Part shown: positions 1 to 64,000 of the stretch, one piece after another
How the letters are laid out: every line of letters starts with the position of its first letter
How positions within the stretch are numbered: position 1 is the first letter of the stretch
Virus record (IMG/VR): IMGVR_UViG_3300028392_000029
Span: 62,001-126,000 of that record
From: a virus
Direction: 5' to 3' (one strand)
DNA: 64,000 nucleotides
The notes under the pieces: generated by a model
Databases searched by the model: none
What the model was told of the DNA's origin: nothing
Seen by the model: only the letters and a program-made list of their open reading frames with translations
Position numbers and translations under genes: made by a program

Positions 1-219
1 ATGCAATGGAGTTGGAACATCAGCACCATCTTCTGCTTCGGTAAGCCACGGGCCCACATATTTGTTTGTTTCGTTATCTATGAATACCCAAATTTTGTTT
101 GGGCCCGTATACGTATGGGTTGCTGTTTTATTTAAAGTACGTTCTGTACTTAGATAATCGTCTGGCACATCATACGTGAATGTTTTTTCGATAATTGTAT
201 TTTTGCTTAAATCTGCCAT
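1..219 (-). CDS. Tail-fibre-assembly-like protein, partial (C-terminus beyond window)
   Basis: Seventy-three N-terminal codons are present and the reading frame stays open to the left edge. It starts MADLSKNTIIEKTFTYDVPD. The pattern FTYDxxDxYL...TLxKTAxxTYxGPxxxWxFID is shared with the complete protein at 1770-2465, so the two are paralogs and this copy probably carries the same chaperone-like C-terminus outside the window. It lies 4 bases downstream of a cysteine-rich adhesin-like gene, repeating the adhesin/partner arrangement seen at 1770-3233. Function as a fibre assembly partner is inferred from the paralog only. Confidence 0.6.
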   Translation of the reverse strand, partial: MADLSKNTIIEKTFTYDVPDDYLSTERTLNKTATHTYTGPNKIWVFIDNETNKYVGPWLTEAEDGADVPTPLH

Positions 220-223
220 GTTT

Positions 224-982
224 TTATCCGTATGTAATTGAAACTAAGCCGCCGCCACCCATGCCGCCGCACCAACAGTTTCCACCGTGTGCTTGAGCAC
301 TTAGGCCTCCGCCGCCTGGGAATGGCGTACAACCAAACCAGCCGCCGCAACCATTACTTTGCTGGCTTCCGTTAATACAGCCGCCTGGTCCGTAAAACGG
401 TCCAGACTGTGCTGCCGGAGCTGTGTGAGCATGTTGTTGTGGATACTGTGCGCACCATGTACTACCAGTATAACTACTGTTAATTCCGTGAATATTTACA
501 TCTCCGCCATAAGCACAACAGCAGTATGGCGATTCTGTATTACAGGTGTAACAAGAATAGTATAACCAGCAAGTTGCATTGCCGTATGATCCGCCGTTAG
601 CGCAGAAGTTACTTAGTCCATAACCTGTTACATAACTGGTATAGCCGCCGCAACCGATACAGTTAACTGATTGGTAAGTTGTTGATGCCGCGCATACAGT
701 GTATGAGCATCCTGCTAGCGCAGAGCTGTATACTGTCTTAACTGAATAGCTTCCACCGCCGCCTGGCCATGACTGCATACAGCAACATGCTCCGGATCCA
801 CCACCACCACCGCCCCACATTTCAAATGTAACAAAAGTTGACCCAGCTGGCACTACAAAGTTACAGCATTGTCCACCATTTGATCCCGAGTTAACGCTAG
901 TGTTGTATACTAGAATTTCTGTAGGGTAATTTGTTCCGCCGGGATAATTCAGCGTGTACATTAATGATCTTAAATCTGACAT
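224..982 (-). CDS. Cys- and Gly-rich adhesin-like protein, copy A
   Basis: 252 aa, very rich in glycine (poly-Gly blocks GGGGGG and PGGGG) and with about 22 cysteines, many as CC or CCC. A segment near residue 40 reads CCNFVVPAG..FVTFEMWGGGGGG, the pattern of the glycine-rich domain found at the tips of phage tail fibres, and the end is GGGGLVSITYG. It is one of three paralogs (with 996-1751 and 2478-3233) that keep the N-terminus, the VVPA/FEMWG core and the C-terminal GGxGGLVxxTY while the middle differs strongly, as expected for a receptor-binding surface. The likely role is a virion tip adhesin in a position comparable to T4 gp38. No signal peptide or membrane segment is seen. The cysteine content is unusual for a phage fibre. 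Confidence 0.7.
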   Translation of the reverse strand: MSDLRSLMYTLNYPGGTNYPTEILVYNTSVNSGSNGGQCCNFVVPAGSTFVTFEMWGGGGGGSGACCCMQSWPGGGGSYSVKTVYSSALAGCSYTVCAASTTYQSVNCIGCGGYTSYVTGYGLSNFCANGGSYGNATCWLYYSCYTCNTESPYCCCAYGGDVNIHGINSSYTGSTWCAQYPQQHAHTAPAAQSGPFYGPGGCINGSQQSNGCGGWFGCTPFPGGGGLSAQAHGGNCWCGGMGGGGLVSITYG

Positions 983-995
983 AGTTATTTGCGCC

Positions 996-1751
996 TTATT
1001 TGTAAGTTACTTGAACTAGGCCGCCGGATCCCCAACCACCCCAGCAACAACCGCCATAACTAATAGCTGTGCCGCCGCCTCCGCCGGGCCAAGCGTTAAA
1101 GTTACCGCTCATTGCGCAACCCATCCATGACTCGCCACATGTTGTAAATGATGTACGTGTACCAGCACCAATATAAGTAGGTGATCCCATCATGTGCCAA
1201 GTGTCGTATCCACACCATCCTTCGTGGGCGGCACCAGTAACTCCGCAAATTGCTAGGTCATATCCACATGCACATCCGCAAACGTTGGTAGCACAGTGAT
1301 AGTTACCGCCAATGGCGGCCCAGCAACAGCTCTGGCCGCCGTAGCCGCCGCTTGCGCATAGATTTAATGCATAGGTAACTGTACCAGCACCTTGTGCAAA
1401 ACTTGGGAATCCGTTAGTACCCTTGGCATCTTGAGCACAGCATCCCGAGCCGGCTGCACAAATCACATAACATTGCCCTGCAACAACTCGAATAGTTTTT
1501 CGAGCATAAGTTCCCGAGCCTCCGCCTTGACTTGGTTGTTGGCAACAACAGGCTCCGCCGCCGTCACCACCTGCGCCCCAGAGTTCAAATTTAGCCCAAA
1601 CTACGTTGGCTGGAACTACCCACAAACAACATCTACCGCCGTCTTGTACCGCGTTACCAGTGTTGCCGTTATAAACATATAACTGACCAAAGGTTTGCGG
1701 AATATTAAATGTATATCTGCTGTCTGGGAAAAACTGTGTTAAGGAACTCAT
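996..1751 (-). CDS. Cys- and Gly-rich adhesin-like protein, copy B
   Basis: 251 aa, paralog of 224-982 and 2478-3233. About 22 cysteines, including CC and CCC near residues 41 and 68. The core reads WVVPANVVWAKFELWGAGG and the C-terminus is GGWGSGGLVQVTYK. The variable middle, roughly residues 95-215, contains clusters such as CGCACGY. A purine-rich GGAG ribosome site lies shortly before the ATG. It sits 13 bp upstream of copy A and directly downstream of the assembly-partner gene at 1770-2465. Probable distal fibre adhesin. Paired cysteines might make disulphides outside the cell or bind metal, but nothing in the sequence decides this. Confidence 0.7.
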   Translation of the reverse strand: MSSLTQFFPDSRYTFNIPQTFGQLYVYNGNTGNAVQDGGRCCLWVVPANVVWAKFELWGAGGDGGGACCCQQPSQGGGSGTYARKTIRVVAGQCYVICAAGSGCCAQDAKGTNGFPSFAQGAGTVTYALNLCASGGYGGQSCCWAAIGGNYHCATNVCGCACGYDLAICGVTGAAHEGWCGYDTWHMMGSPTYIGAGTRTSFTTCGESWMGCAMSGNFNAWPGGGGGTAISYGGCCWGGWGSGGLVQVTYK

Positions 1752-1769
1752 ATTATAATATTCTCCGGA

Positions 1770-2465
1770 TTATAGTTGAGGACCAAGGTCGCCCGGGTTA
1801 GTTGGCATTACCACATCGGTTGGATTTGCTGGAAATGGAACTTTCCATGGATCAATCCCTGCGAATGTCTTTGGAAGGTCGCGTAATTTTTGACGATACT
1901 CTGATAACTTTTGTTTGATAACTGGATCAGTAGCCTGATGGAATGACTGGTCAGTACCTTTGAGAATCGAATCACGAGCTTTAGTCAATGTTTCCCAGTC
2001 CATGTGTGCTTCCTTCCACGGATAAGGCTTTTTAAACTCTTGCTTGTCAGCATCCCATTCAATTCCAGTTAGTTCATAAGTGTGACATGGCGGAATAGGG
2101 TCTGGGTGACCATAAGTATATCCTTCTGGAAGTTGCTCTACAGTGTGTGGCAAATCAGCATAGACATATTCAATGTGGATTAAGCTGGCAATGCAAGGAT
2201 ATTTTTTAGCATCTAATTCTACTTTAATCATATCATCTGGACATGGAACTAAATGACCATCATCAGCTAGAGTATAGTGATAGCGACTAGAAATTTTCAT
2301 TGTAGCTTTATCAATAAAGATCCATAAGTGCTCTGGACCTTTATAAGTCCATTCAGCTGTTTTCTTTAATGTGTTTGTTTGATAGAGATATTGGTCAGCG
2401 ATGTCATAGGTAAATTTTACCTCAACTCGGGGATTCTCAAAATTCTCTTTTTCTTGTTGGTCCAT
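1770..2465 (-). CDS. Tail fibre assembly / tail assembly chaperone-like protein
   Basis: 231 aa, with none of the Gly/Cys bias of its neighbours. The N-terminal half resembles the partial gene at 1-219. The C-terminal 60 residues (LTKARDSILKGTDQSF... then YRQKLRDLPKTFAG, then PFPANPTD) follow the layout of the phage tail assembly chaperone C-terminal domain (R..LL..tDw...D......W..YRQ.LRDiP...WP..P). This domain is often found next to fibre adhesin genes. It lies between adhesin-like copies, 12 bp after the end of 2478-3233. It probably helps fold or attach the adhesin, or forms part of the fibre tip. The first half is unassigned. Confidence 0.65.
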   Translation of the reverse strand: MDQQEKENFENPRVEVKFTYDIADQYLYQTNTLKKTAEWTYKGPEHLWIFIDKATMKISSRYHYTLADDGHLVPCPDDMIKVELDAKKYPCIASLIHIEYVYADLPHTVEQLPEGYTYGHPDPIPPCHTYELTGIEWDADKQEFKKPYPWKEAHMDWETLTKARDSILKGTDQSFHQATDPVIKQKLSEYRQKLRDLPKTFAGIDPWKVPFPANPTDVVMPTNPGDLGPQL

Positions 2466-2477
2466 TTTATATCCTTT

Positions 2478-3233
2478 TTATCCGTATGTTACCATAGCTA
2501 GGCCGCCTGCACCCCAACCACCCCAACAGCATCCGCCGCCGCAAGCTGTTGCGCTGTTACCTGCGCCGCCTGGCCATTTTGCACCGCACATCATTGAGCG
2601 GCCTTGAATTGTTAAACTGGTCAAGCAATAATCCATACCTTGACGATTGTAATTGCCGTATTTTGAAACACCATGTGACCATTCCCACTGGTTACTCCAG
2701 CAGTAATTACTTACCTTATTTGGGCTTGATACTGATGGCATTGTGAGATCGTAGTTAAGTGAGTAGCAACCATATGAGCAACTAGGTATACAAATACCAG
2801 TACATCCCATATATGTTCTGAAACACAACACGCATCCCATGTATCCACCGCATGAGTATGCTACGTTAGTGTAGTTTTGGCAAAGCGCAAAACTTGACAA
2901 TCCACATGTGCCGCAACATTGTTGGGCGCAACAACCTGATCCACCGCCGCATAGGATGAAATAACATCCGGCAGTTACAGGAAGATATTTTTTAGAGTAA
3001 TTGCCGCCTCCAGGACCCCAGTAAGGACCCATACAGCAACATGCGCCAGCTCCGTCGCCACCGCCACTCCATGTTTCAAATACTGCCCAGGTAGTACCTA
3101 CTGGCACTATCCAACAACAACACGCACCGCCATTAGATACAGAGTCAATGTTAGTGTTGTACACACTAACAACCTGCTGTTTATAGTTAGTACTGGGTGA
3201 TGTTGTAGGAAGCAAGTCTCTTAAATTTGACAT
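2478..3233 (-). CDS. Cys- and Gly-rich adhesin-like protein, copy C
   Basis: 251 aa with about 27 cysteines, the highest of the three paralogs. The core reads CCCWIVPVGTTWAVFETWSGG, with a CCC block near residue 66 and a C-terminal GGWGAGGLAMVTYG. The middle, roughly residues 100-215, is rich in Cys, Tyr and Asn and hardly alignable with copies A and B. It is the first gene of the adhesin/partner cassette in the direction of transcription and is 12 bp downstream of the small virion protein at 3246-3569. A receptor-binding tip role is inferred from the glycine-rich domain pattern and from the fibre genes upstream. Confidence 0.7.
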   Translation of the reverse strand: MSNLRDLLPTTSPSTNYKQQVVSVYNTNIDSVSNGGACCCWIVPVGTTWAVFETWSGGGDGAGACCCMGPYWGPGGGNYSKKYLPVTAGCYFILCGGGSGCCAQQCCGTCGLSSFALCQNYTNVAYSCGGYMGCVLCFRTYMGCTGICIPSCSYGCYSLNYDLTMPSVSSPNKVSNYCWSNQWEWSHGVSKYGNYNRQGMDYCLTSLTIQGRSMMCGAKWPGGAGNSATACGGGCCWGGWGAGGLAMVTYG

Positions 3234-3245
3234 ATTGCTTTCTCT

Positions 3246-3569
3246 TTATTTAATAATAATCCAGCCAGCCGCAGTACTATAAAGCAAAGTTACTGTAACA
3301 TAAGCCACGTTAATAGTTAAGTCCTGTGCCAAGCCTTGGATGTTTGCTCCATTTCTTGCAACTGTGCAGTTTGAGCTTGCAAAGTTACCGTTAACATCGA
3401 TGATTTGCACACTATCGCCGTCTAGGCAAGTAGTGTAGGAAGGCAATGTAATTGTTTGCCCGCCTGATGTACAAAGAATCCTGTCGTTAACCAATGATTG
3501 GTAAGTTGTACCAGCATTAATCCTAGTTACGGTTCCTGCAGTTCCGACTGTTGTAATATATCGTCCCAT
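3246..3569 (-). CDS. Small virion / fibre protein
   Basis: 107 aa. The pattern TVGTAGTVTRINAGTTYQSL then NDRIL....GGQTITLPS then GDSVQIIDVNGNF..xNCTVARNGANI is a short beta-rich domain I recognise from structural proteins and fibre ends of T4-like environmental phages, where it often closes a fibre. It probably forms a small trimeric or decorating domain on the fibre. A CATAAATA late-promoter-like site lies 22 bp upstream. Exact role unknown. Confidence 0.55.
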   Translation of the reverse strand: MGRYITTVGTAGTVTRINAGTTYQSLVNDRILCTSGGQTITLPSYTTCLDGDSVQIIDVNGNFASSNCTVARNGANIQGLAQDLTINVAYVTVTLLYSTAAGWIIIK

Positions 3570-3590
3570 ATGAATATTCCTTTATCAGTG

Positions 3591-3598
3591 TATTTATG
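3591..3598 (-). promoter_or_regulatory. Late-promoter-like box CATAAATA
   Basis: On the minus strand this reads CATAAATA, one mismatch from the T4-type late promoter TATAAATA recognised by gp55. It lies 22 bp before the ATG of the 107-aa gene and overlaps the 3' end of the preceding gene. Such a short box can occur by chance in AT-rich DNA. Confidence 0.4.
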
Positions 3599-3914
3599 CC
3601 GTTGAAGTCTCAATTCCAAACGCCATTGCACCAACGTTTGCAGTTGTTGACCAGCAAAGTATGTTAATGCCTGCGTTTAGTACTAGACCAGTTAATTGTA
3701 GAACACCGCGTGGTAAAATTTCACACTGATATTCAATGTACTCTCCGGCAACTGGCGTAGTAGAAGTGGATATTGCCACAGACGTTGCTATTGCCGAATT
3801 GCTCCTGTTAACAATGTTTAAAGTAGCTACTGTAAACGTAGTTGTTGGAACTGTATATACTACGGTCCAGGTTGTCGCTGATAAGTCAGCGTATCCTAAT
3901 CTTCCTGTTGCCAT
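3594..3914 (-). CDS. Small virion structural protein
   Basis: 106 aa, beta-rich, with no charged core. It starts MATGRLGYADLSATTWTVVY and contains FTVATLNIVNRS then GEYIEYQCEILPRGVLQLTGLVL. This type (a YxVPxxxxxxxxVxIxNRS motif followed by IE....LP.G..L..TG) is common as a small virion protein in T4-like marine phages and has relatives in this window at 22391-22720 and 26540-26848. It is the first short gene after the 4042-aa fibre gene in the direction of transcription. Function beyond being structural is unknown. Confidence 0.5.
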   Translation of the reverse strand: MATGRLGYADLSATTWTVVYTVPTTTFTVATLNIVNRSNSAIATSVAISTSTTPVAGEYIEYQCEILPRGVLQLTGLVLNAGINILCWSTTANVGAMAFGIETSTA

Positions 3915-3928
3915 GTTTTATTTCTCCG

Positions 3929-6900
3929 TTAATTTAATAATAAAAAGTTCATTGCTAGCGGTATTCCATTAATACCTGCTCCTGCTCCGGTGAAGTTCAT
4001 AGTAGCAGGCACTAAAATTTGGACTTGCGTTGTAGTCGAAATTGTATTTCCTGCAATATAAATCACACCTGCCGTTAGTGTATTTACGTTCAAAGCACTA
4101 GAACCGCCACCAATTTGGCTACTAATGTATGATTTAATAGCTTTTTGCGTTGGTACAACGTTGTCACTATTGGCTGTAAAATACGGGTCTGTTGAGAACT
4201 GCGTAATAGTTGCATTACTAGAACCCAACGATATAGAACCCAGTGTTAATGAGTTCAATCCAGCTAAGTTAAACGCATCGGCGTTAATACTTGCTACACC
4301 AGTTGCCTGTTGAACGCTGAATAATGTACCAACTTGGAAGTTACCGTCCTGGTCTGTACTTGTATAGAACACACGACCGCCACCGTTCCCTACTGTTTGT
4401 AGAGTTGGGTTGGCTGCTTGTAAAGGTGTACCCGGGTAATTAGTTGTGGTTTGATTACCAGTACCGATACTTAAGAAGTCGTGTCCTGTTAAACGTACCT
4501 GACTATATTTCAATTTTAGTGTCATTGCTGAGCCATGCACTGGTGCATTAGCTGATGTAAATGATGGACTAATTTGGAATACCGCAGTATAAGGTGCAAG
4601 GCCAGGGCCTGTTCCTAACAAGTTAGATACCTGTACTAGTTTATAGTATGATCCGTTACCTGCAATTTGAATATTTGCGCCGGCTGTTGGAGTAACATAC
4701 AATCCAGATATGTTAATATAGGATGTAGTTTGATATGAATCAGCGTATCCGTTACCCGAAACAGTAGCAGTACCAGTTGCGTACTGCAATCCTCTATTAG
4801 TCCACATTGGGTTTGCAATAGCACCTACACCTACTCGGGTACTTTGCGTTGCTGGACTAGTTTGATTAGGATCAGTAATTGTAAGCAACGGGGCACTTGA
4901 ATACCCGCTACCTGGCTCAATCAGTCGGTATTCGCTAATTGCTCCTGCACTTACTTTACAACGTAGTGTTGCTGTTGCTCCTGTGACAATCTTATTAAAG
5001 ATTGTAGTATTCAACGAGCATGCAACCCACAACGGAACTGAACTAGGGTTACCAAATGCAATAGCAGGCCATGATGCAACTGATGTTAAGTTTTGTACAA
5101 CCCAATTAATGCCGTCATTTGATGCAGACACTTGAGTGGCAGCACCTGCCGTTGAAGTCCAGCCACCTGCACCACTGACTAGTGTGAATGAAGAGCCAGT
5201 GGATGTTTGTGAAACCTGTAACTGATTTGTACCAGAGAATACCTGTTGAACATAATAGGTACTTGTGGATACCAAATTACCGAAGAATGTACCGCATGCA
5301 GTGGACCAAGAATCACCAGTACTTGTAGTTATTGGTACAGGAGCTGTTCCAAAAGTTGAGCCAACTGTAACATAATTAGAGCCAACTGTTAAAATGTAAT
5401 AAGGTACGCCAGTAATCAGTCCAGAACTAACAACGTTAATATTCATAGTACCAGTACCGCCGGCCCATGATGTGAAAGCAGTTCCAGTTCCGGCACCGCC
5501 TGAGTAGGTAGCTACTGTTACACTATTAGTACTTGCACTATTTACATAGTATAGTGTGTTGGCTGTTGGGCCGCCAAATACAGTACCACTACCGTTGGTA
5601 AAATAAATCATAGAACCGACACTAATACCCAAAGCTGACACAGTCTGTGTAGTAGTGATTACACCGTTATTTACACCAACTGCGGTTACCTGCCCAGTGG
5701 TTGCCACAGGACCGCCTAAACTTACACCTGCGCCTGCCGCCCAAGCACCTGCCCCGAGTGCCCATGTTACTGCTGAACCGCCATAGCTAGTAGCTACTGT
5801 GATCACACCAGTGCCTGTGTTATTAGTCAACACATAATAAGTTTGTGTTCCGGATACTATGCCGCCTAATACTCCACCTGCAACTGAAGTCCATGCTCCT
5901 GCTGCCGCTGTGGTTAAGTTTAGAGTCGAGCCGCCTACAGTAGCAGAAATTTGTATAGTACTAGAACCGCTGTTAACTTGGGTAATATAGTAGGTAGTTC
6001 CAGCTGTGACTGAACTGAATGTTTGTCCAGTTGTTACGTTCCAGCTACCCACACCGTTGATTAAACTTACTGGATTTGAACCGTAGTTAGCACCTAATGT
6101 GAGTGTACTTGAAGTTGGAATTGTCAAGATATAATATGTGCTACCGCTAACTAATCCGCCTAAGGCAGCGCCTGCTGTGATTGCCACAGTTCCGCTTGCG
6201 TTAATTAACACAAACGGAGCTCCGCCCGGTGTAGCACTGATTGTAATAAATGTACTGTTAATTGTTAAAATGTAGTAGGTTGCACTGTTAGCCAAGTTAC
6301 CAAATGCACCTGATGATCCTGTAGCAAATGATTGCCCAACTACCATGTTACTGTTACTAGCAACTGTTACAATATAACTTGTACCAGTGATAGTAGTTGT
6401 GCTGACGTTGGTTGTTTGTGAAGAACTCACAGCCCACTGACTACCAGCACTAGTTCCGTTACCGCTAATGTTAGCAACAACGTATGTTCCAGCAGTTACA
6501 CCAGAACCACTCAGTGCCATACCGATTACAACAATACCACTTGATACTGTACCAACTGTTAGAATGCCACTAGTGATACTACTATTAGCCATCACGGCAC
6601 TTGTTGTTGTTGTTTGAGTGGCTGTTGTACTTGCTGTAACCGCGGTAGAAGTATAAGTTTCACCAACAACCATGCCAGTCGTAGAACCAACTGTTACAGA
6701 ACTTAGTGTGCCAGTAATTGTGGTGCTGGTCTGGGTAGTAGTTGTGTTGGTTTGCCAAGTAGATCCACTACCACTACCTAATAAGTTACCGGTAATGTAG
6801 ACACTTGCGCCAATACTTCCGCCAGTTAGTACCATACCAATTGATAAGCTGCCAGCTGTTAGTGTGCCTACAGTTAAAATACCAGTTGCACCAATAGTGC

Positions 6901-9900
6901 TACCAGTCATAGTTGCTGTTGCAGATGTTGTTGCTGTTGCTGTTGTAGTTTGAGTAACTGCTGTAAACACAATAGATTGGTTTACAACTAAATTGCTTGT
7001 GCTACTAACTGTTAACAAGTTTGTACCCGTAGCGGCTGCAAGTAATACAGGATTAAATGTAGCGGCTGTGAACACAACAGGTTCGCCCACATCAAATGTT
7101 GATGAGTTAGCAAGCGTAATGCTTGTGCCTGCCGCAGTAGAAACCACAGTACTTGCTGTTTGTGTCGATGTAGTAACAAAACTTTCTCCAGGTACTAAGC
7201 CAGCAACACTAGATAGTGTTATTGAATTTAGTGTACCAGTTGCCGCAAATGATGCAACTGTTCCAGGAGTTGTACTTAGGTTATATGTACCAGCTCCGCC
7301 TGTGCCTGTTCCTAACGAAGTAATGTAAGTGCCAGCTGGTATGCTTGCACTACCTGTTACTACCATACCAACGGCCCATGTACCAGATATTGTGCCGCCA
7401 ACTGTTAACACGCTAGTTGCAATAGTGCTTGCACTACCAGTAGCTGTAGCATTTGTTGTAGCTGTAGCTGTAGGAGTTTGTGTAACTGCTGTTGGAATAA
7501 ATGTTTCGCCAGCAACAACACCAGTAGTAGAACTTACTGTGATTAAATTGTTTACGCCAACAAATGCCTGAGGACTTCCAGTTGTGCCAACGTTGTTAGT
7601 AATGCTTACGTTGTAGGTACCCACACCGCCTGTGCCAGTTCCTAATGATGAAATATAAGTACCGTTTTGTGTTCCGCCGCCGCTAAGGTTCATACCAAGT
7701 GCAATTGTTCCTACTACTGAACCTGTTACTGTTAGAACTGTGCCTGTTGTTCCACTTGTACCTGTTACTGCACTGATATATCCCGAAAATGTTGCAGTAA
7801 TACTTGTAGTTGCTGTAATATTTTGATTTTGCGAAGCAGGAGCTGCCAAGAATAAACCTTGACCATACTTAACTCTACTCCAAGGCAAGTTAACTCCCAT
7901 ACCTGCACCTGAACTCTTCCAAGTAATGCCATCAATACTGTAAGCTGTGGCAGTTGTTGATGCCGCTACAGCTACAAATATGTTTTTACCGTATGTTACA
8001 CTGGTCCAGTTTTGTGAACTTGGTAATGTTCTAGCAGTCCATGTTGTGCCATCTGCACTTGATGCTGCCGCTGTTGAGCCTGCTACACCGCCTGAAATAG
8101 CAACCCAGATTGTACCACCGTATGCTACACCGCTCCAGTTTGCACCGGATGGCAGGGCATTGGTATTAGTCCAGTTTTGTCCAACTGTGCTGTAAGCCGC
8201 ATTAGCACTGCCTGATGCAACTGCCATAAATCTGCCGTTACCGTAGGCAATTGCGCTCCAGTTTGCTGTGGCTGGCATTGCACTACTCGCTTGCCATGTT
8301 AATGGTGTTGTAGCGTAGTTTGAAAGCGTGCCGCCTTTGGCAATAGCAACCCATACTCCGGCACCGTATGCAATAGCAGTCCATGTTGTACTAGATGAAA
8401 GTGTACCGCCTGTAGTCCATGATGTACCATCGCTACTATATTGTGTTGCATTACCATTAGAAGTGATAGCAACATAATAACCACCTGAACCTACACCGGT
8501 ATAGGTAAAGTTAGTAATTGCGCCAGTACCAGTGTTTACATTTGTAATTGTAACTACTAGGTTGTTGGCCGGTGTAACACCTCCTAAACTTGTACCAGGA
8601 ATAGTAATAGTGTTACCGATAGTGTATAATGTTCCGCCGGTTGTAATTGTAATTGCATAAGCAACACCTGTTCGAACAATGCTGAATGTTGCTCCAGAAC
8701 CACTGCTTAATGTTCCAGTTCCTAGTCCAATAGTTCCAGATACAGAGTTGTATGTAACTGTAGTATCACCGTAGGCAACATCAGCCCAACCTGCAGAATT
8801 AAGTACTTGAGTTCCAATTGATGGAACAAATCCCGGAGCACTAGCAACCACTCGTGGTTCAATAATATATGTCGTTGTTAAATCTAAGTTAGTAGCATTG
8901 GTAGTTCCGGGAACTACGTGATCCCATCCTGCGGCATTGATCGTCATAGTACCGCTACCTGATGTTAATACTACAGGTGATGAACTTCCGCTTGCTGACG
9001 CTACTGAGAATGTTGTACCGTTACTTGAAAGACTAGCACCAATAACATAATAAACTGTAGTCAATGGTGTGATGTTGCCGCCTCCAAATGTACTTGCACC
9101 GCTAAAATATATCGGCATGTTGGCATACAAAGTGCTTGTATTAGTTGTTGTAGTAAACACTGAAGTTGTACAACTGTTTACCACTATTGTGGTAAAACTT
9201 TCTTTAGCAACGTTAGCTAGTTTAGTACCTGAGTTATAATTAACAATATAACCAGCTTGTCCGTTACCTGTACCGCCTGTTAGCAATATTCTCATACCAA
9301 TATATGCCGCACTAATGGCACTATCTGTAGCTGCCAAGTTGATCTGATATAACGTACCAGCTTGGGCCACATTTGATTGTGTTACATAGTTTGCACCGCC
9401 AGTTAGTGGTCGTGTTTCAAATACTGCATTATCTCGGAATTCGTTAGCAACAACTGTGGCATTGTATCCAGTACCACCAATAGACCATGTAGCTGTATTA
9501 TAACCTGAACCGGCATTAGAAAATTCCATGCGGTAGATAGCATTTGTACTATCAGTAAACACGTTAGAGACAGTTGCTTGACCTGAACGGTTGTTAATCG
9601 CGGCAGTTACTGCAACTTCATAAGTATCGCCTCCTTCAGCTAGTGTACCGTATGTACCATATGAGCTGTTACCGTTTGTGGCACGCATACGTCCACCTAG
9701 TTCTGCTAGGTATCCAGCATAGCCGTAATAACAGAACACTGAAACTAGCTCAGTTAATGAACTTGAACCAGTACACCATACGCCAATACCGTCGCTTAGA
9801 ATTGTTGTATAGTCGTTAGCAACAATACTTCTGTTACCGCCAGCGTGTAGTGCTCCGTCAATCTTCATACCAACACAACCATAACCAAACATAGTACAGT

Positions 9901-12900
9901 TTTGTGTGTATGGGCTACGTGCGTAGATCCATGCGTTTGCATCGTTTGGACCAAACCCTGGATCTAAAGAACTGTAAGAGCCGGCTGTTGGACGTCTTGT
10001 TCCGTAAGCATTGGCAGCGCCTAGTGTTCCAGTTAAGCCAGTCATTGTCATGTTTCTTAAACCAGTACCGTTACGTAATAAGAACATGTTTTCTTTTACT
10101 GATCCGCCTACAGCGTTGTTATATAACTGTGCAGAACGTTGAGTTTTATAATTACCTGGGAAGTTTAAATCATAAACAATCGCATTTAAGTATGATGTAG
10201 TATCTCTAATGCAAGCTGGTACGCTGTATGCATACTTAACAGTTAAACTACCTAGAGTAGCTGTTGCTACTTGTGTTGGAACTAAACTAAATTGTGTTGA
10301 GGTAACAGCAAATGATGTTGAAGTTAAACCGGCAGCTAACACATAGTATGTATTACCGGCAACAATGTTACTAATTCCTACGGTTCCAGTAAACGTTACA
10401 GGATCGCCTACAACAAAGTTGTGATTACCTGTTGTTGTGATAAGGTATCCGGTACTGTTTGTACCTGATACAGTGCCGCCGTAGCTTGCATTAACATATG
10501 CAACAGATTCGTAAGCTAAGAAATTAATGTTAGCTCTGATAATTTCAGCACCGTTAATTGTAGATAGTGTGTTGTCATATGTTAAAGTGCCGTGTGTTTG
10601 TACAACAGCACCAATAGTCACTGCTACGCTAGTACTTGCCGCAGTTGTCAACGTAACCGCACTAACACTTCCGTACGTTGCTGTAATTGTAATCTGATTA
10701 GTTGTAGTATTAACGCTCAAGACCCAATAAGTTTGATTTTGTTGTGTACCGCCTTGGCTTCCGCTAGTAAACACTACTGGCATATTGACATAAACACCTG
10801 CAGTTGATGCAAGTGTTACTACGTTGCCTGAAGAATTAAATGCAGTTGCGGTAGTAGTTACTTGACCATAAATGGTAGACACAATATCATCAATCATCAC
10901 ACTTGCTTGTGCGGCTGCGCCACTGGCAGCAATTAATTTTGCTTTGTATCCAATAAATCCAATAGCACCAAGTTCTGCTTGTGTTTGATTTAATAATACT
11001 GTTTGAGCACTAGTAATTGCACGATAATATGATTTAGCAACAGTTATACTGTTAAAGTTAGTACCTAATACTAGGTCATATGCTAACGCATCAACAATAT
11101 AGCCAGCATCTCTATAACAAGTTGCAGTATTGAAGTTTAATGCTTGGAAATATTTTTGTACCCAAACAGTTGTATCACTTTGAATTTCTGTTTTCTTGTT
11201 TAGTAACGCATTGAACGCTGTCTGTAAGCTAGAACTGCTTAGTGCTACAGTACCTGCGTCATTTGGTGTAAATGCACCCTGTGTTCCAATTGCACTGCTA
11301 GCCACTGTTTGACTAACACTCACAGTCCATGTTGAACCATTACCAGATCCTGAAAGATTTGCAGTAATATAAGTTCCAGCGGCAACGCCTGCCCCAGTTA
11401 CTAACTGTCCAACAGCAATTGTACCGCTTACTAGGGTTCCAATTGTTAATGTAGTGCTTGATGGTCCAATAGTACTACCGGTTGTAGTTACTACGGTGCT
11501 AGTTGCGGCAGCATTAGTAACCCAATCAACAACGTTTTGAACTCTAGACTGTGCAAAAACTCCTGCAATAGAAGAACCAGCAGTTCCAGTTGTTACTTGT
11601 GTTGGGTATGCACCTGCAATTGCAATTGGCGATCCAACTGATCCAACTGTTTGACTAATGCTAACTGTCCAGTTAGAATTAATTGAGTTGTAGGCTGTAA
11701 CAATAGTATTTGAAGCAATACCAGCACCAGTAATTATTTGTCCAACTTGGATAGTACCAGATACTGTTGAACTTACATTCAATGCTGTTCCAACGATATA
11801 ACCAGTAATACTGGCATTAGTTGCTGTTTGAGATGTTACTAAAGTGCCAGTAGCAATTTGTCCAATGATAGTTTTTAACTGTCCGTAGGCTGCAATTGTG
11901 GCGGTTTTTTCTGTTGCGGCTTCTGTTAGTACACCGTATGAGTAATAAGCACTACCAGCAATATTAGTCTGTGTATTACCACCGTATGTCATATCGTGTA
12001 ATAATGCATCTAAAACATAACCTACGTCACGTTGGCAAATAGATACGTCTATTGCATTGTATACTGATAGGTAATTGTTGTAAATGTATTGACTAATTTG
12101 TGCTTTAATATAATTGTAATTTTGTACAATTTGTGCTTTAGCATCACCGTAACCAACTAAGAAACTTGTATTGTAACCTGTCGGGTTAGTGAATGAGTAT
12201 GCTGGTGCTAAAGCTAATCCATTACTAAAAATGTTAGACATCAGCGTTGTACTATTAATCACACTGTTTGCTGCCGCTGTACTTCCTGCATCACCTGCTG
12301 GAAGACTAGTAACTTGACTTGCAGTATTTCCACTAGTAGGTGTGATTGATGTATTTGAAACTAAATTACTTAACAATGCTTTAGTGCGTAATAGGGCTGT
12401 AACTGATTTTGGTTTATCATTTACTAAGGCAGCAACTGCACCGGCTGGCTGTATCACTGTGCCGCGAAGTTCGTCACCGCTAATAGCGGTATTAGCTGGA
12501 ACAACGATTGGAAGGATTTCGCTGTAGTTGCCGGTCTTGGCCATGATGGTTGTTTGTGGTAACTGCGCGGCTGATACTGTTACTCCTGGGAATAATGTAA
12601 ATGTTAATCCGGTAGTTGTTCCACCTACACCAACCGCAGTCACAGTACCCGCAACTGTTGGGCTAGAAGTAGCATTGGCGTAACTATTTGTTACTTGAAT
12701 TGTTGATACTGCTGTTCCACCTACCATAACATAGTAGATTGTATTGCTAGTAATAGTTCCAGTACCGGTATTTGTACCAGTAACTAAAATAGATGAACCA
12801 ACGGTATATGTTCCGCTTGGAACTGTTAGTTGTCCTGCGGTACCTGCGATAAGAACTCCACTTAACACTTTTCCTGAATTAGCTTGTAACGCTGTTGTAA

Positions 12901-15900
12901 CAATGCTTAAATTTGTTTGTACACCAGCTAACGATCCTGTTTCAGCAGTTAATGAGTTGTCAATAATTTGGTTTGCTTGGTTGCCTGAACTAATACCGTT
13001 TAATGCTTGATAGTTACTGCTAGGAGCAGTATTTCCTAATACTGCGGCAAACAATGAATTTTTCAAGTAGTTGTAGGCTGTAACACTTTGTGAAACTTGA
13101 TAGCCAAAAGTTGTAGTAATTGGATTGCCAGTACTATTGAAATATGATTTGGCGGCATCGGTGTTCTTTTGATTACCGCCGTGGCCAATATCAAATACTG
13201 CGGCATCTACTAAGAGGCCAACATCACGCTCGCATTTTGTTGAGTTGTATACTAGTGATGCTGTGTTTGCTGTACTAGTTGCTGACAATGCCTGTGTAGT
13301 TCCACCATAGGCAGCACTAACAGAGAAGTGAGTCGCATCAACAATGTTTGAAACATAATATGTAACGCCAGCAGTAACACCGCCAGCAGTAACAGTAAAT
13401 GTCATTGGCATGTATAGTGACAAATAAGCTGTTGAGTTGCAGGTAAATGTACTGTTGGTTCCTGTGCCTGGTGAGCCACCTGTTGTTGCTGTGATAGTAA
13501 CTGTATAGTTATAGATGATAAAGTTTGTAACTTCCTTCATCATGAACTGTTTATTTTTAGCCAATAATAATTGTGCGCTGGTATTTAGATAACCGTTTTC
13601 AACTTGCAAGGCTGCATATCGAACAGTCTGCCATGGCTTGTCAAGTGTTTGTCCTTGACCATTACCTAATGCATCAGTGCCTGAAGGTGCCACATACACT
13701 ACGTTATTGATAACTCCAAAATATGCCCACTGGGGGGTAAGTGATCCGCCTACTGTGGATGCACGTAAAACCTGTCCGTCAGTACCGATAGGTAGTCGAG
13801 CCGGGCCTGCACCACCGTAATAAATTGTATCGCCTTGTGTAGTTAGTACATTGGTAATAGAACCTACTGCTAACACGTTCCAATATGTACCAGTAGTGTC
13901 TGCGTCAGGTCTGTTGCCTGATGCGGCAACGTGTGCTGTTACACAGATGTAACTGTTAGATCCAAAATTAACAGTATCACCTGCTACATATGCTGTAGAA
14001 GATGCCCAGCTTACTGCATAACCAACAGATGTAATACCACCAGTTTGAATTACGCCACCCGATACATTAGTAACTGTGATTAATAAATCGTTAGCTGGAC
14101 TGATGCCACCTAGTGCAGTTCCTAAGATCTTGATAGTATTAGTATTTGCATAGCCAGTTCCGCCACTAGCTACTGTAACAGTATAGTTTGTATTACTTAC
14201 GATAACATTAAACGTTGCACTAGTTCCAGAACCAACAACGTTAGTTCCGCTCAGTGCTGAGAAAGTTTGTGTTGATGGGTTCCAACGAATACCGCTGTTC
14301 AATCGTGACCAGTAACCAGTAAATGGAGGACTTGGGTTTGTAGTTCCAGTCATTGAGCCAGACGCCGTTGTTACTGTAAACGGTGTACCGCCTGAAACTG
14401 TACTAACTGTAAATTGAGTAGCACTGATAATAGTACTAACATAATAGGTTTGTGTTGTAGCTACTATATTACCAAAAGTTGTTCCGGTAAACACTAAGGG
14501 TAAGTTTGGTAGTAGGTTAGCTGTTGATCCAACGGTGATAGCATTGATACTTCCAGTAACTGTAGTTGAACTTACTGCCTGGCTTGAACTAATTGTAAAA
14601 CTTTTACCGGTAATTGTTACTGAAGATACACCTGATTGAGTCTGATTAACAGTCCATGATGTACCGCTACCTGCGGTGATATAAGTTCCGGCACTGATGT
14701 TAGTACCAGTCACGACCATACCAATCGAGATTGTTCCGGTAATTGCACCAGCAATATTTAAAGACTGACCAGTAATACTAGCAGTAGCCATCGTAGCTGT
14801 ATTCACTGTTACAATCGTAGTATTTGCCGCAATACTGCCGCCGGATAGTGTCATACCTGCACTGAATGTACCAGTTTGAGTTCCAGCCGCGGTCATTGTT
14901 GTACCGCTAACAAATGTCGCAGTGTTTGACGCAGTTGTGTTAGTTGTTGCTGTTGCTGTAACTGTTTGTATTGAGTTGTCTAATGTTGCAACATAAGTAT
15001 ATCCGCCTAATCGAACAACGTTACCAGTTTGATATGATGTTGCACCAACCCAGTCACCTAATAGTGTAAATCCAGTTGTAAATATTGACCAATCACTTGA
15101 TGTAGGAGATGGAGTGCTGGCAGTATTAACTGTGTTTGACACATATTGATATCCGCCATAGGTTACTATATCTCCGTTTTGGTATGTAGTACCACTTGAC
15201 CAACTATTATAGAACTGTAAACCTGCAATCCATACTGCCCAATTGGCTGTGGCAAATGCCGCTGACGAAGTATGTTGTGTTGTACAGATCCATAAATCGG
15301 CACCGTACTTTACAACGTCGTTTATTTTATAACGAACTGTGCTGCCACTCCATGTGCCTAGATATGTTATACCTTTGTGTAAAAAGTCCCACTTGTTTTG
15401 ATCATTTTCTAAACCTAGACTTGCAGTGGCTGCAGAAGTGTGTCCGGCATTACATACATAAGAAATACCACCGTATAATACAATGTCATTTATTCTGTAT
15501 CGATATGATGTTGCCCAGTTGCCGGTCCAAGCAAGACCTTTAACCCAAATATCCCAGTTAGAGATATCGTTTTCTAAACCTAAGGCAGTAGTACTAGCGG
15601 ATGTGTGTGCAGTATTACAAATATATGAATTTGCGCCATAGTTAACAATATCGTTAACTTTGTATTTTGTACTAACAGCCCAGCCTGCTGAAACCCAGTT
15701 AAACGAACTAGCATATAAATCCCACTTGCTTTGATCGTTTTCTAATCCCAGTAGAGTTGTGGCTGCCGATGTGTGTGGAGTATTACAAATATAAAGACGA
15801 CCGCCGTAACTAATTACATCGCGTAATTTGTAATATGTACTAATAGCCCAGGCACCAGTCCATGTAGAGCCGTCGCTAACTAATTGCCAATTACCGGATG

Positions 15901-16057
15901 ATAAATCTGTATAAAAATTGGATGTTGCGGTATGCCCGAGGACACACATATAAGTTTGTCCGCCATAGCGTAACACGTCGTCTTTTACATAGGTAGTGGA
16001 TGCGCTCCAGTTACCCTGCCATACGAACTTAATTCTACCTAGTTTAAATTCAGCCAT
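3929..16057 (-). CDS. Giant modular tail fibre protein with carbohydrate-binding repeats
   Basis: 4042 aa, the largest complete gene here. Residues 1-350 hold about seven 50-aa repeats of the form W....Y..ND(I/V)V.YG...Y(I/V)C...HT(S/A), like chitin-binding type 3 / CBM5-12 modules, and a further copy lies near residue 680. Next come four widely spaced C.RD(V/A)G...DA..(H/Y)D repeats (near residues 940, 1340, 1650 and 1950) and a beta-helix-like region with NGTGLRNMTM and NGNSSYGTYGT. Roughly residues 2525-2745 form a propeller-like array (W..(I/V)(A/T)YG.G.(F/W)(V/M)A(V/I)A..). A long Thr/Ser/Gly low-complexity region with recurring 50-60-aa modules follows. The C-terminus has STDQDGNFQVG and NVVPTQKAIKSYI, known from fibre proteins of T4-like cyanophages. 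It is probably a long fibre that binds surface sugar. It is paralogous to 16112-22000. Confidence 0.8.
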   Translation of the reverse strand: MAEFKLGRIKFVWQGNWSASTTYVKDDVLRYGGQTYMCVLGHTATSNFYTDLSSGNWQLVSDGSTWTGAWAISTYYKLRDVISYGGRLYICNTPHTSAATTLLGLENDQSKWDLYASSFNWVSAGWAVSTKYKVNDIVNYGANSYICNTAHTSASTTALGLENDISNWDIWVKGLAWTGNWATSYRYRINDIVLYGGISYVCNAGHTSAATASLGLENDQNKWDFLHKGITYLGTWSGSTVRYKINDVVKYGADLWICTTQHTSSAAFATANWAVWIAGLQFYNSWSSGTTYQNGDIVTYGGYQYVSNTVNTASTPSPTSSDWSIFTTGFTLLGDWVGATSYQTGNVVRLGGYTYVATLDNSIQTVTATATTNTTASNTATFVSGTTMTAAGTQTGTFSAGMTLSGGSIAANTTIVTVNTATMATASITGQSLNIAGAITGTISIGMVVTGTNISAGTYITAGSGTSWTVNQTQSGVSSVTITGKSFTISSSQAVSSTTVTGSINAITVGSTANLLPNLPLVFTGTTFGNIVATTQTYYVSTIISATQFTVSTVSGGTPFTVTTASGSMTGTTNPSPPFTGYWSRLNSGIRWNPSTQTFSALSGTNVVGSGTSATFNVIVSNTNYTVTVASGGTGYANTNTIKILGTALGGISPANDLLITVTNVSGGVIQTGGITSVGYAVSWASSTAYVAGDTVNFGSNSYICVTAHVAASGNRPDADTTGTYWNVLAVGSITNVLTTQGDTIYYGGAGPARLPIGTDGQVLRASTVGGSLTPQWAYFGVINNVVYVAPSGTDALGNGQGQTLDKPWQTVRYAALQVENGYLNTSAQLLLAKNKQFMMKEVTNFIIYNYTVTITATTGGSPGTGTNSTFTCNSTAYLSLYMPMTFTVTAGGVTAGVTYYVSNIVDATHFSVSAAYGGTTQALSATSTANTASLVYNSTKCERDVGLLVDAAVFDIGHGGNQKNTDAAKSYFNSTGNPITTTFGYQVSQSVTAYNYLKNSLFAAVLGNTAPSSNYQALNGISSGNQANQIIDNSLTAETGSLAGVQTNLSIVTTALQANSGKVLSGVLIAGTAGQLTVPSGTYTVGSSILVTGTNTGTGTITSNTIYYVMVGGTAVSTIQVTNSYANATSSPTVAGTVTAVGVGGTTTGLTFTLFPGVTVSAAQLPQTTIMAKTGNYSEILPIVVPANTAISGDELRGTVIQPAGAVAALVNDKPKSVTALLRTKALLSNLVSNTSITPTSGNTASQVTSLPAGDAGSTAAANSVINSTTLMSNIFSNGLALAPAYSFTNPTGYNTSFLVGYGDAKAQIVQNYNYIKAQISQYIYNNYLSVYNAIDVSICQRDVGYVLDALLHDMTYGGNTQTNIAGSAYYSYGVLTEAATEKTATIAAYGQLKTIIGQIATGTLVTSQTATNASITGYIVGTALNVSSTVSGTIQVGQIITGAGIASNTIVTAYNSINSNWTVSISQTVGSVGSPIAIAGAYPTQVTTGTAGSSIAGVFAQSRVQNVVDWVTNAAATSTVVTTTGSTIGPSSTTLTIGTLVSGTIAVGQLVTGAGVAAGTYITANLSGSGNGSTWTVSVSQTVASSAIGTQGAFTPNDAGTVALSSSSLQTAFNALLNKKTEIQSDTTVWVQKYFQALNFNTATCYRDAGYIVDALAYDLVLGTNFNSITVAKSYYRAITSAQTVLLNQTQAELGAIGFIGYKAKLIAASGAAAQASVMIDDIVSTIYGQVTTTATAFNSSGNVVTLASTAGVYVNMPVVFTSGSQGGTQQNQTYWVLSVNTTTNQITITATYGSVSAVTLTTAASTSVAVTIGAVVQTHGTLTYDNTLSTINGAEIIRANINFLAYESVAYVNASYGGTVSGTNSTGYLITTTGNHNFVVGDPVTFTGTVGISNIVAGNTYYVLAAGLTSTSFAVTSTQFSLVPTQVATATLGSLTVKYAYSVPACIRDTTSYLNAIVYDLNFPGNYKTQRSAQLYNNAVGGSVKENMFLLRNGTGLRNMTMTGLTGTLGAANAYGTRRPTAGSYSSLDPGFGPNDANAWIYARSPYTQNCTMFGYGCVGMKIDGALHAGGNRSIVANDYTTILSDGIGVWCTGSSSLTELVSVFCYYGYAGYLAELGGRMRATNGNSSYGTYGTLAEGGDTYEVAVTAAINNRSGQATVSNVFTDSTNAIYRMEFSNAGSGYNTATWSIGGTGYNATVVANEFRDNAVFETRPLTGGANYVTQSNVAQAGTLYQINLAATDSAISAAYIGMRILLTGGTGNGQAGYIVNYNSGTKLANVAKESFTTIVVNSCTTSVFTTTTNTSTLYANMPIYFSGASTFGGGNITPLTTVYYVIGASLSSNGTTFSVASASGSSSPVVLTSGSGTMTINAAGWDHVVPGTTNATNLDLTTTYIIEPRVVASAPGFVPSIGTQVLNSAGWADVAYGDTTVTYNSVSGTIGLGTGTLSSGSGATFSIVRTGVAYAITITTGGTLYTIGNTITIPGTSLGGVTPANNLVVTITNVNTGTGAITNFTYTGVGSGGYYVAITSNGNATQYSSDGTSWTTGGTLSSSTTWTAIAYGAGVWVAIAKGGTLSNYATTPLTWQASSAMPATANWSAIAYGNGRFMAVASGSANAAYSTVGQNWTNTNALPSGANWSGVAYGGTIWVAISGGVAGSTAAASSADGTTWTARTLPSSQNWTSVTYGKNIFVAVAASTTATAYSIDGITWKSSGAGMGVNLPWSRVKYGQGLFLAAPASQNQNITATTSITATFSGYISAVTGTSGTTGTVLTVTGSVVGTIALGMNLSGGGTQNGTYISSLGTGTGGVGTYNVSITNNVGTTGSPQAFVGVNNLITVSSTTGVVAGETFIPTAVTQTPTATATTNATATGSASTIATSVLTVGGTISGTWAVGMVVTGSASIPAGTYITSLGTGTGGAGTYNLSTTPGTVASFAATGTLNSITLSSVAGLVPGESFVTTSTQTASTVVSTAAGTSITLANSSTFDVGEPVVFTAATFNPVLLAAATGTNLLTVSSTSNLVVNQSIVFTAVTQTTTATATTSATATMTGSTIGATGILTVGTLTAGSLSIGMVLTGGSIGASVYITGNLLGSGSGSTWQTNTTTTQTSTTITGTLSSVTVGSTTGMVVGETYTSTAVTASTTATQTTTTSAVMANSSITSGILTVGTVSSGIVVIGMALSGSGVTAGTYVVANISGNGTSAGSQWAVSSSQTTNVSTTTITGTSYIVTVASNSNMVVGQSFATGSSGAFGNLANSATYYILTINSTFITISATPGGAPFVLINASGTVAITAGAALGGLVSGSTYYILTIPTSSTLTLGANYGSNPVSLINGVGSWNVTTGQTFSSVTAGTTYYITQVNSGSSTIQISATVGGSTLNLTTAAAGAWTSVAGGVLGGIVSGTQTYYVLTNNTGTGVITVATSYGGSAVTWALGAGAWAAGAGVSLGGPVATTGQVTAVGVNNGVITTTQTVSALGISVGSMIYFTNGSGTVFGGPTANTLYYVNSASTNSVTVATYSGGAGTGTAFTSWAGGTGTMNINVVSSGLITGVPYYILTVGSNYVTVGSTFGTAPVPITTSTGDSWSTACGTFFGNLVSTSTYYVQQVFSGTNQLQVSQTSTGSSFTLVSGAGGWTSTAGAATQVSASNDGINWVVQNLTSVASWPAIAFGNPSSVPLWVACSLNTTIFNKIVTGATATLRCKVSAGAISEYRLIEPGSGYSSAPLLTITDPNQTSPATQSTRVGVGAIANPMWTNRGLQYATGTATVSGNGYADSYQTTSYINISGLYVTPTAGANIQIAGNGSYYKLVQVSNLLGTGPGLAPYTAVFQISPSFTSANAPVHGSAMTLKLKYSQVRLTGHDFLSIGTGNQTTTNYPGTPLQAANPTLQTVGNGGGRVFYTSTDQDGNFQVGTLFSVQQATGVASINADAFNLAGLNSLTLGSISLGSSNATITQFSTDPYFTANSDNVVPTQKAIKSYISSQIGGGSSALNVNTLTAGVIYIAGNTISTTTQVQILVPATMNFTGAGAGINGIPLAMNFLLLN

Positions 16058-16083
16058 TCAATGCTCCAATTCTCATTATGTTG

Positions 16084-16091
16084 TATTTATG
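16084..16091 (-). promoter_or_regulatory. Late-promoter-like box CATAAATA
   Basis: The minus strand reads CATAAATA in the 54-bp gap between the two giant fibre genes, 26 bp before the ATG of the 4042-aa gene. It is one mismatch from TATAAATA. The position in a true intergenic gap in front of a very large gene makes it more credible than coding-region matches. Confidence 0.5.
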
Positions 16092-16111
16092 TTTATTTAA
16101 AATCTTATATT

Positions 16112-19100
16112 TTAGTTATTAGCACTAAAACTGTTGGCAAACAACGAATGTGCCAACATCATACCGTTGATACCTGCGTTTGGTCCTTTGATATTCACCG
16201 TGGCTTTCATCAAAATCTGTTGCCCAACACTTGAATATATTTTCTGCGATCCGCCAAGTCCTACCGTACCTGCAATAACTGCACCTGTTTGTGCATTTGA
16301 TCCGCCACCGGCAATGTTTCGTGCTAGGTATGCTTTAACAGCTTTTTGTGTCGGAACTACTGTGTCACTATTTGCAACAAAATATGTATCCGTTGAAAAA
16401 CTAGTAATTGTCACAGAGTTTGCACCTGCACTTAACCCGCCAATGACTAATTTTGTCAGTCCGGCTAGACTAAATTGATTAGCTGAAATTGTTACAATAC
16501 CGCTGGCCTGTTGTACTGCAAACAGATTACCGACTTTAAAGTTGCCGTCCTGGTCTGTTGATGTTTGGAATACTCGACCACTATTGTTTTCAGCAATTTG
16601 TTTATAACTGGCCGCGGTCAATGGGTCAACATTTGGATAGTTTGTCTGTGCTTTATTACCAGTACCGATGTACAAGAAATCGTGCCCCGTAATTCTACAC
16701 TGGCTATATTTTAATCGAATACTAATAGTTGTCCCGTGGACTGGTGCTAGACTAATTGTTAATGCGGCTGCAATTTGGAAAAGATAGTTTCCACTACCTA
16801 ACGGAGTTATAACTACGACTCGGTATAAATTATTATTTCCGCTGATAGTTATGGCCGCTCCCGGAGTTGGGGATTGTGACAACCCACTGACATATAGATA
16901 CTGACTAGATTGCAATTGGTCGGCATAGCCGTCACCATTGACTGCAACTGTCGTAGTTGATGTTTGATAACCATTACCTCGGTTGAGGAATGTAGGATTA
17001 CCTAATACTCCTGTGGCTGTGCGGCATGCAGTTGTCACGGCTAGTGTTGCATTAGGATCATATATAGTAACTGTTGGAGTAGTGGCATAGCCGCCTCCTG
17101 GCTCATATATCTTTACCATACTGACTTTGCTATTAGCTACAATCACTCGTCCAATAGTAGTTGGTCCGGTAAGTACACTGGCAGCAGTGTTTGACGCTGT
17201 ACCGGCAATTGCCGTCCAAATTGGTGTAACTGCTCCGGCTATGCTTGTAGGATTTCCAAATGCTACAGCTGACCAAGGAGCACTTGTTGGCATTATCTGC
17301 GGGGTCCAATATAATCCATCTTGACTAGTGGCCGCTGTGCTGGTATTGGCCGCAACTGCAAAAAATAAACCTTGCCCGTATGTCACGGCTGTCCATGTCT
17401 GCGTACTAGGTAGAGCGTTTATTGTCCAAGTAATACCATCAAAGGAATATGCTGATTGATTTGTTTGGTCAATCGCTACAAATCTACCGTTACCCCATGT
17501 TACTGATATCCATGTACTGCTAGCTGGCAATGTACAAGGTGTCCATAGACTGCCGTTGTTAGTAGAATAAGCGGCATTGGCTGTTCCGGAAGCGACTGCA
17601 ACCCATGTACCAATAGATCCATATGCTATACTAGACCAGTTTCTTGAAGTCGGTAATGATCCGCCGTTAGCCCATGAAGTTCCACTAGTTGATGTAGCCG
17701 AATATGTGCTACCGTATGCAATCGCTACAAATGTCCCGTTACCAAATGCACAAGCTGACCAGTTGGCTGCAACCGGCAGTGTGCCACCTGCACTCCATGA
17801 TGCACCAGTATTTGATATACTTGTTAAATTACTTGAAGATGCGCCGCCTGCGACTGCTACAAAAAATCCTTGCCCAAATGCTAACGAAGTCCACGCTGTG
17901 CCGGCTGCCAGTGCTGTGGGATTCACAGTTGCTGCCAGCCAATTTTTACCGTCTGTAGATGTTGCCACACTACTCACTTGATCAATTGCAACAAATGTTC
18001 CTAATGCATAAATCATTGCGGCCCAAGTACTAGTTGATGGTAGTACTTGTAGTGTTCCTGTAAATCCGGGTGATGAAAAACTTACTTTTGGTTCAATGGA
18101 ATATACTGTGGTTGTATCAAGAGCCGGTGCAATAGGTTGCCCAGGCAGGATATTGTCAAAACCTACAGCTCCAATGTACGAGTTGCCATTGGCGGTATAC
18201 ACCGGAACTGGAACTCCTGCATATGTCCATGTGCCAGTTACTGAAGTTAGTGTGGCTTGACTTAAAGTAACAGTACTGATACCAGTACCTAATACTGTAG
18301 TACCTGCTTGTATTCCGGGGCCTGTTACAGCGCCACCTACAATAATACCAACTGTGCTGGCAATACCGCTGATGGTCTGTGTACTGTTACTTGTTCCAGT
18401 AAATGTTCCTGGTGCAGTCGCAGATAAAGTAATTTGATTCGTAAGAGTATTGTTAGTCAAGACCCAATAAGGTGTTCCCCAGCCAAGTGTTCCAATTACT
18501 CCCTGAGCAGTCGCTAACATGTTAGCAGTACCAGCATAAGTAGAGATATTTAAAATAGTACCAGTACCACCTAAACTAGTAGGTAATGCTGTTGAAATCT
18601 GAATTTTAGATCCGTTGATTGCATAAACAAAATAGCTAGTTCCGGGACTTACTCCGCCAAAGATAGTATTAAATGTCGGATTAACTGCAAATATAATGTT
18701 TTCTCCTACAAATATTCCCGATACACTTGCTAGTGTAAGACTATTGTCAACACTACTTGATGCAGTTACTGATGTAGTTTGTGTACTAGGCCCAAACATA
18801 ATGGCCTGTCCTACTTGTAAAGTGCTAGTAGATAAACATGTTACTGAATTGTTTGCATTACTTGTAGAGGTAACTGTTACTTGCGGGAAACTTTCTCTAC
18901 TAATATATGCGGCTTTTGTACTACTGTTATAATATTGTATATAGCCGTACTGCCCAACTCCTGTACCCGAAGTAATAATTAATCGCATACCAAAATATGT
19001 GGAAATAAGGTTCTGGTCGTTTGATGCTAATGTAACGTAAGTATTGGTGCCGCCGCCGGCTTGATTACCTGCTGTTAAGTAGCCGGCACCGCCAGCTGTT

Positions 19101-22000
19101 ATATCAGTGGGCCCAATAATTCTAGCTTCAAAGATGCCGCCATCTCTAAACTCATCGGCAACTGCAACTGCACCTGTACCAGCACCACTAAATGTATAGG
19201 TTGCTGTTGAATAATTTTGTCCGGCATTAGAGAATTCTAATCTAAGAATTTTGTTATTTGCTTGGCCGGCAAAGGCTGCTTGAATTTGAGCTTGTTGGCT
19301 ACGATTATTAACTGTTGCGGCTAGCGGGACTTCGGTAGTGTCATATCCTTCAGCAACTGTTCCATATGTGCCATACGAACTATTACCGTTGGTAGCACGA
19401 ATTCTTCCACCGGCCTCTGCTAGATATCCAATATGTCCATAATAGTTAAACACTGATACTAGTTCTGTTAGTGCGCTAGGGCCTGTACACCATGCGCCAA
19501 TTCCATCGCTAATAACTGTGGTAAAATCGTTAGCCACGATTGATCGATTGCCACCGTTATGCAGTGTACCGTCAATCTTTACACCGGTACATCCGGTACC
19601 AAACATCGTAACGTTTTGCGCATAAGGAGATTTGCTGGTAATTTGTACACTAGTATCATTTGGTCCGGATCCGGGATCTAAACTAACAAATGCTCCGCCA
19701 GTTGGACGTGAAGTGAGATATTGATTAATTGGTGTAAGGCCGCCAGTCAATCCTTGTAAGGTCATATTTCTAATGCCTGTGCCGTTACGACAAAGGAACA
19801 TATTAGATCCTTCGTAGCCGGCTGCTGGTTGCACCACTGTACCGCGTAGTTCATCGCCGCATAGCGCAACACCTGCTGGAATACTGATTGGAAGAATTTC
19901 AGTATAAGTTCCAGTCTTAATAAAAATTGTAGCAGGTCCGATAACGTTTGCACAAGCATAACGGATGCTAGCCCAAGGTGTATTCACAGTTGTTCCACGA
20001 GTAGGTAAATCAATTCCACTCATAGCAACATAATATACAGCACCAATAATACCAAAATTATTCCAAGCCGGGGCAATATTTGTGTTATCAACTACACCAT
20101 TGGTAACTGCCGCAGTTGCACGAAGTAGTTGTCCTTGTGTACCTATTGGTATCGCTTTATTAGCAGTACCGTAAGTTGGTATATCGCCATAAGTCTGGAT
20201 AGCTACCCATTGGTCTCCAGCGGCGTATCTGTTCCAATAGATTGATGCATTTTGTATAGACCCGCCTGTGGTAAATCCTGTAGCTAATGTTTCAAAACTA
20301 GCTGTAGTATTAGTACAGGTTATTACTGTATATGTTCCGTTGTAAGCTGTTGGGGTTGTGTTTGATACAATGATTAAATTTCCTGGAGTATACGGGCTAT
20401 TAGCTTGTGTAGGGAAGGTAACTGTTCCCACACCGGTTACTGTTGGGGTAGCAGTGAAGGTTGTTCCAGATAATGTCAGTGTTCCAAAATTAATGTCAGC
20501 AGTACCAAGTGCTCCAAGATATGTTGATGCTAGTGCAATTGTTGTACCATCAATAATATTACCAATATAATAAGTACCAGCTGTTAATGCTCCTGCTCCT
20601 GTACCTGCTACTACAAAAGTTTCACCTATGTGTAGTCCTGTTGATGAACTAACTGTAACATTTACTCCACTGGTTGCAGTGATACTTCCTGTGCGAGTTG
20701 TTAATGCTCCAGTACCCAAAGCACCGGTGATCATCAACGACGTAAATGTATTATCGATTAACGGTGTATTACTTGTAGTTGCATTATGTAATTGTTTGCA
20801 AACATATGCTGTGCCATTGTAAGTAACAAGGTCGCCTGGAGCATATGATGTGGTCAATGCCCAGGTATTTCTCCACTGTACACCAGGAATTAATAATTGC
20901 CATGCCGATGTATCAGTGGGATCATTACCGGTGTTATCAGCAATTGCAACATAAAGTTGCCCATCACGACGTACAATCTCACCTACTTTATATCCCGGAG
21001 TTGGACTTGCTACATATTCACCTCTGATATTGTAACTCTTAGATAAAAGAGTCCAATCGGTTGCATCAGTTGACGGAATGTTACCTTGATTATTTGTAGT
21101 TGCGCTTACATACTGATATCCGCCGTACACTACAACATCGCCAACTACATATGATGCACTAACACTCCAAGTACTAGAAAATTCTAAACCAGGAACATAT
21201 ATTGAAAAATTTGTTGTGCTAAAAGTAGTAGTTGAAGTATGAGGAATGTTACAAAACCAAAGATCTGCACCGTACTTGACTATGTCGTTAAGTTTGTAAC
21301 GAGTCACTGATGCCCAGTTAGTTTTAAAATCTATACCACTATGTACTATAGTCCACTTGCTTTGATCAACTTCTAATCCAGACGATACAGATACATTGCT
21401 AGTGTGTCCAGTGACACACTTGTACACTATGCCGCCGTAACGGACTACATCACCTACTTTATATTGAACACTAGTCGACCAATCTGTTTTCCAATCTGAA
21501 CCGTAGCTGACCACAGCCCAGTTTGATTGATTTGCTTCTAGCGTAGCGCCTGTTTGGTGTCCGGTAAGGCAACGATATAACGTTGAGCCGTAGCGAACAA
21601 TGTCGCCCTTTTTAAATCTAGCACTGGCTGTCCAATTTTTAGACCATTCATCAGCTAGAGCGTATATAATCCAGTTTGCTTGATTTGCTTCAAGTCCTAG
21701 TAGTGCTGTTGCCGCAGAAGTGTGCCCAGCGGTACAAATATAAATTACACCACCGTAGGTAACATAATCGCCAATGTTGTATAGGGTACCTACAGCCCAA
21801 ACACCTTTCCATGTGTATCCATCAAACCATAAAGTCCAGTTGGCCGAATCTGTATAAAAATTTGCGCTGGCAGTGTTAGCCGATGTACACACATAGGATT
21901 TTCCACCGTAGTTTATTACATCGTCTTTAGCATACACTGTGCTGGTTGTCCAAACACCGCGCCATGTAAATCGTATTCTACTTATTTTAAAATCAGCCAT
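16112..22000 (-). CDS. Large modular tail fibre protein, paralog of the 4042-aa fibre
   Basis: 1962 aa. It has the same architecture as 3929-16057 in shorter form. Residues 1-390 carry about seven CBM5/12-like repeats (W....Y..(G/N)D.V.YGG..Y.C...HTS). The beta-helix-like region, about residues 675-900, has GTYTEILPISIPAGVALCGD, DELRGTVVQPA, NGTGIRNMTLQGLTG and NGNSSYGTYGTVAEG. Roughly residues 1315-1585 are propeller-like repeats (AFGNGTFVAIA, WGNGRFVAID, YGQGLFFAVA). The C-terminus has STDQDGNFKVGNLF and VVPTQKAVKAYL. It lacks most of the expanded low-complexity modules and the C.RD repeats of its paralog. A second host-contact fibre, or a shorter subunit of the same fibre, is the likely role. 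Confidence 0.8.
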   Translation of the reverse strand: MADFKISRIRFTWRGVWTTSTVYAKDDVINYGGKSYVCTSANTASANFYTDSANWTLWFDGYTWKGVWAVGTLYNIGDYVTYGGVIYICTAGHTSAATALLGLEANQANWIIYALADEWSKNWTASARFKKGDIVRYGSTLYRCLTGHQTGATLEANQSNWAVVSYGSDWKTDWSTSVQYKVGDVVRYGGIVYKCVTGHTSNVSVSSGLEVDQSKWTIVHSGIDFKTNWASVTRYKLNDIVKYGADLWFCNIPHTSTTTFSTTNFSIYVPGLEFSSTWSVSASYVVGDVVVYGGYQYVSATTNNQGNIPSTDATDWTLLSKSYNIRGEYVASPTPGYKVGEIVRRDGQLYVAIADNTGNDPTDTSAWQLLIPGVQWRNTWALTTSYAPGDLVTYNGTAYVCKQLHNATTSNTPLIDNTFTSLMITGALGTGALTTRTGSITATSGVNVTVSSSTGLHIGETFVVAGTGAGALTAGTYYIGNIIDGTTIALASTYLGALGTADINFGTLTLSGTTFTATPTVTGVGTVTFPTQANSPYTPGNLIIVSNTTPTAYNGTYTVITCTNTTASFETLATGFTTGGSIQNASIYWNRYAAGDQWVAIQTYGDIPTYGTANKAIPIGTQGQLLRATAAVTNGVVDNTNIAPAWNNFGIIGAVYYVAMSGIDLPTRGTTVNTPWASIRYACANVIGPATIFIKTGTYTEILPISIPAGVALCGDELRGTVVQPAAGYEGSNMFLCRNGTGIRNMTLQGLTGGLTPINQYLTSRPTGGAFVSLDPGSGPNDTSVQITSKSPYAQNVTMFGTGCTGVKIDGTLHNGGNRSIVANDFTTVISDGIGAWCTGPSALTELVSVFNYYGHIGYLAEAGGRIRATNGNSSYGTYGTVAEGYDTTEVPLAATVNNRSQQAQIQAAFAGQANNKILRLEFSNAGQNYSTATYTFSGAGTGAVAVADEFRDGGIFEARIIGPTDITAGGAGYLTAGNQAGGGTNTYVTLASNDQNLISTYFGMRLIITSGTGVGQYGYIQYYNSSTKAAYISRESFPQVTVTSTSNANNSVTCLSTSTLQVGQAIMFGPSTQTTSVTASSSVDNSLTLASVSGIFVGENIIFAVNPTFNTIFGGVSPGTSYFVYAINGSKIQISTALPTSLGGTGTILNISTYAGTANMLATAQGVIGTLGWGTPYWVLTNNTLTNQITLSATAPGTFTGTSNSTQTISGIASTVGIIVGGAVTGPGIQAGTTVLGTGISTVTLSQATLTSVTGTWTYAGVPVPVYTANGNSYIGAVGFDNILPGQPIAPALDTTTVYSIEPKVSFSSPGFTGTLQVLPSTSTWAAMIYALGTFVAIDQVSSVATSTDGKNWLAATVNPTALAAGTAWTSLAFGQGFFVAVAGGASSSNLTSISNTGASWSAGGTLPVAANWSACAFGNGTFVAIAYGSTYSATSTSGTSWANGGSLPTSRNWSSIAYGSIGTWVAVASGTANAAYSTNNGSLWTPCTLPASSTWISVTWGNGRFVAIDQTNQSAYSFDGITWTINALPSTQTWTAVTYGQGLFFAVAANTSTAATSQDGLYWTPQIMPTSAPWSAVAFGNPTSIAGAVTPIWTAIAGTASNTAASVLTGPTTIGRVIVANSKVSMVKIYEPGGGYATTPTVTIYDPNATLAVTTACRTATGVLGNPTFLNRGNGYQTSTTTVAVNGDGYADQLQSSQYLYVSGLSQSPTPGAAITISGNNNLYRVVVITPLGSGNYLFQIAAALTISLAPVHGTTISIRLKYSQCRITGHDFLYIGTGNKAQTNYPNVDPLTAASYKQIAENNSGRVFQTSTDQDGNFKVGNLFAVQQASGIVTISANQFSLAGLTKLVIGGLSAGANSVTITSFSTDTYFVANSDTVVPTQKAVKAYLARNIAGGGSNAQTGAVIAGTVGLGGSQKIYSSVGQQILMKATVNIKGPNAGINGMMLAHSLFANSFSANN

Positions 22001-22019
22001 TTCTTACCTCAATATTTGT

Positions 22020-22379
22020 TTATAAACCAGTAGGGTATGCGTACTTACTACCAATTCTAGCAACAAGATTACCTTGGCTATCAATATAATAATAAATGCT
22101 ACGATCATCCCATCGTAATTGTTCGTACTTTAAATTTGCATATGTTAGATTGTGATTAACATCTCTACCTTCTAAAAAATCTACGCCGGGTTGAAAGTCA
22201 GGATAATTGTCGCTGGCTCCACCGTTGTTGTTAATAGTTATACTGTCAGTTCTACTTAATTGATTCACACGAGCAAAATATAAATCGCCAGCATCAGTTC
22301 TACGTAATGCGTACATGTATCTAGGTTGATCACCTAACAGTTCTTCTTGTGATCTACCAAAAAAGTAATTATCAGCCAT
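22020..22379 (-). CDS. Small virion structural protein
   Basis: 119 aa, starting MADNYFFGRSQEELLGDQPR. It contains RRTDAGDLYFARVNQLS, PGVDFLEGRDV and YEQLRWDDRSIYYYIDSQGN. The FLEGRD/NLxYxQxRWD pattern is one I associate with short structural proteins near fibres in T4-like cyanophages. It lies 19 bp upstream of the 1962-aa fibre gene in the same transcript. It may connect the fibre to the virion. No catalytic motif is seen. Confidence 0.5.
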   Translation of the reverse strand: MADNYFFGRSQEELLGDQPRYMYALRRTDAGDLYFARVNQLSRTDSITINNNGGASDNYPDFQPGVDFLEGRDVNHNLTYANLKYEQLRWDDRSIYYYIDSQGNLVARIGSKYAYPTGL

Positions 22380-22390
22380 AATATTTGTCC

Positions 22391-22720
22391 TTATACAATT
22401 TCAGCGTAGCTTATAGTTGCGTCAATGCTAGTAGCAGTGTCGCTGGTTAAACTCATACTGCAACTACCAGCTAGAATCAATTTCTCACCGTTAGTAATAA
22501 CTTTGGCACTGGTATACGGATGAATAATCAGCGAGTTTATGTAGTTCACCGTTAGAGGTGTAGTATCAGTAATCGTCAGTGTACAACTTACATCATCATC
22601 TGTTGTATTAGACAAATTTATTCCAATAATAGTATATGTACTAGTATTAGGTGTAGTTAATAGTGCTGTAGGTGTAGTACCTAAGTCTTTTTTTACAGTT
22701 GTTCTAAAATATGTTGTCAT
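22391..22720 (-). CDS. Small beta-rich virion protein
   Basis: 109 aa. It begins MTTYFRTTVKKDLGTTPTAL, followed by YTIIGINLSNTTDDDVSCTL and a C-terminal LILAGSCSMSLTSDTATSID. The arrangement (T..iigl.laN......v.v.l......y......i..g........KlvL..gd.l......ds.d...S) is typical of small phage proteins and is also seen at 26540-26848. It is probably a small virion decorating or fibre-associated protein. Only 4 bp separate it from the preceding fibre gene, so the two are co-translated from one message. Confidence 0.5.
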   Translation of the reverse strand: MTTYFRTTVKKDLGTTPTALLTTPNTSTYTIIGINLSNTTDDDVSCTLTITDTTPLTVNYINSLIIHPYTSAKVITNGEKLILAGSCSMSLTSDTATSIDATISYAEIV

Positions 22721-22724
22721 GCTT

Positions 22725-24242
22725 TTATCCGAAAGTTATTGCTGCCGCAAATCCAATATCGTTAGCTTGCAGTGCATTAACACCGCTACTGCTACCAGCA
22801 ACAGATATCCAAGCTGACCCAGTCCATACTTCAACTAATTGAAGGTCGCTATTGTAGCGAATCATTCCAAGCTCAGAGTATGCTTGTAGAGGTCGGCTAC
22901 TACTTCCGCCAGTTGGAATTACTACACCATAGGTACCTGTGATTTTAGTATAACCGGTACCACTACCAGTGGCAGTCATTGCTGTTGCTGAAACTATTTG
23001 GCTGGGGTTCACATAGTATGTTCCGTTACCCCCGGTGCCTGTTGCTGGAGCAGTGATATAGGTCCCAGCGGTAACTGTATTTCCTGCTAGGATCATTCCA
23101 GTTACTATTGGCACTGAACCGGTAAAATTTGTTGCTGTTAAAATAATAGGGGTAGCGGTTACTGTTGTTCCCGATACTACCTGTGATGGAAATATTGTCC
23201 AAGTACTGGCAATGCTTGTGCCGGATCCTGTTAAGTTAGATACAATATATGTTCCAGCGGCAATTTGATTTCCCGTAATTACATATCCGGCTACTATACC
23301 TAATCCAGTTGGTGTGCTAGTAACACTTAATGTTGATCCGTTGATATTTCCTTGAAATGTGACTGCTGTTCCTAAACTAATTTCGCCAGTAAATGTTGCA
23401 ACTACCGAAGCAGTTCCGATAGTAGTAACAGCATTTGGGACTGTGTTGGTAATTGCACTATTATAAAATCGTAAATTGCCAGTTTGTAAACCGTAATTGT
23501 TACTAGTAGTAAAATTAATATCTGTATTAGGAGTATATGTACTAATCGTATTACCACTAATATCTAAATTAGCAGTTTTAATATCTGTAGCTGTTAGGTT
23601 AGTTACTGTGATATTTGTAAAATTAGCAGTATTAACATACAAGTTGTTCCACTGTAAATTACTCGAACCTAGATTATATGTACCAGTGGCCGCTGGTAAA
23701 ATATCGCTGTTAACTTCACCAGTGAATGTAATAGTGTCAGTTGTTTGATTACCTAAGGTGATATTTCCACTAGAGCCACCATCTGCACTGATATTACCAG
23801 TAACATGTAAATCACCATTGACCGTTGTATTGGCATTTATATTAATACTACCTGTGCCAGTAGTACTAATATTAATGTCAGTGTTTGTGCCCAAGCTGGC
23901 AATAGTGTTGCCAGTAATATTTAATTGTGTGCCAATAGACAAGCTACCCTGATAAACTACAGGATTAACTCCGCTTGGTAATAAATTAATTGTTGAACTT
24001 GAGCTACTAAGTGTATTGCTAGTTAAGGTAAAAGTAGCAATGTTAGATTGATTAGAAACGTATAAGTTTGTCGAGCGTGTTGTACCATTGACATCTAAGT
24101 CATAAGCCGGCGATGCTGTATTAATTCCAACACGGCCATTAACTACATCAAGATAGAGAAGGCTCGTCTCAAAAGCTAAATTCTGCCCGTTGCGGAGCAG
24201 ATTGTCTTTTAAGAGCGGCCCTGAAATTCGACCAACAGCCAT
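22725..24242 (-). CDS. Tail fibre protein (GPLLxDNLLRNG family)
   Basis: 505 aa. The N-terminus MAVGRISGPLLKDNLLRNGQ and the following LLYLDVVNGRVGIN..SPAYDLDVNG are characteristic of fibre proteins in T4-like cyanophage relatives. The middle is a beta-repeat region (NISG.I..DG....I.LGNQTTDTITF). Around residues 300-410 are two copies of a module with AGTYIxxxxxGxG....(T)xY/WTVxxSQ that also occurs many times in the giant fibre genes. The C-terminus, RPLQAYSELGMIRYNSDLQL..VWTGSAW, resembles the fibre end motif that places a trimer tip. Paralog of 24387-25475. Confidence 0.7.
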   Translation of the reverse strand: MAVGRISGPLLKDNLLRNGQNLAFETSLLYLDVVNGRVGINTASPAYDLDVNGTTRSTNLYVSNQSNIATFTLTSNTLSSSSSTINLLPSGVNPVVYQGSLSIGTQLNITGNTIASLGTNTDINISTTGTGSININANTTVNGDLHVTGNISADGGSSGNITLGNQTTDTITFTGEVNSDILPAATGTYNLGSSNLQWNNLYVNTANFTNITVTNLTATDIKTANLDISGNTISTYTPNTDINFTTSNNYGLQTGNLRFYNSAITNTVPNAVTTIGTASVVATFTGEISLGTAVTFQGNINGSTLSVTSTPTGLGIVAGYVITGNQIAAGTYIVSNLTGSGTSIASTWTIFPSQVVSGTTVTATPIILTATNFTGSVPIVTGMILAGNTVTAGTYITAPATGTGGNGTYYVNPSQIVSATAMTATGSGTGYTKITGTYGVVIPTGGSSSRPLQAYSELGMIRYNSDLQLVEVWTGSAWISVAGSSSGVNALQANDIGFAAAITFG

Positions 24243-24386
24243 GAATGCTCCCTTATACCCCGTGTTTCACGGTTAACCACTTTTTCATCCCTTAGTAAAT
24301 AAGGGCTCTTTGCGGGTTTACCACAGTCGAACCATACAAGAAATGGTCATTTCTTGTAATCAAAAGTATTTATCGTATTTTGGATA
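24243..24386 (-). promoter_or_regulatory. Intergenic leader with hairpins and late promoter
   Basis: 144 bp between two paralogous fibre genes. It holds a perfect 10-bp inverted repeat ACAAGAAATG/CATTTCTTGT (24336-24357, 2-base spacer), a CCCTTA/TAAGGG hairpin around 24290-24305, and a small CGTG/CACG hairpin near 24265. The minus-strand box GATAAATA at 24367-24374 differs by one base from the late consensus and would start a leader of about 115 bases containing all three hairpins before the ATG at 24242. None has a T-run that would make it an obvious terminator. Confidence 0.5.
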
Positions 24387-25475
24387 TTACCCGAAGATCA
24401 GGGACATTTCATTCATAATATCAGTAACATCAACTTCGGCTAGTACAGGACTTGTACCAATTGCTGGTATCCATCCTAAGGTACCATCATACACTTCAGT
24501 TTGAGAAATTGTAGAATTGTATCTGGTAGCGCCTACTTCTGGAGAACCTGGTCTCCCTGATGCTCCTGTAGAAGTTCCTACAGGAAGTACAACTCCGTTA
24601 GACCCTGTAAATTTTAAATAACCATTAGCAATATTGTTAAATGTCAGTGTTGAATTTGCAGAACTGCTATACAGCATAGTCAAAGTATTGCCATTAAATT
24701 TAAAATTATTATTTAAAATAACGCTACCGCTAGACGCTGATAAGATAGTATCAGCACTGGCATTACTGATAGTGTTTCCATTAAATAGAATATTTCCGCC
24801 AGTAATATTTGTTGGATTTAAAGAACTAACAGCAAGTGTTCCTCCTAATCCTCCTAAAATATTAACACCGTAAATATTTTTCCAACGTAGGCTATTAGAT
24901 CCTAGACTATAGGTATTTGTTGTAATGGGTAAAATATTACTATTAACTTCTGCTGTAATTGTAATAGTGTCAGTAGTTTGATTACCAAGTGTAATGTTAC
25001 CGTCAAGGGTGATATTACCGGTAGCGTGTAGGTCTCCAGTAACAGTAGTATTATTGTTTAGGTAAACATTGCCAGCGCCAATGGGACTAATTGAAATATT
25101 ATCGTTATTAATATAATCAACTATTGTGTTTCCACTAAGTGTTAATTTGTTAGTTTTAATAACAGGCGCAGTAATTGTTGGATTACTAGCCTGATTAGGA
25201 CTAATAGTAATTCCGCTAATAATATTTTGTATTTGATTAGTAGTAAACTCTAAATTTCCAAACTGTCCTAGAGTAGTAACATTTAAAGTCGGAGTGTTTA
25301 TTGCTCCAGCTGTTCCTGCAACGTTTAGATTTGATGTCGGACTAGAGGTACCAATGCCAACGTACTTGCCTGTAACATTTAAGTATAATAACTTAGTGTC
25401 AACAGCAAGATCAGAACCGTTACGTAGTAGATTATCTGCTAGTAACGGGCCGCCAATTCTTCCTATTTGAGCCAT
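24387..25475 (-). CDS. Tail fibre protein (GPLLxDNLLRNG family), second copy
   Basis: 362 aa. It shares the N-terminal pattern IGRIGGPLLADNLLRNGSDL and LLYLNVTGKYVGIGTSSPTS with 22725-24242, and then N(I/T)T.TGDLHATGNI..DG.ITLGNQTTDTIT. It also shares the C-terminal GSNGVVLPVGT...RPGSPEVGATRYNST. It is a shorter version without the AGTYI modules. Most likely a fibre subunit; two such paralogs side by side may form different segments of one fibre or alternative fibres. Confidence 0.7.
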   Translation of the reverse strand: MAQIGRIGGPLLADNLLRNGSDLAVDTKLLYLNVTGKYVGIGTSSPTSNLNVAGTAGAINTPTLNVTTLGQFGNLEFTTNQIQNIISGITISPNQASNPTITAPVIKTNKLTLSGNTIVDYINNDNISISPIGAGNVYLNNNTTVTGDLHATGNITLDGNITLGNQTTDTITITAEVNSNILPITTNTYSLGSNSLRWKNIYGVNILGGLGGTLAVSSLNPTNITGGNILFNGNTISNASADTILSASSGSVILNNNFKFNGNTLTMLYSSSANSTLTFNNIANGYLKFTGSNGVVLPVGTSTGASGRPGSPEVGATRYNSTISQTEVYDGTLGWIPAIGTSPVLAEVDVTDIMNEMSLIFG

Positions 25476-25484
25476 GCTAGCTCC

Positions 25485-26540
25485 TTATTGGTCAAAACCT
25501 AATAGCGCAATAACTACCTTGCCATAAGGCACCGGCGTACTAAATTTTAAGTAATAACTGTTGTTTGAAATTGATTGGCTAGCTTCAGCAATCGTTATAG
25601 CAGTATTAACTGCAATAGTTCCAGTTGGTACATGATTCATAGAAATACTAGTCAATGCTCCTGTGTTTGGATCAGTTATTGCAGAACCAGTAAGAAGGGC
25701 CCCGCTATAGATATTAGATCCGCTAACAGTTGCGCCAGTAAGAGGTACAGATGGGAATACCGCAGGAGTGCTACCACTTGCAGTAACTGATCCTCCGTTT
25801 TGATATGTTCCCGGATTAGTTGTTAGTGCGTAAGTAACTGTAGTTGCTGTTGAACCAGTGACTGTAAATACCCCGTTAAATGCACTTGATGCTTGTCCAG
25901 TAGATAAAATACCTTCAACTGTTATTGTTGCACCAATTGCAAATCCAGGTTGTGAAGACGTAGTATTTGACATTGTAACCGTAGCAACATTACTAGTCCA
26001 ACTTGCCGTGGTTACATTTAAACTTGTGTTAAAATATAATATTGCCGAACCTGTGCTAGCGGCTACGCTAAGAGATCCGGTATATGTTTCTGTCGGCAAT
26101 GTAGGATTTTGCACTACTGTATAGTTAAGGCTACTAAGTTGAATAACGTTTTCAACTACAACAATAATGTTTTGTCCGCCAAATGTTGAGTTTGTACTAT
26201 CTACATTTGTTGGGTTATAGGCGGAGTTTAAAGGACCAAAATATGTGTTATTGCTATCACCTGCACCTAAATTCTGTTGTACAATTGTTCCAGATTCTTT
26301 AAATCTTAAACTGCGCCATTTACTACTTTGATAAATTTCCAGTTGTCCACCAGCTGTTATGTCAGTGTTATATCGTACCATTCCGTTTACTGGATTGGCC
26401 GGACGTTGGGCAGTAGTACCAGTTGGTACTATTACATTATTAGTGCTTCCCAAAGTTACCTGACCCGTGGCGGTATTGGCGGATACATCAAATCCTGTAA
26501 CTGCCCTACGATTAAGGTTAACTTGTTTTAAGAATCTCAT
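25485..26540 (-). CDS. Virion structural / fibre-associated protein
   Basis: 351 aa. N-terminal MRFLKQVNLNRRAVTGFDVS is followed by GTTAQRPANPVNGMVRYNTD and LEIYQSSKWRSLRFKE, a fibre-type tip motif, here in the N-terminal third. The segment YFGPLN......P.......GGQNIIVVVENVIQL...NY.VVQNP is known to me from cyanophage structural proteins. Residues about 190-260 hold a module AFNGVFTVTGSTATTVTYAL...PGTYQNGGSV that recurs in the 1962-aa fibre (AYNGTYTVITC...). Its stop/start overlap (TAATG) with 26540-26848 implies translational coupling. Confidence 0.6.
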   Translation of the reverse strand: MRFLKQVNLNRRAVTGFDVSANTATGQVTLGSTNNVIVPTGTTAQRPANPVNGMVRYNTDITAGGQLEIYQSSKWRSLRFKESGTIVQQNLGAGDSNNTYFGPLNSAYNPTNVDSTNSTFGGQNIIVVVENVIQLSSLNYTVVQNPTLPTETYTGSLSVAASTGSAILYFNTSLNVTTASWTSNVATVTMSNTTSSQPGFAIGATITVEGILSTGQASSAFNGVFTVTGSTATTVTYALTTNPGTYQNGGSVTASGSTPAVFPSVPLTGATVSGSNIYSGALLTGSAITDPNTGALTSISMNHVPTGTIAVNTAITIAEASQSISNNSYYLKFSTPVPYGKVVIALLGFDQ

Positions 26541-26848
26541 TATACCGCCAATGTGCTAATTGTAAAAGATAACATCGAGCCTACACTGGCCACTGCTACA
26601 ATGCTATCTCCGTTTGCTAGTACTAATTTTTCTTGATCTAAACTTAATGTTTCCCCGCCTACGATTGGCAGTTGATAAACTATTGTTGTGTTATTTCCTG
26701 CACTGCTGCCGCTAGGGATTGCATACAGTGTAAGATTACTAGTAGTTGCTCCGTAATTACACACAATCATAGCAGTAATAGCATTGTTACCTGTACTGGT
26801 ATAAACTGTGGTATTGGTTATTGCAACTAGGGTATTTGAAATTGCCAT
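26540..26848 (-). CDS. Small beta-rich virion protein
   Basis: 102 aa, MAISNTLVAITNTTVYTSTG start, with AITAMIVCNYGATTSNLTLY and LPIVGGETLSLDQEKLVLAN. It is the same general small-protein type as 22391-22720 and 3594-3914 (iCN...... L.LyaiP.G......t.iy.lpI..gEt..l..EKlvL..GDsI.a). It is translated just ahead of, and overlapping, the structural gene at 25485-26540. It is probably a structural decoration with no enzyme motif. Confidence 0.5.
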   Translation of the reverse strand: MAISNTLVAITNTTVYTSTGNNAITAMIVCNYGATTSNLTLYAIPSGSSAGNNTTIVYQLPIVGGETLSLDQEKLVLANGDSIVAVASVGSMLSFTISTLAV

Positions 26849-26857
26849 GTTCTTTCC

Positions 26858-27820
26858 TTATAGTAAAATACTCAAGAGTACTGCACGATTCTTACTGACA
26901 AGTTCGTCTTGAGTAGTTACATTTGATATATATAGTCCTGTATTACCCGGGCCAGCAGTCGCTTTGGAATACAATTTTGTTCGACCGGCTTGTTGGCTCG
27001 GTGTACTGCTTTGATCATCTAAATTTAATATCGCATTTACTTCAACGTTATTGTTGGCAGCGGCAAACACTAGATTTTGCGAAATTGAATTGTTAGTAAT
27101 AGTGTCACCAAAGAAATTCAAATCGCTAATATTCATACCGACTGCTGACACAGTAACAATAGTATTGCCACCAACATACATATTAATACTAGAACTAAAT
27201 GCTTGTACCTTACTGTATTCTGAACCAAAAACTGCATTTTGCGGAGTATATAATCTGTCAACTGTAGCAATACCATTGCTGGCAGCTACGTAATTGTACA
27301 AATATTTTCTGTTGAGAATATGATTATCTCTGGTAACTTTTGTTTCGTAGCTTGTTGAATTTGCAATTAACAATGCATAATTACTGTTCTGCATGTCAAA
27401 AGCAAAATCAGTTGTGCCGTCTGTGGCAATAGTTCTAAGTTGTAATCCTGATAGTTGTCCATCGATAGTCTTTAGTACAAATGCTCCGTTAACTTGACTG
27501 CTGTTTACAGGATTAAAATAAGGAACTTGTTCGTTGAATAAAAACTGAGCAGAGCTTCGACTACCTCGCAATATTTCAATACCGGCTTGGTAACTTTTTG
27601 TGCTACTAATACCAGCTCCAGTTTGCCCATAGTTTAACTGAAGTATATTATCTTTAATTTGAGTGTCAACGCTTTCTATATAAGAAGTAGTGCCTTGAAC
27701 ATCTAGATTGCCAATAACAGTAACAGTGCCTGTGGTACTTTGTGTATCCAGTATGATATTGCCACCAGATTGTACTTGGAGTTTGTAATCACCGTTACTG
27801 ACTTTTAATATTCTTGACAT
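26858..27820 (-). CDS. Tail fibre-like structural protein
   Basis: 320 aa. The N-terminus, MSRILKVSNGDYKLQVQSGG then TVTVIGNLDVQGTTSYIESV and QIKDNILQLNYGQ, is a recognised fibre N-terminal domain in T4-like cyanophage relatives (TG.V.V.GNL.V.G.tt.i.s......DNil.LN.G). The rest is beta-rich with VNGAFVLKT and a C-terminal STPSQQAGRTKLYSKATAGPG...YISN. A probable fibre or whisker subunit. The gene follows a 12-bp GC-rich hairpin and an AAGGA ribosome site. Confidence 0.65.
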   Translation of the reverse strand: MSRILKVSNGDYKLQVQSGGNIILDTQSTTGTVTVIGNLDVQGTTSYIESVDTQIKDNILQLNYGQTGAGISSTKSYQAGIEILRGSRSSAQFLFNEQVPYFNPVNSSQVNGAFVLKTIDGQLSGLQLRTIATDGTTDFAFDMQNSNYALLIANSTSYETKVTRDNHILNRKYLYNYVAASNGIATVDRLYTPQNAVFGSEYSKVQAFSSSINMYVGGNTIVTVSAVGMNISDLNFFGDTITNNSISQNLVFAAANNNVEVNAILNLDDQSSTPSQQAGRTKLYSKATAGPGNTGLYISNVTTQDELVSKNRAVLLSILL

Positions 27821-27836
27821 TCTATATCCTTAAGTT

Positions 27837-27852
27837 GGGGACCTAAGTCCCC
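27837..27852 (-). other. Hairpin GGGGAC/GTCCCC between fibre genes
   Basis: Perfect 6-bp GC-rich stem with a 4-base loop in the 40-bp gap between two genes on the minus strand. There is no T-run after it on either strand, so it is a weak terminator at best. It may act as an RNA-processing or stability element before the AAGGA ribosome site of the next gene. Confidence 0.4.
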
Positions 27853-27860
27853 GTTCCTAA

Positions 27861-28883
27861 TTAAGCGTTATCGATCAACAATGAATCTGCTGTGGCTGCA
27901 GACATGTTCCACTTGACTTGTGATCCATCTACAAAAGCCGCATCTGTTCCAGTGCCACGTGCAATTGTAACTTTGCGTGATGTAATCTTGGTAGCAAAGT
28001 ATGTATAGCCAGCAGAGTCAAGTAAACGGATACTGCCTTCGCCAGCCGCTGAAGCAACTGAAGACTTCAATGCAACGATGCCTGTACGTGTACCGTCTGT
28101 TACTTTGAAACGATTTGTTGAAACTTGTTTAAGAATATCAACAGTAGTTGCTGAACCACCAGTTAAGTATGCTGTCATTAAGATTGTATTTTCTTGGTTA
28201 GTTGCTGAACCAACATTGCCAGTATCTACATTCAATACTGCTGTGGCTGTTAATGTGCCTTGTGTACCAGTTGACAATGTAACTGCCGGCACTGTTGTAT
28301 AACCAGAACCGCTTTCAGTAATTGTGAATCCAGTAATTGTACCTGCGGCTGCAACTGAACCACCTAATGTGATTGTTAAATCGTTTGTTGTAGCAACACC
28401 GCCTAAGCTAGCACCATCAATAACAATAGTGTTACCTGAAGCATAGCCTGTACCTTTAGTAGTACAAGTGATAGTTGTGCTTGCACCATAGCTTGTGCCA
28501 CCAGTACGTACAACTGTAAACACAGCACTAGTACCAGTACCGTTTGTTGATTTTTGTGTTAGGCCAGTAAAAGTCTGTGTTACTGCTACTGCTGTACCTG
28601 AACCAGTTAATGTTGTTACGTTAGTGCCAGATGTACCAGCGGCAATAGTTAACAATGCACCTGCTGGGCCTACTACTAAACTAGCTGTTGCACGAACACC
28701 ATTTGGTAGTGTTGGAGTTGCAATACTGATTTGTGATGCACCTGCTGTAAAACCTGATGAGTTGTTAGCACCAGCCAATGTGATACTTGCAATCCCTTCA
28801 CCGCCGATACCTTCATCAGTTGTAGTGCTTGCGGAACCGACGTTACGGTTACCAAAATATTTCTTATTTAAAGGACGTCCCAT
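27861..28883 (-). CDS. Virion structural protein (MGRPLNKKYFGN family)
   Basis: 340 aa. It begins MGRPLNKKYFGNRNVGSAST, a start I associate with a structural protein of T4-like marine phages. The middle carries a module (GTSAVFTVVRTG...GTGYASGNTIVIDG, LGG......NDLTITL) also present at least twice in the 4042-aa fibre. The C-terminal third (QVSTNRFKVTDGTRTGIVAL, DSAGYTYFATKITSRKVTIA) probably forms a separate fold. Transcription probably starts at the TATAAATA at 28972-28979. Confidence 0.6.
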   Translation of the reverse strand: MGRPLNKKYFGNRNVGSASTTTDEGIGGEGIASITLAGANNSSGFTAGASQISIATPTLPNGVRATASLVVGPAGALLTIAAGTSGTNVTTLTGSGTAVAVTQTFTGLTQKSTNGTGTSAVFTVVRTGGTSYGASTTITCTTKGTGYASGNTIVIDGASLGGVATTNDLTITLGGSVAAAGTITGFTITESGSGYTTVPAVTLSTGTQGTLTATAVLNVDTGNVGSATNQENTILMTAYLTGGSATTVDILKQVSTNRFKVTDGTRTGIVALKSSVASAAGEGSIRLLDSAGYTYFATKITSRKVTIARGTGTDAAFVDGSQVKWNMSAATADSLLIDNA

Positions 28884-28979
28884 TTTGTTTTCTCCTTGTA
28901 GAAAAACGGCGTTCTAGGCCGTACGCGGTTGGATTTCCGCATAAAATCCACACCATGTGGATCATACATTGTATTTATA
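28884..28979 (-). promoter_or_regulatory. Late promoter TATAAATA and structured leader
   Basis: An exact T4-type late box TATAAATA lies at 28972-28979 on the minus strand, overlapping the 3' end of the ubiquitin-like gene. The leader of about 80 bases to the ATG at 28883 contains two hairpins: ATCCACA/TGTGGAT (28946-28962) and ACGGC/GCCGT (28906-28922). An AGGAG-type ribosome site precedes the ATG. The exact consensus and gap position make this one of the best promoter calls in the window. Confidence 0.65.
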
Positions 28980-29721
28980 CGTAAGTGATTCGCATAGCTA
29001 CGTTGTCAATATATGCCGTATCAGTGTGTGGTGTAAGAACGTTGCTTCTAAAGGCTATTGCAACACCAAAGTTTACGTTAATTGTATCTATTAACTGTAT
29101 TGGACTATTCCATAAGTTTGTAGGAGATCCATAAATTTTATAGTTGTCTACTCCAGGATCTGCAATATTATCGCCGACTAGTTGTCCGTTTAGAACTAGT
29201 TGCACAACATAGTCTTGAACTCTAGATGCTCTGATAGAATCTATTTGAACTTCAATCCCCAGCAATGTTGATCCGTTGGGAGAAAATGCAAAGTTAGTAA
29301 ACCATAACTGGCTGGTTATTGTGGCAAATCGCTCTTGCCATAGACCTGATATTGTATGTAAAGGTTTAGCACTAGTGGCATACTTTGACACACCTCTACC
29401 AATGCTGGCTGCTGTATCTAGCCAGCTTATACTGTTATCCGTACTTACTTGAGTTACCAAGTTTGAAACAAGAAATTTGGTAGTTGTTGGTATAGGTGCT
29501 GGCGGTACTACCAGCACTGTTAGTACTAGTACTGAAAGTTTTTGAATATTATAATCATCTAATGTTCGACCAGGTTCTAAAATAGTACCATTGTAAGTTA
29601 ATTGTGGTTGTCCGGCAGGTGGACCTATTCTATCCTGTATTTTTGCTAGGACTCCTTCGATAGAATCAGAAGACTCTACATCAATTGTGATAGTAGACGG
29701 TACCTGAACAAATATTTGCAT
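28975..29721 (-). CDS. Ubiquitin-like domain fused to a phage beta-sandwich domain
   Basis: 248 aa. Residues 1-72 align with eukaryotic ubiquitin almost end to end with one two-residue gap: MQIFV, TIT, SDSIE.V.AKIQD, LE.GRTL.DYNIQK.S.L.L. By hand I count about 40 identities in 72 positions. Equivalents of ubiquitin K29 and K63 are kept, K48 and I44 are replaced by Thr, and there is no C-terminal di-glycine. The chain continues through a proline linker (PPAPIP). The remaining ~160 residues (GLWQERFAT..., [42 protein letters not shown]) follow a beta-sandwich pattern seen in phage virion proteins. Lying between the head cassette and fibre genes, it is probably a virion component, with ubiquitin serving as a fold or mimic. 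It is unlikely to be a conjugated modifier. Confidence 0.75.
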
Positions 29722-29752
29722 AATAAATTCCTGTTAGTATATTTACCCAAAG

Positions 29753-29776
29753 AAAAACGCCCCGAAGGGCGTTTTT
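29753..29776 (-). terminator. Rho-independent terminator after gp23
   Basis: A 10-bp perfect stem AAAAACGCCC/GGGCGTTTTT. On the minus strand the loop is UUCG closed by C-G, the very stable tetraloop common in T4 terminators, followed by the T-run of the stem. It lies about 28 bp past the gp23 stop and upstream of the ubiquitin-like gene, so it ends or attenuates the head-gene transcript. The A/T arms also make it potentially bidirectional. Confidence 0.85.
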
Positions 29777-29804
29777 AATTTTGCTAAAGCAAAAAGTTAC
29801 AGGA

Positions 29805-30980
29805 TTACTGGAACTTAACGTTACCTGAAGTAATACCAACTAGACCTAAATAGTCAGCGGCGTTACCTAAGCTACTTGCTGTGTTCGACAACTCAACATA
29901 ACCATAACGTGTCATGAATGATACGACTGGCTCAAATGTTGATGGATCTAAAACAACACCACTGCTCATCAATGGAATGTATGGGCAATAGAAAGCAGGA
30001 GCATCAGATTCTGAAGAACCTTTGTAACCTACTAGGATGCTTTGTGAATCGCTAGCATATGAGTTAACATATACTTTCATAGCATTGTTCAATGTACCAA
30101 CAAACTTAGTGTTTGTAGGTGCTTCGAATGTACCTTCTGTTGTACGAGCAAATGCGCTAGTAGTAGCAGATTGTAGAATTGTCAATGCAAATGGGCTAAC
30201 CACAGCGTAGTTACCAGCACCACGACGTGTACGTTGAGCGATCAAGTTAGCAACGCGGTTGATCATAACTGCCAAGGCAGCATGCTCATCACCCACGAAT
30301 GTTGCTGTACCAGATACTGACGCTTGGTCGTATGTGTATAAAGCTGAACCAGCTAATGATTGTAGGCTAGCTAGAATCTCTTGGTCGATCTCAGCAGTAA
30401 TTTCTTGTGCTAGAGCAGCCATGATTTCAGCTTCTACGTCAATACCTTGTTGTGCTTGTGCATCTTGAGCTGATTCAAATGTCCAGCGAGCTGACAATTT
30501 ACGTGTCTTCGCTTCAACAGTTTGTTTCAAGATTTGAATGCTTAATCTGTTACCAGCTTGACCTTCTAAAGTAGCTGTTGAGCTAGCCTTAGGAGTTGCG
30601 TCAGTTGTGTTACCAGAGTAAGAAGCCGCAATCTTGAATGGGCTCAATGCCTCTTCACCAGCTACTACACCAGCGCCCGATGATGAATCAGCGTAGCGAA
30701 CACGTAGAGTGTGAATTTGTCCTACTGGACCAGTCATTGGTTGTACGCCTAACAACTCGTTAGCAATAACGGTTGGCATTACGCGGCGGATTACTGGAAG
30801 AATCACGCGATTTAGTGTTGCAACGTTACCGGCAGAAGTGGCACCAGCAGTAGCGGATTCTGCAAGATACTTACGAGTATTCTCAAGAGCCACGCCCATT
30901 ACTGATTTTTTAGTGCCTGATAGGCCTTCTAAAAGTGCTTCTTTAGTTTCTGCCCAACGTCCGTTTAATAGTTCTGACAT
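29805..30980 (-). CDS. 23: Major capsid protein gp23
   Basis: 391 aa. It carries gp23 hallmarks: NRVILPVIRRVMPTVIANEL followed by GPVGQIHTLRVRYAD, an AEI.AALAQEITAEIDQEIL helix, VANLIAQRTRRGAGNYAVVS, VYVNSYASDS..LVGYKGSS, FYCPYIPLMSSGVVLDPSTF and a final RYGYVEL. It builds the icosahedral and prolate shell by HK97-fold packing around the gp22/gp21 core. It is shorter than T4 gp23 (521 aa); the insertion and N-terminal propeptide regions are reduced. It follows scaffold gp22 by 12 bp, the standard order, and is the last gene before the strong terminator. Confidence 0.97.
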   Translation of the reverse strand: MSELLNGRWAETKEALLEGLSGTKKSVMGVALENTRKYLAESATAGATSAGNVATLNRVILPVIRRVMPTVIANELLGVQPMTGPVGQIHTLRVRYADSSSGAGVVAGEEALSPFKIAASYSGNTTDATPKASSTATLEGQAGNRLSIQILKQTVEAKTRKLSARWTFESAQDAQAQQGIDVEAEIMAALAQEITAEIDQEILASLQSLAGSALYTYDQASVSGTATFVGDEHAALAVMINRVANLIAQRTRRGAGNYAVVSPFALTILQSATTSAFARTTEGTFEAPTNTKFVGTLNNAMKVYVNSYASDSQSILVGYKGSSESDAPAFYCPYIPLMSSGVVLDPSTFEPVVSFMTRYGYVELSNTASSLGNAADYLGLVGITSGNVKFQ

Positions 30981-30992
30981 TTAAATTTCTCC

Positions 30993-32096
30993 TTAAAATT
31001 TTAGTCCAGCAAGTTTGCGAATATCAATGATATTGGCATCTGACTCGCTACTATGATTGGTGTTGGAAATTTTATTTCCTGTGACTTCTTTTGCCTCTAC
31101 AAGTGCCTGTTTCTTCTGCGGAGCTCTTCCAGTGTTACCAGAGATAACTGATGGTAGATACTTTTCAAAACTTTCGTTTAGACGTTCTGTTTTCACAGAC
31201 TCCATTAATTCGCCCATGATTGAACGTTGCTCATTGTTTAGAGGAGCTAGTAATTCATTCATGATTGCTTTTCTTTCTTGACTCTCTTTAAGAGCACGGA
31301 TGGTAGCTTCTTTACTTTCTAATATTTGTTCTGCTTTTGCAACGGCCTGTGCGGCTTCTTGCATTGCCAAATCTTTCAAGTCTATAACTTTGAGTAATTT
31401 TGCTGTTTCCGATTTTTCATTTAGGTAACTTGTAGAATATTCTGCGGCAAAAGCTTCGAATAATTTACGTCCAAAATCTGCGCGACGAGCGGCTTCAATG
31501 TCTTCTTTCAGTGCTGTAATTTCAGAGTTTAAATTCTGAGTTACTACTGATTCAACCATCTTAGCGGCACGGGTAACAAATTCTTGTTGTACCTTCTTGA
31601 TTTCTTTACGACCTTCACGGACTAAGCGAACTTTCGTTTCAGCTAAGTCTTGTTTGTCTTTGTAAAACTCTGTGATTTCTTGAGCTAGAGCCTCAACTAC
31701 GAATTGTTCTAGTTTACCAAATTTACTTGCCATAACCACCTGATCTTCGTGTAACTCACGAACTTCAGAAGCTAACTGACGTGTAACAAATTCCTTCATT
31801 ACTTCAGTGTCTTTCTTCATCTTCTTAGCATATTTGACTTTCATCTCAGCTAATTGATTGCGGTCATCTGCAAACTCGACAATCTCAACAGCTAGTTGTT
31901 CAGAGATCATACGATCTACTGCTTCAACCATTGTGTTTTTGTCGTGTTCGTATTTTTGTGCAAACTCTTCACGTAATTGTTCAGCTACTTGTGTACGAGC
32001 TTCGTTAATACGACTCTCGAAAGCGGCTTCAATTGACTCCTTGATCTCTTCAGAAATCATGCTGTTTTCAAATAAACCTTTTAGTGCATCCAACAT
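30993..32096 (-). CDS. 22: Prohead core scaffolding protein gp22
   Basis: 367 aa, almost wholly charged and predicted helical (long runs of Glu, Lys, Gln and Ala, and repeated heptad-like blocks such as EITEFYKDKQDLAETKVRLV and EITALKEDIEAAR). It starts MLDALKGLFENSMISEEIKE and contains the conserved ending LNEQR-type segment (NNEQRSIMGELMESVKTERL). This matches the scaffold of T4-like phages: it forms the internal prohead core and is later degraded by gp21. Its place between gp21 and gp23 fixes the identity. Four similar helical segments suggest internal duplication. Confidence 0.93.
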   Translation of the reverse strand: MLDALKGLFENSMISEEIKESIEAAFESRINEARTQVAEQLREEFAQKYEHDKNTMVEAVDRMISEQLAVEIVEFADDRNQLAEMKVKYAKKMKKDTEVMKEFVTRQLASEVRELHEDQVVMASKFGKLEQFVVEALAQEITEFYKDKQDLAETKVRLVREGRKEIKKVQQEFVTRAAKMVESVVTQNLNSEITALKEDIEAARRADFGRKLFEAFAAEYSTSYLNEKSETAKLLKVIDLKDLAMQEAAQAVAKAEQILESKEATIRALKESQERKAIMNELLAPLNNEQRSIMGELMESVKTERLNESFEKYLPSVISGNTGRAPQKKQALVEAKEVTGNKISNTNHSSESDANIIDIRKLAGLKF

Positions 32097-32109
32097 ATGA
32101 TTCTCCTTA

Positions 32110-32745
32110 TTATTGGAGTTTGTTTATTATTGCTAATAAACTCTCTTTGAGATATTTCTGTGCTTTAGGGTCGCCCTTGACCTCTTGCGCTATGCGTAAG
32201 GAACTTAATCCGCCTCGACTATTCATCAAGTGTTCATAAATTGGTGTAGGGTATGCTCCAGGAGCACTAGGTTGAGCTACCATATCTACTGTGATAATCT
32301 CAAAATCTGATACTTCTCCTGATCCGTCTTCTTTTACGTTGCCGGATCCGCGACTTGAAACTCCTAACTTGACTCCGCTTTCCAACATTGTCTTGATAAG
32401 TTGTCCCATAGGGGTTGGTAAAATTTTCAGTTTACCGTAACCGTTAGGACCGTCCATCCACATGTTTGTTATCATGTGTGACACACGGTCCAGGTTAATT
32501 TTTAGATCATCTGGATGATCTACTTCTCCGAGAACTGAATAACCGTTCTGAATCTGATCGTTTAGGGTTTTGACAGCCTTGCCAATCTCATTAACAGGGT
32601 AAACACGCTGGTTAGCGTTACGTATACCGCCCTGGATACAAATCCCGGACATGTATAAGTTTTTCCCATCTTTGTCATCAGATTCAACGATCATTTTTGC
32701 TTCGTTGAAACTGAGATTCTCTCGGAGGTATAACATATTTTTCAA
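32110..32745 (-). CDS. 21: Prohead core protease gp21
   Basis: 211 aa. A serine protease of the herpesvirus assemblin-like class: a probable catalytic His in GEVDHPDDL (about residue 77) and a probable nucleophile Ser in KLGVSSRGSGNV (about residue 130). GICIQGGIRNANQRVYP near the N-terminus and DFEIITVDMVAQPSAPGAYP are further family signatures. It cleaves gp23, gp22 and core proteins during head maturation and then itself. Length agrees with the family (T4 gp21 is 212 aa). It is followed by gp22 after 13 bp. Confidence 0.95.
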   Translation of the reverse strand: MKNMLYLRENLSFNEAKMIVESDDKDGKNLYMSGICIQGGIRNANQRVYPVNEIGKAVKTLNDQIQNGYSVLGEVDHPDDLKINLDRVSHMITNMWMDGPNGYGKLKILPTPMGQLIKTMLESGVKLGVSSRGSGNVKEDGSGEVSDFEIITVDMVAQPSAPGAYPTPIYEHLMNSRGGLSSLRIAQEVKGDPKAQKYLKESLLAIINKLQ

Positions 32746-32757
32746 TGTTTTATCTTA

Positions 32758-33696
32758 TTACTTACGGGCACGTAAAGTGCTTTGGGTATTCTTTTCACCA
32801 TCACGTGAATTTTTACCTGTCTCTGCACCTGCGTTTTGTCCTGGCTTGTTAAAACCAGCTTGACGATCAATTCCGCCACCCTTTACTTGAGTTTTGAATC
32901 CTGTCTTGCCTGCTTTGCCGCCTGGAACATTAACGTTGCCTTTGGCATCTGGGTTAGGAACTACATTCGTACCCATTACGCCGTTGCCTTTAACTGTTGA
33001 TTTAGCGCCAATGTCAGCACTAACTTCACGCTGTCCATTTACGATGTTAGCAGTGGTGCCGCCCATATTGTTACGTGGACTACTTTTTCCGCCTAGCATA
33101 CTTGTATTTTGTACACCGTTGTCGCCGTGTGTTGGATTTGGAACTTTGTTAACATATTCCATAATTGGCATGCCTTCAGCGTCCATGTCACCACCCATGT
33201 CACCCATGTCGTCACCACCCATGTCGTGGATACCAGGATGGTCAGCTTCTTCAGCTTCTTCGCCGGCTAATAGTTGTTCAAATTCTGCTTTTAGATCTTC
33301 TAGAGCATCTTCTAGATCCATTACGCGATCTTCCATATCACCATCTTCAGCACCTTCTTCGTCGCCGAAGTCTGGTTCTTCTTCTGAATCAGCATCATCA
33401 CCTTCTTCATCGTCTGACTCTTCATCGTCTGACTCTTCATCGTCGGCACCTTCTTCTTCCATGCCTTCTTCTTCCATGCCTTCTTCTTCCATGCCTTCTT
33501 CCTTGAAGTCTTCTTGTTCTTCTGAACCGTAGGCTGGGCCACGATCTTTGGAATCGTCAAATTCGCTTTCTAATAATTCTTCGTAGATTTCACGTGATTT
33601 TCCAACAACGATATTGTGGAATATTTCTTTAGCTTGTTCTTGATCATCATTGATCAAAGCTTCTAGCATAGCTTCAAATTGAGCGCGGTCAGTCAT
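32758..33696 (-). CDS. 68: Acidic prohead core protein (gp67/gp68-like)
   Basis: 312 aa. Residues 1-45 (MTDRAQFEAMLEALINDDQE, AKEIFHNIVVGKSREIYEEL) match the N-terminus of T4-like prohead core proteins. Residues about 60-135 are an extreme acidic low-complexity tract with tandem EEGME units and SDDEE units, recalling the acidic tail of T4 gp67. A short helix follows (VMDLEDALEDLKAEFEQLLA), then a Gly/Asn-rich basic C-terminus. It is much longer than T4 gp68 (about 141 aa) or gp67 (80 aa), so it may combine both roles. Position between gp20/gp67-like and gp21 supports the call. Gene name by order and N-terminus only. Confidence 0.75.
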   Translation of the reverse strand: MTDRAQFEAMLEALINDDQEQAKEIFHNIVVGKSREIYEELLESEFDDSKDRGPAYGSEEQEDFKEEGMEEEGMEEEGMEEEGADDEESDDEESDDEEGDDADSEEEPDFGDEEGAEDGDMEDRVMDLEDALEDLKAEFEQLLAGEEAEEADHPGIHDMGGDDMGDMGGDMDAEGMPIMEYVNKVPNPTHGDNGVQNTSMLGGKSSPRNNMGGTTANIVNGQREVSADIGAKSTVKGNGVMGTNVVPNPDAKGNVNVPGGKAGKTGFKTQVKGGGIDRQAGFNKPGQNAGAETGKNSRDGEKNTQSTLRARK

Positions 33697-33744
33697 GTTT
33701 ATTCTCCTGAAATATGATTGGTTTGTTGATACAAGGCTGTAATA

Positions 33745-33752
33745 TATTTACA
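33745..33752 (-). promoter_or_regulatory. Possible late promoter TGTAAATA
   Basis: The minus-strand box TGTAAATA differs by one base from TATAAATA and lies 48 bp before the ATG of the acidic core protein, in a 119-bp gap. A hairpin at 33784-33799 lies just upstream. It would allow separate late expression of the core, protease, scaffold and capsid genes. Confidence 0.4.
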
Positions 33753-33783
33753 CTAATATTACAAAAGTGGGCAGATATACCTG

Positions 33784-33799
33784 AAAAACGGTCGTTTTT
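33784..33799 (-). terminator. Weak hairpin after the gp67-like gene
   Basis: AAAAACG/CGTTTTT inverted repeat with a very short loop, 17 bp past the stop of the small gp67-like gene on the minus strand. The closing T-run fits a weak terminator, but only two GC pairs support the stem. Confidence 0.4.
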
Positions 33800-33815
33800 A
33801 AAAATATTTTATGAA

Positions 33816-34055
33816 TTAGGCCGCTGGTGCTGGCGGAGTTGCGTACATTGAATGTATAAAATCTAATTCGTTCTCTTGTTCTAATATGTGTGCTTCACTA
33901 CTTTTACGCAGTTCATTGATTTGTCCCAAAGTTAATCTTGTTTTACGTGTGTCAGTCCTGTGCATGACTGTATTGTCGCGTTTAGCATCATAGCGCAAAT
34001 CATTGGCTACGCTACGTGTGTCGGGATCAATGTAAAATAATTCTCTTAGGATCAT
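33816..34055 (-). CDS. Small conserved protein after portal (gp67 position)
   Basis: 79 aa, starting MILRELFYIDPDTRSVANDL, with RYDAKRDNTVMHRTDTRKTR and LTLGQINELRKSSEAHILEQ. The motif (D/N)LRYDAKRD....R.(D/Q)TRKTRLTLGQIN.LR..S is one I know from a short gene directly after gp20 in T4-like cyanophages. In T4 that slot is gp67, but this protein is not acidic. The frame extends upstream inside gp20, but the ATG at 34055, just past the gp20 stop, begins the conserved part. The SD before it is weak. Role in head assembly is inferred from place only. Confidence 0.65.
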   Translation of the reverse strand: MILRELFYIDPDTRSVANDLRYDAKRDNTVMHRTDTRKTRLTLGQINELRKSSEAHILEQENELDFIHSMYATPPAPAA

Positions 34056-34062
34056 CTTGTAT

Positions 34063-35814
34063 TTATGCTGCCGGTGGTGGAGGAGGTGCACCTGGTTGTG
34101 CTGGAGCTCCGCCAACTGCTCCTTCTCCGCCTGTTTCTGCATCTTGCATATCTTCCGGAGCATCCATATCACCTGCGGCGCCTAAATCACCCTCTATACC
34201 AGCGGCACTCAGGCCTGCTGAACGTAATTCACCAGCGGCATCTGTATGATTAGGTTGTCCTTTGCCAGCTTCTTCAGCCCACATGCGTTCGTTTTCTGCT
34301 ACTTCTTCGTCTGTTAAGCCTAAAAAACGTTTAAGAGCAAAGCGTTTTGATACAAACGGCACAGCTTGAATAGTATTAAATGTATTAATACGCTCTGTAT
34401 CCATAGCCGCTTGTCGACTTGATGCAAAGTTCATTGGAGGATTAAACTGTAACTCAAATAGATTCGCATCTAAGTTAAGCCCTTTACTCTCCATATACAT
34501 TTTAAACTCTTCATCAAACACTGCTGTGATAAGACTCTGTAGTCTTTCACAGTATTTGTTAAAGCGTAGCTCTTGAATATAAGCTGTTCCTACTCTGCCG
34601 TCGTTGAAACTTGCTTGCGAATCGTCCGCGCCAGTAGGTAAGTAACTGCTAGGAATCCGCAAACCTCTAAAAAGTTTGTTCGTAAAGTATTTAAGGTCAT
34701 CAATTTCACCTAAATTAGTACCGCCGGGCAGTGTTTCTACTTTAGAACCACGTCCTTCCGCTGTTGTTGGGAAGAAATAGTCTTCATTGATTGACAATGG
34801 GTTATACGCACTGTCAATAACATTCTGCCCGCCACCCGATTGGCTAGGAATACGGCGCTGATGGATTTCATTTTTAACACGTTCTACGAATGCCATGGCC
34901 AAATGGCTTGGCATGTTGCCCACATCAATGTGAAATACCCTGCGTTCTGGCGCACGTTGTATACGATAGATTAAAATTGCATCTTCAAGCAACTCTTTCT
35001 GTTTGTAAACTTTAAAAATGTTTTCAAGTAAACTGTTACCAAACGGATAATTTTGATCTAGACCTTCCGACAGACTTAAATGTATCATGTGTTTAGCATC
35101 AACAGCATTTTCTTTCTGATTTAATCCAAAACGACCACCACCACCACCAGCTGAATACGGGCCTGATGCACCTTTTCCGCTACTACCTTGACCTAAATTG
35201 CCGCTTACTCCTTGAGTTCCGCCTGAACCTGCACGTGGACTCACTGTAGGGGTAATCATTGTAGCAACTAAATTTTCAAAATTAGGTGCTAGATCTTTAA
35301 CCACATACTGTTCAGGTTTCTTGCCTTCGCTTTCATTTACAATAACTTTGACAATGTTTGCTGGATCTACGTAAGACCATTTTTGATTTTCTGGATCGCG
35401 AATAAAAAAACTATCGCCATACTTGAATACGTTGCGCACAATACGAAATATTCTAGTATCAAACTGCTGTAGCTTATTCCATTGCTGTAGGTATTCACCT
35501 AAAATCTTAATTTCACTGTTAGTAGCTTTGTGGCGCCATTTAACTGAGAATGGACTTTTGTTATCTTTTACTTTTTGTGTGCAAAACTCTGCAAGAATAT
35601 CTAGTGCGGCATTAACTTCAGGATCTGAATCCATTACTTCGTATTGGCTATAACGTTCAACACGATTTGGACTACCTGTATAGATATCAGGTAGATAACT
35701 TGAATAGTTTGTTTGTGCGGGCCCTGGTCTAGATCCGCTGTTGTTTGCACCAGAGATAGGCCCTAATAGTTGCCCATTAACTGCTACTGGTGTGAAATAT
35801 TTTTTCCAACTCAT
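34063..35814 (-). CDS. 20: Portal vertex protein gp20
   Basis: 583 aa. Portal hallmarks: RVERYSQYEVMDSDPEVNAA then LDILAEFCTQ, SYVDPANIVKVI, HMIHLSLSEGLDQNYPFGNS, LLEDAILIYRIQRAPERRVF, YIDVGNMPSHLA, VIDSAYNPLSINEDYFFPTT and VETLPGGTNLGEIDDLKYFT. The dodecamer starts prohead assembly at one vertex and is the DNA channel. A Gly/Ser-rich insert sits near residues 200-230 (SGGTQG..GNLGQGSSGKG). The Ala/Pro/Gly C-terminus ends in PPPPPAA. It follows the 939-aa gene by 9 bp. T4 gp20 is 524 aa, so this is slightly longer. Confidence 0.97.
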   Translation of the reverse strand: MSWKKYFTPVAVNGQLLGPISGANNSGSRPGPAQTNYSSYLPDIYTGSPNRVERYSQYEVMDSDPEVNAALDILAEFCTQKVKDNKSPFSVKWRHKATNSEIKILGEYLQQWNKLQQFDTRIFRIVRNVFKYGDSFFIRDPENQKWSYVDPANIVKVIVNESEGKKPEQYVVKDLAPNFENLVATMITPTVSPRAGSGGTQGVSGNLGQGSSGKGASGPYSAGGGGGRFGLNQKENAVDAKHMIHLSLSEGLDQNYPFGNSLLENIFKVYKQKELLEDAILIYRIQRAPERRVFHIDVGNMPSHLAMAFVERVKNEIHQRRIPSQSGGGQNVIDSAYNPLSINEDYFFPTTAEGRGSKVETLPGGTNLGEIDDLKYFTNKLFRGLRIPSSYLPTGADDSQASFNDGRVGTAYIQELRFNKYCERLQSLITAVFDEEFKMYMESKGLNLDANLFELQFNPPMNFASSRQAAMDTERINTFNTIQAVPFVSKRFALKRFLGLTDEEVAENERMWAEEAGKGQPNHTDAAGELRSAGLSAAGIEGDLGAAGDMDAPEDMQDAETGGEGAVGGAPAQPGAPPPPPAA

Positions 35815-35823
35815 CTATTATCC

Positions 35824-38643
35824 TTAGGCTAATGCTCTACTACCAGCGGGTCTAGAGGTAGACTTTGCAGTCTTTTGGCTAGCTTCTGAGGTAGTGGCGG
35901 CATGACTTATCATTTGTCCCATTTGTTTATTTAACATTATTAGCTGGTCATTGAGATCTTTTATAGATACTGCACTACTACCAGTTGCCGTAGGCAATGC
36001 CGCGGGCACACTAGAAACTTTTGGTTGTTCAACCGGTTTTTCTGCTTGTTCTATTTTAGGAACTGGTTTAGCCACTGGCGGTGCAGTTACTGGCTTGGCT
36101 ATGTCAGTGTTAATATTATCTAATTTTGGCATTGCTGGCGCAGTTATTGCACTAGTCTTAGGTAACATACTTGTTATCTGAGTTTTTATACGATCAAATA
36201 TACTTGGTTCTGCTTTAGGTGCCTCAACTTTAGGTATATCTAACTTAGGAATATCGACTTTAGGTGCCTCAACTTTAGGTATATCTAACTTAGGTGCTTC
36301 GACTTTAGGTACTATCTTAGGAATATCAACTTTAGGTGCTTCAACCTTAGGTACTTCAACTTTAGGTATATCTAACTTAGGTGGTTCTACCTTAGGTGTT
36401 TCAGCTTTAGGTAGTTCAACTTTAGGAATATCTACCTTAGGTGGTTCTGCTTTAGGTGGTTCAACTTTAGTTTCTTCGGACTTAGATTCTACTTTAGGTG
36501 GTTCAACTTTAGTTTCTTCGGGCTTAGATTCTACTTTAGGTGGTTCAACTTTAGGAGCTTCTACTTTAGGTGGTTCTACTTTTATATCAGTCTTAGGTGG
36601 TTGAACTTTAGGTGTAGCATCAGCCACTTGTTGCTTTAATTGAGCCATTACATCTTCCTTAGTTGAACCAGCTTTAGGTAGTTCAACTTTAGGAATATCT
36701 AACTTAGGTAATTCAGCTTTAGGTGCTTCTGTTTTGGCCGCTGACGCTCTTGCTTTGATATCTTCTTGTAGTTTTAGTGCTTCTTGATAGAAAGGACTGC
36801 CTTTACCTTGATTACGTTGACCAGGACCTTCTGCAAGAGTTTTTAATTGTTCTTCGCTTAGTTTAGGCAACTCTGGAGGTTTAACTTCGGGAACTTTTAT
36901 TCCGCCCTTAGGCAACATGTCAGTAAGCATGTTCTTACTAGTATCTGCCGCAGGTTTAGGCATTTGTTTAGCGGCACGCTCTTGCATGTCTTGCATAAAC
37001 GTTTTAACCTGTGCTTTAGGAACTACAGCCTCATCGCCATGTAGATTAACAGCAGTTTCCGTACCAAAGTTCTCAAACCAGTTACCAGTTGCTTCTTTAG
37101 ATCCGCCGGCACGACCTGGTTTGGGCTTACCTATTTCACGATTACCTACTGCTGATGCACCTGCCGCAGTAGGTGCGGCTGACGGTGCCCCGGCTTTGTT
37201 TATACCAGTAAGATCTCCTAGTAATTTAAAATCTGCTTTTAATTTTGCAGCCGCTGCCTCAGTAGTACCACCTTTGCCAAACACTTCTGACATAGCACTA
37301 TCAAATTTCTTAATTGAAGCCGCATCGCCTCCAATCTTTGCTGCCGTATCTGCTAGTGCTCCTGTACCTGCGGTACTTTGAACTCTTGCTTTTTCTTCTG
37401 TTCGTGATAATGCTTGATCAACTCCTCGTCTAGCATCTTGAGTTACTTTACCATCAGCACCTTTTACAAGGCCCTGTCCTTGTAGATCAACTTTATCTCT
37501 GTTTGCTTGATCTGCTTTTGTTCCAACCATTCCAGTTTCAGCTTTTGCACCTACTTGGCGCCCAGCTGTTCTATTTTCTTCAGCAATCTTTGACATTGCC
37601 GCTCCCATCTCCGGAGTAGAACGATTAACCATATTTTGAAAACGTTGGCTAGATTGAAATTCGTTAACGTGCGACTTAGCTTTTTCTAATGCTTGCTCAG
37701 CGGCTTCTTTTTGTTCCTTAGTTTTAGCATGTGTTAGTGCGTAAGTTGCACGTTGAAATTCGCCAGCCGCCGGACCCATTGCCATCAGTGCTGTTACGTT
37801 ATCTTTGGTATATCGGCCACCTTTAGCAATTGTATCGCTTAGATCACCTACGCTTTTACCCATGCCAAGCAGTGCAACTTGCGCTGAAACATACCCTTCA
37901 CGCTGTTGTTCTGACATGCGTCGCATCATCATAACAGTGCCGGGTTCTTTTAATCTTTCTTCAAGAGCCGCAGTTAGTGCCTGGTGCGTTTGCCCAGTAA
38001 CCATTGACGTGCGATGTAAATTAGTAGCTAGTTCGCCAGCAAACTGGCTGGCTTTTTCCATTGCTTTAGGATTATCAAGATTTGCCTTAGCACCATACTG
38101 ACTAACAATTGCTAAGTTTCCTAACTCAGCCGCAGCCATGTTAGTTTTTTCTTTAAGATTTTTACCTAAATCACCTTCTTGTAAACTATTTCCAAGTTTT
38201 AATAACTTTTCAGCCGATCCAGTTGCATTACCACTTACCGCATCTAGCGCAATTCCTGAATTGTTTACTGCTTGTAAATATTGTGCTTGGCTTAGTCCAG
38301 CTTTATTAGCCTTGTCTTGCATGTCAAGAAAACTCATTGACACGCCTTGCTGAGCATTAATTAAAGTACCGGTTCGTAATCCATCTAATTCGCCAATAGC
38401 TTTGCCGGCGGCGCCGCCTAGCCCTGGAATAACACTAGACATTCTCTGTAGAGCAGTAGCCGCATGGTTACCGTTAGTTGTAATGCTAGTAAATGCTGTA
38501 ACTACGCCTGCTGAGGATCTAAGGATATCTCCTAAACCAGCACCCGTGCCGCCGGCACCACTAGCTCCCGATCCGCCTGAATTACCTTTACCACCGTTGG
38601 CTTCTCTAAGTGCGTCAATAAGGTCTTGTTTAGTTAATTCCAT
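35824..38643 (-). CDS. 939-aa protein with Pro-Lys-Val repeats; possible tape measure
   Basis: Residues 1-60 are MELTKQDLIDALREAN plus a Gly/Ser linker. Residues 60-480 are Ala-rich and helical (AAGKAIGELDGLRTGTLINA; EEKARVQSTAG). Near residue 530, NWFENFGTETAVNLHGDEAV resembles the G.EAV.P motif common in tape measure proteins. Residues about 620-850 are tandem units of the form PKVE(P/A)PKVDIPK. The C-terminus is a short coiled coil (SIKDLNDQLIMLNKQMGQM). It is divergently transcribed next to gp26, whose family includes tail-assembly chaperones, which fits a tape measure. T4 gp29 (590 aa) homology is not evident. An alternative is an internal virion protein. A late box lies at 38689-38696. 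Confidence 0.45.
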   Translation of the reverse strand: MELTKQDLIDALREANGGKGNSGGSGASGAGGTGAGLGDILRSSAGVVTAFTSITTNGNHAATALQRMSSVIPGLGGAAGKAIGELDGLRTGTLINAQQGVSMSFLDMQDKANKAGLSQAQYLQAVNNSGIALDAVSGNATGSAEKLLKLGNSLQEGDLGKNLKEKTNMAAAELGNLAIVSQYGAKANLDNPKAMEKASQFAGELATNLHRTSMVTGQTHQALTAALEERLKEPGTVMMMRRMSEQQREGYVSAQVALLGMGKSVGDLSDTIAKGGRYTKDNVTALMAMGPAAGEFQRATYALTHAKTKEQKEAAEQALEKAKSHVNEFQSSQRFQNMVNRSTPEMGAAMSKIAEENRTAGRQVGAKAETGMVGTKADQANRDKVDLQGQGLVKGADGKVTQDARRGVDQALSRTEEKARVQSTAGTGALADTAAKIGGDAASIKKFDSAMSEVFGKGGTTEAAAAKLKADFKLLGDLTGINKAGAPSAAPTAAGASAVGNREIGKPKPGRAGGSKEATGNWFENFGTETAVNLHGDEAVVPKAQVKTFMQDMQERAAKQMPKPAADTSKNMLTDMLPKGGIKVPEVKPPELPKLSEEQLKTLAEGPGQRNQGKGSPFYQEALKLQEDIKARASAAKTEAPKAELPKLDIPKVELPKAGSTKEDVMAQLKQQVADATPKVQPPKTDIKVEPPKVEAPKVEPPKVESKPEETKVEPPKVESKSEETKVEPPKAEPPKVDIPKVELPKAETPKVEPPKLDIPKVEVPKVEAPKVDIPKIVPKVEAPKLDIPKVEAPKVDIPKLDIPKVEAPKAEPSIFDRIKTQITSMLPKTSAITAPAMPKLDNINTDIAKPVTAPPVAKPVPKIEQAEKPVEQPKVSSVPAALPTATGSSAVSIKDLNDQLIMLNKQMGQMISHAATTSEASQKTAKSTSRPAGSRALA

Positions 38644-38670
38644 ATAAAAAAATCCCCAGAAATATGCGTA

Positions 38671-38678
38671 TATAAATA
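38671..38678 (+). promoter_or_regulatory. Late promoter TATAAATA for gp26
   Basis: Exact T4-type late consensus TATAAATA on the plus strand, 29 bp before the gp26 ATG, with an AGGAG ribosome site at about 38697-38701. It faces the minus-strand box at 38689-38696. Confidence 0.75.
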
Positions 38679-38688
38679 CTGTATCATA

Positions 38689-38696
38689 TATTTATC
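38689..38696 (-). promoter_or_regulatory. Late promoter GATAAATA for the 939-aa gene
   Basis: The minus-strand box GATAAATA, one base from consensus, lies 45 bp before the ATG at 38643. It overlaps the transcribed leader of gp26, so the two divergent late promoters cross each other by about 25 bp. Confidence 0.55.
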
Positions 38697-38707
38697 AGGA
38701 GTAAAAT

Positions 38708-39529
38708 ATGGCAAATAATCCTCTGCAACAGTATTTTAGACAACCTAAGATCTTTGTTAGTCTAGCCAGTAAAGGCACCTATAACGAACCAGGATCGCTA
38801 ACTGGCAATCTTGAAAGCATGCCAATATTTGGTATGACAGGCATGGACGAAATCGTTATTCGAACTCCTGATGCTTTGTTAAGCGGTGAAAGCACTGTAA
38901 AGGTACTAGAAAGTTGTTGCCCTAGTATCAAGAACGGATGGGATATTAGCACTCTTGATACCAACTTATTGTTTACTGCTATTAGAATTGCCACTTACGG
39001 AAATATGATGGCTGTTACACACAATTGTCCGGATTGTAATAACGAAAATGACTATGACCTAGATCTAGGCAAAGCTATTGAACACTATTCAACTTGCAAA
39101 TTTGATAATCGTGTGGTTGTAGACAATCTAGTAATTAAAATTAGACCATTAAACTATAAACAAAACACTGATATCAACATTAAAAATTTCCAACTGCAAC
39201 AACAGTTGTCTCAAGTTGAAGCTATCACTGATCCAACTGAGCAACAGAAAAAAATCAACGAATTGTTTGCCGCAATCGGTCTTATTCAAAATGACATGAT
39301 CACAGACTGTGTTGACAGTGTTGAGATTGAAACTACTAACGTTACCGAACGGGGTTACATCAAAGAATGGTTAGAGAATTGCGATAAATCTATTTTTGAT
39401 GCAATTAAAAAACAAATTGAAGAAAATCAAAAAACTTGGTTATTGCCCAACTATAAAGTTAAATGCAAAAAATGTGAAAAAGATAACGAAGTCAGTATAG
39501 AGTTAGATAATTCAAATTTTTTCGCATAA
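38708..39529 (+). CDS. 26: Baseplate hub assembly protein gp26
   Basis: 273 aa. Matches the T4 baseplate family of gp26: IFGMTGMDEIVIRTPDALLS, then VLESCCPSI, TNLLFTAIRIATYGNMMAVT and IRPLNYKQNTDINI. Two CxxC pairs (NCPDC near residue 107 and KCKKC near 257) could form a zinc ribbon. T4 gp26 is 208 aa. gp26 acts with gp51 in building the central hub of the baseplate. The last zero-frame codons are AAT TTT TTC GCA TAA, containing slippery heptamers, and the gp51-like frame begins in the -1 frame at this point, so a longer fusion of about 349 aa is probably also made. Confidence 0.88.
   Translation: MANNPLQQYFRQPKIFVSLASKGTYNEPGSLTGNLESMPIFGMTGMDEIVIRTPDALLSGESTVKVLESCCPSIKNGWDISTLDTNLLFTAIRIATYGNMMAVTHNCPDCNNENDYDLDLGKAIEHYSTCKFDNRVVVDNLVIKIRPLNYKQNTDINIKNFQLQQQLSQVEAITDPTEQQKKINELFAAIGLIQNDMITDCVDSVEIETTNVTERGYIKEWLENCDKSIFDAIKKQIEENQKTWLLPNYKVKCKKCEKDNEVSIELDNSNFFA
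39514..39523 (+). other. Probable -1 ribosomal frameshift site
   Basis: AAATTTTTTC at the end of gp26. In the gp26 frame this includes A AAT TTT and T TTT TTC, both of the X XXY YYZ form used for -1 slippage. The gp26 stop follows only two or three codons later. After a -1 slip, reading continues into the gp51-like frame, which is blocked by a TAA at 39508-39510 upstream and has no ATG, GTG or TTG before its conserved part. No stimulatory structure was worked out. Confidence 0.65.
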
Positions 39530-39756
39530 GCCTAATTGGTCTCACACCCTATGAGATTGAAGAAAAGCTAGTTAGGCTAGATAACGAAATAAGAGCGTTT
39601 AAATCAGAGCTATTTAGAATCAGCTGGTACATGAGGGGTGGTATTACTGTAAATGATCTAATGTACACCTATAGCTATGACGACCGACTAGCCGCCTACG
39701 AGATCATTAAAGAAAATATTAAGTCAGTTGAAGAAACTGGCCTGCCTCTACTTTAA
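39520..39756 (+). CDS. 51: gp51-like hub assembly frame, read as -1 extension of gp26
   Basis: Seventy-eight codons in the -1 frame relative to gp26. The product reads FRISLIGLTPYEIEEKL, then AFKSELFRISWYMRGGITVN and DLMYTYSYDDRLAAYEII, ending KENIKSVEETGLPLL. The SWYMRGG(I/V)...DL.Y.Y..(D/E)......I.KENI......G.PL pattern is that of gp51-like proteins placed near gp26 in T4-like marine phages. The only ATGs are internal (the first in WYMRGG) and would remove half of the domain, and no ribosome site is seen. Translation by frameshift recalls the G/GT tail chaperone pair of lambda. A rare start such as ATT or ATA is the alternative. Confidence 0.65.
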   Translation, partial: FRISLIGLTPYEIEEKLVRLDNEIRAFKSELFRISWYMRGGITVNDLMYTYSYDDRLAAYEIIKENIKSVEETGLPLL

Positions 39757-40907
39757 TTTAGCTGTGCCTTTAATGCACGTTGTCCAGTTTTAGGATCTTG
39801 CATCCAACCAGTGCCAATATCTTTCCATTGCGCAATTGGACTAGCATTTGGTGCTAGCTTAAATCCACTTAGTAATTCAGGTTGCCCGCTGGCAGGGCCC
39901 GGTTTTGTAGCACTAGGTGTAGCTCCTTGTCCTTGATTAGCTTTAGATGTATCTGCCGGTGTATCATCAGTTTTATCGCCAGTAGTTTTATCAGCCGCAG
40001 GTTTGTCTCCAGTTGGACCTTGCTTAACACTCTTCATAAAATCAGGAGTTAGTGCATCTAATACTTGTACACCCTTAGCACCAATAAAATCTTGAATACC
40101 AAAGAATGATCCTGCCATAGTTTCTGCAATTCCTTTAGCTACATCGCTGTTGTTGAACATAGATAGAGCAACTGTGCCAACTACTTTATTACCTAAACCT
40201 GATACAGCACCGCCTAATTTTTCAGCACCTAACTTGGTAAGGAATCCGCCAAATATTTTTCCAGGGATTTTAGCAATTTTACCTACAGCAAAGTTTGCCA
40301 CCTCTCGACCAATTAGAATCTGCATTTCACGCTGACGATAAGCATTGTACCACTCACCGACATCTGTAAACTGCTCATATCCTGGCGGAATCTTTCCAGA
40401 CTTGACCCATTCTTCAGCATCCGTCATATGATTGTAGTACTCAAGGGCAGGTTGCCATAATTCATAAAGGTATGCGGCATCAAATCCAAGGCTAGCTAAT
40501 TTCTTACCACCTTCTTTGACCATCTCTAATTTACCCATACCAACAATTTTATCCAGGCCAAGCGTTCTGAGTCCACTGTCTGTTTTAGCTTGAGCCAGGA
40601 TCTTTGCATCAAGATCCGGTCTATGTCCTAACTGTTTAGCTGCCTCAGCAGGTGTAACTCCAGTTCTGCGAGCATAGCTGTTTACCTTTGCGGCATCAAT
40701 GGCCGCTTTTTCTTCAGCGGCTTTGGCAATAGTTATATTTCTAGATTTAGCAAAGTCAGCTAATTCTTGAGCACCTTGTTTAATCAAAGGTGTATCTCCT
40801 TTAAGTGCCTTAGCGGCCTTAAAACCAAGACTTCCTATACCACCTAATATATCAGCGGCTAGACCTTCTTGTGTTTGTTGTTCAGAGATTATTTCATAGA
40901 TTTTCAT
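39753..40907 (-). CDS. Unknown protein with MKIYEIISEQ N-terminus
   Basis: 384 aa. Unrecognised as a whole. The first residues, MKIYEIISEQ, are a start shared by several unrelated proteins in T4-like environmental phages and might be a targeting or processing tag. Residues 10-110 are Ala/Lys-rich and helical, residues 150-200 contain WQPALEYYNHMTDAEEWVKS and PPGYEQFTDVGEWYNAYRQR, and residues 205-290 are a Gly-rich amphipathic stretch (FGGFLTKLGAEKLGGAVSGL). The tail is a Thr/Asp/Lys/Pro-rich linker ending in a small domain (GTGWMQDPKTGQRALKA). It meets the gp51 frame tail to tail with overlapping stop codons. Possibly structural; no function claimed. Confidence 0.55.
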   Translation of the reverse strand: MKIYEIISEQQTQEGLAADILGGIGSLGFKAAKALKGDTPLIKQGAQELADFAKSRNITIAKAAEEKAAIDAAKVNSYARRTGVTPAEAAKQLGHRPDLDAKILAQAKTDSGLRTLGLDKIVGMGKLEMVKEGGKKLASLGFDAAYLYELWQPALEYYNHMTDAEEWVKSGKIPPGYEQFTDVGEWYNAYRQREMQILIGREVANFAVGKIAKIPGKIFGGFLTKLGAEKLGGAVSGLGNKVVGTVALSMFNNSDVAKGIAETMAGSFFGIQDFIGAKGVQVLDALTPDFMKSVKQGPTGDKPAADKTTGDKTDDTPADTSKANQGQGATPSATKPGPASGQPELLSGFKLAPNASPIAQWKDIGTGWMQDPKTGQRALKAQLN

Positions 40908-40924
40908 ATTAGGATCCTATCTGA

Positions 40925-40932
40925 TATTTATC
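40925..40932 (-). promoter_or_regulatory. Late-promoter-like box GATAAATA
   Basis: Minus-strand GATAAATA, 17 bp upstream of the ATG of the 384-aa gene, leaving a very short leader that still holds TAGGAT as a ribosome site. Confidence 0.45.
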
Positions 40933-41054
40933 ACAGTTTAAAGTTGAACTACGTTCAACTGTGTTTATCGCTATCGCTCAAACACTGATTGTTTCTTTTA
41001 AGTAATTATAATATAACGCGAAGCGTTAAGATATTATCTAGATCGTTCAGTCAC

Positions 41055-41083
41055 ACTTTGCCCTAGCGGGCAAAGTTGTTTTT
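41055..41083 (+). terminator. Rho-independent terminator
   Basis: ACTTTGCCC/GGGCAAAGT, a 9-bp perfect stem with loop TAGC, followed by TGTTTTT on the plus strand. It could stop plus-strand transcription that runs past gp26/gp51 antisense to the 384-aa gene, protecting the minus-strand operon at 41.4-45.7 kb. Confidence 0.75.
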
Positions 41084-41416
41084 GGACATTATCTGAGTCG
41101 AACAATATCACTTAGCGTTAGCACTAAAACGTAGGCGGTCATCCTGTACCTACTCATGCTGTCTTTATATGACGGCGGCCTGCACACATACGCTAACACA
41201 TGTACAAACGTGGGGCTACTACCCCTCTTTTAACCTGGAAAATTCTTGCTGTTGATTAAACGGATTCTATAGGTATATTCCATCAACGTCCTGTAAAGGA
41301 TAGTAATCAACATCTCTGCTACCAAGCAGAACTACCCTGCCGTCACACATCAGAACGGATTCGGGGCACAATATCAGTCGCCTGTGCGGGCTTATTTGGC
41401 AGTTTTTTGCCTGGAT

Positions 41417-41845
41417 TTATTGAGCCTTGAGTATATGTGAACCATGTACACGCACTTGAATATGACCGTTATAATAGTCATTTGATTCTAGTACACGACG
41501 ACTAAATTGTTCACGAGCCTCTACGTATGAGCATTCTGCTTTGGATTTACAGTAAAAAAGTATTTCTCTTGTGAAGTTTGCTGTGCCTAATTCCGCAATA
41601 TCTTTGCTTAGTTCAGGCGACGATCCGTAATATTCACGCCAGTCTGAATCAATTTTACTGCGAATTTTCTTCTTTTTCTTTGTGCCGTTTTTAAGCGTTA
41701 CTGTTTTTGTGGTAGTTTTAGAGAATTTTGCTAATTTTTTGCCTATGTACTTACGTCCAGACAGTGTGTTAGTAATTAGATAAACATATCCTACACAATC
41801 TTCCGGTAACACTTCCACTAGTTGATTTTCATAAGTCCATGACAT
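41417..41845 (-). CDS. GIY-YIG-type nuclease-like protein
   Basis: 142 aa from the ATG at 41845; an in-frame TTG one codon further up is less likely. VGYVYLITNTLSGRKYIGKK fits the GIY-YIG core (here YVYLI ... KYIGK). It is followed by a Lys-rich segment, DWREYYGSS and a C-terminal EAREQFSRRVLESNDYYNGH. The whole-protein pattern is familiar from T4-like cyanophages, where it lies near gp46/gp47. It may be a conserved single-domain nuclease; no extra DNA-binding domain of a homing enzyme is visible. Last gene of the gp55-gp47-gp46 operon. Substrate unknown. Confidence 0.7.
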   Translation of the reverse strand: MSWTYENQLVEVLPEDCVGYVYLITNTLSGRKYIGKKLAKFSKTTTKTVTLKNGTKKKKKIRSKIDSDWREYYGSSPELSKDIAELGTANFTREILFYCKSKAECSYVEAREQFSRRVLESNDYYNGHIQVRVHGSHILKAQ

Positions 41846-41848
41846 CAA

Positions 41849-42115
41849 CTAGTTAGCGTTATCATCCCCTTGAGTCTTGCCTTTTTGAGCGGCCCGCCGA
41901 GCTTTACGTTCGTCTAACTGCTGTCTTTTTTCTATTTGCCAGAGCCTAATATCTTTACGTCTATCAGAACATACATTACGTATGTCCGATAGCAAATGCC
42001 TAACGCGAATACTGCTGGCATAGGTAGCTTCATTGAGCCACAGTTGATTCTCTTCGAAGTAAACTCGAAGTAATCGCATCAACTCTGCATGCAGATCTTC
42101 GTCTTGTTCTTTCAC
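41849..42115 (-). CDS. Small conserved protein downstream of gp46
   Basis: 88 aa, GTG start whose bases overlap the gp46 TGA stop, so it is translationally coupled. It is charged and helical, with RVYFEENQLWLNEATYASSI, RVRHLLSDIRNVCSDRRKDI and an Arg/Lys/Gln-rich tail (KRQQLDERKARRAAQKGK) that could bind nucleic acid. I do not recognise a family beyond its recurring position beside gp46 in T4-like phages. It is three bases from the next start. Confidence 0.6.
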   Translation of the reverse strand: MKEQDEDLHAELMRLLRVYFEENQLWLNEATYASSIRVRHLLSDIRNVCSDRRKDIRLWQIEKRQQLDERKARRAAQKGKTQGDDNAN

Positions 42116-43893
42116 TCAGTTATTTCCAAATCATTGGCATAGCTAGTATAGCCATTTTCTTTGATAACTTTTAATACATTGTTCACACGTCCGATAAGTT
42201 CGTCCTTGTGAGAGATTAAGAAAATATTTTTCTTACGTTCACGAGCCATCTTTTTAAGCACTGCCAGTGCGCCCTCAACACCTGCGGCATCTAAGCCGTT
42301 GTCAATCAGTTCATCCACAAACAATAAGTTGATCTGCTGATATAGGCTTTCCCATACATCTCGGAAAGCCCACGACAAGCTCAATATAAGTCTATTGCGT
42401 TCACCTCGACTTAGATTATCAAAATCTAAGTCTTGCCCCAGCTGGGTGATCAGTACCGTAAGATCATTTTGGAATAGAACAGTATGGGGTAATCCCATCT
42501 TGTCTAGATAATAGGTCAAACGGTTGTTCAAATAGGCTAGGTTTTGATCTATGATCTTCTTGCGAATAAACGAATCTTTGCTGGTCAGCAGTTTAAGTAG
42601 GAACTCTTGATGCTCTTTTAAACTGTTAAGTTCGTTAACACCATCCCATACGATTTCTTGCATGGCAGTATTTTTTAATTCATCAATTTGTTCTTGGTAG
42701 GGATCACTTTCTCCGGCCTTAATCTCTAACTGTGTTTCTAGAGTCTTTAAATTATTCTGATGCTTTAGTGCTTCTTCTACAGTATCGTAATAGGTATCAG
42801 GACGTCCGGGCATCTCGCCGATAGCAGATAACTCTTTGTTAACCTTGGCAAGATCTTTTTCAACTTTATCGTGGTAGACGTTAGCTTCTGCTAGATGCTT
42901 AGTAGCATTGGCAGTCATTTCTTCATGCTTATGATCGTGAAGAGTCTGTTCACAGGCATGGCAAGTTTTGTTATCTAAGGTAGCAAGCTCGCTAGCGTAT
43001 TTTTTTACGCTTCGCTCCGCTTGCGCTATCGCGCTTTCTAACGTAGCCCGCTCTTTATTTAAACTAGCTAATTTTTGTTTCTGTTCTAAATATAACTTTA
43101 ATTCAGCATGGGCGGATATCTCCGCAGTGATGTCTACGTTTTCTAGTGCGATAATCGCACGACCGATCTTTTCTATTTCTTGATCATGTTGATTATTCCA
43201 AGCACTTTGTCGAACAATCAATGCATCAATACTTTTTTGTATGCCTTCATTGGCTTTCTTAGTTGCTTCTAGATTAGCACTTTCTTGTAAGATTGAATCT
43301 TTAGTCTGTTTAACTAGTTCTTTAAGAGTTTCTGCTTTTTCACTAAGCAGAGTAATGCCTAGTAACTGTTCAATAATAACTCGTTGGTCATTAGCTCGCA
43401 TACTGAGAAACGGCTCTGTATACGTATTAAGAGCAACAATATGCTTGAACATGTCGTGACTCATACCTAGCAGTTCATCTAAGTCTCGCTGGGTTTCACG
43501 CATATCTCCTTGTGAGTCGTCAGTTTCTTCGCCTTCTTGTTCTTGGTCATTAACAAAGAACTTCATTATAGAAGGTTTGCGTCCACGCTCAATACGATAG
43601 TCAGTCTCGTCTTTTTCGAAAGCTAGAGTAACTAACATGTTTCTATTGTTAATCTTATTAATAAGATTATCTTTTTTAATATTAGTAAGTGCATTACCAA
43701 ATAGTGCAAAACTCAGGGCATTAACAATAGTAGTCTTGCCCGTACCGTTACGACTTCCGTTATCGTCCCCACCTTGATCTAAGTTTTCACCTAGTACAAG
43801 TGTTAAATTTTCCGTGGCAAAGTTTACTGCTTGGGTTTGATTACCCACGCTCATAAAATTCTTAACTGTCAGTTCTTTAAGTTTAATGGTCAT
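42112..43893 (-). CDS. 46: Recombination endonuclease subunit gp46 (Rad50/SbcC-like)
   Basis: 593 aa. Walker A at residues 46-54 in GSRNGTGKT, preceded by an acidic Gly-rich insert. Two coiled-coil arms flank a zinc-hook CHAC near residue 311, the ABC signature LSRGERNRLI lies near 497, Walker B INLLFVDELID near 527, and the H-loop FLISHKDELI near 567. Together with gp47 it resects DNA ends for recombination-dependent replication and degrades host DNA. T4 gp46 is 560 aa. Overlaps gp47 by 4 bp, implying coupled synthesis of the complex. Confidence 0.96.
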   Translation of the reverse strand: MTIKLKELTVKNFMSVGNQTQAVNFATENLTLVLGENLDQGGDDNGSRNGTGKTTIVNALSFALFGNALTNIKKDNLINKINNRNMLVTLAFEKDETDYRIERGRKPSIMKFFVNDQEQEGEETDDSQGDMRETQRDLDELLGMSHDMFKHIVALNTYTEPFLSMRANDQRVIIEQLLGITLLSEKAETLKELVKQTKDSILQESANLEATKKANEGIQKSIDALIVRQSAWNNQHDQEIEKIGRAIIALENVDITAEISAHAELKLYLEQKQKLASLNKERATLESAIAQAERSVKKYASELATLDNKTCHACEQTLHDHKHEEMTANATKHLAEANVYHDKVEKDLAKVNKELSAIGEMPGRPDTYYDTVEEALKHQNNLKTLETQLEIKAGESDPYQEQIDELKNTAMQEIVWDGVNELNSLKEHQEFLLKLLTSKDSFIRKKIIDQNLAYLNNRLTYYLDKMGLPHTVLFQNDLTVLITQLGQDLDFDNLSRGERNRLILSLSWAFRDVWESLYQQINLLFVDELIDNGLDAAGVEGALAVLKKMARERKKNIFLISHKDELIGRVNNVLKVIKENGYTSYANDLEITE

Positions 43894-44900
43894 AGGCTAT
43901 TGTAAATTGCTAAAAGTGTATTTTTGTTATACGTGTCGCTGTCAATATTAATAATTTGACTAGACACAATTTGATCTACACTCTCAAACGCTTGTATATC
44001 AATGTTTGTATTAATTTCTAATTCTTTCTTTTCAGCAATTAGTGTAAGTTCGCGGATATCATAATCTGCAATAAACTTCTCTTTAATAAAACTTGCTTCT
44101 TCAAAACTAATATCAATGTCTAAGGTAACACGTAGATGCTGTCTAGGTTTAATAATAGTATCAGCATCATCAATCAATTGACTTAGTTTAACAGTACGGA
44201 ATGTAGGTTGGCCAGGCCAACTATGATATTGGGGAGTGCCATCCCAGGCTAAGACCATCATACCACGCTCATCATCCCATGCATCTGCATAGTTATGTGG
44301 AAATGCATTTCCGATATAGATCATGTTTTTTTGTTGCTGACGCTTATGGAAATGTCCGCTAAATCCCAGCTCATATTTTTCAAAAGCATCAAGTTGTATT
44401 TCACCGTGATCAGGCATCTGTATCATAGCGTTCATAAAGAAGCTGGGCAATTCAAAGTGACCAAATATATACTTGCCACCTTTCTTGCCTACAGTCTTCC
44501 ACTCGTCCCCTACAAGCCACGGGCAGAGTGTAACGTCCCCAATGGTAGTCGGTTCGTGGACCACTGTAATACCTGGAATATATTTTCCAAACTCGACAGA
44601 GTGTATATCCCGCTTGTCTTTGTAATACAGATCATGATTACCAGGGAAAAAATAAAATTGATCGAACGCCTGACCCAGCTTTTCCAAGGCCCTAAGGCTA
44701 TAGTCCATAGTAGTGATATTAAGACTATTACGATTGTGATGCCAATCACCCATAAAAATTCCAACATCGCAACCTTCCTCCTTGGCTTTTGCAATGTACC
44801 AATCTACAAATTCTTCACAGTCTTGATTATGTACTGAGCTGTTGGATTTTAATCCAAAATGGATATCGGTAAAACATGCTACTTTTTTAAATAAGCTCAT
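43890..44900 (-). CDS. 47: Recombination nuclease subunit gp47 (Mre11/SbcD-like)
   Basis: 336 aa. The calcineurin-like phosphoesterase motifs are all present: DIHFG (residues 12-16), GDWHHN (about 51-56), GNHD (about 93-96), FGHFE and SGHFHKR. This is the metal-dependent nuclease of the gp46/gp47 pair. The C-terminal ~100 residues (HLRVTLDIDISFEEASFIKE) form the capping/partner-binding part. T4 gp47 is 339 aa. Start overlaps the gp55 stop by 4 bp and its own stop overlaps gp46. Confidence 0.96.
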   Translation of the reverse strand: MSLFKKVACFTDIHFGLKSNSSVHNQDCEEFVDWYIAKAKEEGCDVGIFMGDWHHNRNSLNITTMDYSLRALEKLGQAFDQFYFFPGNHDLYYKDKRDIHSVEFGKYIPGITVVHEPTTIGDVTLCPWLVGDEWKTVGKKGGKYIFGHFELPSFFMNAMIQMPDHGEIQLDAFEKYELGFSGHFHKRQQQKNMIYIGNAFPHNYADAWDDERGMMVLAWDGTPQYHSWPGQPTFRTVKLSQLIDDADTIIKPRQHLRVTLDIDISFEEASFIKEKFIADYDIRELTLIAEKKELEINTNIDIQAFESVDQIVSSQIINIDSDTYNKNTLLAIYNSL

Positions 44901-45724
44901 TCACTGCTCTCATCAAATCTTTTTTGTGCGGCAGCATGATCGCTTGCCCCAGTTCTGCTGTAACTTGGATTCATTCCGTTCATTTCAAGAATATCATCAC
45001 GAATATTTTGATTGCGTTTTTCTATATTGATAACACGTACAAAACTATTGGTCACAGCCGCGGTAAAATATGCAAAAGGGTTATCTGATTTTGATTCATC
45101 GAATTGTAATCCTATTTGTGCTAGCTGTAGTATGGCCTGCCCCTTCATTTCGTCATTATATGTGTAGCCACGCACGTTGCCGCGAGTAGCATACCTCTCA
45201 CACAATTTTAACATCATTCTAGCTAAAGTTGGAGTGATTTGACCCGCATCTTTATCAAAGTGTCCGGTATCTAGTGGACCCTTCCAGTGGCTTTTGCCCA
45301 CGCATATAATTTCATCGTTGTCATTAAATTTCCAATGCTGGAACGGTGGAAAGTTTACTTTGTCTCTATGATCTGCTAGGCTTTTAGGGTTCTTTTTACG
45401 AATAGTGTTTAACGGAATATGATCAAATGTCATAATCCTGAATACAATATCTAGCTTGGCAATTTTTTTATAGTCTACTTCACAATCTGCTTGCTTGACT
45501 TTTTCACCAGCGGCTTTTCTTTGTGCATATTCTAAATCGCCAATACGTTTTGCTCTTACTCGTTTAGCTTCGGCAACAGTTCTAATATTGATTTTGTCCA
45601 CACTGGGCAAAATAAGGTCATATTGGTGAAATGCAGGGTCTGTAAAACTGCAATATGATGTTTTCGATCTATGTATCTCCAATAACATATCCTTGTTATT
45701 TAGGTAATTTACTTTTGCTGTCAT
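44897..45724 (-). CDS. 55: Late-transcription sigma factor gp55
   Basis: 275 aa. Residues about 190-250 are the sigma region-2-like core: TYNDEMKGQAILQLAQIGLQ, then SDNPFAYFTAAVTNSFVRVI, followed by NIEKRNQNIRDDILE. It directs host RNA polymerase to TATAAATA late promoters with the sliding clamp. The N-terminal ~150 residues (YCSFTDPAFHQYD, RTVAEAKRVRAKRI, IPLNTIRKKNP, HWKGPLDTGHF) are an extension relative to T4 gp55 (185 aa), as in cyanophage homologs. First gene of its operon, behind a strong sigma-70 promoter and a GGAGAA site 8 bases from the ATG. Confidence 0.93.
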   Translation of the reverse strand: MTAKVNYLNNKDMLLEIHRSKTSYCSFTDPAFHQYDLILPSVDKINIRTVAEAKRVRAKRIGDLEYAQRKAAGEKVKQADCEVDYKKIAKLDIVFRIMTFDHIPLNTIRKKNPKSLADHRDKVNFPPFQHWKFNDNDEIICVGKSHWKGPLDTGHFDKDAGQITPTLARMMLKLCERYATRGNVRGYTYNDEMKGQAILQLAQIGLQFDESKSDNPFAYFTAAVTNSFVRVINIEKRNQNIRDDILEMNGMNPSYSRTGASDHAAAQKRFDESSE

Positions 45725-45747
45725 TAAATTTGTTCTCCGGATCTGTT

Positions 45748-45776
45748 ATTATAAACTACGCACTTAAAAAAGTCAA
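45748..45776 (-). promoter_or_regulatory. Sigma-70-type early promoter of the gp55-gp47-gp46 operon
   Basis: On the minus strand: -35 TTGACT (45771-45776), 17-bp spacer, -10 TATAAT (45748-45753), followed by a short leader with GGAGAA (45733-45738) and the gp55 ATG. This is close to the bacterial consensus and fits early expression of the late sigma factor by host polymerase. Confidence 0.75.
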
Positions 45777-45783
45777 CTAAATA
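45776..45783 (+). promoter_or_regulatory. Weak late-promoter-like box for the baseplate genes
   Basis: ACTAAATA on the plus strand, two mismatches from TATAAATA, 22 bp before the ATG at 45806. It overlaps the -35 of the divergent early promoter. Its distance (25 bp) from the 13-bp box ATAAACTACGCAC is the same as for the box before gp6. AAGGAG at 45794-45799 is the ribosome site. Confidence 0.35.
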
Positions 45784-45805
45784 TTATACCAAAAAGGAGT
45801 TTTAT

Positions 45806-46810
45806 ATGGGTTTTTTTGACGCTGGATCTAGCATAGTTTCAAATATTGGCGCGGCATCTAATCTGATCGGAGCCGCAAATCGTGCTGTAGGTACTGCTGG
45901 AAATTTAGCCTCAGCTCTTTCTTCTGGATACGGTGCCAAGGGTGTATTAGGTGCAATACGTAGCATGAATTTACCAGCGGCTGGTGAAGCAGTGGGTGAC
46001 ATCATGAGTGCTGTGGCCTCCTTTGGCGGCGATGCCAATGCTAATGATTGGCGTGTTAGGCTAAGTCTTGCTAACTGGTCTAGTTTTAAATCAAGTCCAG
46101 TATTAAAACCACTAAAAGATGCTGGCGGATTAATATTTCCGTATACACCTACTATCAATATATCGAGTGGCGCACAATACCAACCAATTAATACTATACA
46201 CAGTAATTATACATTCCAGGCATTTCAAAATAGTGATCCTGGAGAAATTAATATCAGTGCTCCGATGTTTGTTGAAGATCCTTCACAAGGCCTTTATTGG
46301 ATCGCCATGGTACATTACTTGCGTAGTCTAACTAAGATGTTTGCAGGCAATGATCCTAAAGCTGGAAATCCGCCGCCTGTTGTATTCCTAAACGGTTACG
46401 GTAACTATGTGTTTAAAAATGTTCCTGTTATAGTAAAAAGTATGAGTGTATCACTGACCAATGAGTGCGATTATATCGGAGTTGATGTAGTCGGTTCGGC
46501 AGCAGGCTCTATTGAAGGTGTCGCACAATCGGTAGGCGGACTTGCAGATACGCTGGGCGGAATCATTCCCGGACTCAGCGGTCTTTCAAGTACGGTAAGT
46601 AGTATAGCTGGCGGATTAGGACAAGTGGCAGCTCTTGCCGGAACATTTGGACTTGGCGGAACAACTAGTGGCGGCGTTGCCCATGTACCCACTAAGAGTA
46701 CATTTACAATAAAATTACAACCGATCTACAGTAGAAATAGTGCTAGAAACTTTAGCTTAGATAGATTTGTCACTGGCGGTTACTTAAACAACGGATTTGG
46801 CTATATTTAA
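45806..46810 (+). CDS. Baseplate / tail-tube junction protein (gp48/gp54-like)
   Basis: 334 aa. After an Ala/Gly-rich N-terminus (residues 1-75), the core starts NDWRVRLSLANWSSF and has GGLIFPYTPTINISSGAQYQ, then NTIHSNYTFQAFQNSDPGEI and FVEDPSQGLYWIAMVHYLRS, ending with KNVPVIVKSMSVSLTNECDY and the C-terminal SRNSARNFSLDRFVTGGYL. This arrangement is a tail-tube-like fold used by the baseplate cap proteins gp48 and gp54, which start tube polymerisation. First gene of the plus-strand baseplate operon. Whether it is gp48 or gp54 cannot be decided here. Confidence 0.7.
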   Translation: MGFFDAGSSIVSNIGAASNLIGAANRAVGTAGNLASALSSGYGAKGVLGAIRSMNLPAAGEAVGDIMSAVASFGGDANANDWRVRLSLANWSSFKSSPVLKPLKDAGGLIFPYTPTINISSGAQYQPINTIHSNYTFQAFQNSDPGEINISAPMFVEDPSQGLYWIAMVHYLRSLTKMFAGNDPKAGNPPPVVFLNGYGNYVFKNVPVIVKSMSVSLTNECDYIGVDVVGSAAGSIEGVAQSVGGLADTLGGIIPGLSGLSSTVSSIAGGLGQVAALAGTFGLGGTTSGGVAHVPTKSTFTIKLQPIYSRNSARNFSLDRFVTGGYLNNGFGYI

Positions 46811-46811
46811 A

Positions 46812-47114
46812 ATGAAAACAAAATACACAAATACAAGCCCGTGGTATCATACTAAAATTAAACAAGATCATCTTGATGTTTTAAAAATACGACCAGTATC
46901 GGCAGAAGTAGATGATTTTCTTTATACCATTGAACCTCAATATACGTACAGACCTGATTTATTATCTGCTGACTTGTACGGTGAAGCTAACCTATGGTGG
47001 GTTTTCATACAACGTAATTTAGATGTACTACAAGATCCTATTTTAGATTTTGTTCCCGGGACTCAAATTTATATTCCAAAAAGCAGTAGCTTAAAACTTG
47101 TGTTAGGATTATAA
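46812..47114 (+). CDS. 53: Baseplate wedge protein gp53
   Basis: 100 aa from the ATG at 46812, one base after the preceding stop codon; an in-frame TTG at 46797 is less likely. SPWYHTKIKQDHLDVLKIRP, then YTIEPQYTYRPDLLSADLYG and LWWVFIQRNLDVLQDPILDF, followed by PGTQIYIPK: the Y..RPDLLA..LYG...lWWvf...N....dpi.d...G..i.iP pattern is the LysM-like gp53 domain. T4 gp53 is 196 aa, so this is the short form. It locks wedges together around the hub. Confidence 0.88.
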   Translation: MKTKYTNTSPWYHTKIKQDHLDVLKIRPVSAEVDDFLYTIEPQYTYRPDLLSADLYGEANLWWVFIQRNLDVLQDPILDFVPGTQIYIPKSSSLKLVLGL

Positions 47115-47115
47115 T

Positions 47116-49395
47116 ATGGATTTTGGCAGTGTTACCGGCGCAATTAATTCTGCAACTAGAACCGTTAGCAGTGTGTCTTCGGCTGCCACTAGTTTATTAG
47201 CATCTGGGTCTAGTTTATTATCATCTGGGCCTGCAAGTGCGCTGTCGTCTATATCAAGTGCTATTTCTGGACTGTTAGGCGGACTGAGTTCGTTATTCAA
47301 AGGGTTACCTACTGGGGTAACTCTGCCTCTTCCTAATCCACTATTTGCATATGCTAGTTATACCTATGTATTAAGCATTGGATGTTTAACCGATGACGAC
47401 CTTAGTCATCCTGATACCACTTATAAAATTGGAAAACGCATTCCTTTAATATGTAAATCAGCAAATGCCGATCCCAGCAACAGAGTTAATACACCATATG
47501 GAAAGTTTGATTTTTTTCTTGACGAGTTAACACTAGACAGTTTAATTGGATTTGAAGAAGGATCGGGTAATACCAATGTTACCGGACTGACTTTTCAAAT
47601 AACTGAACCATATAGTATGGGACTGTTTATAATAGCGGTACAACAGCTCGCTCAGGAATTAGGGCATGATAACTGGAGAGAAGCACCTTTCTTGCTTACA
47701 ATAGAATTTAGAGGTAATACTGAAACAGGGCAAATTCAAAATATTCCAAACACTACTCGTCACATTCCGTTTAATTTTAACGAAATGAGCATGGTTGTTA
47801 ACGACCGGGGATCGGTGTATTCTTGTACAGCACAGCCTTGCAACCAATATGCTTTAGGCGATGCGGCAGCAAATTTACAATCAGATCATTCTACAGTAGG
47901 ATCAACAGTACAAGAAATTTTACAAACCGGAGAAAAAAGTTTACAAGCTGTAATTAATCAACGAGCACAGTTATTGGTTCAAAAAGGTATAGTACCGGTA
48001 GCCGACGAATATATTATTATCTTTCCAACAAATCCAGCATCTTCTAATACTGGATTTACGCCGGACGATACTACTAGTAAAGATCTAGGAGCAACGGAAG
48101 ATCCAAGTGCTGGAAATGGCGCTGGTGGGATAGAGGCAATATTAGGACTTTCAAGAAGCTCGGTGAATGGCACATTGATTCAAAGCTCAGAGGATGTTAA
48201 TGCCTTAGGACAAGCTACTCTAATAGCCGAGGACAGCAGAAGAGGAGATCCACAAACTGGAAAAGCTGATGCAGTTTACGATCCTAAAAGTAAAACTTTT
48301 ATACAAGGTAATTTAAAAAACGATCCTACACAAACAGAGATGAAATTTAGCCAAGATACAAATATACCCAATGCTATAAATCAAGTTCTTTTGCAAAGTG
48401 ATTTTGTTAAAGATGCATTAGACAGCTCACTAATAACCCCCGAAGGATATCGTGGATGGTGGAGAATTGATTGCCAAGTATATAATAATCCAACAAGTGA
48501 AAACATGGCAGTCACTGGAACGAAACCTAAAATAATTGTTTATAGAGTAATACCATATAAGGTACATAGTAGTAGAATGATGCCACCTAACACTAAAGCA
48601 CCAGGACTTGGCGAAGGCGGTGAATTAGAAGCACAAGTGGTCAAGCACTATAACTACATCTATACTGGTAAAAATGTCGACATTTTAAAATTTGAAATTA
48701 AAGTCAACAACGGATTTACTCAAATTATGGGATCCGATGGATTGACTAGAACCCAAGACGAAGTGAAGGCAGCATCAGATGGCGGTGATCCGGAAACAAA
48801 TACTTCACCAGTACAACCAATGCCGCTGGGAAATCCACCATCAACTGAGTTGGGTGTGATACCTACAATCGTAAAGTATATAGGTACTATGACTTCTACC
48901 GACCGCATGGGCGGCGGCGGCCAAGAAGGTGTTGCTCAACGTGCGGCTCGATTATTCCAAGATGCACTTTCTTACAGCACTGACATGATTGATTTAGATA
49001 TGGAAATCATCGGGGATCCGTATTTTATTGCACAAAGTGGAATGGGCAACTACACTAGTGAAGCTGCCACTACCAATTTAAATACAGATGGTTCTGTGAA
49101 TTATCAAGATGGCGAAGTTGATATCAAAGTTAATTTTAGAACCCCAATAGACTTAAATCAAGGTACTGGATTATATGATTTTGGAGGCTCGAGTAAAAGT
49201 GCTCCGGTTATGCAATTTAGTGGAGTATACTGTGTTAATCAAGTAATCAGCACATTTAGTAAAGGTGTGTTTAAACAACAATTAAAAGGATTTAGACGTC
49301 CGTATCAGGAAGCATTGGAAGATGCTACTCCGGACCAAATGTTCTCAACACGTCGAACTCAGCCTGATCCGACAATAGACGGCGAAGGCGAATAA
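47116..49395 (+). CDS. Large baseplate structural protein (hub type)
   Basis: 759 aa. Residues 1-65 are a Ser/Ala-rich segment. The next block (YASYTYVLSIGCLTDDDLSH, FDFFLDELTLDSLIGFE, GLTFQITEPYSMGLFIIAVQ, WREAPFLLTIEFRGN, HIPFNFNEMSMVVNDRGSVY) is a beta-rich virion domain known from T4-like cyanophages. Residues 435-540 contain YRGWWRIDCQVYNNP, PKIIVYRVIPYKVHSSRMMP and VKHYNYIYTGKNVDILKFEI, which resemble hub proteins of the gp27 type. The C-terminal part has a second beta-rich domain (ARLFQDALSYSTDMIDLDME). Between gp53 and gp5, a hub or hub-collar role fits. T4 gp27 equivalence is not proven. Confidence 0.6.
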   Translation: MDFGSVTGAINSATRTVSSVSSAATSLLASGSSLLSSGPASALSSISSAISGLLGGLSSLFKGLPTGVTLPLPNPLFAYASYTYVLSIGCLTDDDLSHPDTTYKIGKRIPLICKSANADPSNRVNTPYGKFDFFLDELTLDSLIGFEEGSGNTNVTGLTFQITEPYSMGLFIIAVQQLAQELGHDNWREAPFLLTIEFRGNTETGQIQNIPNTTRHIPFNFNEMSMVVNDRGSVYSCTAQPCNQYALGDAAANLQSDHSTVGSTVQEILQTGEKSLQAVINQRAQLLVQKGIVPVADEYIIIFPTNPASSNTGFTPDDTTSKDLGATEDPSAGNGAGGIEAILGLSRSSVNGTLIQSSEDVNALGQATLIAEDSRRGDPQTGKADAVYDPKSKTFIQGNLKNDPTQTEMKFSQDTNIPNAINQVLLQSDFVKDALDSSLITPEGYRGWWRIDCQVYNNPTSENMAVTGTKPKIIVYRVIPYKVHSSRMMPPNTKAPGLGEGGELEAQVVKHYNYIYTGKNVDILKFEIKVNNGFTQIMGSDGLTRTQDEVKAASDGGDPETNTSPVQPMPLGNPPSTELGVIPTIVKYIGTMTSTDRMGGGGQEGVAQRAARLFQDALSYSTDMIDLDMEIIGDPYFIAQSGMGNYTSEAATTNLNTDGSVNYQDGEVDIKVNFRTPIDLNQGTGLYDFGGSSKSAPVMQFSGVYCVNQVISTFSKGVFKQQLKGFRRPYQEALEDATPDQMFSTRRTQPDPTIDGEGE

Positions 49396-49399
49396 CACA

Positions 49400-50998
49400 A
49401 TGGCAAATAAAGATCAAAATCATATGTCGGCGGAGTCTGGTACTCCTCGCCCCGGCCCGTTTTTAGCTAGAGTAGTAAGTCATCAAGATCCTACCTATAT
49501 GGGGGTCCTAACCGTTGAAATATTAAGGCCCAGCGGCAGCACATCCAGTGAAGGCGAGTTACATCAGGTAAAATACATGAGTCCATTTTACGGAGTAACC
49601 AAAGCTGAGTTTGTTAATAAAGATCCCGACGACTATAATAATGCACAAAAAAGTTACGGTATGTGGATGATACCACCAGACACTGGAACTACAGTAGTAA
49701 TATTTTTTATCGACGGCGACCCTAAGCGTGGTTATTGGATGGGTAGTGTATTAGATACAGATATGAATCATATGTTACCGGGAATTGCCGCTACAGAAAA
49801 TAATGTAGAAGGTGGTACAACTAGTTTAACCGGCGACCCTTTGCGAGCACCAGTTTCGGAATATAACAATCTAGTCAACAAACAACCAGAAGATGGTACT
49901 AAGGTCAAGAAACCTCAACACCCGTTAACTAAGGCACTACAAGACCAAGGCTTGATAGAAGATGATATTAGGGGTATTACAACTAGTAGTGCTAGACGAG
50001 AAGTACCTAGCATGGTATTTGGAATATCTACACCCGGGCCATTAGATAAACAGGATGGCACCCCTACTGGAAAAGTTGGTACCGAACAAAATTTTATTCC
50101 TAATTACCCTGCTAGTAGACTTGGTGGCACGACATTTGTTATGGATGACGGTGACGATAAATTTATTAGAAAAACTAAAGTAACTGAAGGGCCTCCGGAG
50201 TATGTTGCGGTAAGTCAAGGAGAAACAGGAGGCGAAGTAACAATTCCGCACAACGAATTATTCAGGATTCGTACACGGACCGGGCATCAAATACTAATGC
50301 ACAACAGCGAAGATTTAATTTACATTACAAATAGTCGAGGTACAAGCTGGATTGAAATGTCGAGCGATGGAAAAATTGATATTTTTGCTACAGACAGCAT
50401 TAGTGTACATACCGGCAATGATTTAAATTTCTATGCTGATCGTGATATCAATTTTGAAGCAGGGCGTAATTTTAATCTCAAAGTTAAAGAGCGCCATCAA
50501 ACAGAAGTAGGCAAAGATAAGATTACCATAGTCGATGGCAAGGTAGCAATTAAAGTAGCTGAAACTCACGACGAAACGATAGGCGGGCAAGCTAACATAA
50601 CAGTTGCTGGCGGATTCGATCTCAATACTAGCGGAACTAATAAATTAACATCGGGCGGAACAATGGAAATAGGCGCAGCCAATACAACTATATCTGGAGG
50701 CAGTATTAACCTTAACGGGCCTGCCGCAGCCTCAGCCGGATCAGCCGCTGTGCCAGAACCTCTTAGCACTTTTGATAACCCAACAGAAAAAGACGGTACA
50801 ACTATCACTAGTATTATGTTGAGAGTACCAACTACAGAGCCATACCCGCACCATGAAAATTTAGATGCTACAAAGTTTACACCCGATGCCACAGATAGGG
50901 AAAGTGGTAGTGCAATAGCAATACCTGATTTTTATAAAAAGTATACAACATCAACAGATCCCTTTAACAAGGTAAAAGGACCAGATAATGCCCAATAA
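49400..50998 (+). CDS. 5: Baseplate central spike protein gp5-like, without lysozyme domain
   Basis: 532 aa. Residues 20-130 are an OB-fold (GPFLARVVSHQDPTYMGVLT, TGTTVVIFFIDGDPKRGYWM). Residues 265-470 form a VgrG-like triple-stranded needle (FRIRTRTGHQILMHNSEDLI, SWIEMSSDGKIDIFATDSIS, YADRDINFEAGRNFNLKVKE, then short Gly-separated beta repeats ending in SGGSINLNG). The segment between, where T4 gp5 has its lysozyme, is only a linker-like region (EYNNLVNKQPEDGTKVKKPQ) with no lysozyme motif. It forms the membrane-piercing spike. Overlaps gp25 by 11 bp. Confidence 0.85.
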   Translation: MANKDQNHMSAESGTPRPGPFLARVVSHQDPTYMGVLTVEILRPSGSTSSEGELHQVKYMSPFYGVTKAEFVNKDPDDYNNAQKSYGMWMIPPDTGTTVVIFFIDGDPKRGYWMGSVLDTDMNHMLPGIAATENNVEGGTTSLTGDPLRAPVSEYNNLVNKQPEDGTKVKKPQHPLTKALQDQGLIEDDIRGITTSSARREVPSMVFGISTPGPLDKQDGTPTGKVGTEQNFIPNYPASRLGGTTFVMDDGDDKFIRKTKVTEGPPEYVAVSQGETGGEVTIPHNELFRIRTRTGHQILMHNSEDLIYITNSRGTSWIEMSSDGKIDIFATDSISVHTGNDLNFYADRDINFEAGRNFNLKVKERHQTEVGKDKITIVDGKVAIKVAETHDETIGGQANITVAGGFDLNTSGTNKLTSGGTMEIGAANTTISGGSINLNGPAAASAGSAAVPEPLSTFDNPTEKDGTTITSIMLRVPTTEPYPHHENLDATKFTPDATDRESGSAIAIPDFYKKYTTSTDPFNKVKGPDNAQ

Positions 50999-51425
50999 TC
51001 TTTACAGCAATATTAATGTACAAAATCGCACAGTCGCTAAAACAGTCACTCCTCAGATGTATCGAGGATTCAGCACAGTTAATACTACCACACAAAATTT
51101 TACACTGTATGACTTTGAATTAATTAAACAAGACTTGTTAAATCATTTTTACGTTAGACAAGGCGAACGATTAATGAATCCTTTGTTTGGCACAGTTATA
51201 TGGGATCTAATATTTGAACCGATGACTGAAGAAATAAAAGATTTAATCTTACAAAATGTTAACGAGATTGTTAACTATGACCCAAGGATTCAAGCACAGA
51301 ATGTAGTGGTAACTAGCTACGATAAAGGTATACAAATTGAGTGTACTTTAAAATATTTGCCTTATAATATTTCTCAGAATCTAAAATTACAGTTTGATCA
51401 AGCATCTGGGCTATCGATTGCATGA
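50988..51425 (+). CDS. 25: Baseplate wedge protein gp25
   Basis: 145 aa. LYDFELIKQDLLNHFYVRQG, ERLMNPLFGTVIWDLIFEPM and ILQNVNEIVNYDPRIQAQNV are the gp25/GPW family signature (G.R...P.fGt.i...lf.p......l...i...i...dPRi......v). Starts inside gp5 with AAGGA before it. T4 gp25 is 132 aa. It is the core wedge subunit that contacts gp6 and starts the sheath. Followed by gp6 after 50 bp. Confidence 0.94.
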   Translation: MPNNLYSNINVQNRTVAKTVTPQMYRGFSTVNTTTQNFTLYDFELIKQDLLNHFYVRQGERLMNPLFGTVIWDLIFEPMTEEIKDLILQNVNEIVNYDPRIQAQNVVVTSYDKGIQIECTLKYLPYNISQNLKLQFDQASGLSIA

Positions 51426-51457
51426 TAAACTACGCACATAATTTTATTCAATAAATA
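51425..51457 (+). promoter_or_regulatory. Promoter region before gp6 with 13-bp shared box
   Basis: ATAAACTACGCAC (51425-51437) recurs exactly at 45751-45763. AATAAATA (51450-51457), one mismatch from TATAAATA, lies 25 bp from the start of the box in both places, 18 bp ahead of the gp6 ATG here. On the minus strand the shared sequence gives TTGAAT-18-TATCAT, a weaker copy of the early promoter at 45.7 kb that would transcribe antisense to gp25. Confidence 0.45.
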
Positions 51458-51475
51458 CACTTATTAGGATAAAAC

Positions 51476-54400
51476 ATGAGTTCAACAGATCGTCAAAATA
51501 ATCTTCTCATAAGCCAAGACTGGACAAAAATTTACCAGTCTTTCAAGAATGCCGATTTTCAAAGCTACGATTTTGAAAATTTACGCAGGTCTATGATTGA
51601 GTATATTCGCACCAACTTTCCTGAGGATTTTAACGATTACATCGAGTCCAGCGAATACCTTGCCCTAATTGATCTTATTGCTTATGTGGGACAAAGCATA
51701 GCTTTCCGTGTTGACCTAAATGCCCGCGAAAACTTTTTAGAGCTAGCAGAGCGTCGAGATAGTATCCTTCGATTAGCAAGATTAATTAGCTACAATGCTA
51801 GTAGGAATGTGGCTGCTAGAGGTTTATTAAAATTTAGCACAGTTAAAACTACTGAAAATGTTATTGATAGTAATGGACGAAATCTGTCCGGACAAATAAT
51901 TACCTGGAACGATCCTAGCAATGCAAACTGGTATGACCAGTTTATTAAAATCATCAATGCCGCACTACCGACTACTCAACAATTTGGAAATCCTATCGAT
52001 TCTGGAAGTATCTACGGCATTAGTTCAGCACAATATCGATTCAACGGGTCTAACACAGATATACCATTGTATAGTTTTACCAAGACGATAGCTGGCCGTT
52101 CAATGGCGTTTGAAATTACAAGTACTACATTTAATGGGCAAAGTTACATTTACGAGGAAGCTCCTAAAGTTGGAAATCGCTTGGCATGTGTCTATACCGA
52201 CGACGGGTATGGCGCTAGCAGTAGTAATACTGGATTCTTTTTAAATTTTACGCAGGGTACATTACAACAAGGTGTCTTTTCAATTACTCAACCTAGTACT
52301 AATGAAATAATTAATATCAATACACAAAATATCAACAACACAGATGTATGGTTATATAAATTAAATTCAACTGGTTTAGAATCCGAATTATGGAGTAAAG
52401 TTCCTAATCTAACTGGCAATAATATCATTTATAATAGTCTATCTAATAAAATTAAAAATATTTACAGTGTAATAACTAGAGGCGGCGATACAATTAGCCT
52501 ATCGTTTAGCGACGGAACATTTGGTAATTTGCCATTAGGCACCTTTAGAAGTTACTACCGGACTAGTAATAATTTAACATATACAATTAATCCTTCGGAT
52601 ATATTAAATGTAACAATTAATATTCCATACATATCTGCGAAAAATCAATCTGAAACATTATCAATTACTTTAGGATTACCTAGTTCTGTTAGTAACGCCG
52701 CCCAATCAGAAACAAATGCTAGCATAAAGGCAAACGCACCTGCAACTTACTATACACAAAATCGTATGATTACAGGTGAAGATTATAATATTAGTCCTCT
52801 GTCTGCTACTCAAAAAATCTCAAAAATAAAAGCAGTCAATCGATCTAGCAGTGGAATTAGCAGATATTTTGATCTTGTAGATCCTACCGGAAAATATAGT
52901 TCAACAAACTTATTTGCAGATGATGGAATATTATACCAAGATCCGTATACATCGTTAGTTAATTTTTCTTATACTACACAGTCGGATGTTGAAAGTATCG
53001 TATTAAATACTGTATATGATATATTGAACTCTCCCGAATTAAGAAATTTTTATTATGCGAATTTCACTAACACCATTAATACTAGTGTGAATCTAATTTG
53101 GCATGCAGTCACTACTGACAGTAACGCATCAACAGGATATATCGGTGATGCTACTAGCACTGTAATTTATAAAACCGGATCGTATACAGCAACAGATCTA
53201 AGATACGTTACCTTGGGATCCCTGATTAAATTCATAGCCCCTCCTGGTTATTATTTTGATAATAATAATCGCAATAAATTAGTTGCAGGTATCCCGATCG
53301 CTAATGGGTCAAGCTACTATATTTGGGCTGAAACAGTTTCTGTGACACAAGATGGAACAGCATCGGGTATTGGAGTACTCGGAGACGGCACAGGCCCGAT
53401 ACACTTGAATATCTCAGTGCCTGACCGTGCAATAATTTCTCAAATAATCCCAAAATTAACAAGAACTATTGATGCTTCAGTTATAACAGCAATAATTGAT
53501 CTAGTGTTTGCAAATCAGCCATTTGGTCTCCGATATGACTCGTCTATACAATCATGGCAAATTATATTTGAAACAAATCTTAATACAAGTACAGTTTTTA
53601 GTTTATCCAATCAAGGCAGTACTTCAAATACACAACAAGATGCCAGTTGGTTTATGTTGTTTACAACCAACAACGAATATTATACTATTACAACTAGATT
53701 ATTAAGATATGTATTCGAAAGCGACCAACAACTTAACTTTTATTTTGATTCAGATCAAAAAATATATGATATTGTATCAACATCAATCGTTAAAGATGCA
53801 ATTAATGTATTAAATGTTAATACGCAGCCTCTCGGGTCTCTGCCATTTACTAGTAGTTTATCATGGGAAGTAATTTCATCCTACAGCGGATTAGATGGGT
53901 ATGTTGACCCTAAAAAAATTATTGTTACTTTCACAGATTCTGATAACAACGGAGTTGTTGATAATCCTCAGTTATTTTTTGATATTGTTACAACATCTAA
54001 TATTACAGGATCTGCTGTAATTAAAACAACAACAATTACTTCTTTGCTAGCCAGCGCGGTTATGGTAGGATCGGCAGTCCAGGGTGCAGGGATCCCTCCA
54101 GACACTATTATTGTTTCTGTTACTCCGGGGATTTCTTTTACTATAAACAATCCTACAACTGCTACTATAACCAATGAAACCCTCACAGTCAAAAAAATAA
54201 CTTACATTATACAGAAAAGATATCTAATCAGTCAAGGGCAAGAAGACTACAGATATGTTAGTAATGTATCAAATATTGTATTGATATTGCCTTCTGAAAA
54301 CCAAGTAGGATTTTTAACACAATATACCGACGGACAATATTTTTATTTTATAGATACTGATGTAGTTAAAAAGTTTAATGCATCTACTTCTTCCTTATCT

Positions 54401-55126
54401 ATAAGTTTAGATTATAAAGTATATATTGGTAGAGATAAATTAAAATTCCAATATACTCATAGTGCAGACTATGATAGCAGAATTGATCCTGGGTCTAGCA
54501 ACATTATGGATATGTATGTGCTGACTACTGATTATAATAGTCGATATCGCCAGTGGTTAAGTGGTGCGAACATTAGCCAGCCACTTCCGCCTAGCTCTGA
54601 CGAATTACATACGTTGTTAAGTTCTAACCTTGATCCAATTAAAGCAATGTCGGATGAAATAATATATCATCCGGTTAGTTATAAATTACTGTTCGGAGCC
54701 CAGGCAGAAATTAATTTGCAAGCGACATTCAGTGTCATTAAAAATTCAAGCTCAACAGCATCTGATAATGATATCAAAGCAAGAATCTTAATTGCAATTA
54801 ATACGTTCTTTGCTTTAGATAATTGGAATTTTGGTGATACATTTTATTTTACTGAATTATCAACTTATGTTATGAATCAGTTGGCTCCGGACATTACAAA
54901 TTTTGTAATTATTCCTAAGCAAGGCGATTTATACTTTGGGGCATTATTTGAAATTAAATGTCCTAGTAATCAAATATTTTTAAGTTGTGCAACATCTGAC
55001 ACAATTGTTGTTGTATCTGGATTTACATCTTCTAATTTAAAAACAGTAACAGGTAATGCATTAACATCATCCGTGGTAACATCACAAAATGTTACCAGTG
55101 CAAATTTTGGAGTAACAAATGGTTGA
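51476..55126 (+). CDS. 6: Baseplate wedge protein gp6
   Basis: 1216 aa against 660 in T4. The N-terminus WTKIYQSFKNADFQSYDFEN, then MIEYIRTNFPEDFNDYIESS, EYLALIDLIAYVGQSIAFRV and NARENFLELAERRDSILRLA is the conserved gp6 start. PATYYTQNRMITGEDYNISP and later VGYLTQY-like, FQYTHSADYDSRIDPGSSNI and MDMYVLTTDYNSRYRQWL are further family blocks, and the C-terminal FGDTFYFTELSTYVMNQLAP is baseplate-J-like. About residues 840-905 contain an inserted module (VGSAVQGAGIPPDTIIVSVT) of the type repeated in the fibre genes. gp6 dimers make the ring that ties wedges together. Overlaps the next gene by 8 bp. Confidence 0.92.
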   Translation: MSSTDRQNNLLISQDWTKIYQSFKNADFQSYDFENLRRSMIEYIRTNFPEDFNDYIESSEYLALIDLIAYVGQSIAFRVDLNARENFLELAERRDSILRLARLISYNASRNVAARGLLKFSTVKTTENVIDSNGRNLSGQIITWNDPSNANWYDQFIKIINAALPTTQQFGNPIDSGSIYGISSAQYRFNGSNTDIPLYSFTKTIAGRSMAFEITSTTFNGQSYIYEEAPKVGNRLACVYTDDGYGASSSNTGFFLNFTQGTLQQGVFSITQPSTNEIININTQNINNTDVWLYKLNSTGLESELWSKVPNLTGNNIIYNSLSNKIKNIYSVITRGGDTISLSFSDGTFGNLPLGTFRSYYRTSNNLTYTINPSDILNVTINIPYISAKNQSETLSITLGLPSSVSNAAQSETNASIKANAPATYYTQNRMITGEDYNISPLSATQKISKIKAVNRSSSGISRYFDLVDPTGKYSSTNLFADDGILYQDPYTSLVNFSYTTQSDVESIVLNTVYDILNSPELRNFYYANFTNTINTSVNLIWHAVTTDSNASTGYIGDATSTVIYKTGSYTATDLRYVTLGSLIKFIAPPGYYFDNNNRNKLVAGIPIANGSSYYIWAETVSVTQDGTASGIGVLGDGTGPIHLNISVPDRAIISQIIPKLTRTIDASVITAIIDLVFANQPFGLRYDSSIQSWQIIFETNLNTSTVFSLSNQGSTSNTQQDASWFMLFTTNNEYYTITTRLLRYVFESDQQLNFYFDSDQKIYDIVSTSIVKDAINVLNVNTQPLGSLPFTSSLSWEVISSYSGLDGYVDPKKIIVTFTDSDNNGVVDNPQLFFDIVTTSNITGSAVIKTTTITSLLASAVMVGSAVQGAGIPPDTIIVSVTPGISFTINNPTTATITNETLTVKKITYIIQKRYLISQGQEDYRYVSNVSNIVLILPSENQVGFLTQYTDGQYFYFIDTDVVKKFNASTSSLSISLDYKVYIGRDKLKFQYTHSADYDSRIDPGSSNIMDMYVLTTDYNSRYRQWLSGANISQPLPPSSDELHTLLSSNLDPIKAMSDEIIYHPVSYKLLFGAQAEINLQATFSVIKNSSSTASDNDIKARILIAINTFFALDNWNFGDTFYFTELSTYVMNQLAPDITNFVIIPKQGDLYFGALFEIKCPSNQIFLSCATSDTIVVVSGFTSSNLKTVTGNALTSSVVTSQNVTSANFGVTNG

Positions 55127-58100
55127 TAATGTTAACCCTAACGGCAGCAATTCTGGTCTTACTTTAAATTTACTACCAGCTTTTTATAGAACAGAAGCTA
55201 ATAAGAAATTTTTACAAGCAACACTGGATCAGTTATATCAACCTGGCTCTATTAAAAAAACAAACGGCTATATTGGGCGAGAAAATGCTAAATCGTCTAC
55301 CGGATCAGATATATTTGTCGAGGCATCGGATAGTACACGACAAAATTATCAGTTGGAACCTGCATTAACTGTAACCGACTCGATCGGCAATGTGACATTT
55401 TTTAAAGACTATATTGATTATATCAATCAATTAAATGTGTTCGGTGCTAATACCAGCAACCATGCTCGACTAAACAAACAAGAATTTTATTCTTGGGATC
55501 CGCATATTGATTGGGACAAGTTTGTTAACTTTCAAAATTATTACTGGTTGCCTTACGGCCCTGATTTAATTACAATCTATGGACAACAGTTAGCCATTGA
55601 AAGTACGTATACTGTAACACTTGAGTCAGAATTAAATAATAATCAATATTTGTTCACGCCTAACGGTTTTACTCGAAATCCGGTACTACGATTATTTAGA
55701 GGACAAACATATACTTTTGAAATTAATAGTCCGGGAAATCCTTTCAGTTTTAAAACTGCCCGTAGCCTCGGTATTGCTGATAGATATGAAATCCCAACAT
55801 TAAGTGATCATGCAGTTACTAATGGTACAATTACATTTACAATACCGTCGGATGCCCCTAGCTTACTTTATTATCAAAGCGAGTCAGATTTGAATCTTGG
55901 TGGTGTTATCGCAATTTATAATATTACTGAAGATACATTTATTAATGTCACTGACGAGATACTTGGAAAAAAACAATATAAATTAGCAAACGGCACACAA
56001 TTAAGTAACGGAATGAAACTTGCGTTTGGCGGAAATGTATCCCCAGACATGTATATGTCAGGAAAATACTATGTTGATGGTGTTGGTACCTCTATCAGAT
56101 TAATTCCAGAAACAATTTTAGAAATTACAAGCCCATATACAACTGTCACTGATATCCTATTTGATTCTGATGCATTTGATACTGAACCGTTTGATAATGC
56201 AAGCGGTTTTGCAAACACTTTAGACTATATCGTAATTAATCGAGCATCGAGAGATTATAATCCGTGGAGTCGATATAATAGATGGTTTCATAAAGATGTT
56301 ATAAATGCCAGCTCGGCATTTAACAATGCTATTGCTAATTTAGATCAAAAATATCGAGCAATAAGACCTATTATTGAATTCAATGCAGATTTAAAACTAT
56401 TTAATTATGGTACAGTAGCACTTGACGATATCGATTTAGTTGACGACTTTACAACTGATGTATTTTCAACTATCGAAGGAACATTTGGCTATAATATTGA
56501 TTCAACAGCATTGCAAGAAGGCCATCGAATATTGTTTACAGCTGATACTGATATACTTGTAAAAAATAAAATTTTTGAAGTGCGATTTATTGACATACAG
56601 CATATTAATGGTGTAAAACAAATACATTTAGTTGAGATCATAGAACCTATAGAAAATCATGTTGTTCTAGTGAGACAAGGTAAGATAAATCAAGGACAAA
56701 GCTATTGGTTTAATGGGACAGCTTGGAAACTAGCTCAAAAGAAAACGGTTACTAATCAACCTCCGCTATTTGACATAGTTGATTCGAATAAGATAAGTTA
56801 TGGAAATACTGAAGTATATAACGGCTCGACCTTTACAGGAACCTCTATCTTTTCGTATAAAAAAGGTAAAGGCGTAACTGATCCTAGCTTAGGATTCCCG
56901 CTAGCATATCAAAATGTTAGTAATATTGGCGACATTGTTTTTAACTTTAATCTAGCAACTGATGCATTTGAATATAAGAAAACTACAGCAATAATTTCTC
57001 AGAAAATAAATGTTGGGTATCTTGTTACACAAGATTATGCAGGAAATGTTGTATATGAGAACGGCTGGAAAAGGTCAGTAGTTAATACTCTGCAAGCTGC
57101 CGTTAGACTATACAAAAATTCAAATAAGACTAATAATTTTAATTTAGATATTTTTGATGATGTTAATAACTTAGAGGATCTAGTGGTCCAAGTTTTTGTT
57201 AACGGCAAACGATTAGATTGGCCTCAATGGTCAATAAAATCTGAATCGGACTACAAACAGATTGTACTCAAGACTGATATCAGTCTCACAGATGTGCTAA
57301 CACTTAAAGCATATGCCGCTCAACCTATAAATTCTAAGGGCTATTATGAAATTCCTATAAGTCTGCAAAACAATCCTCTAAACGATGAAATTAATGAATT
57401 TACCCTTGGCGAAGTTATCGACCATGTTAATTCTATTGTCGATAATCTAGGAAAAATATTTGTTGGAGTATTTCCGGGCGAAAGCAATTTACGAGATTTA
57501 GGAAACTTGTCTGAGTTTGGAACTAAATTTGTTCAGCATAGCGGTCCATCTAGTTTATCGCTATATCATATTACCTCGCCTCAAAACAATATTGTTCAGG
57601 CTTTAGAACTTTCTAGAGATGAATATAGTAATTTTAAAAGAAATTTAATTGCAGTTGCAGAATCACTAGGAGTCGATGCTGATTCTCGAACACTGGTTGA
57701 CATTATTCTACTGCAAATTACTAAAGATACTCCTAAAACACACCCTTATTATTTTAGTGATATGCTACCTTTTGGTGCTAGTTTAATTACAAATCTAAAT
57801 GTAGTAGACTATAGGATAAAATTATATCCGCTAACAAATAGTTTTAATTTAGAAAAACTGTCACCTAGTGCAGTTGGTGTATATTTAAATAACACACAAC
57901 TAATACACGGTCGTGATTATACTTTTGTCAGTCAAAATTTTATAAATGTTTCTGCACCATTAGTAAACGGCGATATAATCACAACATATGAATATGAAAG
58001 TACAGATGCATGCTTTGTGCCAGAAACTCCGACTAAATTAGGTATATGGCCGAAATATGAACCTAAATTATATTTAGATACATCGTATGTTACTCCCCGA

Positions 58101-61100
58101 TGGATGATACAAGGCCACGACGGAAGTCAGGTGCTAGCATATGGTACGTACGGAGATTCTGGACATAGTGACTACCGCGACGGCATTTTATTAGAATTTG
58201 AAAAACGAATTTATAATAATATTAAAATTAATTACGATATTTCTATCTGCGATTTTGCTAAAATCATTCCTAGCTACAATCGAACCAATGACTATAGTAT
58301 TGATGAATTCAACAAGGTATTGGCTCCCTCTTTTTATAAATGGACAGGGCTAGTAGGGGTTGATTTTACTAAACCACTAAGCTATGATCGTAGCAATTCT
58401 TTTACATATAATTATGCAGGACATAGTTCCCCCGATGGGCGTAATGTTCCGGGATACTGGAGAGGTATATATCGTTGGATGCTAGACACTGATAGACCTA
58501 ACCTGTGCCCCTGGGAAATGCTAGGATTCTCAATCGAACCTAAATGGTGGACAACACTATACGGCCCATCACCATATACCAATGACAACAGACCAATGTG
58601 GCAAGACATTGCAGATGGCATGGTTAGAGAGCCAGGAAAACCTGCAGTCTATCTAAGTGATTATGCTAAGCCGTTTTTAATGGATCATATTCCTGTTGAC
58701 GAAAATGGTAATATTGTTAGTCCTGCAATTTCTGGGCTGGCATCTGGAGTATTCACAGTATCAACTGACAATAATTTTGTATTTGGCGATGTAAGCCCTG
58801 TAGAATCTGCATGGCGCAGAAGTAGCCATTATCCATTTAGTGTAGTACTAGCATCAATATTATTGACTCCAGCACAATCATTTGGAGCACTATTAGACAG
58901 ATCAAGAATTGTAAGGAATATAGCTGGACAGCTTATAAATTCTGATACAGGATTACGTATAAGACCGGCTGATGTAGTTTTACCTAGTATATACTCAAGT
59001 ACGACTAGGGTACAGACAGCGGGGATTATAAACTACATAGTTGATTATATTTTGCATTTTACATTTAGCAATAATCTTAAATCATACAATATGTATAGGA
59101 CAGAGTTAAAAACTTTGTTGCCAAAGTTGTCGTATCGTGTTGGGTCATTTACAAATAAAGAGCAATTTAATCTATTATTAGATTCTAAAACGCCGCTATC
59201 AGCGGGAAGCGTGTTTATCCCAAAAGAAGATTATGACATTATTTTGAATACATCTAGTACAGTACGTAAAATTACCTATAGCGGTGTAATAATAACAAAA
59301 CTACAAACAGGATTTGAGGTTAAAGGTTATAGTATCACCCAGCCTTATTTTAAATACTACCGATATATAAAGACTGGTGCTAAAATTAATATTGGTGGTA
59401 TCTCAGAAACATATTCTACATGGACTGCGTATCAACAATACGGTGCCGGTACTAATGTAAGATATAATAATGTTTATTACAGAGTTCAGTCAACGCATAC
59501 TGCGGCCGCTACATTTAATCCAGCGTACTATCAAGCATTGCCAGACCTGCCAATAGTAGGCGGAGCCAATGCTGCCTTACGAAGTGTCTGGGATCGTACG
59601 GAATCAATAGATGTTCCGTACGGTACTTTATTCTCTTCTATACAAGATGTAGTGGATTTCCTGCTAGGATACGGCGAGTGGTTAAAAGACCAAGGATTTA
59701 TATTTGATGAATTCAACGCTAAATTAGGTACAGTAAGCAATTGGGAGTCAAGTGCAAAAGAATTTTTGTTCTGGACTACTCAAAACTGGAGTGCTAGTAC
59801 AACTAAGTGGCAAGATTGGACTCCAACTATATCAGTCCCATACGGGAATATAATTCGATATAATGGAGATTATTATAGCGCATTATTTAATGTTCCTCCG
59901 TCTGAAATTTTTGATACTAACTTATATACGAAGTTAGCAGGACTTAGCGATATTGGTAGCTCAGTCCTTAGCGTTAGCCCGTCTGCATCAAAATTAGTTT
60001 TCAATGCTCCTCTTACAGTCGTTGAAGATATCAATAACCCATTCAACGGCTATGAAATTTTTAAAGTAGACGGCACACCATTGAGCTCAATTTTTCTAGA
60101 TAGCTATAGAAACGGTAATCTAGTAAGCTATACTACAAAAACAACAGATGGGATTTATTGTGCTAGTTTTTATCTAGTTCAACTAGAGCATGTGGCTATT
60201 TTAAATAATAATACAATTTTTAATGATACATTGTATAATCCCGGTACAGGTTATAGACAAGAAAGAATTAAACTTGCCGGATATATAACATCTGGGTGGT
60301 ACGGCGGTTTAGACATTCCTGGATTTATCTTTGATCAAGCAAAAATTCAAGAGTGGGAACCTTGGAAAGATTATGCATTAGGTGATACAGTCAGCTATCA
60401 AAGTTTTTATTATAGTGCCACAGCTTTTATAGCAGGTGCCTTAGTATTTAAAGCATCTCTATGGACAAAACTTACAGAAAAACCGACTCCGAAATTATTA
60501 CCCAACTGGACAAATATTGCTACTCAATTTACTGATTTTTACAGTTTAGATGATGATAACTTTAGTTCAACACAGCAAAAAGTTGCTCATCATCTAATTG
60601 GATATCAGAAACGTCGATACCTTGGCAATATTATTAAAGATGATGTTAGTGAATTTAAATTTTATCAGGGAATGGTTCGAGAAAAAGGAACTTTAAATGT
60701 TCTTAAAAAATTATTTGATGTATTAAGTTCTGAAAATAAAGAAAGTTTAGTTTTTTATGAAGAGTGGGCGTTACGGGTAGGGCAATACGGTGCTAGTAAT
60801 TCTTTTGAAAATATAGAATTTGTTTTAGATGAAGCATTATTTAGAAATAACCCTCAAGGATACTTGTTATTAAATCAACAAGATCCAACACTTAATGTGT
60901 TTATTAATCAGCAAACTCCTAATTCTGTTTATTTAAAACCTTTGAACTATAATAGTTCTCCGTGGCCTGCATTGCCTACATACAATCAATATTTTCGAGA
61001 TGCAGGATATGTTGATTCTGCTGATGTATTCTTAACGTTAGGATCGCTATCGGATATTACATCTCAAGATATTACTACATTCAGTAATGGTGCGTATATT

Positions 61101-64000
61101 TGGGTAACCTTTGAGAAAAATAGTTGGAATGTATATAGATATACTGACATTAATTTAGTAGTTACTAATGTAACATATGATAAAACTTTAAAAATTTTAA
61201 CAATAACAGCACAGGATATTGTCAACCTAAAAGTTGGTTCGTATATTGGACTAGCCCAGATTTCGATATTACAGGGATTTTATAAAATTGAAACTGTCAC
61301 GTTGAATTCATTTACAGTATCTGCAAATATTACTGGATTCCCAGTACCGACATTTACACAATCAGCTGAGTTGGTAGTATATGCACTAAAATCTCAGCGG
61401 GTTGACTCAATTGATTCCATAGATACTGCTTTACCTAATGTAATTAATAACGGCGAGCTAGTATGGACTGACAAAAATTTTAATGACTTATGGACAGTTT
61501 GGAAGTATGGAACAGTATATCAACAGTCGTTAATTAATAATTTTAACCCTCAAGATAATTTAGAATACGGATTAACTGTTGCGATGAATAAAGCAGGTAA
61601 CATATCTGCAGTTGGAACAGCAATCGGACAAATTATTACTTATGACAAAGCGTCCCCAAAATCACCTTGGATACAACGTCAGGTGATTCTGCCTCCGTTT
61701 ATTGCCCGAGCTAATCTAAATTTAATTAGTGATATAGCTAGGGTGGTTGGATTTTCCCCTGACGGATCGTACATGGCAATCGGTAGCCCATTTGCAGGAT
61801 CTGCATCTCATAATTTTGTAGGAGCATGGGTGTCGGGTACAATTTACGGTCCTAATCTAATAGTTTCTATAGATCCGTTATCTAACGGAAATATACAATT
61901 TTATAAAGCAATGGCTATAACCTCAGATAGCCCGCTGAACAGTTATAAATGGAAAAGAATACCATACATCACCGTTTCACAGGCAGGTAGTTGGTCGCAA
62001 TATGATTCATATCCGGTGGGCGCACTTGTTACCTACAATGATGTACAGTATCGTGCTATACTTCCAACTTTTGGTAACACAACTGTCATTATTACAGCAA
62101 TAGACGGATTTACTGGACGATTAACAACAACATCGACAGCAAGTCTTGAGCCCGGACGACTTTTAAAATTTGAAAGCACTGGAGCATTTGGAGGAATTAT
62201 CCCAACACAAAACTATTATGTGTTAAGCATAGATAATAGCACTCAATTTACAATTACTGATACGTACAACGGCACTAATTTTGTTTTATTAACATCGGGT
62301 AAAGGTCGCATGACGGTTACACAAGAGGCCCCTAGTGCCCCATCCGCTGGTGTATCATCATGGACAAGAGTAAAAGATCAAATTGGACCTTCAGCACACG
62401 GAGTAGTGTCTTTATATTCTAAAGACACAAATAATATCTATACATTAGTTGATACAATTATCAGCCCTAACATCACAGCTAACGAGCAATTTGGATCAAC
62501 TATTACATTTGGTAATAACAACTTGTTCATTGGAGCTGTTGGAAACAATAACAATACAGGCGCAGTTTATGGCTTAGTCTATACAGAGTTTTTAGAAGCT
62601 ACTACAGGCTACAATCCAGTTGGTAGTAGTTTTAGTACAATTGTTGTAAGTTCAACAGTGGGAATCCGAGAAGGTATGTATGTTCGAGGAATTGGATTTA
62701 CCGGAGACCAGCAAGTTGAAGCTGTTATTAATTCAGTAACTTTAGTGCTAACTGGTAGTCCTAATTCTACACCTAGCGGCACACTAAACTTTATTTCTAT
62801 AGGTTGGAGATACCAACCCGTACTGCCGATTACTGGAACAGTTGCAGGTAGCAACTTTGGAAGCAGTATTGCAGTTAGCGGGGACAACTCGGTACTGGCT
62901 ATTGCGGCAGCAGGCGGCACAGTTGGCGGCTCAGTAACTGTATTTTTTAATATAAATGAAGTTGCAGGGTCTCAGCAATTAATCAGTAATTCCGACATAA
63001 ATTTTGGACAAAGTATTTCTTTGTCTGACTCTTCAGAATATTTGATTATCTCAGATGACAGTGCTAGTAAAATATTACGTCCGCAAATTGGAAATGTATA
63101 CATTTACAAATTTAATGGTATTAATTACGGAACTACTCCGTACCAGACATTAGTTGATCACCACCCTGAACCAAATGGCAGGTTTGGAAATAAAGTTTCG
63201 TTCATGAATGATTACAAAACTATAGTCGTTTATAGTTTATATGGCGATACCGCTAATGCTATGACATTTAATACAGGAGGTGTTACGACATTTGACAAAA
63301 ATTCAACGACTTTCTCAACTAAAAATTCTGATAGCGGTAGAATAGATATCTATGACAATTATTTTACTAAATGGGTGTTTAGTGAAAGTTTAGCCACAAC
63401 AAATCAGTCATCTGACGGATTTGGAACAGGATTTGCTGTAGGTAACGATCATGTGTTTGTTAGCGCACCAAATGCTGTAGATTATGATAATTTACAACAA
63501 CCATATATTTCTGGCAGAGTATATTATTATGGTAAACAGCCTAATACTCATACTTGGGAAACATACAAACAAGAAATTGAAAAACCTAATATTAGCAGAG
63601 TTAAAAAAGCATTTTTGTATAACAGAACTACGAACCAACTAATCAGATATTTAGATGTAGTTGACCCTGCCCAGGGCAAAATTCCCGGGCCAGCTGAAGA
63701 AGAAATTAAATTTAAAACATTTTATGATCCAGCCCATTATTCAGTTGGAGATGATAGAGTCAATATAGATGCAAGATCTGCCTGGTCAAAAGACCAAGTA
63801 GGTACATTATGGTGGGACTTGCGGACTGCAAAGTTTATTGATAGTTACTCAAGCGATGTTGTATACAGAAATAGTACTTGGAATTCTTTAGCAATTGGAG
63901 CCAGTATTGATATCTACGAGTGGGTATCGACTACTAATTTGCCATCTGCCTGGGACAAAATAGCTGATACTGGTGCCGGAGTGGCCTTAGGTATCAGCGG
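55119..64000 (+). CDS. Giant virion protein after gp6 (gp7 position), partial
   Basis: More than 2960 codons; the frame starts with ATG overlapping the gp6 stop and is open to the window edge (checked at several places). It begins MVDNVNPNGSNSGLTLNLLP then AFYRTEANKKFLQATLDQLY and has HARLNKQEFYSWDPHIDWDK, NYYWLPYGPDLI and RASRDYNPWSRYNRWFHKDV, a start familiar from very large structural proteins after gp6 in T4-like cyanophages. Middle blocks include TPRWMIQGHDGSQVLAYGTY and a region (about residues 2160-2790) with FGSSIAVSGDNSVLAIAAAG and FGQSISLSDSSEYLIISDDS, like FG-GAP propeller repeats. T4 gp7 (1032 aa) occupies this slot. Likely a wedge protein with peripheral extensions. Confidence 0.75.
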   Translation, partial: MVDNVNPNGSNSGLTLNLLPAFYRTEANKKFLQATLDQLYQPGSIKKTNGYIGRENAKSSTGSDIFVEASDSTRQNYQLEPALTVTDSIGNVTFFKDYIDYINQLNVFGANTSNHARLNKQEFYSWDPHIDWDKFVNFQNYYWLPYGPDLITIYGQQLAIESTYTVTLESELNNNQYLFTPNGFTRNPVLRLFRGQTYTFEINSPGNPFSFKTARSLGIADRYEIPTLSDHAVTNGTITFTIPSDAPSLLYYQSESDLNLGGVIAIYNITEDTFINVTDEILGKKQYKLANGTQLSNGMKLAFGGNVSPDMYMSGKYYVDGVGTSIRLIPETILEITSPYTTVTDILFDSDAFDTEPFDNASGFANTLDYIVINRASRDYNPWSRYNRWFHKDVINASSAFNNAIANLDQKYRAIRPIIEFNADLKLFNYGTVALDDIDLVDDFTTDVFSTIEGTFGYNIDSTALQEGHRILFTADTDILVKNKIFEVRFIDIQHINGVKQIHLVEIIEPIENHVVLVRQGKINQGQSYWFNGTAWKLAQKKTVTNQPPLFDIVDSNKISYGNTEVYNGSTFTGTSIFSYKKGKGVTDPSLGFPLAYQNVSNIGDIVFNFNLATDAFEYKKTTAIISQKINVGYLVTQDYAGNVVYENGWKRSVVNTLQAAVRLYKNSNKTNNFNLDIFDDVNNLEDLVVQVFVNGKRLDWPQWSIKSESDYKQIVLKTDISLTDVLTLKAYAAQPINSKGYYEIPISLQNNPLNDEINEFTLGEVIDHVNSIVDNLGKIFVGVFPGESNLRDLGNLSEFGTKFVQHSGPSSLSLYHITSPQNNIVQALELSRDEYSNFKRNLIAVAESLGVDADSRTLVDIILLQITKDTPKTHPYYFSDMLPFGASLITNLNVVDYRIKLYPLTNSFNLEKLSPSAVGVYLNNTQLIHGRDYTFVSQNFINVSAPLVNGDIITTYEYESTDACFVPETPTKLGIWPKYEPKLYLDTSYVTPRWMIQGHDGSQVLAYGTYGDSGHSDYRDGILLEFEKRIYNNIKINYDISICDFAKIIPSYNRTNDYSIDEFNKVLAPSFYKWTGLVGVDFTKPLSYDRSNSFTYNYAGHSSPDGRNVPGYWRGIYRWMLDTDRPNLCPWEMLGFSIEPKWWTTLYGPSPYTNDNRPMWQDIADGMVREPGKPAVYLSDYAKPFLMDHIPVDENGNIVSPAISGLASGVFTVSTDNNFVFGDVSPVESAWRRSSHYPFSVVLASILLTPAQSFGALLDRSRIVRNIAGQLINSDTGLRIRPADVVLPSIYSSTTRVQTAGIINYIVDYILHFTFSNNLKSYNMYRTELKTLLPKLSYRVGSFTNKEQFNLLLDSKTPLSAGSVFIPKEDYDIILNTSSTVRKITYSGVIITKLQTGFEVKGYSITQPYFKYYRYIKTGAKINIGGISETYSTWTAYQQYGAGTNVRYNNVYYRVQSTHTAAATFNPAYYQALPDLPIVGGANAALRSVWDRTESIDVPYGTLFSSIQDVVDFLLGYGEWLKDQGFIFDEFNAKLGTVSNWESSAKEFLFWTTQNWSASTTKWQDWTPTISVPYGNIIRYNGDYYSALFNVPPSEIFDTNLYTKLAGLSDIGSSVLSVSPSASKLVFNAPLTVVEDINNPFNGYEIFKVDGTPLSSIFLDSYRNGNLVSYTTKTTDGIYCASFYLVQLEHVAILNNNTIFNDTLYNPGTGYRQERIKLAGYITSGWYGGLDIPGFIFDQAKIQEWEPWKDYALGDTVSYQSFYYSATAFIAGALVFKASLWTKLTEKPTPKLLPNWTNIATQFTDFYSLDDDNFSSTQQKVAHHLIGYQKRRYLGNIIKDDVSEFKFYQGMVREKGTLNVLKKLFDVLSSENKESLVFYEEWALRVGQYGASNSFENIEFVLDEALFRNNPQGYLLLNQQDPTLNVFINQQTPNSVYLKPLNYNSSPWPALPTYNQYFRDAGYVDSADVFLTLGSLSDITSQDITTFSNGAYIWVTFEKNSWNVYRYTDINLVVTNVTYDKTLKILTITAQDIVNLKVGSYIGLAQISILQGFYKIETVTLNSFTVSANITGFPVPTFTQSAELVVYALKSQRVDSIDSIDTALPNVINNGELVWTDKNFNDLWTVWKYGTVYQQSLINNFNPQDNLEYGLTVAMNKAGNISAVGTAIGQIITYDKASPKSPWIQRQVILPPFIARANLNLISDIARVVGFSPDGSYMAIGSPFAGSASHNFVGAWVSGTIYGPNLIVSIDPLSNGNIQFYKAMAITSDSPLNSYKWKRIPYITVSQAGSWSQYDSYPVGALVTYNDVQYRAILPTFGNTTVIITAIDGFTGRLTTTSTASLEPGRLLKFESTGAFGGIIPTQNYYVLSIDNSTQFTITDTYNGTNFVLLTSGKGRMTVTQEAPSAPSAGVSSWTRVKDQIGPSAHGVVSLYSKDTNNIYTLVDTIISPNITANEQFGSTITFGNNNLFIGAVGNNNNTGAVYGLVYTEFLEATTGYNPVGSSFSTIVVSSTVGIREGMYVRGIGFTGDQQVEAVINSVTLVLTGSPNSTPSGTLNFISIGWRYQPVLPITGTVAGSNFGSSIAVSGDNSVLAIAAAGGTVGGSVTVFFNINEVAGSQQLISNSDINFGQSISLSDSSEYLIISDDSASKILRPQIGNVYIYKFNGINYGTTPYQTLVDHHPEPNGRFGNKVSFMNDYKTIVVYSLYGDTANAMTFNTGGVTTFDKNSTTFSTKNSDSGRIDIYDNYFTKWVFSESLATTNQSSDGFGTGFAVGNDHVFVSAPNAVDYDNLQQPYISGRVYYYGKQPNTHTWETYKQEIEKPNISRVKKAFLYNRTTNQLIRYLDVVDPAQGKIPGPAEEEIKFKTFYDPAHYSVGDDRVNIDARSAWSKDQVGTLWWDLRTAKFIDSYSSDVVYRNSTWNSLAIGASIDIYEWVSTTNLPSAWDKIADTGAGVALGIS

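Follow-up and report, generated by a model that had tools for sequence, protein, structure and literature searches.

The 64,000-nt window analysed here (positions 62,001 to 126,000 of IMG/VR record IMGVR_UViG_3300028392_000029) is part of a 223,176-bp viral record with T4-like genes for the portal, the prohead protease, a scaffold-like protein, gp23 and the baseplate. The major capsid protein gp23 is encoded on the minus strand at 29805-30980 (PHROG 138, E = 4e-97). Directly downstream on the same strand, past a terminator-like hairpin that separates the two genes (AAAAACGCCC...GGGCGTTTTT; 29753-29776), lies the open reading frame of a 248-aa protein (28975-29721, stop included) that is conserved in contigs L002, L003 and L009. 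The protein consists of an N-terminal ubiquitin-family domain (residues 1-72; 29506-29721, minus strand), a proline-rich linker read from the sequence (residues 73-79, PPAPIPT; 29485-29505, minus strand) and a body domain of 169 residues (residues 80-248; 28978-29484, minus strand), and we refer to its gene as the fusion gene.

A T4-like late-promoter motif, TAAATA (29740-29745, minus strand), stands 24 nt 5' of the fusion-gene ATG, and the same motif is found at -23 to -27 ahead of several other genes in the window. The five minus-strand genes 3' of the fusion gene (24387-28883; individually 27861-28883, 26858-27820, 26540-26848, 25485-26540 and 24387-25475) have weak PHROG matches and probably encode virion or fibre proteins; for the 26858-27820 gene, the counterpart in the relative L012 has matches to PHROGs of tail-fibre and virion proteins. 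The late-promoter motif, the position behind gp23 and the five genes that follow, which putatively encode virion or fibre proteins, make late expression and a role in the particle likely for the fusion protein. Three very large open reading frames elsewhere in the window (3929-16057, 4042 aa; 16112-22000, 1962 aa; 55119-64000, at least 2960 aa) are perhaps virion or fibre genes as well. The window was found to contain no tRNA genes.

Residues 1-72 are a ubiquitin-family domain. The Pfam profile PF00240 matches the full protein with E = 3.1e-12 and residues 1-75 with E = 2.2e-13, scoring 46.5-50.2 bits against a curated cut-off of 25.4, and the PDB entries matched by phmmer are ubiquitins (58-60 bits for single-ubiquitin chains). 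Alignment with human ubiquitin gives 40 identical residues out of 72 (56%) with a single two-residue gap, in agreement with the count of about 40 made in an earlier note on this sequence, and the segments MQIFV, AKIQD, GRTL and DYNIQK are shared with eukaryotic ubiquitin. The ubiquitin part of the AlphaFold model has a pLDDT of ~80-90, and its top Foldseek matches are ubiquitin structures (target TM ~0.84-0.93, rmsd ~1.6-2.0 Å). Both the Pfam search of residues 1-75 and the structure prediction, which the earlier note had named as checks, thus returned ubiquitin, the latter as a beta-grasp ubiquitin fold with a TM of ~0.9. Among the top Foldseek viral matches, all named ubiquitins come from eukaryotic viruses.

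The proline linker that the earlier note described is present (VVPPAPIP), and the body domain that follows is predicted as the beta-sandwich it had proposed, with moderate model confidence (AlphaFold2 pLDDT ~65-84 from residue 135 onward). Modelling the body alone brought little improvement. No family in Pfam or PHROGs was found for the body; its Foldseek matches to phage proteins are weak, and its matches in the PDB are marginal (CylK, E ~0.01 over 33 residues). The body of the L009 homologue weakly matches a podovirus tail protein. Two relatives of the body show other architectures: the domain of a homologue in L011 (L011:2913-3752) is interrupted midway by ~100 inserted residues, and a 652-aa podovirus protein annotated as tail tubular protein A (L030:4902-6860; MW202478.1) contains a relative of the body in its N-terminal part, with repeats in between.

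The fusion gene occurs in several contigs. L002 is the same as the window over 12,744 bp, with a fusion protein 100% identical to that of the window, and was not counted as independent. L003, from another metagenome, carries the same fusion with 96% identity; the two genes differ by 29 synonymous and 9 non-synonymous changes and by one extra codon, with dN/dS of ~0.12 in the ubiquitin part and ~0.08 in the rest. The ubiquitin domain is under purifying selection. The two-domain gene is also found at the corresponding position in L009, a T4-like phage that is more distantly related; its product is 61% identical to that of the window over the whole protein and 51% in the domain. The body has diverged far more than gp23, with 66 vs 84% identity in L009 and 81 vs 98% in L004. 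Exposed proteins often diverge faster, and the rapid change of the body fits a surface-exposed protein.

Homologues were collected by searches with the body domain and gp23, and near-identical copies were counted once. The ubiquitin domain is present in 3 of the 11 distinct homologues (the window, L003 and L009), always at the native N-terminus, and absent from the other eight (L004, L010, L011, L126, L127, L128, L131 and L133). A close relative, L004, has a 98% identical gp23, yet its homologue lacks the ubiquitin domain: its DNA aligns with the window until just 5' of the start codon, after which the body begins directly (MITTNFLK...). A ubiquitin search of L005, a partial 79-kb copy of the L004 type, found none elsewhere in that record. 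On the gp23 tree, the presence of the domain requires at least two changes; one gain followed by losses, two gains, or swaps are possible histories.

Ubiquitin is abundant in the eukaryotic DNA of environmental samples, and a chimeric assembly or eukaryotic contamination could in principle have produced such a fusion. The earlier note had reasoned that absence of the N-terminal segment from all related phages would indicate a chimera; its suggested survey of relatives instead located the domain in L003 and L009. We rejected the chimera because an independent contig (96% identical) and a distant T4-like phage (61% identical) share the same fusion. The codons of the fusion gene are also AT-rich, as in the phage, and the gene is flanked on both sides by phage genes, which leaves an artefact of either kind with a negligible probability.

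A second fused phage protein was found in L015, where a ubiquitin domain precedes a different, unrelated protein (MQNAGPFQVIGRSVFLKSF...). This domain is 72% identical to human ubiquitin and 63% identical to the L009 domain, and it is located before an internal Met of its carrier protein. The upstream neighbour is a paralogue starting MAQNAAPFSAIGRTVFIKSF, which has no ubiquitin; since the paralogue starts without the domain, the domain was again added before an apparent native start. A replicative helicase and a virion structural match mark L015 as a phage contig, and it was the only contig found with this body domain. A tblastn search of 50,697 phage records with the fusion protein, its domain and human ubiquitin gave no match.

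Stand-alone ubiquitin-like proteins of 87-89 aa are encoded in the phage contigs L021 and L022-L029 (for example, L021:5950-6219 and L026:6001-6264). These proteins have no Gly-Gly and share a conserved C-terminal tail, R-[TS]-V-[IL]-Y-M. The phage genes of L021 include rIIA, rIIB and a gene for a PhoH-like protein (L021:2137-4014) that is broken by an intein-like segment matching terminase and primase PHROGs.

The pattern of retained and lost residues separates the core of the domain from its surface. At 11 of the 13 core positions listed, all four fusion sequences have the residue of human ubiquitin; the remaining two positions vary conservatively in L009 alone (Ile30 to Val, Leu67 to Ile). 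Across the same four sequences, Leu8 is deleted, Ile44 is replaced by Thr or Lys, Val70 by Thr, His68 by Val or Ile, and Lys48 by Thr or Arg. The window protein accordingly lacks the Leu8/Ile44/Val70 recognition patch (Leu8 deleted, Ile44 to Thr, Val70 to Thr); the two substitutions that the earlier note had read by eye, Thr for Ile44 and for Lys48, were both correct. The missing di-glycine tail that it had reported was likewise confirmed by alignment, and a C-terminal Gly or Gly-Gly is absent from the domains of the window, L003, L009 and L015.

Given these residues and what is known of the chemistry of ubiquitin, an E1 pathway cannot conjugate the domain, because it has no Gly-Gly, and ordinary ubiquitin-binding domains that recognize the Ile44 patch should not read it. 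No match to E1 (ThiF) or to Prok-JAB was obtained in the 223-kb record, which is possibly incomplete, and E2 (PF00179) gave no match in a search in which the controls gave none either. The domain looks as though it has been selected for its fold while its surface was re-made. With the parts needed for tagging lost, it has probably been reused as a stable surface-display module.

Relatives of the phage domains are widespread in prokaryotes. Using the phage domains as queries against 84,980 prokaryotic genomes, we identified at least 248 contigs that encode relatives, and the best 80 of the 248 were kept. Among these contigs, some from metagenome-assembled genomes (MAGs) may have been binned wrongly and a few resemble eukaryotic sequence (e.g., the polyubiquitin contig L083), while several come from isolates. 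In 66 of these best 80 loci, a hydrophobic, signal-peptide-like stretch stands right before the ubiquitin domain, and RGG is found in only 7 of them. The loci L046-L125 include ubiquitin domains behind signal-peptide-like segments in bacteria and some archaea (e.g., L070, L081, L060 and L047), and the bacterial bodies are diverse, ranging from an Iodobacter autotransporter with bacterial Ig-like domains (L070) to a protein with an IPTL-CTERM-like motif (L081). A different arrangement is seen in four contigs of actinobacterial MAGs (L065, L071, L086 and L095, at positions ~4.0-5.7 kb in each), where every one of the adjacent genes encodes ubiquitin together with a beta-rich domain that ends in FTG, with no signal peptide and with a conserved neighbourhood.

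Like the phage proteins, the exported bacterial proteins (e.g., Iodobacter L070) carry an N-terminal canonical ubiquitin domain on an extracellular, often beta-rich protein. Their domains are ~56-69% identical to that of L009 and up to 79% identical to that of L015, the latter value belonging to the Iodobacter domain, which is the nearest to L015 among the best 80 of 248. The bacterial proteins differ in having signal peptides and anchors or autotransporters, and most of the best 80 of the 248 prokaryotic domains keep Ile44, Val70 and Lys48. We infer a recent common ancestry of the phage and bacterial domains. The first loop is shortened in both phage carrier proteins, which also have Thr70 in common as well as hydrophobic residues at positions 49 and 68; these features hint at a single phage lineage. 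A tree built on 73 columns gives neither support for such a lineage nor evidence against it, with AU tests rejecting nothing, and it does not separate a bacterial from a eukaryotic donor of the phage domains.

Three systems described in the literature combine a ubiquitin-like protein with a prokaryotic or phage setting. Bacteroides fragilis secretes BfUbb, a ubiquitin that lacks the terminal glycine and is inhibitory to other strains (PMC3352274, PMC5705921), and a residue of a peptidyl-prolyl isomerase is reported to decide sensitivity to it (PMC12396204). BfUbb and the phage domain share a eukaryotic-like sequence in a prokaryotic setting and the absent terminal glycine, and BfUbb acts outside the cell; it is, however, a free protein with a signal peptide, whereas the phage domain begins at the initiator Met and is fused, in a late gene. 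Judging by the literature examined, exported ubiquitin domains of prokaryotes, as recognized here from sequence, are far commoner than this one case.

A ubiquitin-like fold encoded by a phage morphogenesis gene is already known from TAPI, the tail assembly protein I of lambda (gpI) and T1, which contains a ThiS/MoaD-like beta-grasp domain with a conserved C-terminal glycine (Iyer et al. 2006, PMC1779556). The TAPI gene neighbours a JAB/NlpC peptidase gene (TAPK), and TAPI is not in the mature tail (PMC1779556). The likeness lies in the architecture, an N-terminal ubiquitin-like beta-grasp domain of a protein from the phage morphogenesis region, followed by a linker and another domain; the domain described here differs in being of the PF00240 type, with no C-terminal glycine and no neighbouring Prok-JAB in the record. 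Bil systems are reported to modify the central tail fibre with a ubiquitin-like protein and to block assembly (PMC11364771, citing Hor et al. 2024). They too bring a ubiquitin-like protein together with phage structural proteins, but Bil defends bacteria with conjugation enzymes and a ubiquitin-like protein that can be conjugated, features that were not seen here. From eukaryotic ubiquitin itself (PF00240), whose beta-grasp fold and core residues it retains, the phage domain is distinguished by the loss of Gly-Gly, the Ile44 face and Lys48, by its N-terminal fusion to a phage protein and by the lack of an E1 or JAB match in the phage record. The open-access literature yielded no paper describing a phage-encoded ubiquitin and no earlier case of a tailed phage with a canonical ubiquitin domain on a protein of its virion region.

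The interpretation that we favour, with a probability of about 60%, is that the domain is a non-conjugated ubiquitin-fold module for display or binding on a late, probably surface-exposed virion protein. Of the two uses that the earlier note had considered, a captured fold serving as a surface module agrees with the sporadic N-terminal fusion, the intact core and lost signalling surface, the late-gene position beside the capsid gene, the second phage carrier and the many exported bacterial domains, whereas a decoy or adaptor in a Bil setting gained no positive support. As an anti-defence decoy, the domain would mimic the ubiquitin-like protein that Bil or type II CBASS uses, and would sequester or block the host conjugation machinery, or shield tail proteins. 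This is possible in principle because Bil is reported to attach its ubiquitin-like protein to the central tail fibre (PMC11364771); a ubiquitin on a gene of the virion region is suggestive, and the patchy presence of the domain would suit an arms race. Against it speak the missing Gly-Gly, the replaced Ile44 recognition face, the lack of a ThiF or JAB match in the record and the permanent fusion to a late protein of structural type rather than a free, early product, and PADLOC gave no defence-model match at E<=1, with PADLOC-DB of 2023, which may lack good Bil models. We regard a decoy as improbable.

A less remote alternative, though still an unlikely one, is a special case of display in which the domain on the virion binds a specific envelope target in a toxin-like or receptor-binding manner. 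The inhibition of competing B. fragilis by secreted BfUbb (PMC5705921), the isomerase residue that sets sensitivity to it (PMC12396204) and the frequency of exported bacterial ubiquitin domains argue for such a use, but the exposed face of the phage domain is unlike that of most bacterial domains. Slightly better placed, and nevertheless doubtful in our view, is a passive fusion, in which the domain only helps a beta-rich virion protein to fold or to stay soluble, while the homologues of that protein manage without it. Ubiquitin is a well-known solubility fusion tag, the domain is missing from most of the distinct homologues, its core is kept while the functional face is freed, and a role as a folding cap alone would yield the same data. 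Purifying selection on the domain is compatible with either reading, but two unrelated fused proteins and the exported bacterial parallel suggest a transferable role.

Under the favoured interpretation of a display or binding module, a late beta-sandwich protein of a T4-like phage would have gained a ubiquitin-family domain at its native N-terminus by fusion, and the ubiquitin fold would have been kept for its stability, outside conjugation pathways. After late transcription, the protein would enter the particle together with its body domain, and the ubiquitin domain would project from the particle through the proline-rich linker, where its re-surfaced face would be open to a target, most plausibly one within the host envelope or on its surface. 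A variant of the same explanation is that ubiquitin serves as a stable N-terminal folding cap. The virion location, surface exposure and binding role of the fusion protein are all parts that we infer.

In the usual view, ubiquitin is a protein tag of eukaryotes that only rarely occurs in prokaryotes. Close phage relatives with and without the domain provide a clean natural comparison, and the phage domains supply natural ubiquitin variants in which the core is fixed and the surface re-made. It can be speculated that a mobile extracellular ubiquitin display module is common to bacterial surface proteins and tailed-phage virions, its re-surfaced face binding a prokaryotic envelope target and mediating contact between phage and host; we consider so broad a generalization rather unlikely, but if true, it would mean a ubiquitin function wholly outside conjugation. 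The domain of a phage late protein, together with hundreds of exported bacterial ones, points to a conjugation-independent extracellular life of the ubiquitin fold.
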